From assembly GCA_018399715.1 (NCBI GenBank), contig JAGYNR010000007.1, positions 1 to 43,306 of the forward strand: a DNA stretch of 43,306 nucleotides, in the 5' to 3' direction. Each line of letters begins with the position of its first letter. Within the stretch, counting starts at the first letter, position 1. Origin of the DNA: Desulfobacterales bacterium. GTDB taxonomy: Bacteria > Desulfobacterota > Desulfobacteria > Desulfobacterales > SKZT01. Below are positions 1-43,306 of this stretch, piece after piece. The notes beneath the pieces are model-generated. The model was given only the letters and a program-made list of their open reading frames with translations. It was not told the origin of the DNA and did not search any database. The position numbers and the translations under genes were made by a program.

Positions 1-437
1 TGGTAATTTAACGTCTTTAATGCTTCCACTGTTTTTCGTTTGCCGTCATTTTGACGCATTCGATAGCCGATGACAGATCCGTTGGAAGCAACTTCCAGTG
101 TATTGCAAAATAAAGTGGGATATCCTAACTTTTTCATCAAAGGACCGGCAAACTGAACAAACGTATCGGAAACCACAATTACCTGAGTGCGCTCCCGAAG
201 CCAGTCCAGAAATTCCAGGGCCCCATCAATAGGTTCCATCTGTTCTATGACCGCCTGAATATCGGAAAGTTTCAACCCGTTGGCTTTCAGGATTTCTAGT
301 CGTTTTTTCATCAGCACATCATAATCGGAAATATCTCTTGTCGTCAGCTTCAGTTCATCTATTCCGGTTTTTAATGCCACATTTATCCATATCTCAGGTA
401 CAAAAACGCCTTCGAGATCCGAACAGACAATTCGCAT
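1..437 (-). CDS. thrH: ThrH, phosphoserine phosphatase / homoserine phosphotransferase (3' end cut by window edge)
   Basis: HAD-superfamily enzyme of the ThrH type, which can dephosphorylate phosphoserine and transfer phosphate to homoserine, standing in for ThrB in threonine synthesis. The first 145 codons are visible. The N-terminus reads MRIVCSDLEGVFVPEIW, with the DxE nucleophile motif of ThrH in place of the usual DxD. Further on come TTRDISDYDVLMKKR, the segment GAxEFLDWLRER, and VVSDTF, which carries the Ser of HAD motif II. Pseudomonas ThrH is about 205 residues, so roughly 60 C-terminal residues, including the GDSYND-like motif III, lie outside the window. The ATG follows the hom stop by 11 bp, and both genes read on the minus strand behind the aminotransferase gene, consistent with a homoserine/threonine operon. 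The family call is strong. The dual activity is known for the family and not shown here. Confidence 0.93.
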   Translation of the reverse strand, partial: MRIVCSDLEGVFVPEIWINVALKTGIDELKLTTRDISDYDVLMKKRLEILKANGLKLSDIQAVIEQMEPIDGALEFLDWLRERTQVIVVSDTFVQFAGPLMKKLGYPTLFCNTLEVASNGSVIGYRMRQNDGKRKTVEALKTLNY

Positions 438-448
438 AATTAACCCCG

Positions 449-1765
449 CTAGTCCTTCCTGGCTTCATCTTCAATTCGAATCAGTGCTGGTTGGTTGTCG
501 ATTACATCCAGTCGGGTAATTTCAGAAAGCGCCTCTTGTATGGCCGCCTCATTTGCCATGTGGGTTAACATCACAATCGGCACCGTGCCTTCCAGTTTTC
601 TGCCCTTTTGTTGTACTGATTTGATACTGATGTTATGATTTCCTAAGATACCTGAAATTTTAGATAAGACGCCCGGTCGGTCCGATGCCGCAAAACGAAT
701 GTAATAATGGCTTGATATTTCTTTCATAGGTACAACCGGAATTTCACGCACATAATCCGTTTGAAACGACAACAAAGGTACCCTTCTTTTGATACCATTT
801 AAAAGGTTTCGGGCAATATCGACAATATCACTGATAACGGCACTGGCCGTTGGTATCATACCGGCGCCATGTCCCGATAATAAAATATCTCCAACTGCAT
901 CTCCGGTAACAGTGACGGCATTCAGTGATCCCTTCACACTGGAAAGGATATTTTGTATCGGAATCATCGTAGGATGAACCCGGGTTTCAACAGCATCTTC
1001 CTTTTTTTTGCTGATGGCAAGCAGTTTGATGCGATACCCGAATTGGTCTGCGAACCGGATATCCGCAGGGGTTATTTTCGAAATTCCCTCGATATAGATA
1101 TCCTGAAAATTAATTGTCATGCCATATGCCAGAGAATTTAAAATTGCCAGCTTATGAGCGGTATCAAATCCTTCGATATCCATGGTAGGATCCGCCTCGG
1201 CAAATCCGTTGGCCTGAGCTTGAGCAAGGGCGGCTTCAAAAGAAATATTTTCCTCGGTAATCTTGGAAAGGATATAATTGCAGGTACCATTTAGGATCCC
1301 GGAAATTCTGTTGATTCGGTTTGCGACCAATGATTCCCGAATGAGCTTGATTATCGGCATACACCCACCCACACTGGGTTCGAAAGCCAGATCAATTCCG
1401 CTATCATTGGCAGCCTTAAAAAGGGAGCGTCCCTGATTCGCCAAAAGGGCCTTATTGGCCGAAACTACATGCTTACCGTTTTTTATAGCCCTGAGAATCA
1501 GTTCTTTGGCAACAGACTGGCCGCCAATCAGTTCCAACACAATATCAATAGCAGGATCATTCACCACTTCAGTAGCATTACGTGTAAAGATATCGTCTGT
1601 CAGGTCCAGCGCTTTGGCCCGACTAACATCTATATCGGCCGCCTTTTTCAAGACCAGCGGTACTCCAACCCGGGAAAAAAGCAGGTCCTCGTTTTTTCTC
1701 AGCAATTTGACAACACCAGACCCCACCGTTCCAAGTCCTAACAGGCCGATACGGATCTCTTTCAT
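449..1765 (-). CDS. hom: Homoserine dehydrogenase
   Basis: Cytoplasmic NAD(P)-dependent reduction of aspartate semialdehyde to homoserine, the branch point to threonine and methionine. The 438-residue protein opens with a Rossmann glycine motif (GLLGLGTVGSG, about residues 7-17). It continues with the family signature around SANKALL and EPSVGGCMPI, the substrate-domain segment GILNGTCNYIL, and the EADPTMDIEGFD motif. It ends with a regulatory ACT domain (about 355-430, starting YYIRFAASDRPGVLSKI), which is the usual threonine feedback site. Its length is typical of monofunctional Hom with ACT. A strong ribosome binding site (GAGGAG) lies about 7 bases before the ATG. It sits between an aminotransferase gene upstream and thrH 11 bp downstream, so carbon can flow from aspartate semialdehyde through homoserine to phosphohomoserine. 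Confidence 0.96.
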   Translation of the reverse strand: MKEIRIGLLGLGTVGSGVVKLLRKNEDLLFSRVGVPLVLKKAADIDVSRAKALDLTDDIFTRNATEVVNDPAIDIVLELIGGQSVAKELILRAIKNGKHVVSANKALLANQGRSLFKAANDSGIDLAFEPSVGGCMPIIKLIRESLVANRINRISGILNGTCNYILSKITEENISFEAALAQAQANGFAEADPTMDIEGFDTAHKLAILNSLAYGMTINFQDIYIEGISKITPADIRFADQFGYRIKLLAISKKKEDAVETRVHPTMIPIQNILSSVKGSLNAVTVTGDAVGDILLSGHGAGMIPTASAVISDIVDIARNLLNGIKRRVPLLSFQTDYVREIPVVPMKEISSHYYIRFAASDRPGVLSKISGILGNHNISIKSVQQKGRKLEGTVPIVMLTHMANEAAIQEALSEITRLDVIDNQPALIRIEDEARKD

Positions 1766-1874
1766 GTCACTCTCCTCGACGTCATTTTATTGTTCATTCG
1801 CAGCTTCAATACAGCAGAAGACTTTTAAAAGAAAGAAGCACGGAAAACAAACTGAAAACTTTTTTCTGTCTTTG

Positions 1875-3044
1875 TTATTGCATGATCTTTCGGATTCCCC
1901 GCACAGCTTGGTTGATTCTCTGGTTGTTTTCGATAAGAGCGAATCGAACATAGTCGTCTCCATATTCTCCAAATCCCAGACCGGGAGATACAGCCACCTG
2001 GGCCTCACGGATAAGAAATTTTGAGAATTCAACAGAGCCCATATGCCGGAAAGATTCGGGAATTTTGCCCCACACGAACATGGTTGCTTTGGGAGTAGGA
2101 ATACTCCAGCCGATTCGTTTAAGGCCGGTAATCAAGGTATCCCGCCTGCTTTGGTAGATTCTGCAAATTTCTTCGACACAATCCTGAGGTCCATTTAATG
2201 CGATGATCGAGGCAATCTGGATCGGCTGAAAAATTCCGTAATCCAGATAACTTTTAATGCGGCTTAAAGCAAAAATAGTTTCCTTGTTTCCCACACAAAA
2301 TCCTACCCGCCATCCGGGCATGCTGTAACTTTTTGACAACGAAAAAAACTCTACACCCACCTCTTTGGCGCCATCGGCCTGCAAAAAACTGGGGGCGGTA
2401 TATCCATCGAAGGTAAGGTCTGCGTAGGCAAAATCGTGAATAACTAAAATGTCATGCTCTCTGGCAAAGTCAACAATTTTTTGAAAAAAGTCAGCGTCTG
2501 TCACTTCTGTTGTTGGATTGTGAGGATAGGATATGATTAATATTTTGGGACGAGGCCATGTCTGCCGCGTAGCAGAAATCAGATTTTCAAAAAAATCATG
2601 CTCGGGCCCCATGGGGATCCCCCTAACATCACCCCCGGAAATAATGGCTGAATAAGGATGAATGGGATACGTCGGATTGGGCGTCAACACCACATCACCC
2701 GGCCTGATAGAAACAAGTACCAGATGGCTCATACCTTCTTTTACCCCGATCGTTACAATCGCTTCGGTTTCCGGATCAATATCAACATCGTACCGTCGTT
2801 TATACCAGTCGGAAATGGCCATCCTCAATTTAGTGATGCCTCTGGATGCAGAGTATCGATGATTATGGGGTTTTTCTGAGGCTTCTACCAGTTTTTCAAC
2901 AATATGGTCAGGAGTAGCCAGATCCGGGTTTCCCATTCCCAGATCAATGATGTCCTGACCAGACCGTCTGGCCTCCATCTTTATGTCATTAACTGTTGCA
3001 AATACATAAGGCGGAAGTCGATCCAGCCTTGAAAATTTTTGCAT
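1875..3044 (-). CDS. Class I/II PLP-dependent aminotransferase (AlaC / aspartate aminotransferase-like)
   Basis: A 389-residue fold-type I aminotransferase. The N-terminus has [13 protein letters not shown] and the signature [16 protein letters not shown]. Later motifs include [10 protein letters not shown] and a PLP-binding lysine in [15 protein letters not shown] (about residue 236). The sequence resembles the AlaC/YfdZ group and LL-diaminopimelate aminotransferases, so the amino donor and acceptor (alanine, glutamate, aspartate or diaminopimelate) cannot be settled by eye. It is first in a minus-strand run with hom and thrH (about 110 bp to hom), which favours a role near aspartate-family amino acids. 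A ribosome binding site (AGAGG) is 7 bases before the ATG. Confidence in fold and cofactor is very high, in substrate low. Confidence 0.9.
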
Positions 3045-3151
3045 ATCAACCTCTTAATCTAAAAAATTTTGTTAACAATAATATCAAAGATATTTTATTA
3101 TTAAGCTGTTATTCAATACAATAGGAAAAAACAGATGTCAAAAAAATTGTT

Positions 3152-3180
3152 TTGACTTTTTCTGGCAATCGTTCTAATTT
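3152..3180 (+). promoter_or_regulatory. Probable sigma-70 promoter for purM
   Basis: TTGACT at 3152-3157 and TAATTT at 3175-3180 are separated by 17 bases. They lie 53 bases before the purM ATG in the AT-rich intergenic region between the divergent aminotransferase and purM genes. Spacing is ideal and both hexamers are close to consensus. This is sequence resemblance only. Confidence 0.5.
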
Positions 3181-3232
3181 TTGAAATAGATACTAGGGAA
3201 GTGTCTATAAAATATCGAGGAGATATAAAAAC

Positions 3233-4276
3233 ATGAACAAATCACTTACTTATGCGGATGCCGGGGTGAATATCGACAATGCAAATGATTTTATACGAGA
3301 TATTAAAGAAATTGTCAAAAAAACACCCCGCACTGGCGTAATGGGTGAAATAGGTGGATTCGGGGGGTTGTTTTCCTTTAATTCCGGTATGTATGAAAAA
3401 CCGGTACTGGTGAGTTCTACCGATGGCGTCGGCACCAAGTTGAAGATTGCCTTTATGGCAAATGTTCATGATACCGTAGGTATTGACCTAGTAGCGATGT
3501 GCGTCAATGACATAGCAATGCAGGGTGCAAAACCATTATTTTTTCTTGATTACCTGTCTATGGGAAACCTCGATACAGATACCGCTGTTAAAATTATAAA
3601 TGGTATTGCCGATGGCTGCTGTCAGGCCAACTGTGCGTTGATCGGCGGTGAAACTGCCGAAATGCCGGATATGTATGCATCGGGAGAATATGATCTTGCT
3701 GGTTTTTCGGTTGGAATCGTTGAAAACAGCAAAATTATTGATGGTTCCGAAATCGGAGTCGGGCATATCCTGATCGGTGTTGCTTCCAGCGGCCTGCATA
3801 GTAACGGCTATTCACTTGTCCGTAAAATATGTTTTGATATCTTAAAAATGGATTTGAGTACCTATGTACCGGAACTAGGACGGACACTCGGTGAGGAATT
3901 ACTTATGCCTACCCGGATTTATACGGAAACGATTCGCAAATTGATCAGAGACATCCCTGTTTACGGACTTGCACACATTACCGGTGGTGGCATTATCGAC
4001 AATCTGGTAAGGATAATCCCGGCTGCCTGTTCGGTTGTTATCCGGTCTAAAAGCTGGGAAATTCCGCCTATATTCTCTTTTCTACAGAAGGCCGGAAATA
4101 TATCGGAACCGGAGATGCTCCGCACATTCAATAACGGTATCGGCATGATTGCTGTTGTTCCTGAAAAAGCTGTCAATGATGTTCTTGAAAGGCTAAATGC
4201 GATGAACGAGCAAGCTTTTGTCGTCGGAGAAATTGTGGAAAAAAAAGAAACTTCACCCCGTATTCAATGGGTATAA
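3233..4276 (+). CDS. purM: Phosphoribosylformylglycinamidine cyclo-ligase (AIR synthetase)
   Basis: Catalyses ATP-dependent ring closure of FGAM to aminoimidazole ribotide, step five of purine synthesis, in the cytoplasm. The 347-residue protein shows the whole family pattern: LTYADAGVNID at the N-terminus, GGFGGLF, the VSSTDGVGTKLK motif, the metal/ATP segment GIDLVAMCVNDI, GGETAEMP (about residues 138-145) and the C-terminal GLAHITGGG. Length matches E. coli PurM (345). The ATG follows AGGAG by 10 bases. No other purine gene is adjacent. The next genes downstream concern envelope polysaccharide and tRNA modification, so the cluster is not a purine operon. Confidence 0.97.
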   Translation: MNKSLTYADAGVNIDNANDFIRDIKEIVKKTPRTGVMGEIGGFGGLFSFNSGMYEKPVLVSSTDGVGTKLKIAFMANVHDTVGIDLVAMCVNDIAMQGAKPLFFLDYLSMGNLDTDTAVKIINGIADGCCQANCALIGGETAEMPDMYASGEYDLAGFSVGIVENSKIIDGSEIGVGHILIGVASSGLHSNGYSLVRKICFDILKMDLSTYVPELGRTLGEELLMPTRIYTETIRKLIRDIPVYGLAHITGGGIIDNLVRIIPAACSVVIRSKSWEIPPIFSFLQKAGNISEPEMLRTFNNGIGMIAVVPEKAVNDVLERLNAMNEQAFVVGEIVEKKETSPRIQWV

Positions 4277-4279
4277 GCT

Positions 4280-4438
4280 ATGCGTAAAATTGATGACAAG
4301 CAATCATCTGATCGCAAGTTGAAAAAGGAAGATCATCATCAACCAAAATCGTCTGCCCATAGATCTGAAAGTCCTTTGCACCGAATTCTGGTGTGGCTTG
4401 CAAAAGGAAATAAAAAACATCCCGTTTGTAAAACATAA
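4280..4438 (+). CDS. Small ORF, 52 residues, unknown
   Basis: An ATG starts 3 bases after the purM stop and reads 52 codons to TAA at 4436-4438. The product is highly charged and hydrophilic (MRKIDDKQSSDRKLKKEDHH at the start). It has a short amphipathic stretch near the C-terminus (LHRILVWLAKGNKK) and one cysteine three residues from the end. I do not recognise the family. Tight placement after purM and uninterrupted reading favour a real gene, but the ribosome binding site is weak and the length is small enough to occur by chance. Confidence 0.4.
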   Translation: MRKIDDKQSSDRKLKKEDHHQPKSSAHRSESPLHRILVWLAKGNKKHPVCKT

Positions 4439-4477
4439 GTTATACAAAAACGGCATCACCCGTAGGGTGTGTTTAAA

Positions 4478-6358
4478 ATGATTTTTTTGACAGCATTTTT
4501 GTCTTTTTTTTTATGTCTTATGCTGACCCCCGTTATTCGAAGAATCGCCTATAAACGGGAATGGATCGCTAAACCTATTAAAGAACGTTGGCACAAAAAG
4601 CCTACCGCTTTAACCGGTGGTATTGCAATTTATATTGCTTTTGCAATTCCCTTGTTTTACTTTGCTGACTTTCGTTCCATTTCGTCTCATTTTGTTCCGG
4701 GTTTTTACCAGTTTCCTCCTTCCTCACTGAATGCCGTCATGTTTGTTGGAATGACCCTGATTTTTATTCTGGGATTATTGGATGATTTTCTCCATATTAA
4801 TCCTCATACCAAATTGGTAGGTCAGTTTTTGGTCGCATCGTTGGTCGCTTTTTTCGGTTTTCGACTGGAATGGTTTGTGTCGATGACTCTTGACACTATT
4901 ATCACAATCATTTGGATTGTCGGAATCACCAATGCTTTCAACCTTATTGACAATATGGACGGGCTTTGTGTGGGAGTCGGCTTTATTGCCGCCTGCTATC
5001 TGGCATTTTTGTTTATGCCTGAATTTCCTCAGATGGCTGTCATTGCACTGATGTTGGCGGGAGCTTTGGGAGGTTTTCTTGTTTATAATTTCAATCCGGC
5101 CTCCATTTTTATGGGAGATTGTGGCAGTCTATTAATCGGATATAATCTTTCTATGCTCTGTCTTTTTTATTCCGGTTATGGCGCCACATACACGCTTTCC
5201 TCCTATGCCGTACCGGTTATGATCCTTATGGTACCGATTCTGGATACAACAATGGTTACACTGATCAGACTGTTAAGCGGAAGAAAAGCATCTGTCGGGG
5301 GAAAAGATCATACCTCCCATCGACTGGTATTGATGGGACTCACCGAAAAAGGTGCCGTCCTCTTTCTATATGGCGTCGGTGTCATATCTGGTTTTTCAGC
5401 ACTGTTTGTCAGCAAAAATGATCCGTTGACATCACCTACAGTGATCATTCCGGTGATGATCTCAATAATTTTGATGGGGATTTATTTATCACAAATCAGA
5501 GTTTATCCTGAGAAGGAGTTCTCTCTTCTCAGGGGGAAATCCTATACGCCCATTCTTATCGAAATTACATTTAAACGCCAGATTCTTTTGGTTCTACTTG
5601 ATTTTGGACTCATCGCCTTTGCATACTATTTGTCGTATCGTCTCCGCTTTGATACGAAAACATTCCCCATTTATTTCAAAGTGTTTTTACATACGTTGCC
5701 CGCAGTGATCGCCTGCAAGATAATCGCATTTTTTGCTATTGGTATTTATCGCGGAATCTGGCGATATTTGAGTACAAATGACGTATTTGTATATTTAAAG
5801 GCATCCCTTTTAGGAACAATTCTCTCCTTTACGGCAATCGCTTTCATTTACAAGTTCGAAGATATTCCGAAGTGCATTTTTATCATTGATTTTCTTCTGA
5901 TCACCGGATTACTGCTGGGTACCCGGGGATCATTTCGTATTTATCTGGATGCCACTAAACGCAGGACACTTTCCGGAAAGACAGTGCTTATTTACGGTGC
6001 TGGTCAGGGAGGAGAGATTCTGCTCAGAGAAATCTTAAACAACAAGCGTCTAGAAATCAAACCGGTGGGGTTTATTGATGATGATTTTCTCAAAACCGGT
6101 AAAAAACTTCTAGGATACCCAGTTTTAGGATCTTTCAGGGAACTGGAAGAAATTTGTAAGAAATTTTCGGTACAGGGACTTTTGAAATCCTTCAATCATC
6201 AGGATTCAGACAAGCATGAACAAATTGAAAAATTCTGCAAAGACCACCACCTGTTTCTCAAACAGTTTGCCATTCAACTATCCGATGTCGACATAGACCC
6301 AAAAAACACAACTATTGAAACCCACAAAAACCTGTCAAAAGATTCAAACATTTTATGA
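4478..6358 (+). CDS. WecA/MraY-family phosphoglycosyl transferase fused to a FlaA1/CapD-type N-terminal module
   Basis: An integral membrane protein of 626 residues. The first ~340 residues are a polytopic polyprenyl-phosphate HexNAc-1-phosphate transferase: KPTALTGGIAIY, LDD, NAFNLIDNMDGL, FMGDCGSL and DHTSHRL are the conserved cytosolic loops. Residues ~360-480 add four more predicted membrane segments. Residues ~500-600 form a Rossmann-like domain with GAGQGGE, as in FlaA1/PglF/CapD, but the sugar dehydratase domain that normally follows is absent. It probably starts a lipid-linked O-antigen or exopolysaccharide unit. The GTG at 4469 also opens this frame, but it lies inside a small hairpin (CACCC-GTA-GGGTG, 4457-4469). 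The ATG at 4478 sits 10 bases after AGGG and is preferred. The stop overlaps tsaD by 4 bp. Confidence 0.88.
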   Translation: MIFLTAFLSFFLCLMLTPVIRRIAYKREWIAKPIKERWHKKPTALTGGIAIYIAFAIPLFYFADFRSISSHFVPGFYQFPPSSLNAVMFVGMTLIFILGLLDDFLHINPHTKLVGQFLVASLVAFFGFRLEWFVSMTLDTIITIIWIVGITNAFNLIDNMDGLCVGVGFIAACYLAFLFMPEFPQMAVIALMLAGALGGFLVYNFNPASIFMGDCGSLLIGYNLSMLCLFYSGYGATYTLSSYAVPVMILMVPILDTTMVTLIRLLSGRKASVGGKDHTSHRLVLMGLTEKGAVLFLYGVGVISGFSALFVSKNDPLTSPTVIIPVMISIILMGIYLSQIRVYPEKEFSLLRGKSYTPILIEITFKRQILLVLLDFGLIAFAYYLSYRLRFDTKTFPIYFKVFLHTLPAVIACKIIAFFAIGIYRGIWRYLSTNDVFVYLKASLLGTILSFTAIAFIYKFEDIPKCIFIIDFLLITGLLLGTRGSFRIYLDATKRRTLSGKTVLIYGAGQGGEILLREILNNKRLEIKPVGFIDDDFLKTGKKLLGYPVLGSFRELEEICKKFSVQGLLKSFNHQDSDKHEQIEKFCKDHHLFLKQFAIQLSDVDIDPKNTTIETHKNLSKDSNIL

Positions 6359-7350
6359 TTGTTTTAGGTATCGAAACCTCATGTGACGAAACGGCCGCAG
6401 CTATTGTTGAAGACGGACAAATAATATTATCCTCCGTTGTATCCTCACAGGTTTCAGTCCATAAGCCTTTTGGGGGAGTAGTTCCAGAGCTTGCCTCAAG
6501 AAAACATCTGGAAGCTATCGTTCCGGTAGTGGAAAACGCTCTTGCAGACGCGTGTTTACAAAAAAGACATGTTGATGGAATAGCTGCTACTCAGGGGCCG
6601 GGATTGGTTGGCGCATTGCTGGTAGGATTTTCATTTGCCAAATCAATGGCGTATGGACTAAATGTTCCGCTTGTGGGAATAAACCATCTTGAGGCCCACA
6701 TTAACTCTGTCTTTCTGGAGTCTGAACATCCTTCTTTCCCTTTTATATCCTTGTTGGTGTCGGGAGGACATACCGCCGTTTATTATGTTCAATCGCATAC
6801 GACTTATGACATGATGGGTCAGACTCGCGATGATGCTGCAGGTGAGGCATTTGACAAGGTTTCAAAGATGCTGGGTCTTGGATATCCAGGGGGTATTGTT
6901 ATTGACCGGCTTTCAAAAGAAGGTTCTGCCGAAAAAATAAAATTTCCACGTGCTTATCTTGATAAAGACAGTTATGACTTTTCATTTAGTGGCTTAAAAA
7001 CATCGGTAAACCGGTATATTCAAATGAATCCGGAAACCTACAAGAACCACATTCCGGATATCGCCGCCGGTTTTCAGGAGGCGGTAGTGGAGGTACTTTG
7101 TTTTAAGGCCATACATGCAGCAGCTGCAAAAGGATGTCAGGCAATCGCAGTCGTAGGAGGTGCAGCCGCTAACAGCCGTTTGAATATGAAAATTCGTCAG
7201 GACGCTCAGAAAAAAGGTATTGATGTTTATATCCCGTCTCTTTCTCTTTGCGGTGATAATGCGGCCATGGTAGCAGCCGCAGGATTTCATCATTTGAAAA
7301 GGGGAGAAACTTGTCCGAGAGAGGCAGATGTATATTCTAGGGCAACGTGA
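6355..7350 (+). CDS. tsaD: tRNA N6-adenosine threonylcarbamoyltransferase TsaD
   Basis: Transfers the threonylcarbamoyl group from TC-AMP to A37 of ANN-decoding tRNAs, working with TsaB and TsaE. The 331-residue ASKHA-fold protein has GIETSCDETAAAI at the start, PELASRKH, TQGPGLVGAL, the metal-binding HLEAH (both histidines kept), SGGHT, GEAFDKVSKMLGLGYPGG and the C-terminal GDNAAMVA containing the metal-ligand aspartate. Length is normal for bacterial TsaD. Its ATG overlaps the TGA of the transferase gene in an ATGA junction, so translation is probably coupled. The partner proteins TsaB and TsaE are not in this window. Confidence 0.97.
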   Translation: MIVLGIETSCDETAAAIVEDGQIILSSVVSSQVSVHKPFGGVVPELASRKHLEAIVPVVENALADACLQKRHVDGIAATQGPGLVGALLVGFSFAKSMAYGLNVPLVGINHLEAHINSVFLESEHPSFPFISLLVSGGHTAVYYVQSHTTYDMMGQTRDDAAGEAFDKVSKMLGLGYPGGIVIDRLSKEGSAEKIKFPRAYLDKDSYDFSFSGLKTSVNRYIQMNPETYKNHIPDIAAGFQEAVVEVLCFKAIHAAAAKGCQAIAVVGGAAANSRLNMKIRQDAQKKGIDVYIPSLSLCGDNAAMVAAAGFHHLKRGETCPREADVYSRAT

Positions 7351-7376
7351 TTTGACCAACAAAGGCAATGATTGTA

Positions 7377-7649
7377 TCAGCCTCCCCTTGCGCCAAAAAA
7401 AATAAATCTACGAAACAATTGTTTTAACTTCTTCCAAAAATTTATGAAGCAAATATCTATTTTGAATTTCCCCATGACACCGCTGTTGCTATTATCTGGC
7501 ACCATGTTCATCAATATACTTAAAAGCTCTGGATCTTCTGCGATTTGACGTAAAACCTTGAGACAATGATCACATAATTGGATGTTCATAAAAATTATAG
7601 GATCACCGCAAATTTTGCATTCAATTTCTTTACCCCGCTCCGGTGCCAT
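7377..7649 (-). CDS. Small zinc-ribbon-like protein, unknown function
   Basis: A 90-residue protein starting MAPERGKEIECKICGDPI, with a second pair in LCDHC, giving a CxxC-x11-CxxC pattern that could bind one zinc. The C-terminal third is basic and aromatic (about residues 65-90, FWKKLKQLFRRFIFF) and might lie at a membrane or bind nucleic acid. The frame stays open upstream to 7727, but the ATG at 7649 is preceded by a strong GAGGGGG ribosome binding site, so the shorter form is preferred. It converges on tsaD with 26 bp between stops. I do not recognise the family. Confidence 0.6.
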   Translation of the reverse strand: MAPERGKEIECKICGDPIIFMNIQLCDHCLKVLRQIAEDPELLSILMNMVPDNSNSGVMGKFKIDICFINFWKKLKQLFRRFIFFGARGG

Positions 7650-7825
7650 CAACCCCCTCACTGAAAAATAAACGATTTTATTGACAATATAGATTTCAAC
7701 AACTTTTGTCTGATAAATGTAAGACAAAACCTTTTGTTTTGATTTTAACGCCTATACCAATAACAGAAACGTTTCCATTGTCAAGTAGTTCTTTAATTCC
7801 TTCAGGCTATAATCCATATACGCAA

Positions 7826-9373
7826 TTACTGTAGAACCATCTCTATTAAATGAGGACCCTTTTCAGATAAAGATATTTCAATTTCATTGGCCAACTGCTC
7901 ACCAGTATTCACCGAAACTCCTCTTACACCCATTGCACCCGCCATTTCAACCCAGTTAATGTGAGGATTTTTTATATCAACAAGTGCACTGACATTGGAA
8001 CTGACAGAATGAATCCTGGCTCGCTGCAATTCCATCTTTAAAATATTATAGCTTCGGTTGGCACAAATTAATGTGGTAATATTCAACTTATATCTGGCCT
8101 GGGTCCATAATGCCTGTACAGTATACATTGCACTTCCATCTGCTTGTAAACTAATCACCGGCCTGTCCGGGCAAGCGATAGCTGCACCTATCGCACATGG
8201 CATCCCGTACCCCAGGGAACCACCAGCAATGGTCATCATTGTATGTGGCAACAATCCATGACTTAACGTATAATACGAAAAAGCAGAGGAAATGCCCTCA
8301 TCTACCATAATTGCACCTTCAGGCTGGGTTGCCGCCAGTGTCTGACAAGCCTTTTCAGCAGTAAGCGTTCCCTGCGCAACAGAGGGGTAACGTCTTGCCG
8401 CAGTTACTTTCGGTGAAATTTTTTGAGAACAACCCAAGGCATTCGCCAGGCATTCCAGAACCTCTATGGGATTTTGTTTATTCGAACTGACCACAATACG
8501 CGGTTGGTCTTCCGCCAGTAATTTACTTCTGATCCCATTGTAACCGAAAAATCCTACCGGTTCTTTGCTGCCGCATATCACAACCGCCCCGTAGCCGGAT
8601 AATAAATCTATTGCCGGTTCAGGAAAATAAGGAATTCGGATTATTTCCGGAAAATCCACACCTCTTTCCATGTATCCCGGAAAATTGTCAGAGAGAAGAT
8701 CACAATTTGTCTGTTCTTTAATACGCGCAGCAGCATACAGGCCCTGCTGACGCAATGCCCTTCCCCCTAAAAGCAATGCCACTTTATGGTGTTTTCGTAT
8801 GAGATGAACCGCCGTTTCAATCTTTTTTTCATCGATTGTATCATGGGCAAAATACGAATCTGCGACCCTTTCATCGGTAATCTCAGATTGTTGATAATCA
8901 TTGGGTATTATCAGTGTAGCGATTTGTCCGAATCGGGAAGCAGTAATGGCATCAGCCAAATCCCTTGACAATGTTTCAGGAGACTGGTTCGTTTTGTACC
9001 ACCCGGATATGGTACTGGAAAGAACTTCGATGTTCATCGAGAGAGGAGCATCCAAACCCATATGTTGAGTTGCATGTTCTCCCACCAAATTTAATACGGG
9101 CGTTTTCGCTTTTTTGGCATTATGCAGGTTGGCAACTCCATTGGCTAAGCCGGGTCCCAAATGCAATAATGTCATGGCAGGTTTATCCATCATTCTGCCA
9201 TAACCATCTGCTGCTCCTGTACAAACACCTTCAAACAAGCCCAATATGGGCATGATGCCCGTACAGGCATCAAACGCCATCGCCAACGGTATTTCTGTGG
9301 TTCCAAAATTAGTAAAACATACTTCAATGCCAGCCTTTACAGCTGTTTTCATAATGAGTTGAGCACCATTCAT
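7826..9373 (-). CDS. Thiamine-diphosphate-dependent, acetolactate synthase large subunit-like enzyme
   Basis: A 515-residue ThDP enzyme with the three-domain layout of the acetolactate synthase / benzoylformate decarboxylase family. The catalytic glutamate lies in GLFEGVCTGAADGYGRM (Glu48). The ThDP/Mg motif, about residues 410-440, reads ADGSAMYTVQ...CANRSYN, with Ala replacing the first Gly of the common GDG. The protein is shorter than IlvB/IlvI (about 570) and has no small-subunit gene beside it. It is therefore more likely a lone ThDP decarboxylase or carboligase than the branched-chain biosynthetic enzyme. The ATG is preceded by AGAGGGG at good spacing. Its neighbours give no pathway clue, and the substrate is unknown. 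Confidence 0.82.
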   Translation of the reverse strand: MNGAQLIMKTAVKAGIEVCFTNFGTTEIPLAMAFDACTGIMPILGLFEGVCTGAADGYGRMMDKPAMTLLHLGPGLANGVANLHNAKKAKTPVLNLVGEHATQHMGLDAPLSMNIEVLSSTISGWYKTNQSPETLSRDLADAITASRFGQIATLIIPNDYQQSEITDERVADSYFAHDTIDEKKIETAVHLIRKHHKVALLLGGRALRQQGLYAAARIKEQTNCDLLSDNFPGYMERGVDFPEIIRIPYFPEPAIDLLSGYGAVVICGSKEPVGFFGYNGIRSKLLAEDQPRIVVSSNKQNPIEVLECLANALGCSQKISPKVTAARRYPSVAQGTLTAEKACQTLAATQPEGAIMVDEGISSAFSYYTLSHGLLPHTMMTIAGGSLGYGMPCAIGAAIACPDRPVISLQADGSAMYTVQALWTQARYKLNITTLICANRSYNILKMELQRARIHSVSSNVSALVDIKNPHINWVEMAGAMGVRGVSVNTGEQLANEIEISLSEKGPHLIEMVLQ

Positions 9374-9888
9374 ATTCTACCCCTCTTTTTCAAAAAGTAT
9401 AAAAAATTGTCAATAATTTATAATAAAATAACAATATTTTAAAGTCTCTGGTTTAATCATAATTTTTCTTGTTACCGGTTAAAATCAATTTTATAAACAA
9501 AGGCCTGAATTGTTTTTTACATTATTGAGTGAAAATGGTTAAATATTACCAAATAATGTATTTAATTTTACATAATAATGAAATTCATCTGGTAGTTTTT
9601 CAATAACATTTTGATTTTTCGAAGTATATTATATCAGGCAAAGTATTTGCAATTTATAAGACCAGGGAAAAGGATACAATATAGATAGTGTCTGAACGAA
9701 AACTAGGATTTTTCGTTAAGATCAAGGAAGACGGAAATTTTAACCATAGACATACATTGAGTATTTCGTGAATTAAGATTTGAGTCTGACGCAGATATTG
9801 GCGAAAAAGACAGTTTTCGTTCAGACACCAGATAAGACATGCGATTATATTTTTGGTTATAACTTTTTTCAAACATGGAGGTGTTAAA
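9374..9888. other. AT-rich intergenic region with one repeat element
   Basis: About 515 bases without a convincing gene lie between the divergent ThDP enzyme and His-rich protein genes. The first 300 bases are very AT-rich and presumably hold promoters for both directions, but I could not pick a convincing -35/-10 pair. Bases 9688-9828 hold the full-length copy of the dispersed inverted repeat. The ribosome binding site GGAGG of the next gene is at about 9877-9881. Confidence 0.6.
9688..9828. repeat. Dispersed palindromic repeat, full-length copy (MITE-like), copy 1
   Basis: Perfect 17-bp terminal inverted repeats, GTGTCTGAACGAAAACT at 9688-9704 and its complement at 9812-9828, bound a 141-bp element with no coding capacity. 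AGATA occurs on both sides (9683-9687 and 9830-9834, one base off the right end), which could be a target-site duplication. The right end, read on the minus strand, matches the repeat halves at 19501 and 43250 over about 55 bases. The two short copies at 23586 and 42907 share only the ends. Confidence 0.85.
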
Positions 9889-10383
9889 ATGAAAAAAACA
9901 AATAATTTATGGTCTTTCGTGTTTTCGGTTGCGGCTGTTCTCATATTCAATTGTCTCTTGTTTATGCCCGGCCAGACATTTGCTGATCATGACCACAGAG
10001 GACAAAACGGGGGGATAAAATGGCAAAACAAACACCATCATAAATACCGGCAACAAGAAAGAGACATGAGACACAACCATCATCACCATTCATACCAGAA
10101 GCACGATCACCATCACCACAAAGCCCCCCCGGCACTTCACAGGCATAGGGGATACCGGAATCGTCCTTATGGCAAACATCGTCACTATATACACCACAAT
10201 TTTAAGGGAAACCGGTATGTTTACCGTGGTCATTGGAGATCCTGGGTGCAGTGGGACAGATATGCGAGAATGTATCCACATATATACAAACATGGAAGAT
10301 ATTATCATGACAATAATCACCTAATGTTCAGATACTGTGAACCTGCTACCGGGAACCATTTCTTTTTTTCAATTGGAAGGTGA
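9889..10383 (+). CDS. Secreted histidine-rich protein
   Basis: A 164-residue exported protein. Residues 1-32 form a Sec signal peptide (MKKTNNLWSFVF, a hydrophobic core, then QTFA before the mature DHDH start). The mature part is extremely rich in His with Arg, Lys and Tyr, including clusters such as HNHHHH, HDHHHH and KHRHYIHHN. It ends in a Tyr/Phe-rich segment. Such composition usually means periplasmic or surface binding of Ni, Zn, Cu or Co, but no named family is recognised. The frame opens at a TTG at 9853. The ATG at 9889 has GGAGG eight bases upstream and starts the signal peptide exactly, so it is chosen. It precedes the LolA-like/permease genes by about 120 bp and may be transcribed with them. 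Confidence 0.78.
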   Translation: MKKTNNLWSFVFSVAAVLIFNCLLFMPGQTFADHDHRGQNGGIKWQNKHHHKYRQQERDMRHNHHHHSYQKHDHHHHKAPPALHRHRGYRNRPYGKHRHYIHHNFKGNRYVYRGHWRSWVQWDRYARMYPHIYKHGRYYHDNNHLMFRYCEPATGNHFFFSIGR

Positions 10384-10412
10384 GTGAAAATGAAGTAGAG
10401 TGAAAATATGTA

Positions 10413-10482
10413 TGACAACTCCTACAACGTCATTTGGCTGATGGATAAACAAGTTGTCACAATTCCAGGTTACGTTGTAGGA
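10413..10482 (+). promoter_or_regulatory. Leader with nested complementary arms, possible pseudoknot
   Basis: Between the His-rich gene and the LolA-like gene, TGACAAC (10413-10419) is complementary to GTTGTCA (10453-10459). The directly following TCCTACAACGT (10420-10430) is perfectly complementary to ACGTTGTAGGA (10472-10482). The order A-B-A'-B' allows an H-type pseudoknot of 7 and 11 bp, or competing hairpins. It ends 21 bases before the probable start codon and 13 before the ribosome binding site. Function is inferred only from pairing. Confidence 0.4.
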
Positions 10483-10503
10483 TTAAACAAATTAAAGGGG
10501 AAA

Positions 10504-11277
10504 ATGAAAACCATCCGAAAAATAATGCCTCCGATTTTTATTGTTTTTTTCTTTCCAACCCTGCTTTTTTCACAGGAAACAGAAAATATACCTGATGCCA
10601 CCGACATTATAAAAAAAGCCGTAGAATATTATCGGGGAAAAGCCTCCGTAGCCTTAGTCGATATGACCATTCATCGTCCGGACTGGGAAAGGACTGTAAC
10701 GATCAAGGCATGGACCAAAGGCCGAAAGAACAGCCTTTTTTATATTATGGAACCGCCAAAAGACAAAGGTAACGGGACCCTTAAAAAAGGAAGTGAAATG
10801 TGGACCTATAATCCCAAAATCAACCGGGTGGTCAAGCTCCTGCCGTCCATGATGTCTCAGGCATGGATGGGTTCGGATTTCTCTAATAATGATCTGGCCA
10901 AATCTGACAGCATATTGGAAGATTATTCGCATAAACTCGAATCAGTGCAACACCGAACAGACCATAAAGTGTATGTCATTCAATGTATCCCAAAACCGAC
11001 TGCTCCCGTAGTTTGGGGAATGCAGAAGCTAGAGGTGCGCGATGACCTGATTTTGCTCAAACAAGCTTTTTACGACGAAGACGCGCAAGTAGTAAAATAC
11101 ATGACAGGAAGCCATATTGAAATGATAGCCGGAAAACTTTTTCCCAGGATTTGGAAAATGCAGAAAGCCTCAGCAAAAGATGAATACACGCAATTGGTAT
11201 ATAAGGAGCTTGAATTTATCGATAACCTTTCGGACAGCCTTTTTACACTTTCATCTTTGAAGAATCCACGGAGATAA
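10504..11277 (+). CDS. LolA-like outer membrane lipoprotein-sorting protein
   Basis: A 257-residue exported protein. Residues 1-23 look like a signal peptide (MKTIRKIMPP and a Phe-rich hydrophobic core ending near LFS). The mature region carries the pattern of the LolA-like family that accompanies MacB/LolCE-type permeases: an early helix (DIIKKAVEYYRG), then repeated beta strands with VTIKAWTKGRKNSLFYI, EMWTYNPKINRVVKLLPSMM, WMGSDFSNND and WGMQKLEVRDD. It probably binds a lipid or lipoprotein in the periplasm. The frame is open from 10408, but the ATG at 10504 follows AGGGG and begins the signal peptide. Three bases separate it from the first permease gene, so co-translation and a shared export function are likely. 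Confidence 0.83.
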   Translation: MKTIRKIMPPIFIVFFFPTLLFSQETENIPDATDIIKKAVEYYRGKASVALVDMTIHRPDWERTVTIKAWTKGRKNSLFYIMEPPKDKGNGTLKKGSEMWTYNPKINRVVKLLPSMMSQAWMGSDFSNNDLAKSDSILEDYSHKLESVQHRTDHKVYVIQCIPKPTAPVVWGMQKLEVRDDLILLKQAFYDEDAQVVKYMTGSHIEMIAGKLFPRIWKMQKASAKDEYTQLVYKELEFIDNLSDSLFTLSSLKNPRR

Positions 11278-11280
11278 CAG

Positions 11281-12504
11281 TTGGATTTCAAACTGGCCTG
11301 GCGAAATATCTGGAGAAATCCAAGACGATCAATTTTAACCATGGCAGCGATTGCTTTTGCTACGCTGTTGCTGGTTTTTATGCTTTCCTGGCAGCTAGGT
11401 TCCTATGAAACCATGATTAACACATCCGTTAAAATTCAAACCGGCCATTTGCAGGTGCAGGCAAAAGAATACCGGGAAAAACGCGAAATTCGCAAAGTGA
11501 TTTCCAATCCTGAAGCAATAGGGGCCATAATCCAACAAATGGATACCGTTGCAGCATATACGTATCGGGCAGAAGCATTTTCCCTGGTGTCATCAAAAGA
11601 CAGAACTTACGGCACATTGATCGTAGGCATCGATCCGGTAAAAGAGGCCCGGGTGTCAACTATTGAAAGTATTATCTGCCATGGCGAATATTTAAAGCCG
11701 CAGGATACAGACAAGGCTCTTCTGGGAAATCTTCTGGCTAGCAATCTGAATGTCAACAGCGGCGATGAGCTGGTTATTTTAGGTCATGGGAAAGATGGTT
11801 CTGTTGCAGCGACAGTGGTTCAGGTAAAAGGTTTTTTCAGGTCGGGTCAGGACGATTTCGACCGTTCAATAATTTATATTCCTTTACCCTATTTTCAACA
11901 GATTTACGCCATGGGGAATTCGGCAAATGCTGTTGTTGTCATGTGTCGCTCCTTAGATGCAGTTGCCGGAGTTAAAAAAGCAATCACTACAAAACTCAAA
12001 CAGTATGACAATCTGGCTGTTTTGGACTGGAAAGAATTAACCCCGGGGTTGATCCAGATGATTAAAATGGATCTTATCGTTGGATTTATTTTTTACCTGA
12101 TCCTAATTGTAGTAGTGGCTTTCAGCATTTTAAATACGTTTTTAATGACAATATTCGAAAGAACCCGTGAATTCGGTGTTATGATGGCTATGGGTATCCG
12201 GCCAAAACGCCTGACCCGCCTGCTGTTAATGGAATCTCTCGGTTTAACGAGTTTGGGTATTATTTCGGGAACTGTTTTCGGCATATTGTTCACCTGGTAT
12301 TTTCAGGTGCATGGGATCCTCATTCCGGGGGTAGAGGAGCTGGCCAGCGAATTCGGACTCCCGGAGCGAATGCATCCTGAACTTTCACTTGTTTCGATTT
12401 CCGTCGGCAGCGGAATTGTTTTGATTATCACGTTTCTTACAGCTTTGTATCCGGCGTTAAAAGTTCGCAGATTAAAACCGGTAGAGGCATTGACGGCAGC
12501 TTGA
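11281..12504 (+). CDS. FtsX/LolE-type ABC transporter permease (first of pair)
   Basis: A 407-residue inner-membrane permease of the MacB/FtsX class. It has one N-terminal membrane segment after LAWRNIWRNPRRS (about residues 17-40). A large periplasmic domain (about 45-260) follows, then three C-terminal segments (about 265-295, 315-345, 370-395) with the family motif FERTREFGVMMAMG and the closing PALKVRRLKPVEAL. Such permeases extract lipoproteins or other hydrophobic substrates from the outer leaflet. Translation appears to start at TTG, 7 bases after GGAG; no ATG precedes the conserved AWRN motif. It lies 3 bp after the LolA-like gene and 4 bp before a second permease. No ATPase gene is present in the cluster. 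Confidence 0.88.
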   Translation: MDFKLAWRNIWRNPRRSILTMAAIAFATLLLVFMLSWQLGSYETMINTSVKIQTGHLQVQAKEYREKREIRKVISNPEAIGAIIQQMDTVAAYTYRAEAFSLVSSKDRTYGTLIVGIDPVKEARVSTIESIICHGEYLKPQDTDKALLGNLLASNLNVNSGDELVILGHGKDGSVAATVVQVKGFFRSGQDDFDRSIIYIPLPYFQQIYAMGNSANAVVVMCRSLDAVAGVKKAITTKLKQYDNLAVLDWKELTPGLIQMIKMDLIVGFIFYLILIVVVAFSILNTFLMTIFERTREFGVMMAMGIRPKRLTRLLLMESLGLTSLGIISGTVFGILFTWYFQVHGILIPGVEELASEFGLPERMHPELSLVSISVGSGIVLIITFLTALYPALKVRRLKPVEALTAA

Positions 12505-12508
12505 TGAT

Positions 12509-13732
12509 ATGATGGTTTTTCGACTGGGTTGGCGTAATATCTGGCGCAATAAACGAAGAACCGGAGTCATCCTGACAGCAGTGATCATCGGCGTCTGGTC
12601 CATGATTTTTCTGGGAGCTCTCATGCGGGGTATCAGTGATCAGATGGTTCGAAACCGCATTGCCGCTTTGGTCGGTCATATACAAATTCATCACCAGGGT
12701 TATCGAAATGACCCTGTTATCGAAAATCGTATCACTCAGCCAGAAGTTGTTATTGACGCCCTTCACATGATTCCCGGTCATTACAGGTGGGCACCCCGGA
12801 TTCGGGTAAATGCCATTATCAGCAATGCCAGGCATTCCGGTGGCGCCGTCCTGCTTGGAATCGAGCCCGAGCTTGAAGCCACCATTTCATTCATCGGCCA
12901 GGCAGTGGTCCGGGGACGGTATCTGAAACCGGAAGATCCCATCGGAATTATAGTCGGAGAGGCGCTTCTGGAAAAGTTCGAAACAAAACTGGGAAACAAA
13001 CTGGTTTTGATGTCGCAGGATGCCAATGGTGAAGTCGCATCCAGAGCATGGCGTATCATTGGCGTTTTCAGAGCCGAGCTGAAACACATTGAAAAACAAT
13101 TTGTGTTCGTGACATTATCATCGGCCCAAAAAATGCTAAAAGTTGACAATAACCTGTCAGAAGTAGCCATTGTTCTTCCTTCTCATGAAATGGCGGAAAA
13201 TGCAGCCGATGAACTAAAAAGTCACTTGCCCTATCAAAACTTTGAAATACTTACATGGAGAGAACTTCTGCCGTTGGTTACCGCTGTATTAAACATGTAT
13301 GATATTTTTATTTTGATCTGGTTTCTGGTCGTATTTATCGCTATGGGATTTGGGCTGGTCAATACGATCCTCATGGCTGTCTTTGAGAGAATCCGGGAGT
13401 TTGGCCTGTTACGTGCCATGGGAATGAAACCCCGCTTGATAATTGCTGAGGTTCTTGCCGAATCACTGTTTATTTTGATTATTGGTATTATTACAGGAAA
13501 TATTGCAGGATTTTTAACAATTCTGGCAATTTCACCTACCGGAATTGATCTGTCGGTATTTGCCGCCGGTATCGAATTTGTCGGGATGGCCCGCATTATT
13601 TTTCCGGTAATTCACATTAAGGATATACTGGTAGCTGACATTACAGTAATTGTCCTGGGACTTCTGATCAGCTTATATCCTGCAGCCAGGGCCTCCGGGA
13701 TATCTCCGGTGGAGGCCATGGCGCACACTTAA
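12509..13732 (+). CDS. FtsX/LolE-type ABC transporter permease (second of pair)
   Basis: A 407-residue paralogue of the preceding permease with the same plan: LGWRNIWRNKRRTG, one membrane segment, a periplasmic domain (about 45-265) and three C-terminal membrane segments carrying FERIREFGLLRAMGMKP and ending SLYPAARASGISPVEAM. The pair probably forms a heterodimer, as LolC and LolE do. Two ATGs are adjacent (12509, 12512), 4 bases after the previous stop. The coupling ABC ATPase expected next to it is missing; downstream lies only the convergent fumarase gene, so the ATPase must be encoded elsewhere if this is a functional transporter. Confidence 0.88.
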   Translation: MMVFRLGWRNIWRNKRRTGVILTAVIIGVWSMIFLGALMRGISDQMVRNRIAALVGHIQIHHQGYRNDPVIENRITQPEVVIDALHMIPGHYRWAPRIRVNAIISNARHSGGAVLLGIEPELEATISFIGQAVVRGRYLKPEDPIGIIVGEALLEKFETKLGNKLVLMSQDANGEVASRAWRIIGVFRAELKHIEKQFVFVTLSSAQKMLKVDNNLSEVAIVLPSHEMAENAADELKSHLPYQNFEILTWRELLPLVTAVLNMYDIFILIWFLVVFIAMGFGLVNTILMAVFERIREFGLLRAMGMKPRLIIAEVLAESLFILIIGIITGNIAGFLTILAISPTGIDLSVFAAGIEFVGMARIIFPVIHIKDILVADITVIVLGLLISLYPAARASGISPVEAMAHT

Positions 13733-13748
13733 TCCGGTTAATCGAAAA

Positions 13749-13779
13749 TATCAAATATTTCTTTGATAAAATGTTTATC
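13749..13779. terminator. Weak bidirectional hairpin between convergent genes
   Basis: TATCAAA (13749-13755) pairs with TTTGATA (13762-13768), and GATAAA (13765-13770) can alternatively pair with TTTATC (13774-13779). The hairpins lie in the 58-bp gap between the permease and fumarase stops. They are AT-only stems without a long U-tract, so terminator function is tentative. Confidence 0.3.
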
Positions 13780-13790
13780 AGAAAAAAACA

Positions 13791-15398
13791 TCAAAGGAGA
13801 TCTTCAAAAAAATCATTTCCCTTGTCATCGACAAGAATAAACGCTGGAAAATTTTTGACGGTAATCAGATAAATCGCCTCCATTCCAAGTTCGGGATATT
13901 CCAGCACCGTGACATCCGTGATACATTCCTTACCCAGACGTGCTGCTGGCCCGCCAATGGATCCCAGGTAAAACCCTCCGTATTTTTTGCAGGATTCGGT
14001 GACCTGTTTCGAGCGGTTTCCCTTTGCCAGCATAACCATGGAAGCTCCATGCTGTTGAAACACAGGAACATAAGAATCCATTCTCCCGGCTGTTGTAGGT
14101 CCAAAAGATCCGGATGGATATCCTTTGGGGGTTTTCGCCGGCCCGGCGTAATAAATAATATGATCCTTAAAATATTGAGGAATACCCTGACCGCTGTCCA
14201 GCCGTTCTTTGATTTTTGCATGAGCGATATCCCTGGCGACGACAATCTTTCCGTTTAGCATCAGACGGGTAGCAACAGGATATTGGCTTAATACTGACCT
14301 GATGTCATCCATGCTCTGATTCAAATCAATATGAACGGCTTTTTTGTCAGCTTTCTTTTTCCCTGCAAGAAATCTTGCGGGCTCTGTTTCCAGTTTTTCC
14401 AGAAAAATACCATCGCCATTGATTTTGGCTTTGATATTTCTGTCGGCGATACAACTTACTCCCAGACCGACGGGACAGGATGCCCCGTGTCGTGGAAGCC
14501 TAATCACCCGAGTATCCAGACAAAAATATTTCCCGCCAAACTGCGCGCCGATCCCCAGGTTTCGGGACATCTCCAATACCTGCGCTTCCAGTTGTCGGTC
14601 CCGGAATGCATGCCCGGTCTCATCACCTTTTTCCGGTAAATGATCCAAATAACCTGCCGATGCCAGTTTTACAGTTTTCAGGGTCATTTCTGCCGATGTA
14701 CCCCCTACAACGAAAGCCAGATGATAAGGCGGGCACGCAGCCGTTCCTAATGATTTCATTTTATCTTTCATGAAATTCAAGAGTGTATCCGGATTCAGTA
14801 CTGCCTTGGTCTCCTGATACAGGAAAGTCTTGTTGGCCGAGCCGCCGCCTTTGGCTAGAAATAAAAAATGGTAAACATTGCCTTCAACCGCATACAATTC
14901 GATTTGAGCCGGCAGATTGCAATCAGTATTTTTTTCCTCAAACATGGTCAGGGGAGCGTTTTGGGAATAGCGAAGGTTATTTTTCCTATAGGCATTAAAT
15001 ACCCCCTCAGACAGTGCTGTTTCATCTGAATAGCCAGTCCATACCTGTTGACCCTTTTTCCCGATAATGATTGCGGTACCAGTGTCCTGACATAACGGAA
15101 ATTCACCTTCTGCAGCAATTATTGCATTTTCCAACATTTCCCGAGCCACATACCGGTCATTATCAGAAGCTTCCGGGTCATCCAGAATTTCTGCGACCAA
15201 CCTCAGGTGAGACGATCTCAACAGATGAGAAACATCCCTAAAGGCCTCTTCTGCCAAAAATGTCAGTCCCTCAGGGACCACCTTAAGAATTTGGTTTCCA
15301 TCAAAAGAAGAGGTACTCACAAACTCTTTAGTTAAAAAACGATATTCCGTGCTATCTTTTCCCAACGGAAACATTTCTTTATATTTAAAATCAGTCAT
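13791..15398 (-). CDS. fumA: Class I (iron-sulfur) fumarate hydratase
   Basis: Interconverts fumarate and malate using an oxygen-labile [4Fe-4S] cluster. The 535-residue single chain contains both the N-terminal alpha-type and C-terminal beta-type regions of class I fumarases. Candidate cluster cysteines are visible in [19 protein letters not shown] and [11 protein letters not shown]. The alpha region also has [10 protein letters not shown] and [17 protein letters not shown]. The C-terminal region has [18 protein letters not shown] and GSIGGPAA. Length matches FumA/FumB (about 548) and not the split two-subunit type. AGGAG is 6 bases before the ATG. It lies 16 bp behind the remains of a CsgG-like lipoprotein gene and may share a transcript with the PP2C and protease-like genes, though without a functional link. 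Such an enzyme suits an anaerobe. Confidence 0.95.
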
Positions 15399-15414
15399 TT
15401 ATAACTCCTATACG

Positions 15415-15910
15415 TTACAAAAGTTCGGCGGCTGCTGCTTTTGCACTTTCAATCCAAACAGACATATTGCCGGAATCCACTATTTTTGATGAAGACTTAA
15501 CCACGACACCCGTTTCAACATCCACTTTTCTAAGCTCCAGACGCATACGCTTTCCCACAATCTGATAGCCTCCAAAAACCATCCACCGGGCCCCCACCAG
15601 CCGTCCAAGTCTCAACCGGGTACGTTCATCCACCACTTCACTTGTTCCCAGATTCAGCTCTTCTATGGTAAGAAGTAATTTTTCTCTTTCCACTACCTGA
15701 TACTTATCGGATTTTTGAAAAACCTTAGCTACAGCCCTTGATAGAAATTCCCCGAATTCAAAAACGGGATTGATCAAAGGACTTAGGTCTTCGAAATTCC
15801 AGGCTGCAATCGCTCCACCTTCCGGCGGTTAATCAGGGGAGTGTAGCTGAACTCACACAACCACAAACAATCACTACAAGCATTACCATCAACAGCAGAT
15901 TTTTTGCCAT
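15415..15910 (-). pseudogene. Frameshifted CsgG/GNA1162-like lipoprotein
   Basis: On the minus strand, an ATG at 15910 begins a lipoprotein signal (MAKNLLLMVMLVV, then CGC) that hits TGA after about 25 codons. A second frame, blocked by its own TAA a few bases away, then encodes the family-like segment PPEGGAIAAWNFEDLSP. It continues for 120 codons: GEFLSRAVAKVFQKSDKYQV, VVERE, LVGARWMVFGGYQ, ending AKAAAAELL. The intact frame after the break opens only with TTG at 15777 and has no ribosome binding site. Because each of the two frames has its own stop between positions 15840 and 15860, one indel alone cannot restore the gene; at least two lesions are needed. Intact relatives resemble CsgG-type periplasmic lipoproteins. 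The start overlaps the upstream protease-like gene by 22 bp. Confidence 0.7.
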
Positions 15911-16836
15911 ATTTCGCTTCTCATCGGCTGAATAGATTCGTCTTTTAATTCCTGGATTTTATCATCGGTTTTAACGGGACTTTCACTGCTTCCCGGATGA
16001 ATTCTCATGTTAACTTGCCAGAATGTCTGGTCTCTAACCCGTCTGGGCGGGCCATTGATAAAACCCGGAAAAACCGTACCCCTGAGATTCACAGGGCATC
16101 CCACACTGTAAAGCGGTTCACCCATTCCCAGAAAGTTACGTCCTTTCTTCAGGGGAACATGGTCGGTGAAATTCACATCTACCCGGATCAGTGCGAGATC
16201 TTTTTGGTGGTCGGCTTTTATCACCTGACCCGGAGATTTACTGCCGTCAAAAAGAATAATATTAAGTCTCTGGTGTCCTTTCAGGTCCTGGGCGGTAGAG
16301 AGCACCAAGCCCCCGGTGTCCACAGCAAAACCAGAAAACTGAACGGGCTCATTCTTTATGACTGATTCCAGACAAACCACCGGCTCAATACGGGATAATA
16401 CCACAGATGGTATATATTGCGGGGAGTTGTCGCCAATAACCTCCGGTCCCTCAAAGTGCCTGATTATTCGTTCTTTTAATGTTTGTACGGTACCGGCATG
16501 CGGAATATCTTTATAGGTATAATCAGCCCGAAATCGCGTGGATAAAGGAGATTTGGATTGCAAAAAAATATGCCATTGTTCATTATCTTTTGTGCCTGTA
16601 ATTGTAACACGACCGATATTTTCCTCAATACTGCGGGTCACAAATCCATTGTCTGAAAGCCAATCGGAAATAAAAGTTTCGGCTTCAGAAAGGGGAATAC
16701 CCAAAACCGTTTCGGCTACATTTTCATGCACCGCTGTTTTTGGCCGGTTTTCTATATTCCATTCCGCTATAGCTAATAAAGCGTCAAGTAAAATAACTGA
16801 ACAGAACATTAAAATAAAAGAGTGTACAGCCTTCAT
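15889..16836 (-). CDS. Degenerate exported trypsin-like (S1C-type) protease
   Basis: A 315-residue protein with an N-terminal signal segment (about residues 1-24), an unrecognised alpha/beta region (about 40-130), and a chymotrypsin-like domain (about 165-290). The second barrel pattern is clear: SGFAVDTGGLVLSTA, QKDLALIRV (catalytic Asp kept), GMGEPLYSVGCPV and HPGSSESPV (Ser kept, GNSGGP-like). The position of the catalytic histidine reads AQD instead of AHD. After the Ser motif the protein ends within about 30 unusual residues, where family members normally continue with a longer C-terminal strand region. It is therefore probably inactive, possibly decaying. It overlaps the PP2C gene by 4 bp (ATGA) and the lipoprotein pseudogene by 22 bp. 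Confidence 0.65.
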   Translation of the reverse strand: MKAVHSFILMFCSVILLDALLAIAEWNIENRPKTAVHENVAETVLGIPLSEAETFISDWLSDNGFVTRSIEENIGRVTITGTKDNEQWHIFLQSKSPLSTRFRADYTYKDIPHAGTVQTLKERIIRHFEGPEVIGDNSPQYIPSVVLSRIEPVVCLESVIKNEPVQFSGFAVDTGGLVLSTAQDLKGHQRLNIILFDGSKSPGQVIKADHQKDLALIRVDVNFTDHVPLKKGRNFLGMGEPLYSVGCPVNLRGTVFPGFINGPPRRVRDQTFWQVNMRIHPGSSESPVKTDDKIQELKDESIQPMRSEIWQKICC

Positions 16837-17561
16837 TGTATCTTACATAAGACCACTGTTATATTGTCATTTCCCCCTGCATCTTTGGCTGCTTGAACAA
16901 GATTTTCAGCAGTTTTTTCCAAATCAACTCCCGAAGCCAGAACCTTATGAATCGTTGGATCATCCACCATATCGGTCAACCCGTCCGAACAAAGAAGGAA
17001 AATATCATTTTGGTGAGGTTTCATGGTAATCAAATCCAGTGCAAGGTTTTCCTGAATGCCAACGGCTCTCAGAATAATATTTTTCAGAGGATGTTTTCGC
17101 GCTTGCTCGACAGTGATATCTCCCTGATCGATTTGATCCTGAACCAGCGAATGATCCCGTGTCATCTGTTTGAATTCGCCGTTTCTGAAACGGTAGGTTC
17201 GACTGTCACCAATATGACCTAAAATAATATTGTTATCAGAAAAGGCGAGGAGTTCAGCAGTACATCCCATTCCCTTGTGCTCAGGATTCTCTTTTATATG
17301 TATTAATATTTGTTCATTTGCAGCCCGAAATGCAGTTTGGACTAACTGTCTAGTATAATTTTCTGATCTGTCGGCTGAAGTAGCGAAAATTTTTACCGCA
17401 ACTTCCTTAAATATACTACTTGCCACTTCTCCGGCAGCCGCTCCTCCCATACCATCAGCTACAAGACAAATTCCCAATTCAGGGTTTACCGAATGTATGT
17501 CCTCGTTTTTCGACCGCTTGAGTCCCACGTCTGTTTTACCGGCTAAAATAATATTGTTCAT
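16833..17561 (-). CDS. PP2C-family Ser/Thr protein phosphatase (Stp1/PrpC type)
   Basis: A soluble metal-dependent phosphatase of 242 residues that would reverse Hanks-type kinase phosphorylation. All bacterial PP2C motifs are present in order: RSKNED, LVADGMGG, MGCTAELL, GHIGDSRTY, the flap-region TRDHSLVQDQI, LLCSDGLTDMV and GGNDNITVV. Metal-binding aspartates are intact. The frame extends to 17600, but the ATG at 17561 has AAGAG upstream and the product then begins MNNIILAGKTDVG, as in relatives. It diverges from a double-FHA gene about 200 bp away. A Ser/Thr kinase gene is 3.5 kb further, so the three likely serve one phospho-signalling circuit. Confidence 0.93.
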   Translation of the reverse strand: MNNIILAGKTDVGLKRSKNEDIHSVNPELGICLVADGMGGAAAGEVASSIFKEVAVKIFATSADRSENYTRQLVQTAFRAANEQILIHIKENPEHKGMGCTAELLAFSDNNIILGHIGDSRTYRFRNGEFKQMTRDHSLVQDQIDQGDITVEQARKHPLKNIILRAVGIQENLALDLITMKPHQNDIFLLCSDGLTDMVDDPTIHKVLASGVDLEKTAENLVQAAKDAGGNDNITVVLCKIQ

Positions 17562-17762
17562 TTTATACTCTTGGTGGTTTTTGTTATTTACATTGCACAT
17601 ATCAGTATTTTTTGTTAATTATTTATACATATACTACCAATAGTATTTTCGCAAGAGACAAACCCTCATTTTTAGATAATTCGGCTGACATGAAATGTGG
17701 GGGCCACAGCAAGAAATAATGATCAATTTGTAAATATAAAATTCAGTACAGTAATTAAATCT

Positions 17763-18671
17763 ATGAAAAGCAAGCCCAAAATTATCGTTCAGCTGGTACA
17801 TATCGATGGCCCCTTAAAGGGGCAAATTCAGGAATTTGCCAATGACACCATTTTAATTGGCCGCCATCCTTCGTGTCAGGTACGGTTTCCTGCTGATTTT
17901 TCCATCATATCCAGAAAACACGCCAGCATTATCCGTGAAGGAAACCGGTTCAAATTCAAAGATCACAGTGCGAACGGTACGTTTGTTAACGGAAAGAAGG
18001 TTAATGAAACAATTTTAAAAGACGGTGATGTCTTTATTTTTGCAAAAGGGGGCCCCAAGGTCAGTTTTTTGACCCAGGTAACGGATATCCCCATAGAGGC
18101 AGAATCAGAATCGCCGATCCCGGAACCGGAGGGGTCACCGGTTATCGTTGAGGAGGAAAAACCGGCAGAAAAAATTTTATTTTCAAATTCAACACCTGCC
18201 TCAAACATAGAGCCTGAAAGAGGCGGCATCCGGGAAATCAATGTTGAGACTGTCAAAATGCCGTTAAGTATTGTTTATGGCCCTACCTTACGATCTTTTA
18301 ATGAGCTGCCCGTTCATATCGGAAAAAATCCCGGATGCGATTTTATTATCAATCTACCTCAAATTTATGATCATCACGCCAAAGTTTTCTTTCATGATGA
18401 TACATATTGGGTAAAAGATCTCACCGGAAAACAGATGGTGACAGTTGACGGACAACCCGCTATCCCTCAGGCAGAACTAAAGCCTCAAAGCCGCCTGGCA
18501 CTGACATCCACAGGCCCCGATTTTGAGTTTTTAGGACAGGGGCGTTTAGTGGAGAGGGAACGGAAAGTTCTCCCGGAACAGGAAAACCCGCCTTCTTTGA
18601 GCAGCGACACTGATAAACACCCGGATAAAGATAAAAAAGGCTTTTCGATCAAAAATCTATGGAAACGATAA
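17763..18671 (+). CDS. Double-FHA-domain protein
   Basis: A 302-residue cytoplasmic protein. The first FHA domain (about residues 10-100) is complete: ILIGRHPSCQV with the phosphate-binding Arg, SIISRKHASI, and SANGTFVNGKKV. A Pro/Glu-rich linker follows (about 105-160). A second FHA-like domain (about 170-260) reads VHIGKNPGCDF, DHHAKV and TVDGQPAI. In it the Arg is Lys and the Ser before the His is Asp, so phosphothreonine binding is doubtful. The tail is Lys/Asp-rich and ends SIKNLWKR. The frame is open from a GTG at 17697; neither start has a strong ribosome binding site, and ATG 17763 is chosen because MKSKPKIIVQL leads straight into the first strand. It is a probable reader of threonine phosphorylation by the nearby kinase. 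Confidence 0.82.
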   Translation: MKSKPKIIVQLVHIDGPLKGQIQEFANDTILIGRHPSCQVRFPADFSIISRKHASIIREGNRFKFKDHSANGTFVNGKKVNETILKDGDVFIFAKGGPKVSFLTQVTDIPIEAESESPIPEPEGSPVIVEEEKPAEKILFSNSTPASNIEPERGGIREINVETVKMPLSIVYGPTLRSFNELPVHIGKNPGCDFIINLPQIYDHHAKVFFHDDTYWVKDLTGKQMVTVDGQPAIPQAELKPQSRLALTSTGPDFEFLGQGRLVERERKVLPEQENPPSLSSDTDKHPDKDKKGFSIKNLWKR

Positions 18672-18767
18672 AATAACGTTTTGTTTTTAGTAATTTTTTC
18701 GTTCATTATAACCCCCTCCCTTTTAGTAAAGATGAATTATTTCATCCGGTTTTGGAGTCACCCAGTA

Positions 18768-19499
18768 ATGAAAAATCAACCCAGAATTATATTTACCACC
18801 GATGTCAACGGAACCACTACCCCCGATAATACTTTTGCGGAACTGGTAAGACCTGATAATTTGCATGACCGCATGATAGAATTAATGAAAAGGTATACCA
18901 ATGGATTTTGTTCATTCTCCGATGTTTTGCCGGAGATGAAAAATCTCACCAGTAATGTGAGCAGGCAGCGACTCGAGACTTATGCCAGACAAGTGCCCCT
19001 TTTTGAAGGCGTTGAAAGTACAATTGATGCCCTTACGTGCTCCGGATTATTTGATGCTGTAGTGGCTTTATCAACGACTGGATTTGCGGGCATGATGGCT
19101 TTGGTAAACAAGTATCGCCATGGCTCGCGGCTCAAAGTAGCTGCTTCCCCGGTTCTTGTTGACCTTCTTGACAATTCGGAACAAAAATGCCTGATACATG
19201 CCATTACCTCGGAAAATGATAAGATAACAGTCCTTGATAACCTTATCAAAATACATTTTCCTGATCCGGCACTCATTTTTCATGCAGGAGACACCTTAGG
19301 TGATTTCCCGGCACTGGTTCACGCTGCCCAAAAAGGAGGAACCGGAATTGCTTTCTGCCCGAACCAGGCACTGAAACAAAAAATTCAGGATCTCAGAAGC
19401 ACATTACGAAAACGAATTGAGATAGTCATGGCAAATCCTGGCTCTGTTCCTGATTATATGGCAGTATTAACCATTATTAAAAGTAAATGCCGTATATAA
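18768..19499 (+). CDS. HAD-superfamily protein with altered motif I
   Basis: A 243-residue HAD-fold protein. Motif I reads IFTTDVNGTTTP: the nucleophilic Asp is present, but the general acid/base Asp two residues on is Asn. Motif II may be in VALSTTGF (Ser/Thr), and motif III/IV reads FHAGDTLGDFPALV. A helical cap region lies at about residues 25-85. The Asp-to-Asn change would cripple the standard phosphatase mechanism, so it may be a slow phosphatase, a different transferase, or a binding protein. The frame opens at 18681, but ATG 18768 has GGAG about 10 bases upstream and starts just before motif I. It is followed at once by a copy of the dispersed repeat. No specific family is recognised. 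Confidence 0.72.
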   Translation: MKNQPRIIFTTDVNGTTTPDNTFAELVRPDNLHDRMIELMKRYTNGFCSFSDVLPEMKNLTSNVSRQRLETYARQVPLFEGVESTIDALTCSGLFDAVVALSTTGFAGMMALVNKYRHGSRLKVAASPVLVDLLDNSEQKCLIHAITSENDKITVLDNLIKIHFPDPALIFHAGDTLGDFPALVHAAQKGGTGIAFCPNQALKQKIQDLRSTLRKRIEIVMANPGSVPDYMAVLTIIKSKCRI

Positions 19500-19500
19500 A

Positions 19501-19575
19501 TAGTGCCCGAACGAAAACTATCTTTTTCGCCAATATCTGCATCAAACTCAAATTTTGACTTAAACATCAAGATCC
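19501..19575 (+). repeat. Dispersed palindromic repeat, truncated half, copy 2
   Basis: Begins TAGTGCCCGAACGAAAACT and matches the minus-strand reading of the 9688-9828 element through the segment CTTTTTCGCCAATATCTGC and a following CTCAAATTTT. It then diverges, and no opposite terminal repeat follows. It starts two bases after the HAD gene stop. It is probably a remnant of a full-length element. Confidence 0.75.
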
Positions 19576-19700
19576 GGAGTTTAAAATAACCTTTCCAAAA
19601 TTTTTAATGCTCAGTTTAGGTCATAATTAGAATTGCTGGATGCGCCGGTGAATGATTTGACGAACTGGCGTCTTCATGCTAAATAGCAATTTTTGGTTAC

Positions 19701-19741
19701 GGAACGTGGCAAGAAATAATTTTATTTTTTTGCCACGTTCC
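19701..19741. repeat. 41-bp near-perfect palindrome
   Basis: GGAACGTGGCAA (19701-19712) and TTGCCACGTTCC (19730-19741) are perfect complements, and the A-rich and T-rich inner parts extend the pairing with one bulge almost to the centre. As RNA this is a very stable hairpin about 65 bases before the receiver gene. It could terminate transcription from the HAD gene in either direction, or be a second type of dispersed palindrome. No other copy is visible in this window. Confidence 0.6.
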
Positions 19742-19807
19742 TAAGTGAAAAATACCAACAGATCAAATGATGCTGGCAAACATCATCAATAATAACGGAG
19801 AATGGAT

Positions 19808-20176
19808 ATGAAAAAAGCAATCCTTATTGTCGACGATGAAACAAACAATATCGAGTTGCTTTCGACCTTTCTAACGATGACTGGCTATAGCGCATTGAGC
19901 GCAGCAAACGGCAAAGAAGCCATTGAAACTGCCTCAAAACTGAAACCGGACCTGATTATTATGGATATCCATTTGCCGGGGATAGATGGTCTGACTGCAA
20001 CCGAATTACTGAAAAAAAATCCTGATACCGGACATATACCCATTGTGGTCGTTTCGGGATATGGGTTGCCCGAGGATAAAAAGATGGCATCTGAAGCCGG
20101 ATGTGATGAATATTTGACCAAACCGTTTGATCTCGCTCAATTAAGAAAAAAAATATCAGGTTTTTTCCCTGAATGA
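19808..20176 (+). CDS. Single-domain response regulator (CheY-like receiver)
   Basis: A 122-residue stand-alone receiver with the acidic pair in ILIVDDETNN, phosphoacceptor Asp in LIIMDIHLPGIDG, Ser in VVVSGYG and Lys in YLTKPFDL. It has no output domain and resembles DivK/Spo0F-like shuttle proteins more than flagellar CheY. The ATG at 19802 is only two bases from GGAG, whereas the ATG at 19808 has the usual 8-base spacing, so the latter is chosen. It lies between the HAD and metallophosphoesterase genes. Its cognate kinase is not adjacent. Confidence 0.9.
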   Translation: MKKAILIVDDETNNIELLSTFLTMTGYSALSAANGKEAIETASKLKPDLIIMDIHLPGIDGLTATELLKKNPDTGHIPIVVVSGYGLPEDKKMASEAGCDEYLTKPFDLAQLRKKISGFFPE

Positions 20177-20225
20177 ATTTAATTGTTTTTCAATTTGAAC
20201 TGTCTGTTTCATTTCCCGAAATATT

Positions 20226-20951
20226 ATGAAAATTGCTGTTTTTTCCGATATCCACGGGAACATGGATGCCTTTCAACAGGTTTTGCGGGATATTGACCAG
20301 GCCCGAATCGATGCGATGGTTTGCTTGGGGGACAATATCGGTTATGGGCCTGAACCCGAACAGGTAATGACAGTTATCCGGAACGCGGCTATTCCCTCTG
20401 TTCTGGGAAATCATGATCTGGTCGCATTAAACCCAGATCAATTGAGCTGGTTTAATCCGCTGGCTGCTGAGTCGTTACTGAAAACGATTCCAATGTTGTC
20501 GGACGCATCGTTGAGTTTTATGTCAGAATTAAAGACTGCCATTGTTCGTTATGGCGCTCGATTTGTGCATGGATTTCCGCCAGACTCTCCAACCACCTAT
20601 CTGTTTCAAGTATCCGCTGCACACCTTCAAACGACGATGGCACAAATGAAGGAACGAATTTGTTTTATCGGCCACACCCATGAACTGAGAATTGTCGGAT
20701 TTGACGGTCAAAAATTGATCCGGGATCTACTTTGCCAGGGGGTAACAAAACTTGACCCAACCCATCGCTATATTTTAAATATCGGCAGCGTGGGACAGCC
20801 CAGAGATGGTGATAACCGGGCTAAATATGTCATCTGGGATACAGTAACCAATGAAATCAATGTCCGTTTTATTACTTATGATATTGAAAAGGTAGTAAAA
20901 AAGATTTTCGCTGCCGGACTTCCAAAGGTCCATGCGACCCGTCTTTACTAG
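20226..20951 (+). CDS. Calcineurin-like metallophosphoesterase
   Basis: A 241-residue protein of the YfcE/diadenosine-tetraphosphatase-like branch of metallophosphoesterases. All five metal-site blocks are present: FSDIHGN (about residues 6-12), GDNIGYGP, GNHD, a central His block in FVHGFPP, and GHTHE. IGSVGQPRDG is the usual C-terminal signature. It is a soluble two-metal phosphohydrolase. The substrate (nucleotide, cyclic dinucleotide or phosphoprotein) cannot be read from sequence. The gene lies between a receiver gene and a Ser/Thr kinase gene 60 bp downstream, which suggests a signalling role. The start was chosen because the first strand follows the ATG directly; the ribosome binding site is weak. 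Confidence 0.88.
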   Translation: MKIAVFSDIHGNMDAFQQVLRDIDQARIDAMVCLGDNIGYGPEPEQVMTVIRNAAIPSVLGNHDLVALNPDQLSWFNPLAAESLLKTIPMLSDASLSFMSELKTAIVRYGARFVHGFPPDSPTTYLFQVSAAHLQTTMAQMKERICFIGHTHELRIVGFDGQKLIRDLLCQGVTKLDPTHRYILNIGSVGQPRDGDNRAKYVIWDTVTNEINVRFITYDIEKVVKKIFAAGLPKVHATRLY

Positions 20952-21010
20952 TCTGGTGCGATGATATTTTTGTACAAATTTTCAAGCAACTGTTTTCGGG
21001 GGCAGCACCA

Positions 21011-22369
21011 ATGAAAATAGGAAGGTACGAAGTAGTCGGTATGCTGGGAAAGGGCGGTATGAGCCGGGTGTACAAAGTTAAATGTCCGGTAATCGAAAAA
21101 ATTGCGGCGTTGAAACTCTTATCCCCGGATCCGTTGGTGGAAAAATTAATGGGCTTCCGGAAAATTGTGGATCTGTTTGTATCAGAGGCATACACAATGG
21201 CCCAACTTCGACATCCGAATATCGTGACTGTCTGGGATTATGATCAATCCGGCAACAAGCCGTTTTACCTGATGGATTATTTCTGTCATAATCTTGGGGT
21301 GATGATTGGTGAGACCTATCGTACCGACATACCGTCCCGGGTGATCCGTCTGGATAAAGTTATCTACTATGTTCGTCAGATACTTCAAGGTCTTGTCAGG
21401 CTTCACGATGCCGGTATCATCCATCGGGATATTAAACCCTATAATATTTTGATTACCGAGCATGAAACGGCCAAAATAAGTGATTTCGGCCTTTCCAAAC
21501 TCAGGGGTGAAAAATTTGGTGCCCCTTCAAATCTGAAAGTGGGTTCTCCCTGGTATGCGGCACCTGAGCAGGAAAAAAATCCCGATCAGGTTGATTTTTC
21601 GGCTGATATTTACCCGGTTGGTATTATGCTGTATCGTATGCTGACCGGTATGCTTCCGCCGGAAAACCACAAAGAACTCATTGCTCCCAGCCGTTTAAAC
21701 CCGGATTTGGATGAATACTGGGACCACTTCGTTTTGAAGGCCATGGCTACTCACAGTAAAAACCGATTTTCCACCGCTTCTCATATGCTAAAAGAATTTG
21801 AAACGTTGGCTGATGCATGGGAGCAACGAAAAGATAAATTCTGCACGCTGGTTAAATCTCCCGAAGGCCAAAAACAAAAAAAGTACCCCATTTCTCTTCC
21901 ACGATCAACGGATATCAAAGTTCGGCCATCTAAGGCCAAAGATTTTTTTCAACTAGATGACCTTTGGAAGCCGAAAGTTTTTCTTAAAAACGATTTTCAA
22001 CAGAAAACGAAAAATTCAATTATCGACAGGGCAACCGGGCTGATCTGGCAGACATCCGGATCACCTTATCCCATCACCTGGCATCAGGCACAAAATTATA
22101 TCAATACATTAAATGAAAACGCCTTTGATAGCAGGAGTGATTGGCGCCTTCCCACTATCAATGAACTGACGACCCTTCTGACAAATACTCCCCATGGGGA
22201 AGATTTTTGCATGGAACCGGTTTTTGACCGGAAACAAAAATGGTTATGGAGTTCGGATCGACGTTCCTTTATGGCAGCCTGGTATGTTAATATGGATTTG
22301 GGATTTGTGGCCTGGCATGATTTCAGCGGATATTATTATGTCAAAGCTGTTTGTAAAAAAAGACAATAA
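21011..22369 (+). CDS. Hanks-type Ser/Thr kinase with C-terminal DUF1566 (Lcl-like) domain
   Basis: A 452-residue soluble kinase. The kinase domain (about residues 1-270) has the glycine loop GKGGMSRVYKV, the ATP-binding Lys in AALKLL, HRDIKPYNIL, DFGLSK and YAAPEQ, so catalysis should be intact. After a basic linker (about 275-335) the C-terminal ~110 residues match the DUF1566/Lcl pattern: DRATGLIWQ, TWHQAQNYINTLN, DWRLPTINEL, WSSD and the closing KAVCK. That domain is usually extracellular or periplasmic, but no membrane segment separates the two, so here it would be cytoplasmic, perhaps sensing a ligand. Nearby PP2C and FHA genes give a plausible writer, eraser and reader set. Confidence 0.9.
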   Translation: MKIGRYEVVGMLGKGGMSRVYKVKCPVIEKIAALKLLSPDPLVEKLMGFRKIVDLFVSEAYTMAQLRHPNIVTVWDYDQSGNKPFYLMDYFCHNLGVMIGETYRTDIPSRVIRLDKVIYYVRQILQGLVRLHDAGIIHRDIKPYNILITEHETAKISDFGLSKLRGEKFGAPSNLKVGSPWYAAPEQEKNPDQVDFSADIYPVGIMLYRMLTGMLPPENHKELIAPSRLNPDLDEYWDHFVLKAMATHSKNRFSTASHMLKEFETLADAWEQRKDKFCTLVKSPEGQKQKKYPISLPRSTDIKVRPSKAKDFFQLDDLWKPKVFLKNDFQQKTKNSIIDRATGLIWQTSGSPYPITWHQAQNYINTLNENAFDSRSDWRLPTINELTTLLTNTPHGEDFCMEPVFDRKQKWLWSSDRRSFMAAWYVNMDLGFVAWHDFSGYYYVKAVCKKRQ

Positions 22370-22416
22370 CGCAACCACTTGATCAACAATAATTTTTATG
22401 ACACAGGAGATCAAAA

Positions 22417-22632
22417 ATGACAGATACGATTAAAATCCATGTCAATATTGAACTAACGCCCACCGCCCTGCAAGCTGTGGTCGATAATGCCAAAAAAATC
22501 GCCGGCACTGATCAACGCGGTGTTTACAAAGTGGATACTGCTGAAAAAGTCAGTGAAATGATCACCAGGTTTCTCCTGGAAAAAGACTTTGAAACCTATG
22601 CTAAAGATATTGGAAATTATCCTCAGGAGTAA
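22417..22632 (+). CDS. Small conserved-looking protein, 71 residues
   Basis: A short acidic cytoplasmic protein starting MTDTIKIHVNIELTPTALQAV and ending FETYAKDIGNYPQE, with two predicted helices and no cysteines or membrane segment. The ATG has AGGAGA at good spacing, and codon use resembles its neighbours, so it is very probably expressed. It lies 47 bp behind the kinase gene. I do not recognise a named family. A role with the kinase is conceivable only from position. Confidence 0.7.
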   Translation: MTDTIKIHVNIELTPTALQAVVDNAKKIAGTDQRGVYKVDTAEKVSEMITRFLLEKDFETYAKDIGNYPQE

Positions 22633-22637
22633 AATAA

Positions 22638-22681
22638 CCCGATATCTCTGGCACTAAATAGAATCGGGCGAGAGTCTTTTT
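22638..22681. terminator. Possible bidirectional terminator
   Basis: CCCGAT (22638-22643) pairs with ATCGGG (22663-22668), and a TCTTTTTA run follows 7 bases later. It sits between the convergent small-protein and ubiE genes, where a terminator is expected. The stem is short and the loop (19 bases) large, so confidence is low. Confidence 0.35.
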
Positions 22682-23483
22682 ATTTTACGCCGGTGTGAAT
22701 CACCGCAATACCATTGGTCAACTTGCGGTATGAAACCTGAGAAAAACCGATATCCGCCAATAAGGCAGAAATTGTATCCGGAAGCGGAAAGCGCCTGATG
22801 GATTCAGGAAGATGGATGTATGCGTTGCGGGAACCGGTAAATACCCCACCCAGAAAAGGAATCAGGTAAAAAGAATAGATGTCATACAAATATCTGAAGA
22901 ATAGATTAGTGGGTTTTGAAAATTCCAGGCACATAAATTTTCCTCCGGGTTTGAGTACCCTGTGCATTTCAGCAAAACCTTTTTCCATATGATCAACATT
23001 GCGGATACCAAAACCTACCATGGCGGCATCAAACGTATTGTCCTGAAAAGAAACGTTCTTCGCATCTCCCAGAACAAAGGCTATCCGTTTTCCAAAAGCG
23101 ATAATCCGTTTTCTATTTTTTCCGGCGGACATCATCGCCTGGCTGATATCGTACACAACTACCTGACCTGCAGATCTGATGGCCTGTGCTGCTAAAACCG
23201 CCAGGTCGCCGGTACCGCCACATACATCAATAACCCTGCTGCCGGGCTTTAAGGCTATTGTTTTGACGGCTGCCCGTTTCCACAGGTGATGAATCCCAAA
23301 AGAAAGCAACGTGTTCATAAGATCGTATCGTCTTGCTACCGAGCTGAAATAGTTGAGCACTTTTTCAGCTTTTTCTTTTTCCGGATCAAAATGGTCAGCT
23401 AAAAAAAACTTTTCCGGATTTTGATCATTTTTCCTCCATCTGTTTCCTGGTTCCTTTTCATCCGACCAAATTGTTTCTTTCAT
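22680..23483 (-). CDS. ubiE: Demethylmenaquinone methyltransferase (UbiE/MenG)
   Basis: A SAM-dependent C-methyltransferase that completes menaquinone. The 267-residue protein has an unusual ~30-residue hydrophilic N-terminal extension, then the family pattern: VARRYDLMNTLLSFGIHHLWK, the SAM motif VIDVCGGTGDLA, NTFDAAMVGFGIRNVDH, RVLKPGGKFMCLEFSKP and the C-terminal TNGIAVIHTG. Menaquinone is the expected quinone in an anaerobe of this type, so MenG activity is more likely than UbiE. It is a single gene converging on the kinase cluster. Confidence 0.94.
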   Translation of the reverse strand: MKETIWSDEKEPGNRWRKNDQNPEKFFLADHFDPEKEKAEKVLNYFSSVARRYDLMNTLLSFGIHHLWKRAAVKTIALKPGSRVIDVCGGTGDLAVLAAQAIRSAGQVVVYDISQAMMSAGKNRKRIIAFGKRIAFVLGDAKNVSFQDNTFDAAMVGFGIRNVDHMEKGFAEMHRVLKPGGKFMCLEFSKPTNLFFRYLYDIYSFYLIPFLGGVFTGSRNAYIHLPESIRRFPLPDTISALLADIGFSQVSYRKLTNGIAVIHTGVK

Positions 23484-23585
23484 TATCCATTTTTCCTGTT
23501 TTTATCCGAAAATTTTCAACACTTGTAGACCTATCCGCAAAATTATTCAATAAAAATAAATATAACGAGCAAATTAACTTAGATA

Positions 23586-23622
23586 GTGCCTGAACGAAAA
23601 CCTCCTGATTTTCGTTCGGGCA
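23586..23622. repeat. Dispersed palindromic repeat, short hairpin form, copy 3
   Basis: TGCCTGAACGAAAA (23587-23600) and TTTTCGTTCGGGCA (23609-23622) form a 14-bp stem with one G-U pair and an 8-base loop. These are the same ends as the 141-bp copy 1 with the interior missing. AGATA again occurs on both sides (23581-23585 and 23625-23629). It lies between the divergent ubiE and histidine kinase genes. Confidence 0.8.
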
Positions 23623-23725
23623 ATAGATAAATAAATAAATTACTTGCGATTAGACGCTTTTCCATGTATTTTTTAATCAAAAAGAAAAAACAAAAACAGC
23701 CCCCGACATGAACAAATAAAATACC

Positions 23726-25333
23726 ATGGAACATGAACATAAGCCTGAAGAATCACTTTCCGAAAATCGATTCAACAGTCCGGTCCAGGAGTTGTCAATC
23801 CTTCTGGAATCTCTTCCGATTGTCGCTTACACTTGCAGAGCTACGGGTAATTTTCAAATTACTTATATAAGCCAGTCTGTAACGGAGATGACCGGCTATT
23901 CTCCGGATGAGTTCATTGATGACCCTACCTTTTGGTCTAAATGTATTCACGAAGATGATCGAAAAAAGTTTCTTGATGACCTAAAAGCTTCGACAACCCA
24001 TGAACACTTTCAGACCGAGTACCGGTTTCGTATAGCAGACGGTACCTATAAATGGTTTTCTGACAACCGAAGGTCTGTAAAAAGATCTGATGAAAAGGTC
24101 AATCACATTGTTGGTGCCTGGCAGAATATTACTGAAGAAATCAAATTGCGACAGGAATCCGACTACCGGCTCCAGCAAATTATCCAGGCTGACAAACTAG
24201 CCTCTCTCGGTGAAGTTGTTGCTGGAGTTGCCCATGAAATCAATAATCCTAACAGCTTCATTACTTATAATATTCCCATCCTGGAGGAAACCTGGAAAAT
24301 TTTCGAGCCGATTTTAAAAAAATTTGGCCAGAAGCATCCTTCCTGGCAAAACAGCAATATGACAATCACTGAGTTATGCCAGGACATGAATGAAATTATC
24401 GAAGCTATCAAAATTGGGTCTGGGCGAATTACCAAGGTTGTCGAAAACTTAAAAGAATTTGCACGTGTCGATGAAAGTGCACATTTCAAACCTGTCCTGA
24501 TAAACGAGGTAGTGGAAAAGACACTCGTGATTGTGGGCGGCCAACTGCGCAAATCTGCGTTGGACATTCAGGTTAATCTGGCAGAGGGACTTCCACTGAT
24601 CAACGGACATTTTCAAAAATTGGAACAGGTTGTTACCAACATTCTGGTAAATGCCGCCCAGGCAATTCCCGACCGGGAAAATGGAAAAATCTCTATCACT
24701 ACCAGGTTCTTGCAGAGACTTGATTGTATATTAGTGGAAATCATTGATAACGGTGCCGGGATGAAATCTGAGGTCATGGAACGGATTTTTGAGCCATTTT
24801 TCACCCAACGCCGCAATACCGGCGGGACAGGACTGGGACTTTCCGTATCATATGGACTGATCAAAGAACATCATGGGAAAATAGGGGTTCACTCCAAACC
24901 GGGTATCGGCAGCCGCTTTACTATGTTTCTCCCGGTCAAAAATGAGATTAAAACTGAAATCCGGCCGTCGATTCTTTGTGTCGATGATGATCTCATCATG
25001 CTGGATATGCTTAAAGCGTTGTTCATTGAAGTTAAAGACATAAATTTTGAAAGCACCAGCAATCCGGAAAGTGTTGTGGCTTATCTGGAAGAACATCCAG
25101 AAGTCGATATTGTCCTTTCGGATATCATGATGCCGGGTATTAACGGGTGGGTCTTGCTGAAAAAAATCAAAACCAGGTTCCCTCTTATTTCCGTCATTTT
25201 ATACTCGGGAAACTCAACTATTTTAAAAGATATCCCGCCTGATATTTCAAAACCGGACTTTCTCCTGGAAAAACCCTTTGAAATCAAAGAACTTCTTAAT
25301 ATTATATATTCTATCGACAGACAGCGATTATGA
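23726..25333 (+). CDS. PAS-domain hybrid sensor histidine kinase
   Basis: A 535-residue soluble kinase without membrane segments. A PAS domain of the PAS_3 style covers about residues 25-145 (ITYISQSVTEMTGYSPDEFI, YKWFSDNRR). The phosphoacceptor helix has His170 in GVAHEINNPNSF. The ATPase domain (about 265-405) has the N box NILVNAAQAI, DNGAGM, and GGTGLGLS. A C-terminal receiver (about 412-530) has LCVDDDL and Asp in IVLSDIMMPG. The GVAHEINNP signature is typical of NtrB-like kinases that serve sigma-54 activators. The stop overlaps the activator gene by 4 bp (ATGA), so the two are almost certainly a pair. The ligand sensed by the PAS domain is unknown. Confidence 0.93.
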   Translation: MEHEHKPEESLSENRFNSPVQELSILLESLPIVAYTCRATGNFQITYISQSVTEMTGYSPDEFIDDPTFWSKCIHEDDRKKFLDDLKASTTHEHFQTEYRFRIADGTYKWFSDNRRSVKRSDEKVNHIVGAWQNITEEIKLRQESDYRLQQIIQADKLASLGEVVAGVAHEINNPNSFITYNIPILEETWKIFEPILKKFGQKHPSWQNSNMTITELCQDMNEIIEAIKIGSGRITKVVENLKEFARVDESAHFKPVLINEVVEKTLVIVGGQLRKSALDIQVNLAEGLPLINGHFQKLEQVVTNILVNAAQAIPDRENGKISITTRFLQRLDCILVEIIDNGAGMKSEVMERIFEPFFTQRRNTGGTGLGLSVSYGLIKEHHGKIGVHSKPGIGSRFTMFLPVKNEIKTEIRPSILCVDDDLIMLDMLKALFIEVKDINFESTSNPESVVAYLEEHPEVDIVLSDIMMPGINGWVLLKKIKTRFPLISVILYSGNSTILKDIPPDISKPDFLLEKPFEIKELLNIIYSIDRQRL

Positions 25334-26700
25334 AGATCCTTATCGTTGATGACGAACAACTCGTCCTGACCTCTATTAAAAGAATATTTAAGCGAAAAGG
25401 GTATCAGCAGGTAGATATATGCAATAATGGGGAAAAGGCCATTGAACTCATCAAAACCAACGATTACGATATTGTTCTGTTAGACCTTCTGATGCCCGGG
25501 ATAGACGGAATTCAAGTACTGGAAAAATCAAAGCCGTTCAAACCCGAAACCGAATTTATTATCCTCACAGCAGTCGATGATGTCTCAAGTGCTGTGAAAA
25601 CTATACGTCTCGGCGCCTATGATTATCTTGTAAAAACAACGGATCCTCAGCGGTTGATTCTCACCACTGAAAGAGCCTACGAACACAAAGGATTACTGGC
25701 AGGACTTGCAGGAGCCCAGGGCCGAAAGATAAAAAAAGTTCCCAAAATTTTTGAAAGCATCATTACCCGGTCTCCCCGAATGCTTGAATTGCTATCGTTT
25801 GCCCAGATTATGGCCAAGGGCGGAAATCCGGTTCTTATCACCGGTGAATCCGGGACTGGCAAGGAACTTCTCTCCAGAGGCATCCACAAGGGCGGCCCTT
25901 TTCCTAAAGGCCCTTTTGTACCTGTAAATGTTGCATCAATTCCTGAGTCTTTATTTGAAAGTCAATTTTTCGGACATCTTAAGGGGGCTTTCACCGGTGC
26001 TCAGGCAGATTATCCGGGTTTTTTCCGCCAGGCAAACGGCGGAACTTTATTTTTGGATGAAATCGGAGAGCTTCCATTTAATCTTCAAGCTAAACTTTTG
26101 AGGGTACTGGAAGAAAAAACGGTTACACCCATCGGAGAAACCAAATCCATTCCGGTAGATTTTCGCATTGTTTCTGCCACCAATCAGGACCTGGACATCG
26201 CTTGCCAGAAAGGTAAATTCCGTCTCGACCTGATGTATCGGCTTAAATCTGCAACTATCCACCTGCCGCCGCTTAGGGAACGTAGAGAAGATATCCAGCT
26301 TCTGGCTGAATACTTTCTTGAAAAAGCGTGCAACCGCCATGACAAACACATAAAAGGATTCAGTTCAGAAGCTATGGCGATTTTGCGTGGCAGGGAGTTT
26401 CCCGGCAATATCCGGGAACTCGCTCAGTTGGTAGAAACATCGGTATTGTTAACAGAAACTGATTTCGTTCTTCCCCAGGCCCTCGGAGAAACCTTCATCC
26501 CTGTTACCAGCACCTTTGCCCGACGGTTATGTACTTTAAAAGAGGATTCCCTGGCTCATGTCGCTTATGTTTTAACACAAACCCAGGGAAATCGTCAAAA
26601 AACAGCAGAAATTCTTGGCATTACAATCCGTCAGATTCAGCGGAAGATTGCACTGATGAAAAAAGATGATAAATGGAAAAAAATCATAAATGACATTTAG
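25330..26700 (+). CDS. NtrC-family sigma-54-dependent response regulator
   Basis: A 456-residue activator. The receiver domain (about 1-120) has Asp52 in IVLLDLLMPGIDG. The AAA+ domain (about 145-385) has Walker A GESGTGKE, the sigma-54 contact loop GAFTGA, Walker B TLFLDEIGELP, and a sensor/arginine finger region in VSATNQD and RLKSATIHLPPLRER. A Fis-type helix-turn-helix at the end reads QKTAEILGITIRQIQRKI. The intact GAFTGA means it can open sigma-54 promoters. Such a promoter lies 207 bp past its stop, with a symmetric site directly after the stop codon. It is probably phosphorylated by the kinase encoded just upstream and is the likely activator of the chemosensory operon. Confidence 0.95.
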   Translation: MKILIVDDEQLVLTSIKRIFKRKGYQQVDICNNGEKAIELIKTNDYDIVLLDLLMPGIDGIQVLEKSKPFKPETEFIILTAVDDVSSAVKTIRLGAYDYLVKTTDPQRLILTTERAYEHKGLLAGLAGAQGRKIKKVPKIFESIITRSPRMLELLSFAQIMAKGGNPVLITGESGTGKELLSRGIHKGGPFPKGPFVPVNVASIPESLFESQFFGHLKGAFTGAQADYPGFFRQANGGTLFLDEIGELPFNLQAKLLRVLEEKTVTPIGETKSIPVDFRIVSATNQDLDIACQKGKFRLDLMYRLKSATIHLPPLRERREDIQLLAEYFLEKACNRHDKHIKGFSSEAMAILRGREFPGNIRELAQLVETSVLLTETDFVLPQALGETFIPVTSTFARRLCTLKEDSLAHVAYVLTQTQGNRQKTAEILGITIRQIQRKIALMKKDDKWKKIINDI

Positions 26701-26729
26701 GTCGTCATGGACGACAAAAAAGTCGTCCA
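26701..26729. promoter_or_regulatory. Candidate upstream activator site (enhancer) for the NtrC-type regulator
   Basis: Three half-sites are packed into 29 bp: GTCGTC (26701-26706), TGGACGAC (26708-26715) and GTCGTCCA (26722-26729). The last two are perfect 8-bp inverted repeats around AAAAAA, and the first two are inverted around ATG. The site begins immediately after the regulator stop and ends about 180 bp before the -24/-12 promoter, which is the usual enhancer distance. No U-tract follows, so a terminator is less likely. Confidence 0.6.
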
Positions 26730-26905
26730 CTTAAATCCTGTTTAATATTAATTTGTTTTGTTGGTTTCCCGTTTTAGAATTTTGTTCTGACAACATTTAA
26801 AGATGTCATTTATGTCATAGCTCATCACAACTTATAGCAAGTCTTTCCAAATCTAAGAAACTATAAATTCAGATACTTACAATTTAAAATGTTTTTTTGT
26901 TTTTT

Positions 26906-26921
26906 TGGCCCATCCCTTGCT
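26906..26921 (+). promoter_or_regulatory. Sigma-54 (-24/-12) promoter of the chemosensory operon
   Basis: TGGCCCATCCCTTGCT has GG at 26907-26908 and GC at 26919-26920 with exactly ten bases between, and TTGCT matches the -12 box. The -24 box TGGCCC differs from TGGCAC at one base. Transcription would start near 26932, about 285 bases before the first gene. A candidate activator site lies 180 bp upstream and the activator gene ends just before that. Confidence 0.7.
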
Positions 26922-26939
26922 AAATAACAGGATCAGATG

Positions 26940-27081
26940 ACGGGAAAAAACACTCTCTCCCTTCTTATCCCGTATCTAACTTGTTTCAAGGCTGGGCGCT
27001 TTTCCTCCCACTGGGAAAACCTCCCTCCCTTATAATCGAATATAAGCCCCGGCTTTGAAACAACATCGACATTAGGGAGGG
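26940..27081 (+). ncRNA. Structured leader with 16-bp stem and possible pseudoknot
   Basis: The roughly 285-base leader has no convincing ORF. ACGGGA (26940-26945) can pair with TCCCGT (26968-26973). TTGTTTCAAGGCTGGG (26981-26996) pairs along all 16 bases with 27048-27063 if two G-U pairs are allowed. Inside that loop CCCTCCCT (27023-27030) is a perfect complement of AGGGAGGG (27074-27081) just outside, an H-type pseudoknot topology. Several further GGA motifs (near 26929, 26943, 27014, 27095, 27116, 27143) could bind a CsrA-type regulator. The rest of the 26730-27217 gap shows nothing else apart from the promoter. Confidence 0.45.
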
Positions 27082-27217
27082 AAATAAATCAAAAAGGAGC
27101 TTTTACATATTCAAAGGGAAGTTCAGTGGTATCCGTAATTTCAGGAAATGCTGTATCATTTCCTTATTTGATTTTTTGGTATTTAACATGCCCTTAGAAG
27201 AAAATGAGAAAACATTT

Positions 27218-27631
27218 ATGACAGAAGATATTCAACGAATTCTCATTGTGGATGACGAACCTGAGTTTGTAAAGACAATTTATCGTCATTTGAGGAGAGA
27301 AGGGTTTGCTCTGTATAGCGCTAATGATGGAAAAATGGCCAAGGAAGAGATACAAAACGCTTTTGCACAAGGGCTTCCGATACAACTGGTCATTACGGAT
27401 GTCCTGATGCCCAGGTTGGATGGAATCGAACTGTTGACATGGATAAAGCAGATACATCCTGAAATTTCCGTTATTGCTGTGTCTGGATTTGCTGACACAT
27501 TATTGGCAGGCAAGCTGATTCGCCCCGAAATGGATGAATATTGTCAGAAACCGTTCACACCTCAAGAGATGATGTTGCTTTTGGAACGAGTTCAGGAAAA
27601 ACGAAGAAATCATGAATTTGATCATGAATAG
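27218..27631 (+). CDS. Single-domain response regulator heading the chemosensory operon
   Basis: A 137-residue receiver: ILIVDDEPEF, phosphoacceptor Asp in LVITDVLMPRLDG, Ser in IAVSGFAD, Lys in YCQKPFTP. A short charged tail (RVQEKRRNHEFDHE) follows and no output domain is present. The frame is open from a TTG at 27176, and an ATG at 27188 also exists. ATG 27218 places the first strand at the normal distance and has a GAG-containing weak ribosome binding site. It is the first gene after the sigma-54 promoter and its structured leader, and it lies 22 bp before the first CheB-like gene. It is a likely phosphoacceptor of the operon's CheA. Confidence 0.85.
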   Translation: MTEDIQRILIVDDEPEFVKTIYRHLRREGFALYSANDGKMAKEEIQNAFAQGLPIQLVITDVLMPRLDGIELLTWIKQIHPEISVIAVSGFADTLLAGKLIRPEMDEYCQKPFTPQEMMLLLERVQEKRRNHEFDHE

Positions 27632-27653
27632 CATACTCAGAGAAGGCACCGAC

Positions 27654-28883
27654 ATGTTGATATTCTGTGAAGAATGTGGGGAGAAAATGGATATCATTTT
27701 AGATCAGAAGAACGCTACGCCCAGACATCTGAGGTGTCCTGGTTGCGGCGAGCTTCTTACCGTCAAAAATAATATACAAACCGCCAGCCTGGAAAGTCCG
27801 GAGGAGAATCTTCCGGATTCGTTGCAATTTGAAAAAGGCAATCAACCCCTTAAGCGCCAAAAGGTTCTGATTGTTGACGATTCGCTGTTGATTCGGCGTG
27901 CAATCCGTCGGATCTTTGAAGGCAACAACAGACTTGAAGTTGTTGGAGAAGCGGCTAACGGTGCCCAAGCTCTGGATTTAATTTCGCAAGTAAATCCGGA
28001 TGTCGTCACCTTAGATGTCAACATGCCAGTTATGGATGGTTTAACGACATTAAAGCACATGATGATAAAAACCCCTAAACCTGCCGTAATGATATCCACG
28101 TTGACCAGGGAAGGTGCTTCTATAACATTTGATGCCCTCAAATACGGTGCTGTTGATTTTATTCCTAAGCCTTCCCAGACCAGCGGTAAAAGTTTGGAAA
28201 AACAGCACGAAACAATTATCCGAAAGGTTTCACTGGCTGCTCGGGTGGAAACAAGGGCTATTCAATATTTACGTTCTGTTGAATGTGAAAAAAAATCAGA
28301 AAATGCTTTACCCGCCAAGAGACTTTTTGCTCTGGGTGCCTCGGAAGGGGGTTACAGTTCATTATTAAAAATCATTCCGCTGCTCAGCCCGGAAATTCGT
28401 ACTGCCTTTCTGGTGATTTTGTATGCAGAGCCTATGTATGTGGATGCGTTTGCCAGATATTTAAATGAACACAGCAGGATAAGCGTTTTAAACGCCAAAA
28501 ACGGGGATTTGATAGAGGGAGGAACCTGTTACCTGTGTTCTGGTGAAGAGTATCTGACCGTTGAAAAGTCCGGCAGTTCCTATCGTTTACAGGTAAGTCC
28601 TAATCCGTTTCCCAACCGTCGTGGGACCATCAACATGCTCATGATGTCCGTAGCGGAAACGTTAACGGACAAATCGGGGGGCGCTATATTATCGGGATCC
28701 GGATTTGATGGACTGGAGGGCCTGCGGGAAATCCTGCGGCAGGGAGGTACCGGTATTGTGCAGCATCCCAAAACCTGCCTTTGCAAAGAAATGCCGGTTT
28801 TTGTCTTAAACAATCTGAGCATAAATAATATCATACCCGACAGAGACATTGCGGACAAAATTAATGAAATGGATATACATTAA
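27654..28883 (+). CDS. Zinc ribbon-receiver-CheB-like protein, catalytic His missing
   Basis: A 409-residue protein in three parts. Residues 1-45 are a zinc ribbon (CEECGEKM and LRCPGCGELLTV). Residues ~69-190 are a receiver with KVLIVDDS, Asp in VVTLDVNMPVMDG and Lys in FIPKPS. Residues ~221-405 have the CheB methylesterase fold. Of the Salmonella CheB triad, Ser164 is kept (GASEGG) and Asp286 is kept (SGSGFDG). The QHM block with His190 reads YAE, so the catalytic histidine is Ala. It is probably not an active methylesterase but could dock on receptors or CheA in a phosphorylation-dependent way. The frame is open from 27612, but ATG 27654 has AGAAGG upstream and starts the zinc ribbon. Confidence 0.82.
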   Translation: MLIFCEECGEKMDIILDQKNATPRHLRCPGCGELLTVKNNIQTASLESPEENLPDSLQFEKGNQPLKRQKVLIVDDSLLIRRAIRRIFEGNNRLEVVGEAANGAQALDLISQVNPDVVTLDVNMPVMDGLTTLKHMMIKTPKPAVMISTLTREGASITFDALKYGAVDFIPKPSQTSGKSLEKQHETIIRKVSLAARVETRAIQYLRSVECEKKSENALPAKRLFALGASEGGYSSLLKIIPLLSPEIRTAFLVILYAEPMYVDAFARYLNEHSRISVLNAKNGDLIEGGTCYLCSGEEYLTVEKSGSSYRLQVSPNPFPNRRGTINMLMMSVAETLTDKSGGAILSGSGFDGLEGLREILRQGGTGIVQHPKTCLCKEMPVFVLNNLSINNIIPDRDIADKINEMDIH

Positions 28884-28939
28884 ATGGATGTTAAAAATAT
28901 TTTGTTTTTCAACTTTTAAGGAATCGGAGGAATATCATA

Positions 28940-31546
28940 ATGTTTAAAAACATGAAGCTCGGAGTAAAATTGCTGATAGTCGGTTGTTTGTTAACAATAC
29001 TGCCGCTTTTGATTGTCGGTGGCGTAGTTCTTTATCAAAACAGCCAGATGCTGAAAGTATCGGATGAGGAAAGTACTAAACTGGCTTACGCAGACTTAGA
29101 TCATATTGCACAAAATATGTGGTCCATTTGCGATACACAGAACGACCTTCAGGAGCAGACCCTTCGCAGCTACCTGAGAATGGCTCAGGAGCTGGTTAAC
29201 AAAGAAGGTGACTTTTCTTTAGGCACTCAAACGATTAGATGGACATGTATGAACCAGTTTTCAAATAATGTTGATCAGGCTGAACTGCCTCAGATGCTGA
29301 TCGGAGGAAAATGGCTCGGCCAGGTCACATCTACGTCCCAAACAGTAGCCATCGTAGATAAGGTACAAAATCTTACCGGAGGTGCTACCTGTACGGTTTT
29401 TCAAAAAATGAACGCGGCAGGAGATATGCTTCGGGTAGCTACCAATGTTTTGAAAGCCAATGGAAACCGCGCCGTTGGAACGTTTATTCCCTACATGAAT
29501 CCGGATGGCAAGCCTAACCCGGTCGTGTCAAGTCTTCTTCAGAGTCAGACATATGTCGGAAGAGCATTTGTTGTCAACAAATGGTATACCACCGCTTATC
29601 ATCCTATCCATAACAAAGATAATCAGGTGATCGGCGCACTTTATGTAGGCATTCCCCAGGAAAGTGTAACAACTCTTCGGGAAGCTATCATCGATACGGA
29701 GGTTGGTAAAACCGGCTATGTTTACGTTTTGGACAGTGAAGGTAACTATGTTATTTCCCAGGACGGAAAACGTGACGGTGAATATATCTGGGAAGCCAGA
29801 GATGAGGACGGAAACCTGTTTATTCAGGAAATTATCAGCAAGGCATTGTCATCGGGAAAACAGGAAATTACCGAGGTTCGCTACCCCTGGAAAAACCCCG
29901 GAGATCCTGCTGCCCGTATGAAAGTGGCCAGAATTATTTATTTCGAACCGTGGGATTGGGTGATTGGTGTTGGTTCATACCTGGAAGAGTTTTATGACAG
30001 TACCAACCGGATGAAAGACTTGAGCAACAGAGGTAACCTTATCTTTTTAGGAATTATGGCAGTATCCCTGCTGGCCGCCGTTGTGATCTGGCTGTTTACA
30101 TCGAGAACAATTGCCAACCCGATTGTTAATATTGCTGATACGGTCAGAAAAATTGCATCTGAACGGGATCTGACCCTTTCAGTGCCGGTAGAAAGCCGTG
30201 ATGAAGTCGGAAACATGGCCGCAGAATTTAACAATATGGTACAACAACTAAGGGAATCTTTTGTGCTGGTCAATACATCGGCAGAAAAGGTTGAAAGTCA
30301 TGCAAGTGAGGTTTCCCAGCGGGCAACATCCAACAGATCCAGAGCTGAAAACGAAGAAAAACGAACCGGTGAGGTACAGAAAACCGTCTCCGAAATGGGG
30401 TTGACAGCCGGTGAGGTAGCACAGCTATCCCAGGCACAGAGCGAGTCAGCCACCAATTCTAATAAAAGTATTCAGGAACTTGTTAAATCAATGTCGAGTA
30501 TCGCTGAATCCAGCCGGGCTCAGATCGATGAAGCCAACAGGGCAACGGAGCGTGTTGAGGCTATGGGTGAAACCGGCGCTAAGGTTGTGGCAACCGCCAG
30601 AAACCAGGGTGTTGAGGTTTCCCGGGTTACAGAAGCTATGAATGAAATTGCAAAGGCTGTTGATGAAATGACCAAGGTAGCCAAACAGTCTACAGATCAT
30701 GGTAAGGAAGTGCTGGCGGCTGCCCAGGAGGGTGCTAATTCGGTTAACGCCACAGTTGAAGGTATGAAAGCCATTGCAGAATCCTCAGATCAGATATCGG
30801 AAATTATTTCTGTAATCACCGAAATCGCAGAGCAAACAAACCTGTTGGCCCTGAACGCAGCCATTGAGGCAGCTCGTGCCGGTTCTCACGGAAAGGGTTT
30901 TGCAGTCGTTGCAGATGAAGTTGGTAAGCTGGCACAACGTTCATCTGAGGCAGCTAAAGAGATTACACAGCTTATCAAAGACTCTACGAACAGAGTTAAT
31001 GAGGGAACCAAGTTAACCGATCAATCCCAGATGGCTTTGATGAAAATCACCGAAGGCGGTAAAGTGAACATGGATGCTATTGAGGAGATTTCCCAAACGG
31101 CCAATAGTCTGGCTGATGGTACCCAGCAGGTTCATGAGATGATGAAAAGTTTGAACGCTCTTGCACAGGAAATTGAAAGCATGGCAGGTCAGCAGGGTGC
31201 CCGGCGTGAGGATGCTCAAAAGGCACTGGCAGCCCTGGTGGAAAAATCAGGAGTTATTGCCAAGCTGGTTGAAGAGGCACAACGTGTATCTAACATGGTT
31301 AGCCAGCAGATGGATGACATTGTTGAACGTACCGAAAACATGAAGGGTCTTACTGACCTTCAGGCCGGACGATCCAAGAACCTGGTACAATTAAGTAATG
31401 AATCTGCCGAAGCATCTAAAATGACGGTGGAAGGTGCCGGACAGGTTGTGGGCATTACCGGGGAACTTCAGGAGCTTTCATCAGTCCTTACCAATCAGGT
31501 TGCCCAGTTCAAGGTTAATGAACAAAAAGCCGGGCAAACCGGTTAA
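28940..31546 (+). CDS. Methyl-accepting chemotaxis protein with periplasmic Cache sensor
   Basis: An 868-residue inner-membrane chemoreceptor. A membrane segment (about 8-32) leads into a large periplasmic Cache-type region (about 35-355; [18 protein letters not shown] and [13 protein letters not shown] mark the second subdomain). The second membrane segment is about 365-387, followed by a HAMP domain (about 388-445) and a long coiled-coil signalling domain. The hairpin tip [19 protein letters not shown] (about residue 630) is fully conserved, so it should bind CheW and CheA. The C-terminus ends NEQKAGQTG, without the aromatic pentapeptide that tethers CheR. GGAGG precedes the ATG. It is the only receptor gene in the operon, so the sensed compound, probably a small organic solute, should define what the system responds to. 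Confidence 0.96.
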
Positions 31547-31583
31547 TAACGGGCATAGATTCTGTCACAACGACAATAAACGG

Positions 31584-31623
31584 GCAAGACGGCTATCATT
31601 GAACCATATTATCGCCGTCTTGC
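31584..31623 (+). promoter_or_regulatory. Intercistronic hairpin between the receptor and CheW genes
   Basis: GCAAGACGGC (31584-31593) and GCCGTCTTGC (31614-31623) form a perfect 10-bp GC-rich stem with a 20-base loop. No U-tract follows, so it is unlikely to be a full terminator. It could stabilise the receptor mRNA 3' end or cause partial attenuation, lowering expression of the downstream genes relative to the receptor. Confidence 0.5.
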
Positions 31624-31650
31624 TTATGGATAAAAAAGGGGATTAAAAAA

Positions 31651-32166
31651 ATGCAACAGGAAGCCTACACTAGGGAGACAGAACAGGTAGAGAAAGAACA
31701 GCTCATTCAGCTGGTGGGCTTTATGATCGGGAAAGAATATTTCGGTGTCGATATTCTTATGGTGCAGGAAATCATCCGATCAACGCCTATCACGGCTGTT
31801 CCCAACTCCCCGGATTTCATTGAGGGAGTAATCAATCTTCGCGGCAGCATTATACCCGTCATCGATCTTCGTAAACGTCTCAATTTACTAAAAATCAAGG
31901 ATAAAGAAAACAAAGAGAAAGAGGATATCTGGATTATCATTCTTGATGTAGAAGGCCGAACTACCGGTTTTATCGTAGACATGGTTACCGAGGTGTTAAA
32001 AATTCAAGAGGATTCTATTGAATCTCCTCCGGAGATCGTATCGGCTGGATTGAAAAGCCAATATATTCGAGGTGTATGTAAAATCGATAAACGGCTTTTG
32101 ATTTTGCTTGATTTCAACCGTATTCTGCTTCTGGATGAAATCAAAAAGCTTAAAGACGTCGATTAA
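31651..32166 (+). CDS. cheW: Chemotaxis adaptor CheW
   Basis: A 171-residue CheW-fold coupling protein linking the receptor tip to CheA. Family motifs include LVGFMIGKEYFGVDILMVQEI, TAVPNSPDFIEGVINLRG, IPVIDLRKRL and IIILDVEGRTTGFIVD, with the closing FNRIL. An insertion of charged residues (IKDKENKEKED, about 83-93) enlarges one loop relative to E. coli CheW. AGGGG precedes the ATG. It lies downstream of the receptor gene behind a strong hairpin and 22 bp before a CheY-like gene. Confidence 0.95.
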   Translation: MQQEAYTRETEQVEKEQLIQLVGFMIGKEYFGVDILMVQEIIRSTPITAVPNSPDFIEGVINLRGSIIPVIDLRKRLNLLKIKDKENKEKEDIWIIILDVEGRTTGFIVDMVTEVLKIQEDSIESPPEIVSAGLKSQYIRGVCKIDKRLLILLDFNRILLLDEIKKLKDVD

Positions 32167-32188
32167 AATTAATAAGGAATTTAAGAAG

Positions 32189-32533
32189 ATGGGCAAACGC
32201 ATTTTAATTGTTGATGACTCATCCATTATGAGAAAGATGATTACAAAAACCCTGAAAGCAGGGGGACACACTATTGTTGGAGAAGCAAAAAACGGAAAAG
32301 AGGCCGTAGCTCTTTATAAAGAATTGAAACCAGACTTGGTTACGATGGACATCACCATGAGAGAAATGGACGGGTTTGCGGCTGCTAAAGAAATTCTCAG
32401 TGATGATCCCGACGCTCAAATTATTTTTGTCTCCAACCTGGATGAAAAAAAATATGGAGAAGATGCAACGCAATTGGGCGCCATGGGCTATGTCAGTAAA
32501 AATAAAACCCAAAAACTGTTGGACCTGATATAA
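32189..32533 (+). CDS. cheY: CheY-like response regulator
   Basis: A 114-residue receiver: ILIVDDSSIMRKMI, phosphoacceptor Asp in VTMDITMREMDG (Arg replaces the usual Pro), the Thr/Ser position occupied by Ser in FVSNLDE, and the conserved Lys in YVSKNKT. It is on the short side for CheY, and the C-terminal helix ends abruptly at LLDLI. The frame is open from 32108 inside cheW, but ATG 32189 has AAGGAA upstream and gives the normal N-terminus. Whether it addresses a flagellar motor, type IV pili or something else cannot be told: no motility genes are in the window. Confidence 0.88.
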   Translation: MGKRILIVDDSSIMRKMITKTLKAGGHTIVGEAKNGKEAVALYKELKPDLVTMDITMREMDGFAAAKEILSDDPDAQIIFVSNLDEKKYGEDATQLGAMGYVSKNKTQKLLDLI

Positions 32534-32630
32534 GTTGGCCTTTGTAAAAACCTTAGAAAGAATTAACAAAATTATTTTTGATTGTAATGCTTTCTGCCCC
32601 GATTACGAACAACATGTCTGGAGCATGTGA

Positions 32631-33323
32631 ATGAGCTGTAATATCAAATTGAAAAATCTATCCTTTCAAAAAGTAATCTGGGGATGTTTTATACTTTTTT
32701 TTCTCGCCACTGTTATGGTTATTATATTCATAACATACGAATTGGAAGAAACGTCATTAAGGCAACAATTGCTTGACAAATCATCGGGATCTGTATCCTC
32801 TCCTGCATCGAATACCGATCTTCAGGATCATGTACTGGAATATTTTCGAAAACTCAAACATCGTATCTTTTGGGCTTTGGGAATATTGTTTCTCGGTACT
32901 GCCGTGTTATTTTTGTTAACGGTTCGCACCATTACCAACCGCCTTGAAAAGGTTATCCAGGGCACCCGTAAAATATCTCTGGGACAATTAGCGGTTTTCA
33001 TCCCGGTTCAACCTCATGATGAAATCGGAAAAATCGGCGAAATGATTAATGATATAGCGGCAAACTTTCAGGAAATTTTTCTGAGTCTTTGGAATCACAC
33101 AGAAAGCTGTATGTATACCCTGGAACAACTACGAAATCATTTTCAAATGTCCCCAAAGGTTCCGGATAAACTGGAGGATACCCTGGAACATTTAGATACT
33201 GACCTGGAAGGAATGCAAACCATCATTAAAAGTTTCGAATTTTATGATATTTGTTTAGAAAACGGAAAGATAATGGCTCTTGAAAAAACTGAAAAGAAGC
33301 CATCTGCAGCAGTTAACAAATGA
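32631..33323 (+). CDS. Membrane protein with HAMP domain only
   Basis: A 230-residue inner-membrane protein. Two membrane segments (about 15-35 and 81-101) enclose a ~45-residue periplasmic loop too small for a standard sensor domain. A HAMP domain follows (about 102-155; RTITNRLEKVIQGTRKISLGQL and DEIGKIGEMIND). The C-terminal 75 residues are predicted helical (LEQLRNHF, LEDTLEHLDTDLEGM), with no kinase, receptor or cyclase domain. It resembles a receptor with its signalling hairpin removed. GGAG precedes the ATG. Its place between cheY and cheA suggests a structural or modulatory partner of the array. No named family is recognised. Confidence 0.7.
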   Translation: MSCNIKLKNLSFQKVIWGCFILFFLATVMVIIFITYELEETSLRQQLLDKSSGSVSSPASNTDLQDHVLEYFRKLKHRIFWALGILFLGTAVLFLLTVRTITNRLEKVIQGTRKISLGQLAVFIPVQPHDEIGKIGEMINDIAANFQEIFLSLWNHTESCMYTLEQLRNHFQMSPKVPDKLEDTLEHLDTDLEGMQTIIKSFEFYDICLENGKIMALEKTEKKPSAAVNK

Positions 33324-33412
33324 AATTTTCTGCTGATTCAAAAAAGAATAACCTTTTGATTTCATATAACTTACAGTGGGAAAGTGAACGGTAACTTGAG
33401 AGGAGAAACACC

Positions 33413-36325
33413 ATGATCGACTATTCAATGCTTCAGGAATTTATCACTGAGGCTGGAGAACATCTGGATGAAATGGAAAGCGATCTTCTTCAATTGGAAG
33501 TGGATCCTGAAAATCGGGATATTCTGAATGATATTTTTAGAGAAACGCATTCCGTTAAAGGAGCTGCTGAATATGTCGGGCTGGAAAAGATCGCCACGCT
33601 TTCCCACCACCTGGAGAATTTGTTGGAGATTCTCCGGCAGGGAAAGATTTCGGTCACCCACAACATTATTGATCTTCTTATCAGCGCAAGGGATCGAATG
33701 GTCAGATTAACCGATGAACTGGATCGATTTAATAAAGAAAAGACCGAAATTGAAGATATTCTGAAGCTAATACACGGATATTCGGGCGAGGATCAACTTC
33801 CGGAAGAAAAAGCTGAAAACAGCACATCTGTCGACGATACTGAACCTGAAGCGATAAACCTTGATGATTTGGAACAGGAAATCGATGAAAAAATAGAAAA
33901 TGAAAATTCCAATTCGGATGAAATTTATGAAGAAGATTACGATTCCGAATTATTCGGCATTTATTTACAGCAGCTTGAGGAAATCATCTCTTATATACAA
34001 ACGCAAGCCCTTCAACTTCCTGATGCTGATAATTCTGAAGAAATTCTAGATGATATTGTTAAAAAAATTGAAAGTCTTCGGTCTTCAGCCAATTATATGG
34101 GATATGAATCTCTGGTCAATATTTATAAAAAGTGGATTGACGAAATCAGGGATGTTCAGGAAGGAATTTCTTTGGGTGAATCGGTATCCTTTCATTTCAT
34201 GAAAGATTTTACGGATAAAATTGTATCCAGATTTCCCAAATTAAAAGAAACTTTTTCTGAAAAGACAAAAGAACGCCCTAAGGTTCACGATCATATTTCA
34301 GAAGATACTCAGGCTTTACAAGAAACAATTATTGAAGCAGATTCTACAGAAAATGATGAGGATCTCGATTTCGATGATGTCATTCAAAATGAGTTGGATT
34401 TTTTCGATGACGAACCTGAAGAACGGGAACCGGCAGCCACACAAGAAAAAGATGATATAAATCTGACGCTTGATGATGAACAAAAGCAAGATACAGACAG
34501 CACTTTTGATGAAGGTTCAATACAGAGCGAAAAGCAGGGAATATCCAAAAAAGACGAAGATATTGAAGTAATAGATCTTTCCGAAATGGAACTTCTGATA
34601 GACGATCAAAAGCTTTATGATAAGCTTGATAAAGCTTTTGATTCTACTGCCGAGGGTCTTATGGACCCGGTCAGTGTTAAACTTGATGAGGAACTCTTCT
34701 CCCCTGTTGATGTTACCCATGTTGACCCCCTACCGGATAAATCCTTTTCAGAACCATCTGTTCAAAATCTCGATAAAAGCGGTGAATCGGTTGAAGCGTC
34801 GTTTTTTGAAACACAAACGGACCAGCCTGTTTCTGAAAATCCTGAAATTCTTGAAACAGAAGCAGAAATAACACCAGGCTCAACATCAAGTGAAATTCCC
34901 ATGGAGAAGACAGAAACCGAAGAAGCATCTGAACCTCCTGAAAAAATTATTGAGCATCGGCAAAAATCAGTATTTGGTGAACGGTTGGTCAAACAGACAC
35001 TTCGTGTAGATGCCAAAAAAATTGATTCTTTAATGAATCAGGTTGGAGAGCTGGTCGTCAGCAGGGCTTGGTTTTCCCAACTGTTCAATGAAATGCGGGA
35101 TTTTCAGCAGTATCTTAAGGAAAGCATGAGCCTGGATAAAAAAGAGATGAAACAGGTTCGGGGCCTTACGTTCCGGCTCAGTGAAGCCACTGTTAATCTC
35201 GGAAGGGTAGCGAATGAACTTCAGGAAGGTATTATGAAAGTACGCATGCTTCCCATATCTAATCTGTTTAATCGCTATCCCAGACTTATTCGCGATCTTA
35301 CCAGGGAGACCTCTAAAAAAGTGGAACTGAAAATTAAAGGGGAGGACACCGAGCTAGACAAAATGATCATTGAGCAAATTTCCGACCCGATGGTCCATAT
35401 ACTTCGAAATGCCGTTGACCACGGAATAGAACCGACCGATGAAAGGATTGCAAAAGGAAAACCCGAAACCGGGAATATCATCCTGGAGGCATATCATGAA
35501 AGTAATCATGTCGTGATTGAAATCAAGGATGACGGAAAAGGAATCAATCCGGAAACGATTAAAGAAACGGCACTCCAAAATGGTTTTATATCCCGTGAGG
35601 AAGTAGATCAGATGACACCCAAAGAAATTATTTCACTGATCATGAAGCCTGGTTTTTCCACTGCGGGAAAAGTGACGCATACCTCCGGACGAGGGGTGGG
35701 CATGGATGTTGTCAAAAAGAATGTGGAAAAGCTTAACGGAACTCTCGAAATTGATTCCCGGCTGGGAAAAGAAACCCAATTCCGAATTAAGATTCCATTA
35801 ACTCTTGCTATCATCGCAGCACTCATGGTGCGGGTGGGAAAAGACCTGTTTACTGTTCCCTTAGCGAATGTAGAAGAAACCATCCGGATTTTCTATGAAG
35901 ATATCACCACTATAGAAGGTGTCGAAGTGATCTATCTTCGCAATACAACCTTACCGCTGATTCGACTATCGGAAATCTTTGGAATTTCATCGATGGAGAA
36001 AGATCACAAAAAGGCTTTTGTCGTAGTGGTCAGTACCGGCATGCGTAAAGTCGGCCTGGTGGTTGATTCCCTTATCGGTCAAGAAGAAGTGGTCATTAAA
36101 CCTTTGGTAGATTATCTTCAAGAAAACAGTGGTTTTTCAGGTGCCACCATTTTAGGTGACGGAAGTATTTCTCTTATTTTGGACGTATACGAACTGGTCA
36201 ACTTAACGATTGGCAACAGGCTCCGTCAACTGGGTCTGGGAACTTTTCAAGGCAGTACTTCCCAATTAGGGGACAGTGAAAAACATTCTATCAAGAAAAA
36301 ACTATCAACAAGCACGATTCATTAG
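33413..36325 (+). CDS. cheA: Chemotaxis histidine kinase CheA, large form
   Basis: A 970-residue CheA. Residues 1-110 are the HPt domain, with His46 in RETHSVKGAA. Residues ~172-282 form a second HPt-like helical bundle in which the position of the His reads Glu (IESLRSSANYMGYESL), so it cannot accept phosphate. A long acidic, low-complexity linker (about 285-510) replaces a recognisable P2 domain. The dimerisation helices start near VDAKKIDSLMNQVGELV (about 530). The ATPase domain (about 626-800) has HILRNAVDHGIEP, DDGKGI and TSGRGVGMDVV. The CheW-like domain fills about 802-936. Catalytic motifs are intact. AGGAG precedes the ATG. At least six receivers in the same operon could be its targets. 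Confidence 0.95.
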   Translation: MIDYSMLQEFITEAGEHLDEMESDLLQLEVDPENRDILNDIFRETHSVKGAAEYVGLEKIATLSHHLENLLEILRQGKISVTHNIIDLLISARDRMVRLTDELDRFNKEKTEIEDILKLIHGYSGEDQLPEEKAENSTSVDDTEPEAINLDDLEQEIDEKIENENSNSDEIYEEDYDSELFGIYLQQLEEIISYIQTQALQLPDADNSEEILDDIVKKIESLRSSANYMGYESLVNIYKKWIDEIRDVQEGISLGESVSFHFMKDFTDKIVSRFPKLKETFSEKTKERPKVHDHISEDTQALQETIIEADSTENDEDLDFDDVIQNELDFFDDEPEEREPAATQEKDDINLTLDDEQKQDTDSTFDEGSIQSEKQGISKKDEDIEVIDLSEMELLIDDQKLYDKLDKAFDSTAEGLMDPVSVKLDEELFSPVDVTHVDPLPDKSFSEPSVQNLDKSGESVEASFFETQTDQPVSENPEILETEAEITPGSTSSEIPMEKTETEEASEPPEKIIEHRQKSVFGERLVKQTLRVDAKKIDSLMNQVGELVVSRAWFSQLFNEMRDFQQYLKESMSLDKKEMKQVRGLTFRLSEATVNLGRVANELQEGIMKVRMLPISNLFNRYPRLIRDLTRETSKKVELKIKGEDTELDKMIIEQISDPMVHILRNAVDHGIEPTDERIAKGKPETGNIILEAYHESNHVVIEIKDDGKGINPETIKETALQNGFISREEVDQMTPKEIISLIMKPGFSTAGKVTHTSGRGVGMDVVKKNVEKLNGTLEIDSRLGKETQFRIKIPLTLAIIAALMVRVGKDLFTVPLANVEETIRIFYEDITTIEGVEVIYLRNTTLPLIRLSEIFGISSMEKDHKKAFVVVVSTGMRKVGLVVDSLIGQEEVVIKPLVDYLQENSGFSGATILGDGSISLILDVYELVNLTIGNRLRQLGLGTFQGSTSQLGDSEKHSIKKKLSTSTIH

Positions 36326-36329
36326 TTAC

Positions 36330-38153
36330 ATGGAAAACCATCTTAAAACAGTTCTACTGGTGGATGATGAGCCTTTTTTACTGGATGTTCTTTCGGAATA
36401 TCTGGAAATAGATAAGGATGTCTATACGGTTCTTACCGCAAAAAATGGTTGTCATGCACTTGAAATACTAAGCAGCCATAAGATTTCCCTGGTTGTTTCT
36501 GATATTTATATGCCGAAAATGACAGGGCTTCATTTACTTGGTGAGATAAAAAATAAATATCCCGAAATCCCGGTTATTTTAATGACCGCATATAATGCGC
36601 CCCAAATAAAATCAGAGGCAGAGAAAAGTGGATGCCTGCATTTTATCGAAAAGCCGTTTGAGATGGAAGTAATGCGGAAACTTATTTTGGATCGGATAGG
36701 AAAAAAGAAACAGGGCTTTGTCGGTACACTAAAGAACATCCAGCTCACGGATTTGATCCAGATGTGCTGCCTGTCTCCTATCAGCATGGCTATCCGTGTT
36801 ACACAAGACCCCATGAAAGGAACAATTTTTATTCAAGATGGTGAGATTGTCCACGCAGTTTGTGGTGAAACAACCGGTGAGGAGGCCTTTTATTCGATTT
36901 TAGGATGGAAGCATGGTCAATTTGAAACGTTAGGTTCCGGAATTGTTCCATCGAGAACTATTGAAAAGCCATGGCAGTCCCTTCTCATGGAAGCCGCCAG
37001 AAGAATGGATGAACAGGCAAATGAGAACCAAGTAACCGAACCAGAAGAAACGCATTATGAATCCAATCACAAAACAAGTTCAAAAAAAGCTCCTGTTAAA
37101 GTTCTTATCGTTGATGATTCGGCTATGATGTGCAGGGCTCTTGAAAAAATTATCGGTTCAGATGAATCCATTATGGTCATCGGAAATGCAAAAAATGGGG
37201 AAGAAGCCCTTGAAAAAATCAACCAACTTAAACCAGATCTCATTACGCTTGATGTTAACATGCCGGTTATGGACGGCAGCACAGCACTTAAACACATAAT
37301 GATTCGGAACCCCTGCCCGGTAATCATTATCAGTAATATGGGAAGCCAATCCCAGGCAAACATTTTGGATTTTCTTCGCCTGGGCGCTATCGATTATATT
37401 CGAAAGCCGGCATACACAAAAGATATTAAACTACAGCAAAAGCAACTGGTCGAAATGATTCGAATTGCGTCCAAAGCACGGATAGATAACTTTAAAAGGG
37501 TAAAAAACCCAAAAGTTATCTCCGCCAGAAAAGTACCGCACAGTACCAATTTTCCTTGTGAAAGACTTGTAATTATCAATTCGGGGCCGGGAGGATATGC
37601 CGAGACGATGCGGATTATCCCCATGCTACCCCAACGACTTGATACATCAGTGATCGTTTTTCAAAATATGGCAGCCGAATTGGTGTCTCCGCTTTCATCA
37701 TATTTGAACAAACGAAGTCTTTTGCCGATTCTTCCATTAGATGCCGATACTTCCCAGAAAGGTCCTCCAATGCTCGTTGGTGGCCAATGCTATATCGGTC
37801 ACTACAACCAACGGATAAATTTAAGTCAAAATGATAACACTTTTTTTCTTGAAATTACCAATGACAATCCTGCTGAACCGAAAGAAAAGGGAAATCTTTT
37901 TGATTTATTTCTCAAATCAGTTGTTAAAAATTTCTCAGGAAGGATACAGGTAATCTTGCTTTCCGGTGCAGAGGTAGCTTCAACGAAGGGTCTGGAGAAG
38001 GTAAAGAAACATAAAGGCTGGATCATCAGTCAAAAACCGGATACTTGTATGATCCCATATCCGTTACAAGAAGTTGTCGCCTCCGGTCTGGTGGACAAAG
38101 AGGCAAATCCGACAGAAATCGCTACTCTTATTATGCAGAATATGACACCCTGA
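36330..38153 (+). CDS. Receiver-PATAN-receiver-CheB-like protein, no catalytic triad
   Basis: A 607-residue four-domain protein. Receiver 1 is about 1-125 (Asp in LVVSDIYMPKMTG). A DUF4388/PATAN domain follows at about 128-235 (GTLKNIQLTDLIQMCCLSP, GTIFIQDGEIVHAVCG, AFYSILGWKHGQFE). Receiver 2 is about 252-372 (VLIVDDSAMMC, Asp in ITLDVNMPVMDG). The CheB-like domain is about 410-605. There GASTGG reads NSGPGG, QHM reads QNM, and the LTGMGxDG block reads LSGAEVAS. All three catalytic positions are therefore lost (Ser to Gly, His to Asn, Asp to Ala). It is probably a scaffold or signal integrator. The GTG at 36276 inside cheA has AGGGG nearby and is an alternative start; ATG 36330 gives the standard receiver N-terminus. 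Confidence 0.83.
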   Translation: MENHLKTVLLVDDEPFLLDVLSEYLEIDKDVYTVLTAKNGCHALEILSSHKISLVVSDIYMPKMTGLHLLGEIKNKYPEIPVILMTAYNAPQIKSEAEKSGCLHFIEKPFEMEVMRKLILDRIGKKKQGFVGTLKNIQLTDLIQMCCLSPISMAIRVTQDPMKGTIFIQDGEIVHAVCGETTGEEAFYSILGWKHGQFETLGSGIVPSRTIEKPWQSLLMEAARRMDEQANENQVTEPEETHYESNHKTSSKKAPVKVLIVDDSAMMCRALEKIIGSDESIMVIGNAKNGEEALEKINQLKPDLITLDVNMPVMDGSTALKHIMIRNPCPVIIISNMGSQSQANILDFLRLGAIDYIRKPAYTKDIKLQQKQLVEMIRIASKARIDNFKRVKNPKVISARKVPHSTNFPCERLVIINSGPGGYAETMRIIPMLPQRLDTSVIVFQNMAAELVSPLSSYLNKRSLLPILPLDADTSQKGPPMLVGGQCYIGHYNQRINLSQNDNTFFLEITNDNPAEPKEKGNLFDLFLKSVVKNFSGRIQVILLSGAEVASTKGLEKVKKHKGWIISQKPDTCMIPYPLQEVVASGLVDKEANPTEIATLIMQNMTP

Positions 38154-38193
38154 AATTAGTGGGTTAGAACCTCCTTTCCGGAGCATTAAGATT

Positions 38194-39231
38194 ATGGAAG
38201 ATATTATTAAAATACTTATCGTGGATGATTCGGCCTTTATGCGAAAGGCTGTATCAGAAATTCTTCAGACAGACCCTCAGCTTAGCGTGGTCGGAATGGC
38301 CAAAAATGGTCTCGAAGGCTTGAATATGGCAAAATCTTTATTACCCAATGTCATTATTCTGGATATTGACATGCCGATTATGGACGGGCTTACCGGACTG
38401 AAACATATCATGATCGAATCACCCGTTCCTATTGTAGTTCTTAGCTCCCTGTTTTCCGATGGCGCCATTACTTTCGAGGCCCTCCGCCTGGGCGTAGTTG
38501 ATTTCGTTCCAAAACCATCCGGTGCCATATCCGGAAATATCGGAAAATCCAAGCAACAACTCATTGACAGGGTAAAGCTAGCGCACGCAGTGAACATGAG
38601 TAATATCCGAAGAGTCCGGCTAATGAAATGGAACCCACGGGAACAACTTATTGATATTTATAGGTTCAGGTCTTTGGAGTATATTTTAGCTATCGGTACC
38701 ACCCTGTCCGGGCCGAATACGGTCATACGACTGTTATCCAATCTCTCCCCTATGATTCCGGCATCTGTTGTTGTGGTACAGGAAATATCGCCCAAAATCC
38801 TGAAAGCCTTTGCCAAACAGTTCGATGAACGGGTTCCATGGAAAGTTGAAGCAGCCGAAGATAATATGGTTTTAGAACAAGGAACTTGTTATATCAGTTC
38901 CTATGACAAACTGTTAAGCCTGCAGACAAATAACAATAACGACATCTACCTTAAATATATATCCGGAAATGACAGCCCTCTTGATCTGTTATTTTCTTCC
39001 GCCGCACAAGCGTTTCATCAAAACACCATCGGGGTTTTGTTGACTGGAATCGGAGCCGACGGTACCGATGGATTTGCCAATATTCGTAAAGTATCAGGAA
39101 TTACGATGGCACAGGAAGCCCAAACCTGTGTATATCCTAATCTCACAGATAATGCGATTAAAAGCGGCGTTGTGGATATTGTTTTAGATGAGAACAAACT
39201 TTCAAAAGCGATTGAAACTGTCATAAAATAA
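38194..39231 (+). CDS. Receiver-CheB-like protein, catalytic Ser and His replaced
   Basis: A 345-residue protein with the classical CheB layout: receiver (about 5-125; ILIVDDSAFMRKAV, Asp in IILDIDMPIMDG, Lys in FVPKPS), linker, and methylesterase-like domain (about 165-345). In the latter GASTGG reads GTTLSG (Ser to Thr), QHM reads QEI (His to Glu), while the Asp block LTGIGADG is kept. Hydrolysis of receptor methyl esters is therefore unlikely. It is the third CheB-like paralogue in the operon and the only one with the plain CheB architecture. GGAG lies upstream at a slightly long spacing. It is followed 27 bp later by the ParA-like gene. Confidence 0.83.
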   Translation: MEDIIKILIVDDSAFMRKAVSEILQTDPQLSVVGMAKNGLEGLNMAKSLLPNVIILDIDMPIMDGLTGLKHIMIESPVPIVVLSSLFSDGAITFEALRLGVVDFVPKPSGAISGNIGKSKQQLIDRVKLAHAVNMSNIRRVRLMKWNPREQLIDIYRFRSLEYILAIGTTLSGPNTVIRLLSNLSPMIPASVVVVQEISPKILKAFAKQFDERVPWKVEAAEDNMVLEQGTCYISSYDKLLSLQTNNNNDIYLKYISGNDSPLDLLFSSAAQAFHQNTIGVLLTGIGADGTDGFANIRKVSGITMAQEAQTCVYPNLTDNAIKSGVVDIVLDENKLSKAIETVIK

Positions 39232-39258
39232 CCAATTTCCCCTGCATGAGGAACAAAA

Positions 39259-40203
39259 ATGATCATAGAATGTGAAAAGTGCGGCACAAAGCTCCGGGTC
39301 GATGAAAGCCTGATTAATCCTTCCGGAGCACAGGTTCGATGTTCGGCCTGTTCTCATGTGTTTACGGTCTATCGTCCGGCTATAGTTGAAACCTCGGAGC
39401 AAATGCCAATTTCAGAAAAGAAACCGTCACAGAAATATCCGTCAGCTTATATTTTCACCCTGACGAATCAGAAAGGCGGCGTTGCTAAAACAACCACCTG
39501 CCTGAATCTAGGTGTCGGCCTTTCCCTTCTTAAAAAACGGGTCCTACTCGTGGACTTCGATGTTCAGGCCAGTTTGACTACTTGTCTAGGCTATAAAAAT
39601 ATCGCTTCTTTTTACGATGCTGTCCATGCCGGCAATAATGATTTGTCCCGGGTAATTATCAAATCCAGATATCCATATATTTGGCTCCTGCCGTCCAATC
39701 AGAATATGGTAGTATTCAACAAAAAACATTTTGCCTATGACCGTTTTGAATACATCCTGAAAGAACGGCTTCAAAATGTTGCCAACCGGTTTGATTATAT
39801 CCTTATCGATACGCCCCCGTCCATGGAGTTTTTTACGGTAAACGCCCTGACCGCTGCAAACCGGGTCATTATCCCATCGAATTGTGAATTTCTTGCAACC
39901 CAGGGTGTACATCAAACGCTTAATTTCATGCACATCATCAAAGAACGTACAAACACCGACATTGATTATAATATTCTGGTTACCATGTATGATGATCGTG
40001 ATACCGTATCGCAGATGATTCATTCCAAACTCAGAAAAATGTATGGCGAAAAAATTTTCAAAACCGTCATCAACATAGATACCAAGGTAAGGGAATCGCA
40101 GGTTATGAATATGCCCATCATCTACTACTACAAACATAGTCCATCTGGTCTGCGCTATATCAGCCTGGCAAAGGAGGTTCTTGAAAGCGCTATTCATGGA
40201 TAA
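39259..40203 (+). CDS. ParA/MinD-family ATPase with N-terminal zinc ribbon
   Basis: A 314-residue protein. Residues 1-36 are an MJ0042-type zinc ribbon (CEKCGTKLRVDES and VRCSACSHVFTV). Residues ~65-310 are a ParA ATPase with deviant Walker A in NQKGGVAKTTTCLNL, Walker A' in VLLVDFDVQASLT, and Walker B in YILIDTPP. Chemosensory operons in Vibrio and Rhodobacter encode related ParA proteins (ParC, PpfA) that position receptor arrays, and this is the most economical role here. No ParB is adjacent, which argues against plasmid or chromosome partition. The zinc ribbon resembles that of the first CheB-like protein in the operon. The stop overlaps the permease gene by 8 bp. Confidence 0.88.
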   Translation: MIIECEKCGTKLRVDESLINPSGAQVRCSACSHVFTVYRPAIVETSEQMPISEKKPSQKYPSAYIFTLTNQKGGVAKTTTCLNLGVGLSLLKKRVLLVDFDVQASLTTCLGYKNIASFYDAVHAGNNDLSRVIIKSRYPYIWLLPSNQNMVVFNKKHFAYDRFEYILKERLQNVANRFDYILIDTPPSMEFFTVNALTAANRVIIPSNCEFLATQGVHQTLNFMHIIKERTNTDIDYNILVTMYDDRDTVSQMIHSKLRKMYGEKIFKTVINIDTKVRESQVMNMPIIYYYKHSPSGLRYISLAKEVLESAIHG

Positions 40204-40969
40204 CAGAAATAAATATTCCCGATACCTCTTTCCTGCTGTTTCATTTTTAATGATTTTATTTTTCTGGTTGCTTTTATCCCGATTTTCTGGTTGGAGCAAA
40301 TCGGTTTTTCCGGGTCCCCTTCAGGTATTTGAAAGCCTGTGGGGATTAATCTTGAACGGGGTAATGGTAAAACATGTTGTTGCCAGTCTTTACAGGGTAA
40401 CTATAGGGTTTTACTTAGCTATTTTATTAGGCATTCCTATGGGTATTATACTGGGCCGGATAAATATCGCTAAGTCTTTTTTAAATCCGGTGCTCCACTT
40501 TCTGCGCCCTATTTCACCTCTGGCGTGGATACCGCTTGCGATGCTATGGTTCGGCATTGGAGATAAGCCTGCCATATTTCTTATTTTTCTTTCAAGTTTT
40601 TTTCCGCTGGTAGTCTCGACAACGGTAGCGGTCGCTAATATCGATCCGGTTTTTTTCCATGTAGCTGCCAACTTTAATTTCAATCGCTACGAACAATTAA
40701 AAAAAATAATAATTCCGGCTATTTTGCCGGAAGTCGTTACCGCCCTGCGAATCTCAATTGGTATTGCATGGCTGGTTGTGGTAGCAGCAGAAATGATTGC
40801 AGTTAAATCAGGACTCGGCTATCTTATTTTAGACAGCAGGAACGCTCTGAGGATGGATTATGTTATGGGAGCTATGATTGTAATCGGTATTATCGGACTT
40901 TTTCTCGATGTTCTCATGAAACGTCTTAGCAAAATTGAACCGGTTTTCTGGGGATCCATCGGTTCATAA
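40196..40969 (+). CDS. ABC transporter permease, NitT/TauT (SsuC/TauC) type
   Basis: A 257-residue inner-membrane protein with about six membrane segments. It has the FPGPLQVFESL loop, the conserved GIPMGIILGR and LRPISPLAWIPLAMLWFGIGDKP segments of nitrate/sulfonate/taurine permeases, and an EAA-type loop LKKIIIPAILPEVVTALRI that contacts the ATPase. ATG 40196 overlaps the ParA stop by 8 bp. A TTG at 40181 lies only three bases from AAGGAGG and is less likely. It is the first of three transporter genes at the end of the chemosensory operon. The substrate could be a sulfonate, nitrate, cyanate, pyrimidine or similar small solute. Confidence 0.9.
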   Translation: MDNRNKYSRYLFPAVSFLMILFFWLLLSRFSGWSKSVFPGPLQVFESLWGLILNGVMVKHVVASLYRVTIGFYLAILLGIPMGIILGRINIAKSFLNPVLHFLRPISPLAWIPLAMLWFGIGDKPAIFLIFLSSFFPLVVSTTVAVANIDPVFFHVAANFNFNRYEQLKKIIIPAILPEVVTALRISIGIAWLVVVAAEMIAVKSGLGYLILDSRNALRMDYVMGAMIVIGIIGLFLDVLMKRLSKIEPVFWGSIGS

Positions 40970-41064
40970 CATCTTGAGCAGTCATAAGTCAGGTTAGCCG
41001 GAAATGACCGACCCACAAACTCCTGCTGATTATTGCTTTCCGATGTGTATGGGGAGAGGATGGC

Positions 41065-41862
41065 ATGGGACATATATTGATTGAAAATCTCGGAAAAACA
41101 TATATTGACAGGCGTCGAAAGCAGCGAAATTCCAAAGACAAAAACAGGTCTCCCGGAACTCAGGTGCAGGTTTTAAAAGATATAAACCTCGAATTGGAAG
41201 ACGGCGAAATGGTGTGTATCCTGGGACCATCCGGATGTGGGAAATCTACTCTTTTACGAATAATCGCAGGTTTTGATCGCCCGTCTGAGGGAACTGTCCT
41301 GATTGATGGAAAACCAGTCAAAGGTCCCAGTTCTGATCATATATTCGTATTTCAGCATAGTTCTCTTCTACCGTGGATGACCGTCAGACAAAATGTTGGA
41401 CTCGGTCTCCGACATATGAATGATAAGAAAGCGATGGGGAAACAAATTGAAGAATACATTGAAATGGTGGAACTCGAGGGATTCGAGGATCACTATCCCT
41501 ATCAGCTTTCGGGCGGTATGAAGCGACGTGCAGAGCTGGCCAGGGCTCTGGCGGTAGACCCGGATATTCTTTTTATGGACGAACCATTTACAGGGCTGGA
41601 TTATCTGACCCATCTGAAAATACGGGAAGAAGTCGTCAATATGCATGAGTTTTTGGGAAAAACAACCCTTTTTGTTACCCATGATATTGATGATGCGCTG
41701 GTTATGGGAGACCGTATTGTGGTTTTAAGCGGCAGACCCGCCAAAGTTAAGCTTTCCCGAAAACTTACGTATGTACGACCGCGTGATTTCATGAAAGAAA
41801 AAGGCCTTAGCGAACTGCGAGAGGAAGTTTTTTTCATGCTGGGAGTTCATTATGCGGTTTAG
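41065..41862 (+). CDS. ABC transporter ATP-binding protein, NitT/TauT type
   Basis: A 265-residue ATPase: Walker A GPSGCGKST, Q-loop in FVFQHSSLLPWMTV, signature LSGGMKRRAELARALA, Walker B ILFMDEPFTGLD, and the switch His in FVTHDIDDAL. The LPWMTV and HDIDDAL segments are characteristic of the SsuB/TauB/NrtD group. An insertion of basic residues (RRRKQRNSKDKNRS, about 13-26) interrupts the first strand region and is unusual. GAGAGG precedes the ATG. It lies 95 bp after the permease gene and overlaps the binding-protein gene by 11 bp. All catalytic motifs are intact. Confidence 0.95.
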   Translation: MGHILIENLGKTYIDRRRKQRNSKDKNRSPGTQVQVLKDINLELEDGEMVCILGPSGCGKSTLLRIIAGFDRPSEGTVLIDGKPVKGPSSDHIFVFQHSSLLPWMTVRQNVGLGLRHMNDKKAMGKQIEEYIEMVELEGFEDHYPYQLSGGMKRRAELARALAVDPDILFMDEPFTGLDYLTHLKIREEVVNMHEFLGKTTLFVTHDIDDALVMGDRIVVLSGRPAKVKLSRKLTYVRPRDFMKEKGLSELREEVFFMLGVHYAV

Positions 41863-42907
41863 AAGTTCAAACCATATCCCTGTAGCCTGGTGGATCATTT
41901 GGGCTGCAATTATCTGGCTGTTGCTCATCTCATACCTTCATTTATATCTTAACGGTCAAAATATCAACCGAAATATCATTAATATGGGATACATGCCGGT
42001 TATTACAAATCTGGCATGTCCATTGTTGGATTATGCCAGTCGCAGCGGCGTTGGTATCCAGTTTAACGCCATTAAATTTTCCTCCTTTGCCGAAATGGCT
42101 GAAGCGCTTCGAAATGATGACATCCAGGTAGCCTTTATTATCGCTCCCCTATCCATCGTGCTTCAACAGCAAGGAGTAGATGTCAGGGTTATTTGTATCG
42201 GAAACCGACATGAAAGTACTCTGGTAACTGCCAAATCACAAAAAATTCATTCAATTACTGACCTGGCCGGAAAAACGGTCGCAGTGCCGATGCGCTATTC
42301 AGGCCACAACCTGAGCATGCTTCAACTGATGGAAAAATACGGCATGGAAAAAAAAATAAATATAGTTGAAATGAACCCCCCGGACATGGCTTCCGGCCTC
42401 ACTACCGGTTCTCTTTCCGCTTACTATGTAGGTGAACCCTTTGCCGCCCAAACCATAAAAAATGGAGATTCATGTGTTTTGTTTTATGTTGAGGAAATCT
42501 GGCCTGATTTTATCTGCAATCTGGTTTTGGTTCGCCAGGCATTCATCGATAAAGATCCCAATGTGATCCAAACCCTGGTGACCGGAGCCGCCCGTTCTGG
42601 CATATGGGCGAACCAACATCCAAAGGAAACAGCAAAGATTGCCAGCCAATACTGGAATCAGCCATCCGAACTGATCGAATACGCCCTCACCCATCCCGAA
42701 AATAGAATTATCTATGACCATTTTGTTCCACGAGTAGCAGAACTTCAGCAGCTCGCAGACCTGATGCAGCATTTCAACCTGGTTGTTTCCAATGATATTA
42801 CAGGGCTGGTAGAAGACCGTTTTGCCAAAAATGTCAATCTCAACGAGGTAACCAATCTCGACAGTATTTTCAGACCGCCCTTATTCATTGGAAAAAAAGC
42901 AAAATAG
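41852..42907 (+). CDS. Membrane-anchored NMT1/SsuA-like solute-binding protein
   Basis: A 351-residue type-II solute-binding protein for the adjacent permease and ATPase. Residues ~11-33 form an uncleaved-looking membrane helix (WWIIWAAIIWLLL) without a lipobox or signal cleavage motif, so the protein is probably tethered to the inner membrane. The binding domain has INMGYMPVITN, VAFIIAPLSIVLQQQGVDV, ITDLAGKTVAVPMRYSGHN and YYVGEPFAA, typical of NrtA/SsuA relatives. GGGAG precedes the ATG. The stop TAG takes its last base from a dispersed repeat that starts at 42907. It is the last gene before a strong terminator. Close linkage to the receptor suggests it might also present ligand to it; this is speculation. 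Confidence 0.9.
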   Translation: MRFRSSNHIPVAWWIIWAAIIWLLLISYLHLYLNGQNINRNIINMGYMPVITNLACPLLDYASRSGVGIQFNAIKFSSFAEMAEALRNDDIQVAFIIAPLSIVLQQQGVDVRVICIGNRHESTLVTAKSQKIHSITDLAGKTVAVPMRYSGHNLSMLQLMEKYGMEKKINIVEMNPPDMASGLTTGSLSAYYVGEPFAAQTIKNGDSCVLFYVEEIWPDFICNLVLVRQAFIDKDPNVIQTLVTGAARSGIWANQHPKETAKIASQYWNQPSELIEYALTHPENRIIYDHFVPRVAELQQLADLMQHFNLVVSNDITGLVEDRFAKNVNLNEVTNLDSIFRPPLFIGKKAK

Positions 42908-42942
42908 TGCCCGAACGAAAACTGTCTTTTTCGTTCAGGCAT
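42907..42942. repeat. Dispersed palindromic repeat, short hairpin form, copy 4
   Basis: TGCCCGAACGAAAA (42908-42921) and TTTTCGTTCAGGCA (42928-42941) form a 14-bp stem with a 6-base loop. AAAATA lies on both sides (42901-42906 and 42943-42948), a candidate target duplication. The G at 42907 is the last base of the binding-protein stop codon. It directly precedes the operon terminator. Confidence 0.8.
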
Positions 42943-42948
42943 AAAATA

Positions 42949-42986
42949 AAACATCGGGAAATTTAAATTGACATATCCCGATGTTT
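42949..42986. terminator. Strong bidirectional terminator
   Basis: AAACATCGGGA (42949-42959) and TCCCGATGTTT (42976-42986) form a perfect 11-bp stem with a 16-base loop. It is flanked by an A-rich run on the left and CATTTTATTTT on the right, so it can work in both directions. It ends the plus-strand operon and the convergent minus-strand zinc-ribbon gene. Confidence 0.85.
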
Positions 42987-43026
42987 CATTTTATTTTGGT
43001 ATATCCTGCCTTGATACAAAAGAAGA

Positions 43027-43233
43027 TTATTGTCTCATTTTACATTCCTTATCCCACTCCGGGCAGGCTGTTTTCATATCAGTTGTGTATTTGGCCAGGC
43101 ATTCACTGCATTCCATTTCCACATTGGGCACATCACCAAACTTTTCCCTGATTTCATCGGCGGTCAAATGAGAAACTGCGCTACATCCGCATTGGGGACA
43201 AGCCGTTTTGATAGTATAAACCTTACCGCTCAT
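43027..43233 (-). CDS. Small cysteine-rich zinc-ribbon-like protein
   Basis: A 68-residue protein with CPQCGC near the N-terminus, CSEC in the middle and single cysteines at CPEW and KECK. The first two CxxC-type pairs, about 30 residues apart, look like a zinc ribbon. AGGAGG at ideal spacing precedes the ATG, so expression is likely. It converges on the chemosensory operon across a shared terminator. The function is unknown, and no specific family is recognised. Confidence 0.75.
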   Translation of the reverse strand: MSGKVYTIKTACPQCGCSAVSHLTADEIREKFGDVPNVEMECSECLAKYTTDMKTACPEWDKECKMRQ

Positions 43234-43249
43234 TTTGCACCTCCTGAAT

Positions 43250-43306
43250 TAGTGCCTGAGCGAAAACTGTCTTTTTCGCCAATATCTGCGTCAGACTCAA
43301 ATTTTA
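43250..43306 (+). repeat. Dispersed palindromic repeat, copy 5 (cut by window edge)
   Basis: Starts TAGTGCCTGAGCGAAAACTG and runs through CTTTTTCGCCAATATCTGC to the window end, matching the minus-strand reading of copy 1 closely and the half copy at 19501. Its other end lies outside the window, so whether it is full length is unknown. Confidence 0.75.

Follow-up and report, generated by a model that had tools for sequence, protein, structure and literature searches.

In the DNA window analysed here, a 43-kb stretch of a genome that is 77% complete (G000), the region between an NtrC-type regulator gene and a small response-regulator gene holds a conserved, structured RNA of an uncatalogued family. 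This RNA is probably controlled by sigma-54 and appears to be a small regulatory RNA whose general type is already known. It was present in all three genomes of the family that were examined, namely the window's own genome, G001 (99% complete, contig JAABTQ010000008.1) and G002 (contig SKZT01000046.1), the last two both Desulfobacteraceae bacterium. We consider the chances about even that it functions as a sigma-54-controlled small RNA, possibly derived from a leader, with a C-rich loop that acts on G-rich sites of mRNAs. A small RNA is more likely here than a purely cis-acting leader. To our knowledge, the small RNAs of sulfate-reducer-type bacteria have been little studied. The locus offers a clearly delimited candidate. 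For this RNA an activator, its putative binding sites, a promoter and a functional loop can all be predicted, and it comes from genomes in which no Hfq turned up and CsrA has a patchy distribution. Additionally, the comparison of loci suggests a route to a regulatory RNA, in which a leader is added onto an existing sigma-54 target gene and is later able to stand alone.

The features of the locus are given below, with positions numbered within the window.

23726 to 25333, + strand: hybrid sensor histidine kinase with PAS-HATPase-receiver architecture, paired with the gene that follows; Pfam PAS_3, HATPase_c and Response_reg.
25330 to 26700, + strand: response regulator of the NtrC type (sigma-54 activator), predicted to activate the promoter of the RNA; Pfam Response_reg, Sigma54_activat and HTH_8.
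26690 to 26705, no strand assigned: putative upstream activator palindrome 1, ATGACATTTAGGTCGT, at -216 relative to the start of the promoter; the motif recurs at the matching position in orthologous loci.
26711 to 26726, no strand assigned: putative upstream activator palindrome 2, ACGACAAAAAAGTCGT, at -195; likewise matched in motif and position by orthologous loci.
26803 to 26818, no strand assigned: putative upstream activator palindrome 3, degenerate, ATGTCATTTATGTCAT, at -103; relaxed here and in G021, with a strict GAC-N6-GTC at -103/-104 in five orthologous loci.
26906 to 26920, + strand: predicted sigma-54 promoter, TGGC-N7-TTGC, TGGCCCATCCCTTGC; assigned from the sequence and from sites at the matching place in G001, G002 and nine further orthologous loci.
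26937 to 26975, + strand: 5' hairpin, 26937-26945 with 26968-26975; RNAalifold consensus, eight pairs in all three sequences.
26981 to 27063, + strand: main hairpin, stem of 16 pairs; all three genomes keep the inner 14.
26997 to 27047, + strand: loop of the main hairpin, TTTTCC..CCCAC and CCTCCCTCCC (27020-27029), anti-Shine-Dalgarno-like; alignments A4 and A6.
27074 to 27082, + strand: AGGGAGGGA, nine pairs with the loop, outside the conserved block.
27143 to 27164, + strand: terminator-like hairpin with a T-rich tail, possible 3' end near 27175; seen in the window only.
27218 to 27631, + strand: small single-domain response regulator; Pfam Response_reg and orthologs, with the start codon chosen by conservation.

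The main hairpin was first recognized in a preliminary description of this DNA, and all 16 of the pairs it had drawn between 26981-26996 and 27048-27063 do form, 14 as Watson-Crick pairs and two as G.U pairs. Sliding the 5' arm by one or two bases leaves 5-10 pairs. Among uninterrupted stems of at least 14 pairs with loops of up to 60 nt, this stem ties as the longest in the 43-kb window; its tie partner, at 19701-19741, is a second uninterrupted 16-pair hairpin with a 9-nt loop. The leader as a whole (26905-27180) folds more stably than its dinucleotide shuffles, with a z of -2.56 and 3 of 200 shuffles folding as well. The absence of a reading frame had also been described correctly: the + strand of the leader carries no open reading frame of at least 50 aa except one that belongs to the downstream gene as an alternative, longer N terminus.

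The conservation of the RNA was followed with covariance models, which were needed because a DNA homology search of 58 genomes, the own genome included, returned the own copy only. Run against 389 genomes of the order, a model of the main hairpin built from the window and G001 (R1) added a single strong match, that of G002 at 67.7 bits. A model built from the three sequences (R2) found no other convincing member in the class and phylum samples, which overlap with each other and with the order sample, the sampled genomes being not all distinct. Run with its filters off on 22 sources from the loci of other families, R2 gave no leader match, and weak ones in L097, L068 and L079. Within each family genome the RNA is a single locus, and the other matches either come from the palindrome read on the opposite strand or are weak, as are three in the own genome at E 2.7-4.7. 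Rfam at the gathering threshold gave no match in the window; the family loci L003 (G001) and L034 (G002), and L032, had sub-threshold matches only, which were dismissed as chance. No description of this RNA was found in the literature covered, a coverage that leaves out most subscription papers.

The stem pairing is kept in the related genomes, where its absence would have counted against the preliminary description. All 14 inner pairs of the main stem are retained in the three sequences; one of them differs in both of its bases and three vary through G.U. Slid stem controls drop to 19-67% paired. The covariation is thin, as 175 of 500 shuffles reach its score, a weak control with three sequences and one double change. 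The 5' hairpin has eight pairs common to all three genomes, and the sequence alignment there is good only between G001 and G002. The loops share TTTTCC..CCCAC-like and C-rich runs (alignments A4 and A6), with z values of 3.1-8.1 for the between-genome loop alignments. Between G000 and G001 the RNA block aligns with a z of 10.7, against 1.6 for the upstream spacer and -0.3 for the downstream part.

A promoter had escaped the preliminary description. The string TGGCCCATCCCTTGC at 26906-26920 lies 3' of the stop codon of the NtrC-type regulator gene and fits a sigma-54 site, TGGC-N7-TTGC; by its position, transcription would start near 26931, about 11 nt past the GC. The same TGGC-N7-TTGC pattern stands at the 5' end of the RNA in all three family genomes. 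Counting the own genome, 13 of the 389 genomes sampled from the order have an ortholog of the regulator (E <= 1e-110), and those of the 12 others are 56-69% identical. A sigma-54-like site lies downstream of the regulator in 11 of these 13 loci, none being accepted in G160 and G193. Promoter strings in the other genomes were picked by pattern and by eye, and the fixed palindrome spacing supports these picks. GAC-N6-GTC palindromes lie 5' of the promoter in 11 of the 13 loci, the window included, mostly at fixed distances: about -216 in seven, about -195 in seven and -103/-104 in seven (five strict, two relaxed). The three palindromes of G001 keep their spacing unchanged with a shift of about 77 nt, and two palindromes in G167 have the same 92-nt spacing. 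In G001 the stretch separating the palindromes from the promoter contains an inverted-repeat element, CCCCTTTGAAAAGGAGG...CCTTTTTCAAAGGGGGG (L003, about 3020-3125). With promoter and palindromes beside the regulator in 11 of the 13 loci, the RNA is very probably turned on by the adjacent NtrC-type regulator, its predicted activator.

The small response-regulator gene follows in nine of the 13 loci; other genes follow in G059 and G167. From the promoter start to its start codon there are 312 nt in the window and 303 nt in G001, compared with 61-101 nt in six loci elsewhere and 209 nt in G112. Judged by these distances, the promoter in most other genomes is predicted to drive the small response-regulator gene via a short leader. 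With leaders of 303-312 nt in the family against 61-209 nt elsewhere, the structured RNA looks like an addition, specific to the window's family, to an older circuit. Further 3' of the small response regulator, at 27612-39231, the window holds a chemotaxis cluster. It encodes several CheB-like response regulators and one MCP carrying a Cache_3-Cache_2 domain, along with CheW- and CheA-like genes named from their translations. In G001 a DnaJ-like gene follows the small response regulator instead.

The copy in G002 stands alone. No ortholog of the NtrC-type regulator or of the small response regulator was found in this genome at the cut-offs used, and no palindromes lie upstream. The unit of promoter and RNA adjoins a frame-broken kinase relic with the readable piece IHEDDPKKFPDDLYESCCHEKYRTKYRI, which lies at about 1150-1375 of L034 and ends shortly 5' of the sigma-54 promoter of the RNA. 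The upstream DNA of G001 and G002 is 75% identical over 810 columns, and because of this match the G002 locus can be recognized as the same locus after a deletion, in which the palindromes were lost too. Identity between G001 and G002 is 73% for the RNA, 75% for the flanking gene and 74% for the kinase relic. Since the RNA is no better conserved than its flanks or the relic, its conservation in G002 gives no sign of continued selection, and since the palindromes are missing, this copy may be silent. The suggestion, made from the window sequence, that this is a leader with structure or a small RNA of its own has thus gained substance as a two-hairpin RNA at a sigma-54 promoter in three genomes, alone in G002.

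We propose that the hybrid kinase and the NtrC-type regulator would bind the GAC-N6-GTC palindromes and activate the promoter at 26906-26920. The first product would be a structured RNA of about 135-245 nt, with the 5' hairpin and the main hairpin bearing the C-rich loop. This RNA precedes the small response-regulator gene, which the promoter would serve in other families, and it may be made as a leader, as a small RNA, or as both, the small RNA presumably being freed by termination or processing. In mRNAs, the most likely partners of the open C-rich loop would be Shine-Dalgarno sites or G-rich stretches, and the pairing would need neither Hfq nor CsrA. Translation of the targets would thereby come under the two-component system, as the loop sequence and precedent suggest. 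Hfq (PF17209) was found in none of 14 genomes, in which the control profiles did match.

Known systems offer such precedents. In Pseudomonas, the NtrC-type regulator CbrB activates the sigma-54-dependent CrcZ gene immediately downstream (PMC8871633). The CbrA/CbrB-CrcZ arrangement resembles the present one in having a sigma-54 RNA gene directly 3' of an NtrC-type regulator gene, with activation predicted here, and the features of the CrcZ-type class were seen, namely a sigma-54 promoter at the RNA 5' end and predicted enhancer sites upstream. CrcZ differs in that it acts on the Hfq/Crc complex (PMC8871633), whereas Hfq was not found in the 14 genomes here. In Desulfovibrio vulgaris, the response regulator DVU0679 has as a mapped target Dv_sRNA2, an sRNA directly downstream of its own gene (PMC3333781). 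The likeness, compared by description, is that of a sulfate-reducer response regulator with an sRNA directly downstream; the difference is that the window RNA precedes a small response-regulator gene. R2 gave no convincing match in the phylum sample, the Desulfovibrio content of which is uncertain.

The loop has precedents of its own. RepG of Helicobacter pylori, transcribed beside an orphan response-regulator gene, pairs the C/U-rich loop of its terminator with a G-rich leader (PMC8295292). Compared by description, both are hairpin RNAs with a C-rich or C/U-rich loop next to a response-regulator gene; the promoter of the window RNA differs in being of sigma-54 type. By analogy with RepG, the main hairpin with its C-rich loop may itself be of the terminator type. 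A T-rich run follows the main stem in G001 and G002 in the style of a terminator; the window is without such a run, and for a terminator one would expect a shorter loop than the roughly 45-50 nt seen here. In mycobacteria, the B11 and 6C sRNAs pair C-rich loops with G-tracts in mRNA leaders (PMC10470900). B11 carries two C-rich loops, as against one in the window RNA. The feature of this class (RepG, 6C, B11), a conserved C-rich loop on a stable hairpin, was seen here. 6C, going by the title of a paper, reportedly works independently of RNA chaperones. Action in trans through loop pairing is what we infer from these analogies. Duplex energies computed for the loop against 32 start sites of the window carry no weight in this reading. 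A more far-reaching reading is held tentatively and at somewhat less than even chances: a new Desulfobacteraceae-type sRNA family working without Hfq or CsrA, in which a C-rich 'anti-Shine-Dalgarno' loop came under sigma-54 control by insertion into the leader of a pre-existing two-component target gene and, in one relative, became stand-alone after deletion of the entire signalling cassette.

A purely cis-acting leader is rather unlikely, yet it accounts for several observations. In the manner of an attenuator, its hairpins would govern whether transcription runs on into the small response-regulator gene or how that gene is translated, with no trans role, and the loop might pair with downstream G-rich sequence and so switch the fold. 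The RNA does lie between the promoter and this gene in G000 and G001, and the T-rich run of G001 and G002 and the terminator-like hairpin at 27143-27164 fit attenuation. However, that hairpin is weak, with three G-C pairs, and one such hairpin was found where 0.7 are expected by chance. The complementarity behind the fold switch was located correctly in the preliminary description, with CCCTCCCT at 27023-27030 inside the loop and AGGGAGGG, the sole + strand copy in the window, at 27074-27081. It extends to nine pairs (27074-27082), a number that 4% of shuffles of the downstream sequence and 8% of shuffles of the loop reach in the window. In G001 and G002 about half of the shuffles match, which is chance level, and the partner block is unconserved (z -0.3). 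The proposed 'pseudoknot' is therefore complementarity only, and an H-type pseudoknot leader was rejected because the pairing of loop and downstream sequence is not conserved. Against a cis role, moreover, the RNA persists in G002, where the small response regulator is gone.

It is improbable that the RNA is a functionless spacer or inserted palindrome, a hairpin insertion in the leader of the small response regulator kept by common descent only. Its confinement to one family and a divergence between G001 and G002 equal to that of the flanking DNA are what such an insertion would leave. Yet the single locus per genome means that it is not a mobile repeat, the RNA is conserved between G000 and G001 where its flanks are not, and all 14 inner pairs are kept.

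A CsrA-sequestering RNA or CsrA-bound leader is very improbable. The seven GGA motifs that had pointed to it are present in 26931-27175, against a base-shuffle expectation of 2.4 (0.45% of shuffles reach seven), and CsrA occurs in 5 of 14 genomes, G002 among them. However, CsrA is missing from G001, at 99% completeness, and was not found in G000, at 77%; ANGGA motifs number 4, 1 and 0 in G000, G001 and G002; and no Rfam match to Csr/Rsm RNAs was obtained. A CsrB/RsmZ-type sponge was rejected on the same CsrA and ANGGA results, and a CsrA-bound leader does not hold as a family-wide function. A metabolite riboswitch, the RNA switch of the preliminary description, would suit a structured 5' leader of a regulated gene but is scarcely credible given the lack of an Rfam match, the short lineage range and a conserved loop that is a long, open C-rich stretch with no conserved junction or folded aptamer-like core.

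Returning to the searches behind the small RNA candidate, several weak matches were set aside. At E <= 0.1, R1 matched nine of the 389 order genomes, which are the three of the family and G025, G034, G079, G082, G164 and G384 (22-34 bits); these six were discarded for having no sigma-54 site of the scanned pattern 5' of the hairpin. A model search of 389 genomes at E <= 0.01 left six, the three of the family and G179, G374 and G387 (26-28 bits; brief inspection). R2 matched two of 395 genomes in the phylum sample, the own genome and G469 (31 bits), the latter with a G-rich hairpin immediately after the end of a gene, which was rejected. A pattern scan of genome contigs gave 18 stretches, two of which are the RNA (G001 and G002); the other 16 and three viral stretches gave at most 25 bits or nothing with R1, or were palindromic- or coding-looking. 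The G025 and G034 matches are repeat hairpins of the GTTCCCAAGC type. Palindromic repeat hairpins of this type lie at L035 1426-1508 and L036 68-152, in two other genomes of the order, and are repeated within L036; they are chance matches of the model and probably repeat elements in their own right.

Follow-up and report, generated by a model that had tools for sequence, protein, structure and literature searches.

Three CheB-like proteins in one chemosensory cluster

Can a CheB whose catalytic triad is broken still be a working part of a chemosensory pathway, and what would it then do? The question is raised by the window, a stretch of 43,306 nucleotides from a Desulfobacterales draft genome (G000; 2.58 Mb, 77% complete), in which a collinear chemosensory cluster houses three CheB-like paralogues, here called B1, B2 and B3; no other CheBs were detected in this genome. 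CheB is by definition treated as an enzyme, and domain-based annotation would label all three proteins methylesterases. A first-pass annotation had reported three such paralogues here, none with an intact Ser-His-Asp triad, and Pfam searches and alignments to Salmonella CheB bear this out. The gene order is response regulator-B1-MCP-CheW-CheY-HAMP membrane protein-CheA-B2-B3-zinc-ribbon ParA-ABC transporter, with the following features:

27206..27631, + strand: single-domain response regulator (Pfam Response_reg, 9e-22), just upstream of B1 and overlapping the first possible start of B1
27654..28883, + strand: B1, with a zinc-ribbon-like N-terminal segment, a receiver and a CheB-fold effector; triad Ser-Tyr-Asp, Thr165 equivalent Glu
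28940..31546, + strand: MCP, with Cache3-Cache2, HAMP and a long signalling domain
31651..32166, + strand: CheW (Pfam CheW, 1.9e-38)
32192..32533, + strand: CheY-like single receiver (Pfam Response_reg, 2e-26)
32631..33323, + strand: membrane protein with a HAMP domain, a C-terminal segment that is conserved, and no recognised output domain
33413..36325, + strand: CheA, with Hpt, dimerisation, ATPase and CheW domains
36330..38153, + strand: B2, with receiver, DUF4388, receiver and CheB-fold effector; triad Gly-Asn-Ala
38194..39231, + strand: B3, with a receiver and a CheB-fold effector; triad Thr-Glu-Asp
39259..40203, + strand: ParA/MinD-type ATPase with an N-terminal MJ0042 zinc ribbon
40181..42907, + strand: nitrate/sulfonate/taurine-type ABC transporter (permease, ATPase, binding protein), its synteny kept at most orthologous loci

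B1 starts either at 27612 or at the in-frame ATG at 27654, and its match to the DZR zinc ribbon scores under the curated cut-off. The MCP and the CheA are the only ones detected in the window's genome. Many of the orthologous clusters keep the HAMP membrane protein, placed between CheY and CheA; a CheZ-like role, suggested by its C-terminal segment, was rejected, no CheZ-type motif being evident in an alignment read by eye.

Loss of the triad and retention of the fold

All three proteins pass the Pfam CheB_methylest profile, with 116, 67 and 136 bits for B1, B2 and B3 against a cut-off of 24, and all show the receiver plus CheB_methylest architecture expected of the methylesterase. Each carries one or two receivers, and alignment confirmed the phosphoacceptor Asp in every one of them, as the first-pass annotation had stated. 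The models of B1 and B3 are likewise close to the CheB methylesterases of Salmonella (1a2o) and Pectobacterium (6ymz) in receiver, linker and CheB effector fold, with a full-length TM of ∼0.8–0.9. They differ from these enzymes, as B2 does, in the broken triad, and all three score below the NCBIfam curated CheB cut-off of 293 bits (B1 273.4, B2 253.2, B3 266.6), whereas four ordinary CheBs taken from related genomes reach 413–434 on the same profile.

The residues opposite the catalytic Ser164, His190 and Asp286 of Salmonella CheB were read from two independent alignments, phmmer for B1 and B3 and MAFFT for all three, and the complete triad is present in none of them: B1 has Ser-Tyr-Asp, B2 Gly-Asn-Ala and B3 Thr-Glu-Asp. 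The earlier readings of B2 and B3, and of the Ser and Asp of B1, were therefore right; the residue taken as Ala at the His position of B1 is Tyr, the Ala lying one residue further on (V-I-L-Y-A-E-P opposite Salmonella I-T-Q-H-M-P-P). In B3 the conserved motifs QEISPKI and CVYPNLT replace QHMPPGF and CVVFGMP. Because Ser-His-Asp is kept by all 30 ordinary CheBs in our comparison tree, most of which come from related genomes, the loss in the window is not a chance outcome. The fold, which had been thought intact, is borne out for B3 and B1 by AlphaFold models with mean pLDDT of 88 and 91, respectively, which among PDB entries match full-length CheBs best (TM to 1a2o of 0.89 and 0.80).

Fate of the triad across orthologues

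In a tree of 218 CheB-family proteins, B1, B2, B3 and the ordinary CheBs fall in separate clades, and the ordinary controls have Ser-His-Asp in 30/30. Among 77 B3 orthologues, most of them 48–67% identical, 71 have Glu at position 190, 4 have Asp, and one each Gln and Ser, so that the position is acidic in 75/77; Asp286 is present in all 77, Thr165 is replaced by Leu in 74 and the GMP motif by NLT, and the nucleophile position varies between Thr, Ser and Asn. The 55 B2 orthologues have Gly at the nucleophile position in 49 cases and Ser in none, and Asp286 is retained in only 10. B1 is more mixed. Of 48 orthologues, 32 carry Ala and 11 carry Ser at the nucleophile position, 33 have Tyr and 15 have His at position 190, Asp286 is kept in 48/48 and Thr165 is Glu in 47/48, and a full Ser-His-Asp is found in five orthologues (L044:6932-7993, L132:12175-13293, L133:4544-6538, L136:1-804 and L159:2-538). 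Judged from these alignments, the triad replacements are fixed in the B2 and B3 clades, and B1 is a lineage of repeated changes with a few possibly active members; B1 may remain an enzyme in some species. The pocket neighbours of B1 (Thr165 to Glu) and B3 (Thr165 to Leu, GMP to NLT) have also been replaced, and the new residues have since been conserved. The expectation that replacements would prove fixed thus holds for B3 and for B2, whose nucleophile is gone in 55/55, and does not fully hold for B1.

Two of the observations named in advance as counting against a non-catalytic role could be looked for in the sequences. Orthologues with intact triads occur for B1 alone, with none among the B2 and B3 clades, and for B1 they count in part against such a role. 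A compensating nearby His was sought in the orthologue alignment of the B3 effector domain, and no conserved one was found; in the B1 lineage, a His at the Phe195 position, five residues on from position 190, is frequent (33/48), but the window's B1 has Tyr there. These residues bear on the possibility that B1, and perhaps B3, are altered enzymes, which hydrolyse something through a non-standard site made of the B1 His or Tyr with the nearby His, or of the B3 Glu acting as base. The invariant Asp286 of B1 and B3, the few complete B1 triads and the frequent neighbouring His fit this idea, and strong conservation would equally fit an active site. However, there is no conserved nucleophile (Thr, Ser or Asn in B3, mostly Ala in B1) and the effector domain of B3 has no conserved His, and we consider altered catalysis unlikely.

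Effector-domain dN/dS, estimated by the Nei-Gojobori method for pairs of closely related genomes, is 0.03–0.29 for B1, B2 and B3, the figures being rough where dS is high, and by this measure the effector domains of all three are under purifying selection. Simple decay of CheB following the loss of CheR and methylation is hence hardly credible. It would agree with the clusters and the several genomes that have no CheR (see below), but it is contradicted, for the open frames studied, by the low dN/dS, by the ordered fold of B1 and B3 and by replacements that are fixed by lineage; moreover, the frames are open in dozens of genomes and most B3 orthologues remain well conserved. The first-pass annotation had likewise argued against decay, and on this point the ratios and the fold side with it.

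Selection on the effector domains also bears on a subtler reading, in which the proteins serve as phosphate sinks only, their receivers draining phosphoryl groups from CheA while the CheB domains are passive remnants. Extra receivers can act as phosphate sinks (PMC8396549), which favours this reading, as does the phosphoacceptor Asp kept in all receivers. A passive remnant, however, should erode or be deleted, whereas the effector domains are held by purifying selection and the new pocket residues of B3 are near-invariant over very distant lineages. We regard a pure sink function as improbable. On the sequences compared, the core of the claim stands: in B2 and B3 a non-catalytic CheB has long been conserved, and the B1 of the window lacks the His.

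Distribution of the cluster and its methylation partners

When relatives and named genomes were scanned with B3, dozens of Desulfobacterota and Gammaproteobacteria turned out to carry this cluster. Its hosts are Desulfobacterales, Desulfobulbales (among the latter the cable bacteria Electronema and Electrothrix) and, of the gammaproteobacteria, Contendobacter, Competibacter, Venteria and Chromatiaceae; divergent versions occur in Syntrophobacteraceae and in one planctomycete. Within the order, a B3 orthologue is present in 35/242 genomes. Not every locus has B2 (those of G057 and Contendobacter, among others, do without it), so it is not essential to the system. Searches of open-access literature for degenerate or non-catalytic CheB and for CheB in cable bacteria turned up no account of the cluster. 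B3 is found in two copies per genome in L121, G040 (C285, C257) and G094 (C18), on opposite strands of one contig in L121 and G094. The zinc-ribbon ParA and the ABC transporter (39259-42907) keep their place beside the chemosensory genes in different phyla, and the ligand of the receptor and the substrate of the transporter may be shared.

A CheB methylesterase is expected to have the methyltransferase CheR as partner. No CheR was found in the window's genome, at 77% completeness, and a CheR profile search of the cluster loci found none except in the planctomycete L183. There (L183:4017-14816) an ordinary Ser-His-Asp CheB and a CheR stand beside a B3-like (Ser-Gln-Asp) and a B1-like (Gly-Tyr-Asp) protein. 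This locus is a possible intermediate state, and its gene content suggests an origin of the dead paralogues next to a functional CheB/CheR pair, lost afterwards.

The receptor itself is consistent with a pathway free of methylation. The signalling domain of the window MCP has zero matches to the methylation-site consensus, and the same is true of most cluster MCPs examined; seven cluster MCPs retain one consensus-like match. Of 12 ordinary MCPs taken from G018 and G031 as controls, 11 have at least one site; one 830-aa G031 MCP resembling the cluster type was left out of this set.

Could enzymes encoded elsewhere nevertheless serve this receptor, the cluster CheBs being extra regulators? Most cluster-bearing genomes do have CheR and an ordinary Ser-His-Asp CheB on other contigs, and these could act on the cluster receptor; the idea that the cluster generally goes with a lack of CheR was accordingly rejected. 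Yet in G035 (93% complete) CheR is lacking, and the three cluster CheBs are its only ones, alongside a single MCP and a single CheA; G057 (91% complete) has B1 and B3 as its only CheBs, one MCP, one CheA and no canonical CheR, its single orphan, divergent CheR-like gene having no recognised chemotaxis gene beside it. In the window's genome as in these two, the only MCP and the only CheA belong to the cluster and every CheB is dead. Together with the consensus sites missing from the window MCP, these genomes make methylation from elsewhere a rather remote explanation. Four further genomes, G082, G103, G132 and G147 (70–88% complete), have cluster CheBs only and no strong CheR, and G132 has FliM; because these genomes are incomplete and same-genus relatives of G082, G132 and G147 show strong CheR matches, these absences could be gaps.

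A likely type IV pilus output

Because FliM is usually missing, the PilT family is always present and B2 carries a DUF4388 of presumed PATAN type, a pilus output is likely. Of 16 genomes with the cluster, 12 have no FliM, among them the window's own, G035, G057, G031 and those of the cable bacteria, and a PilT-family ATPase is present in 16/16, although in G082 only under the curated cut-off; type IV pilus motors without a flagellar switch, as expected of a pilus-linked system, are thus the prevailing pattern. No pilus-machine gene was recognised inside the cluster. The DUF4388 of B2, which we take to be a PatA-N-terminal-type (PATAN) domain, is kept in most B2 orthologues. On that equivalence, B2 resembles PixE, PixG and LsiR, the PATAN-CheY regulators of pilus-based phototaxis in cyanobacteria, but differs from them in having a dead CheB domain attached. 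The presumed target of PATAN regulators is the pilus, and for PixE an interaction with the pilus motor PilB1 has been reported (PMC7690835). From co-occurrence and domain type, the output of the pathway is likely to be type IV pilus-based surface behaviour, and a likely control pathway for surface movement is thereby flagged in cable bacteria and their relatives.

A proposed model of phospho-gated binding

Taken as a whole, the evidence is best explained by a methylation-independent, probably pilus-linked pathway with phospho-gated, non-catalytic CheB scaffolds, to which we give a probability of roughly 0.6. The signalling core in the window is complete, with one Cache-type receptor, CheW, CheA and CheY, and would lack adaptation by receptor methylation. 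Given their intact phosphoacceptor residues, the receivers of B1, B2 and B3 would be phosphorylated by CheA, and the three proteins would compete with CheY for phosphoryl groups. Once phosphorylated, they would dock through an opened effector surface, the retained CheB fold serving as a phospho-gated binding module presumably for the receptor, the CheA array or a downstream machine, and the DUF4388 of B2 would be the best candidate link to a putative pilus output. Having been kept for very long in many bacteria, the dead CheBs have binding, not catalysis, as their probable mode of action, and the role of phospho-dependent adaptor or receptor cap proposed in the first-pass annotation is plausible. 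More tentative, and doubtful as it stands, is the fuller proposal that as many as three dead CheB paralogues bind stoichiometrically, under phospho-gating, to receptor, kinase or pilus machinery, that such binding has taken the place of covalent receptor adaptation, and that this predates the split of the main desulfobacterial lineages. A widely conserved cluster that retains the CheB fold minus its chemistry makes binding-only adaptation or output control testable.

Some chemosensory systems, such as that of Helicobacter pylori, lack CheR and CheB. The window cluster is like them in having no receptor methylation enzymes for its pathway, but differs in keeping conserved, non-catalytic CheB-fold proteins. 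ParA-type ATPases (ParC/PpfA) position chemosensory arrays, and the window likewise has a ParA-like ATPase in its chemosensory cluster; it differs by the added zinc ribbon, and a localisation role for it is our assumption. Upstream of the cluster, at 16833-22369, the translations read as a PP2C-like phosphatase, an FHA protein and a Ser/Thr kinase with a C-terminal extension near one another.
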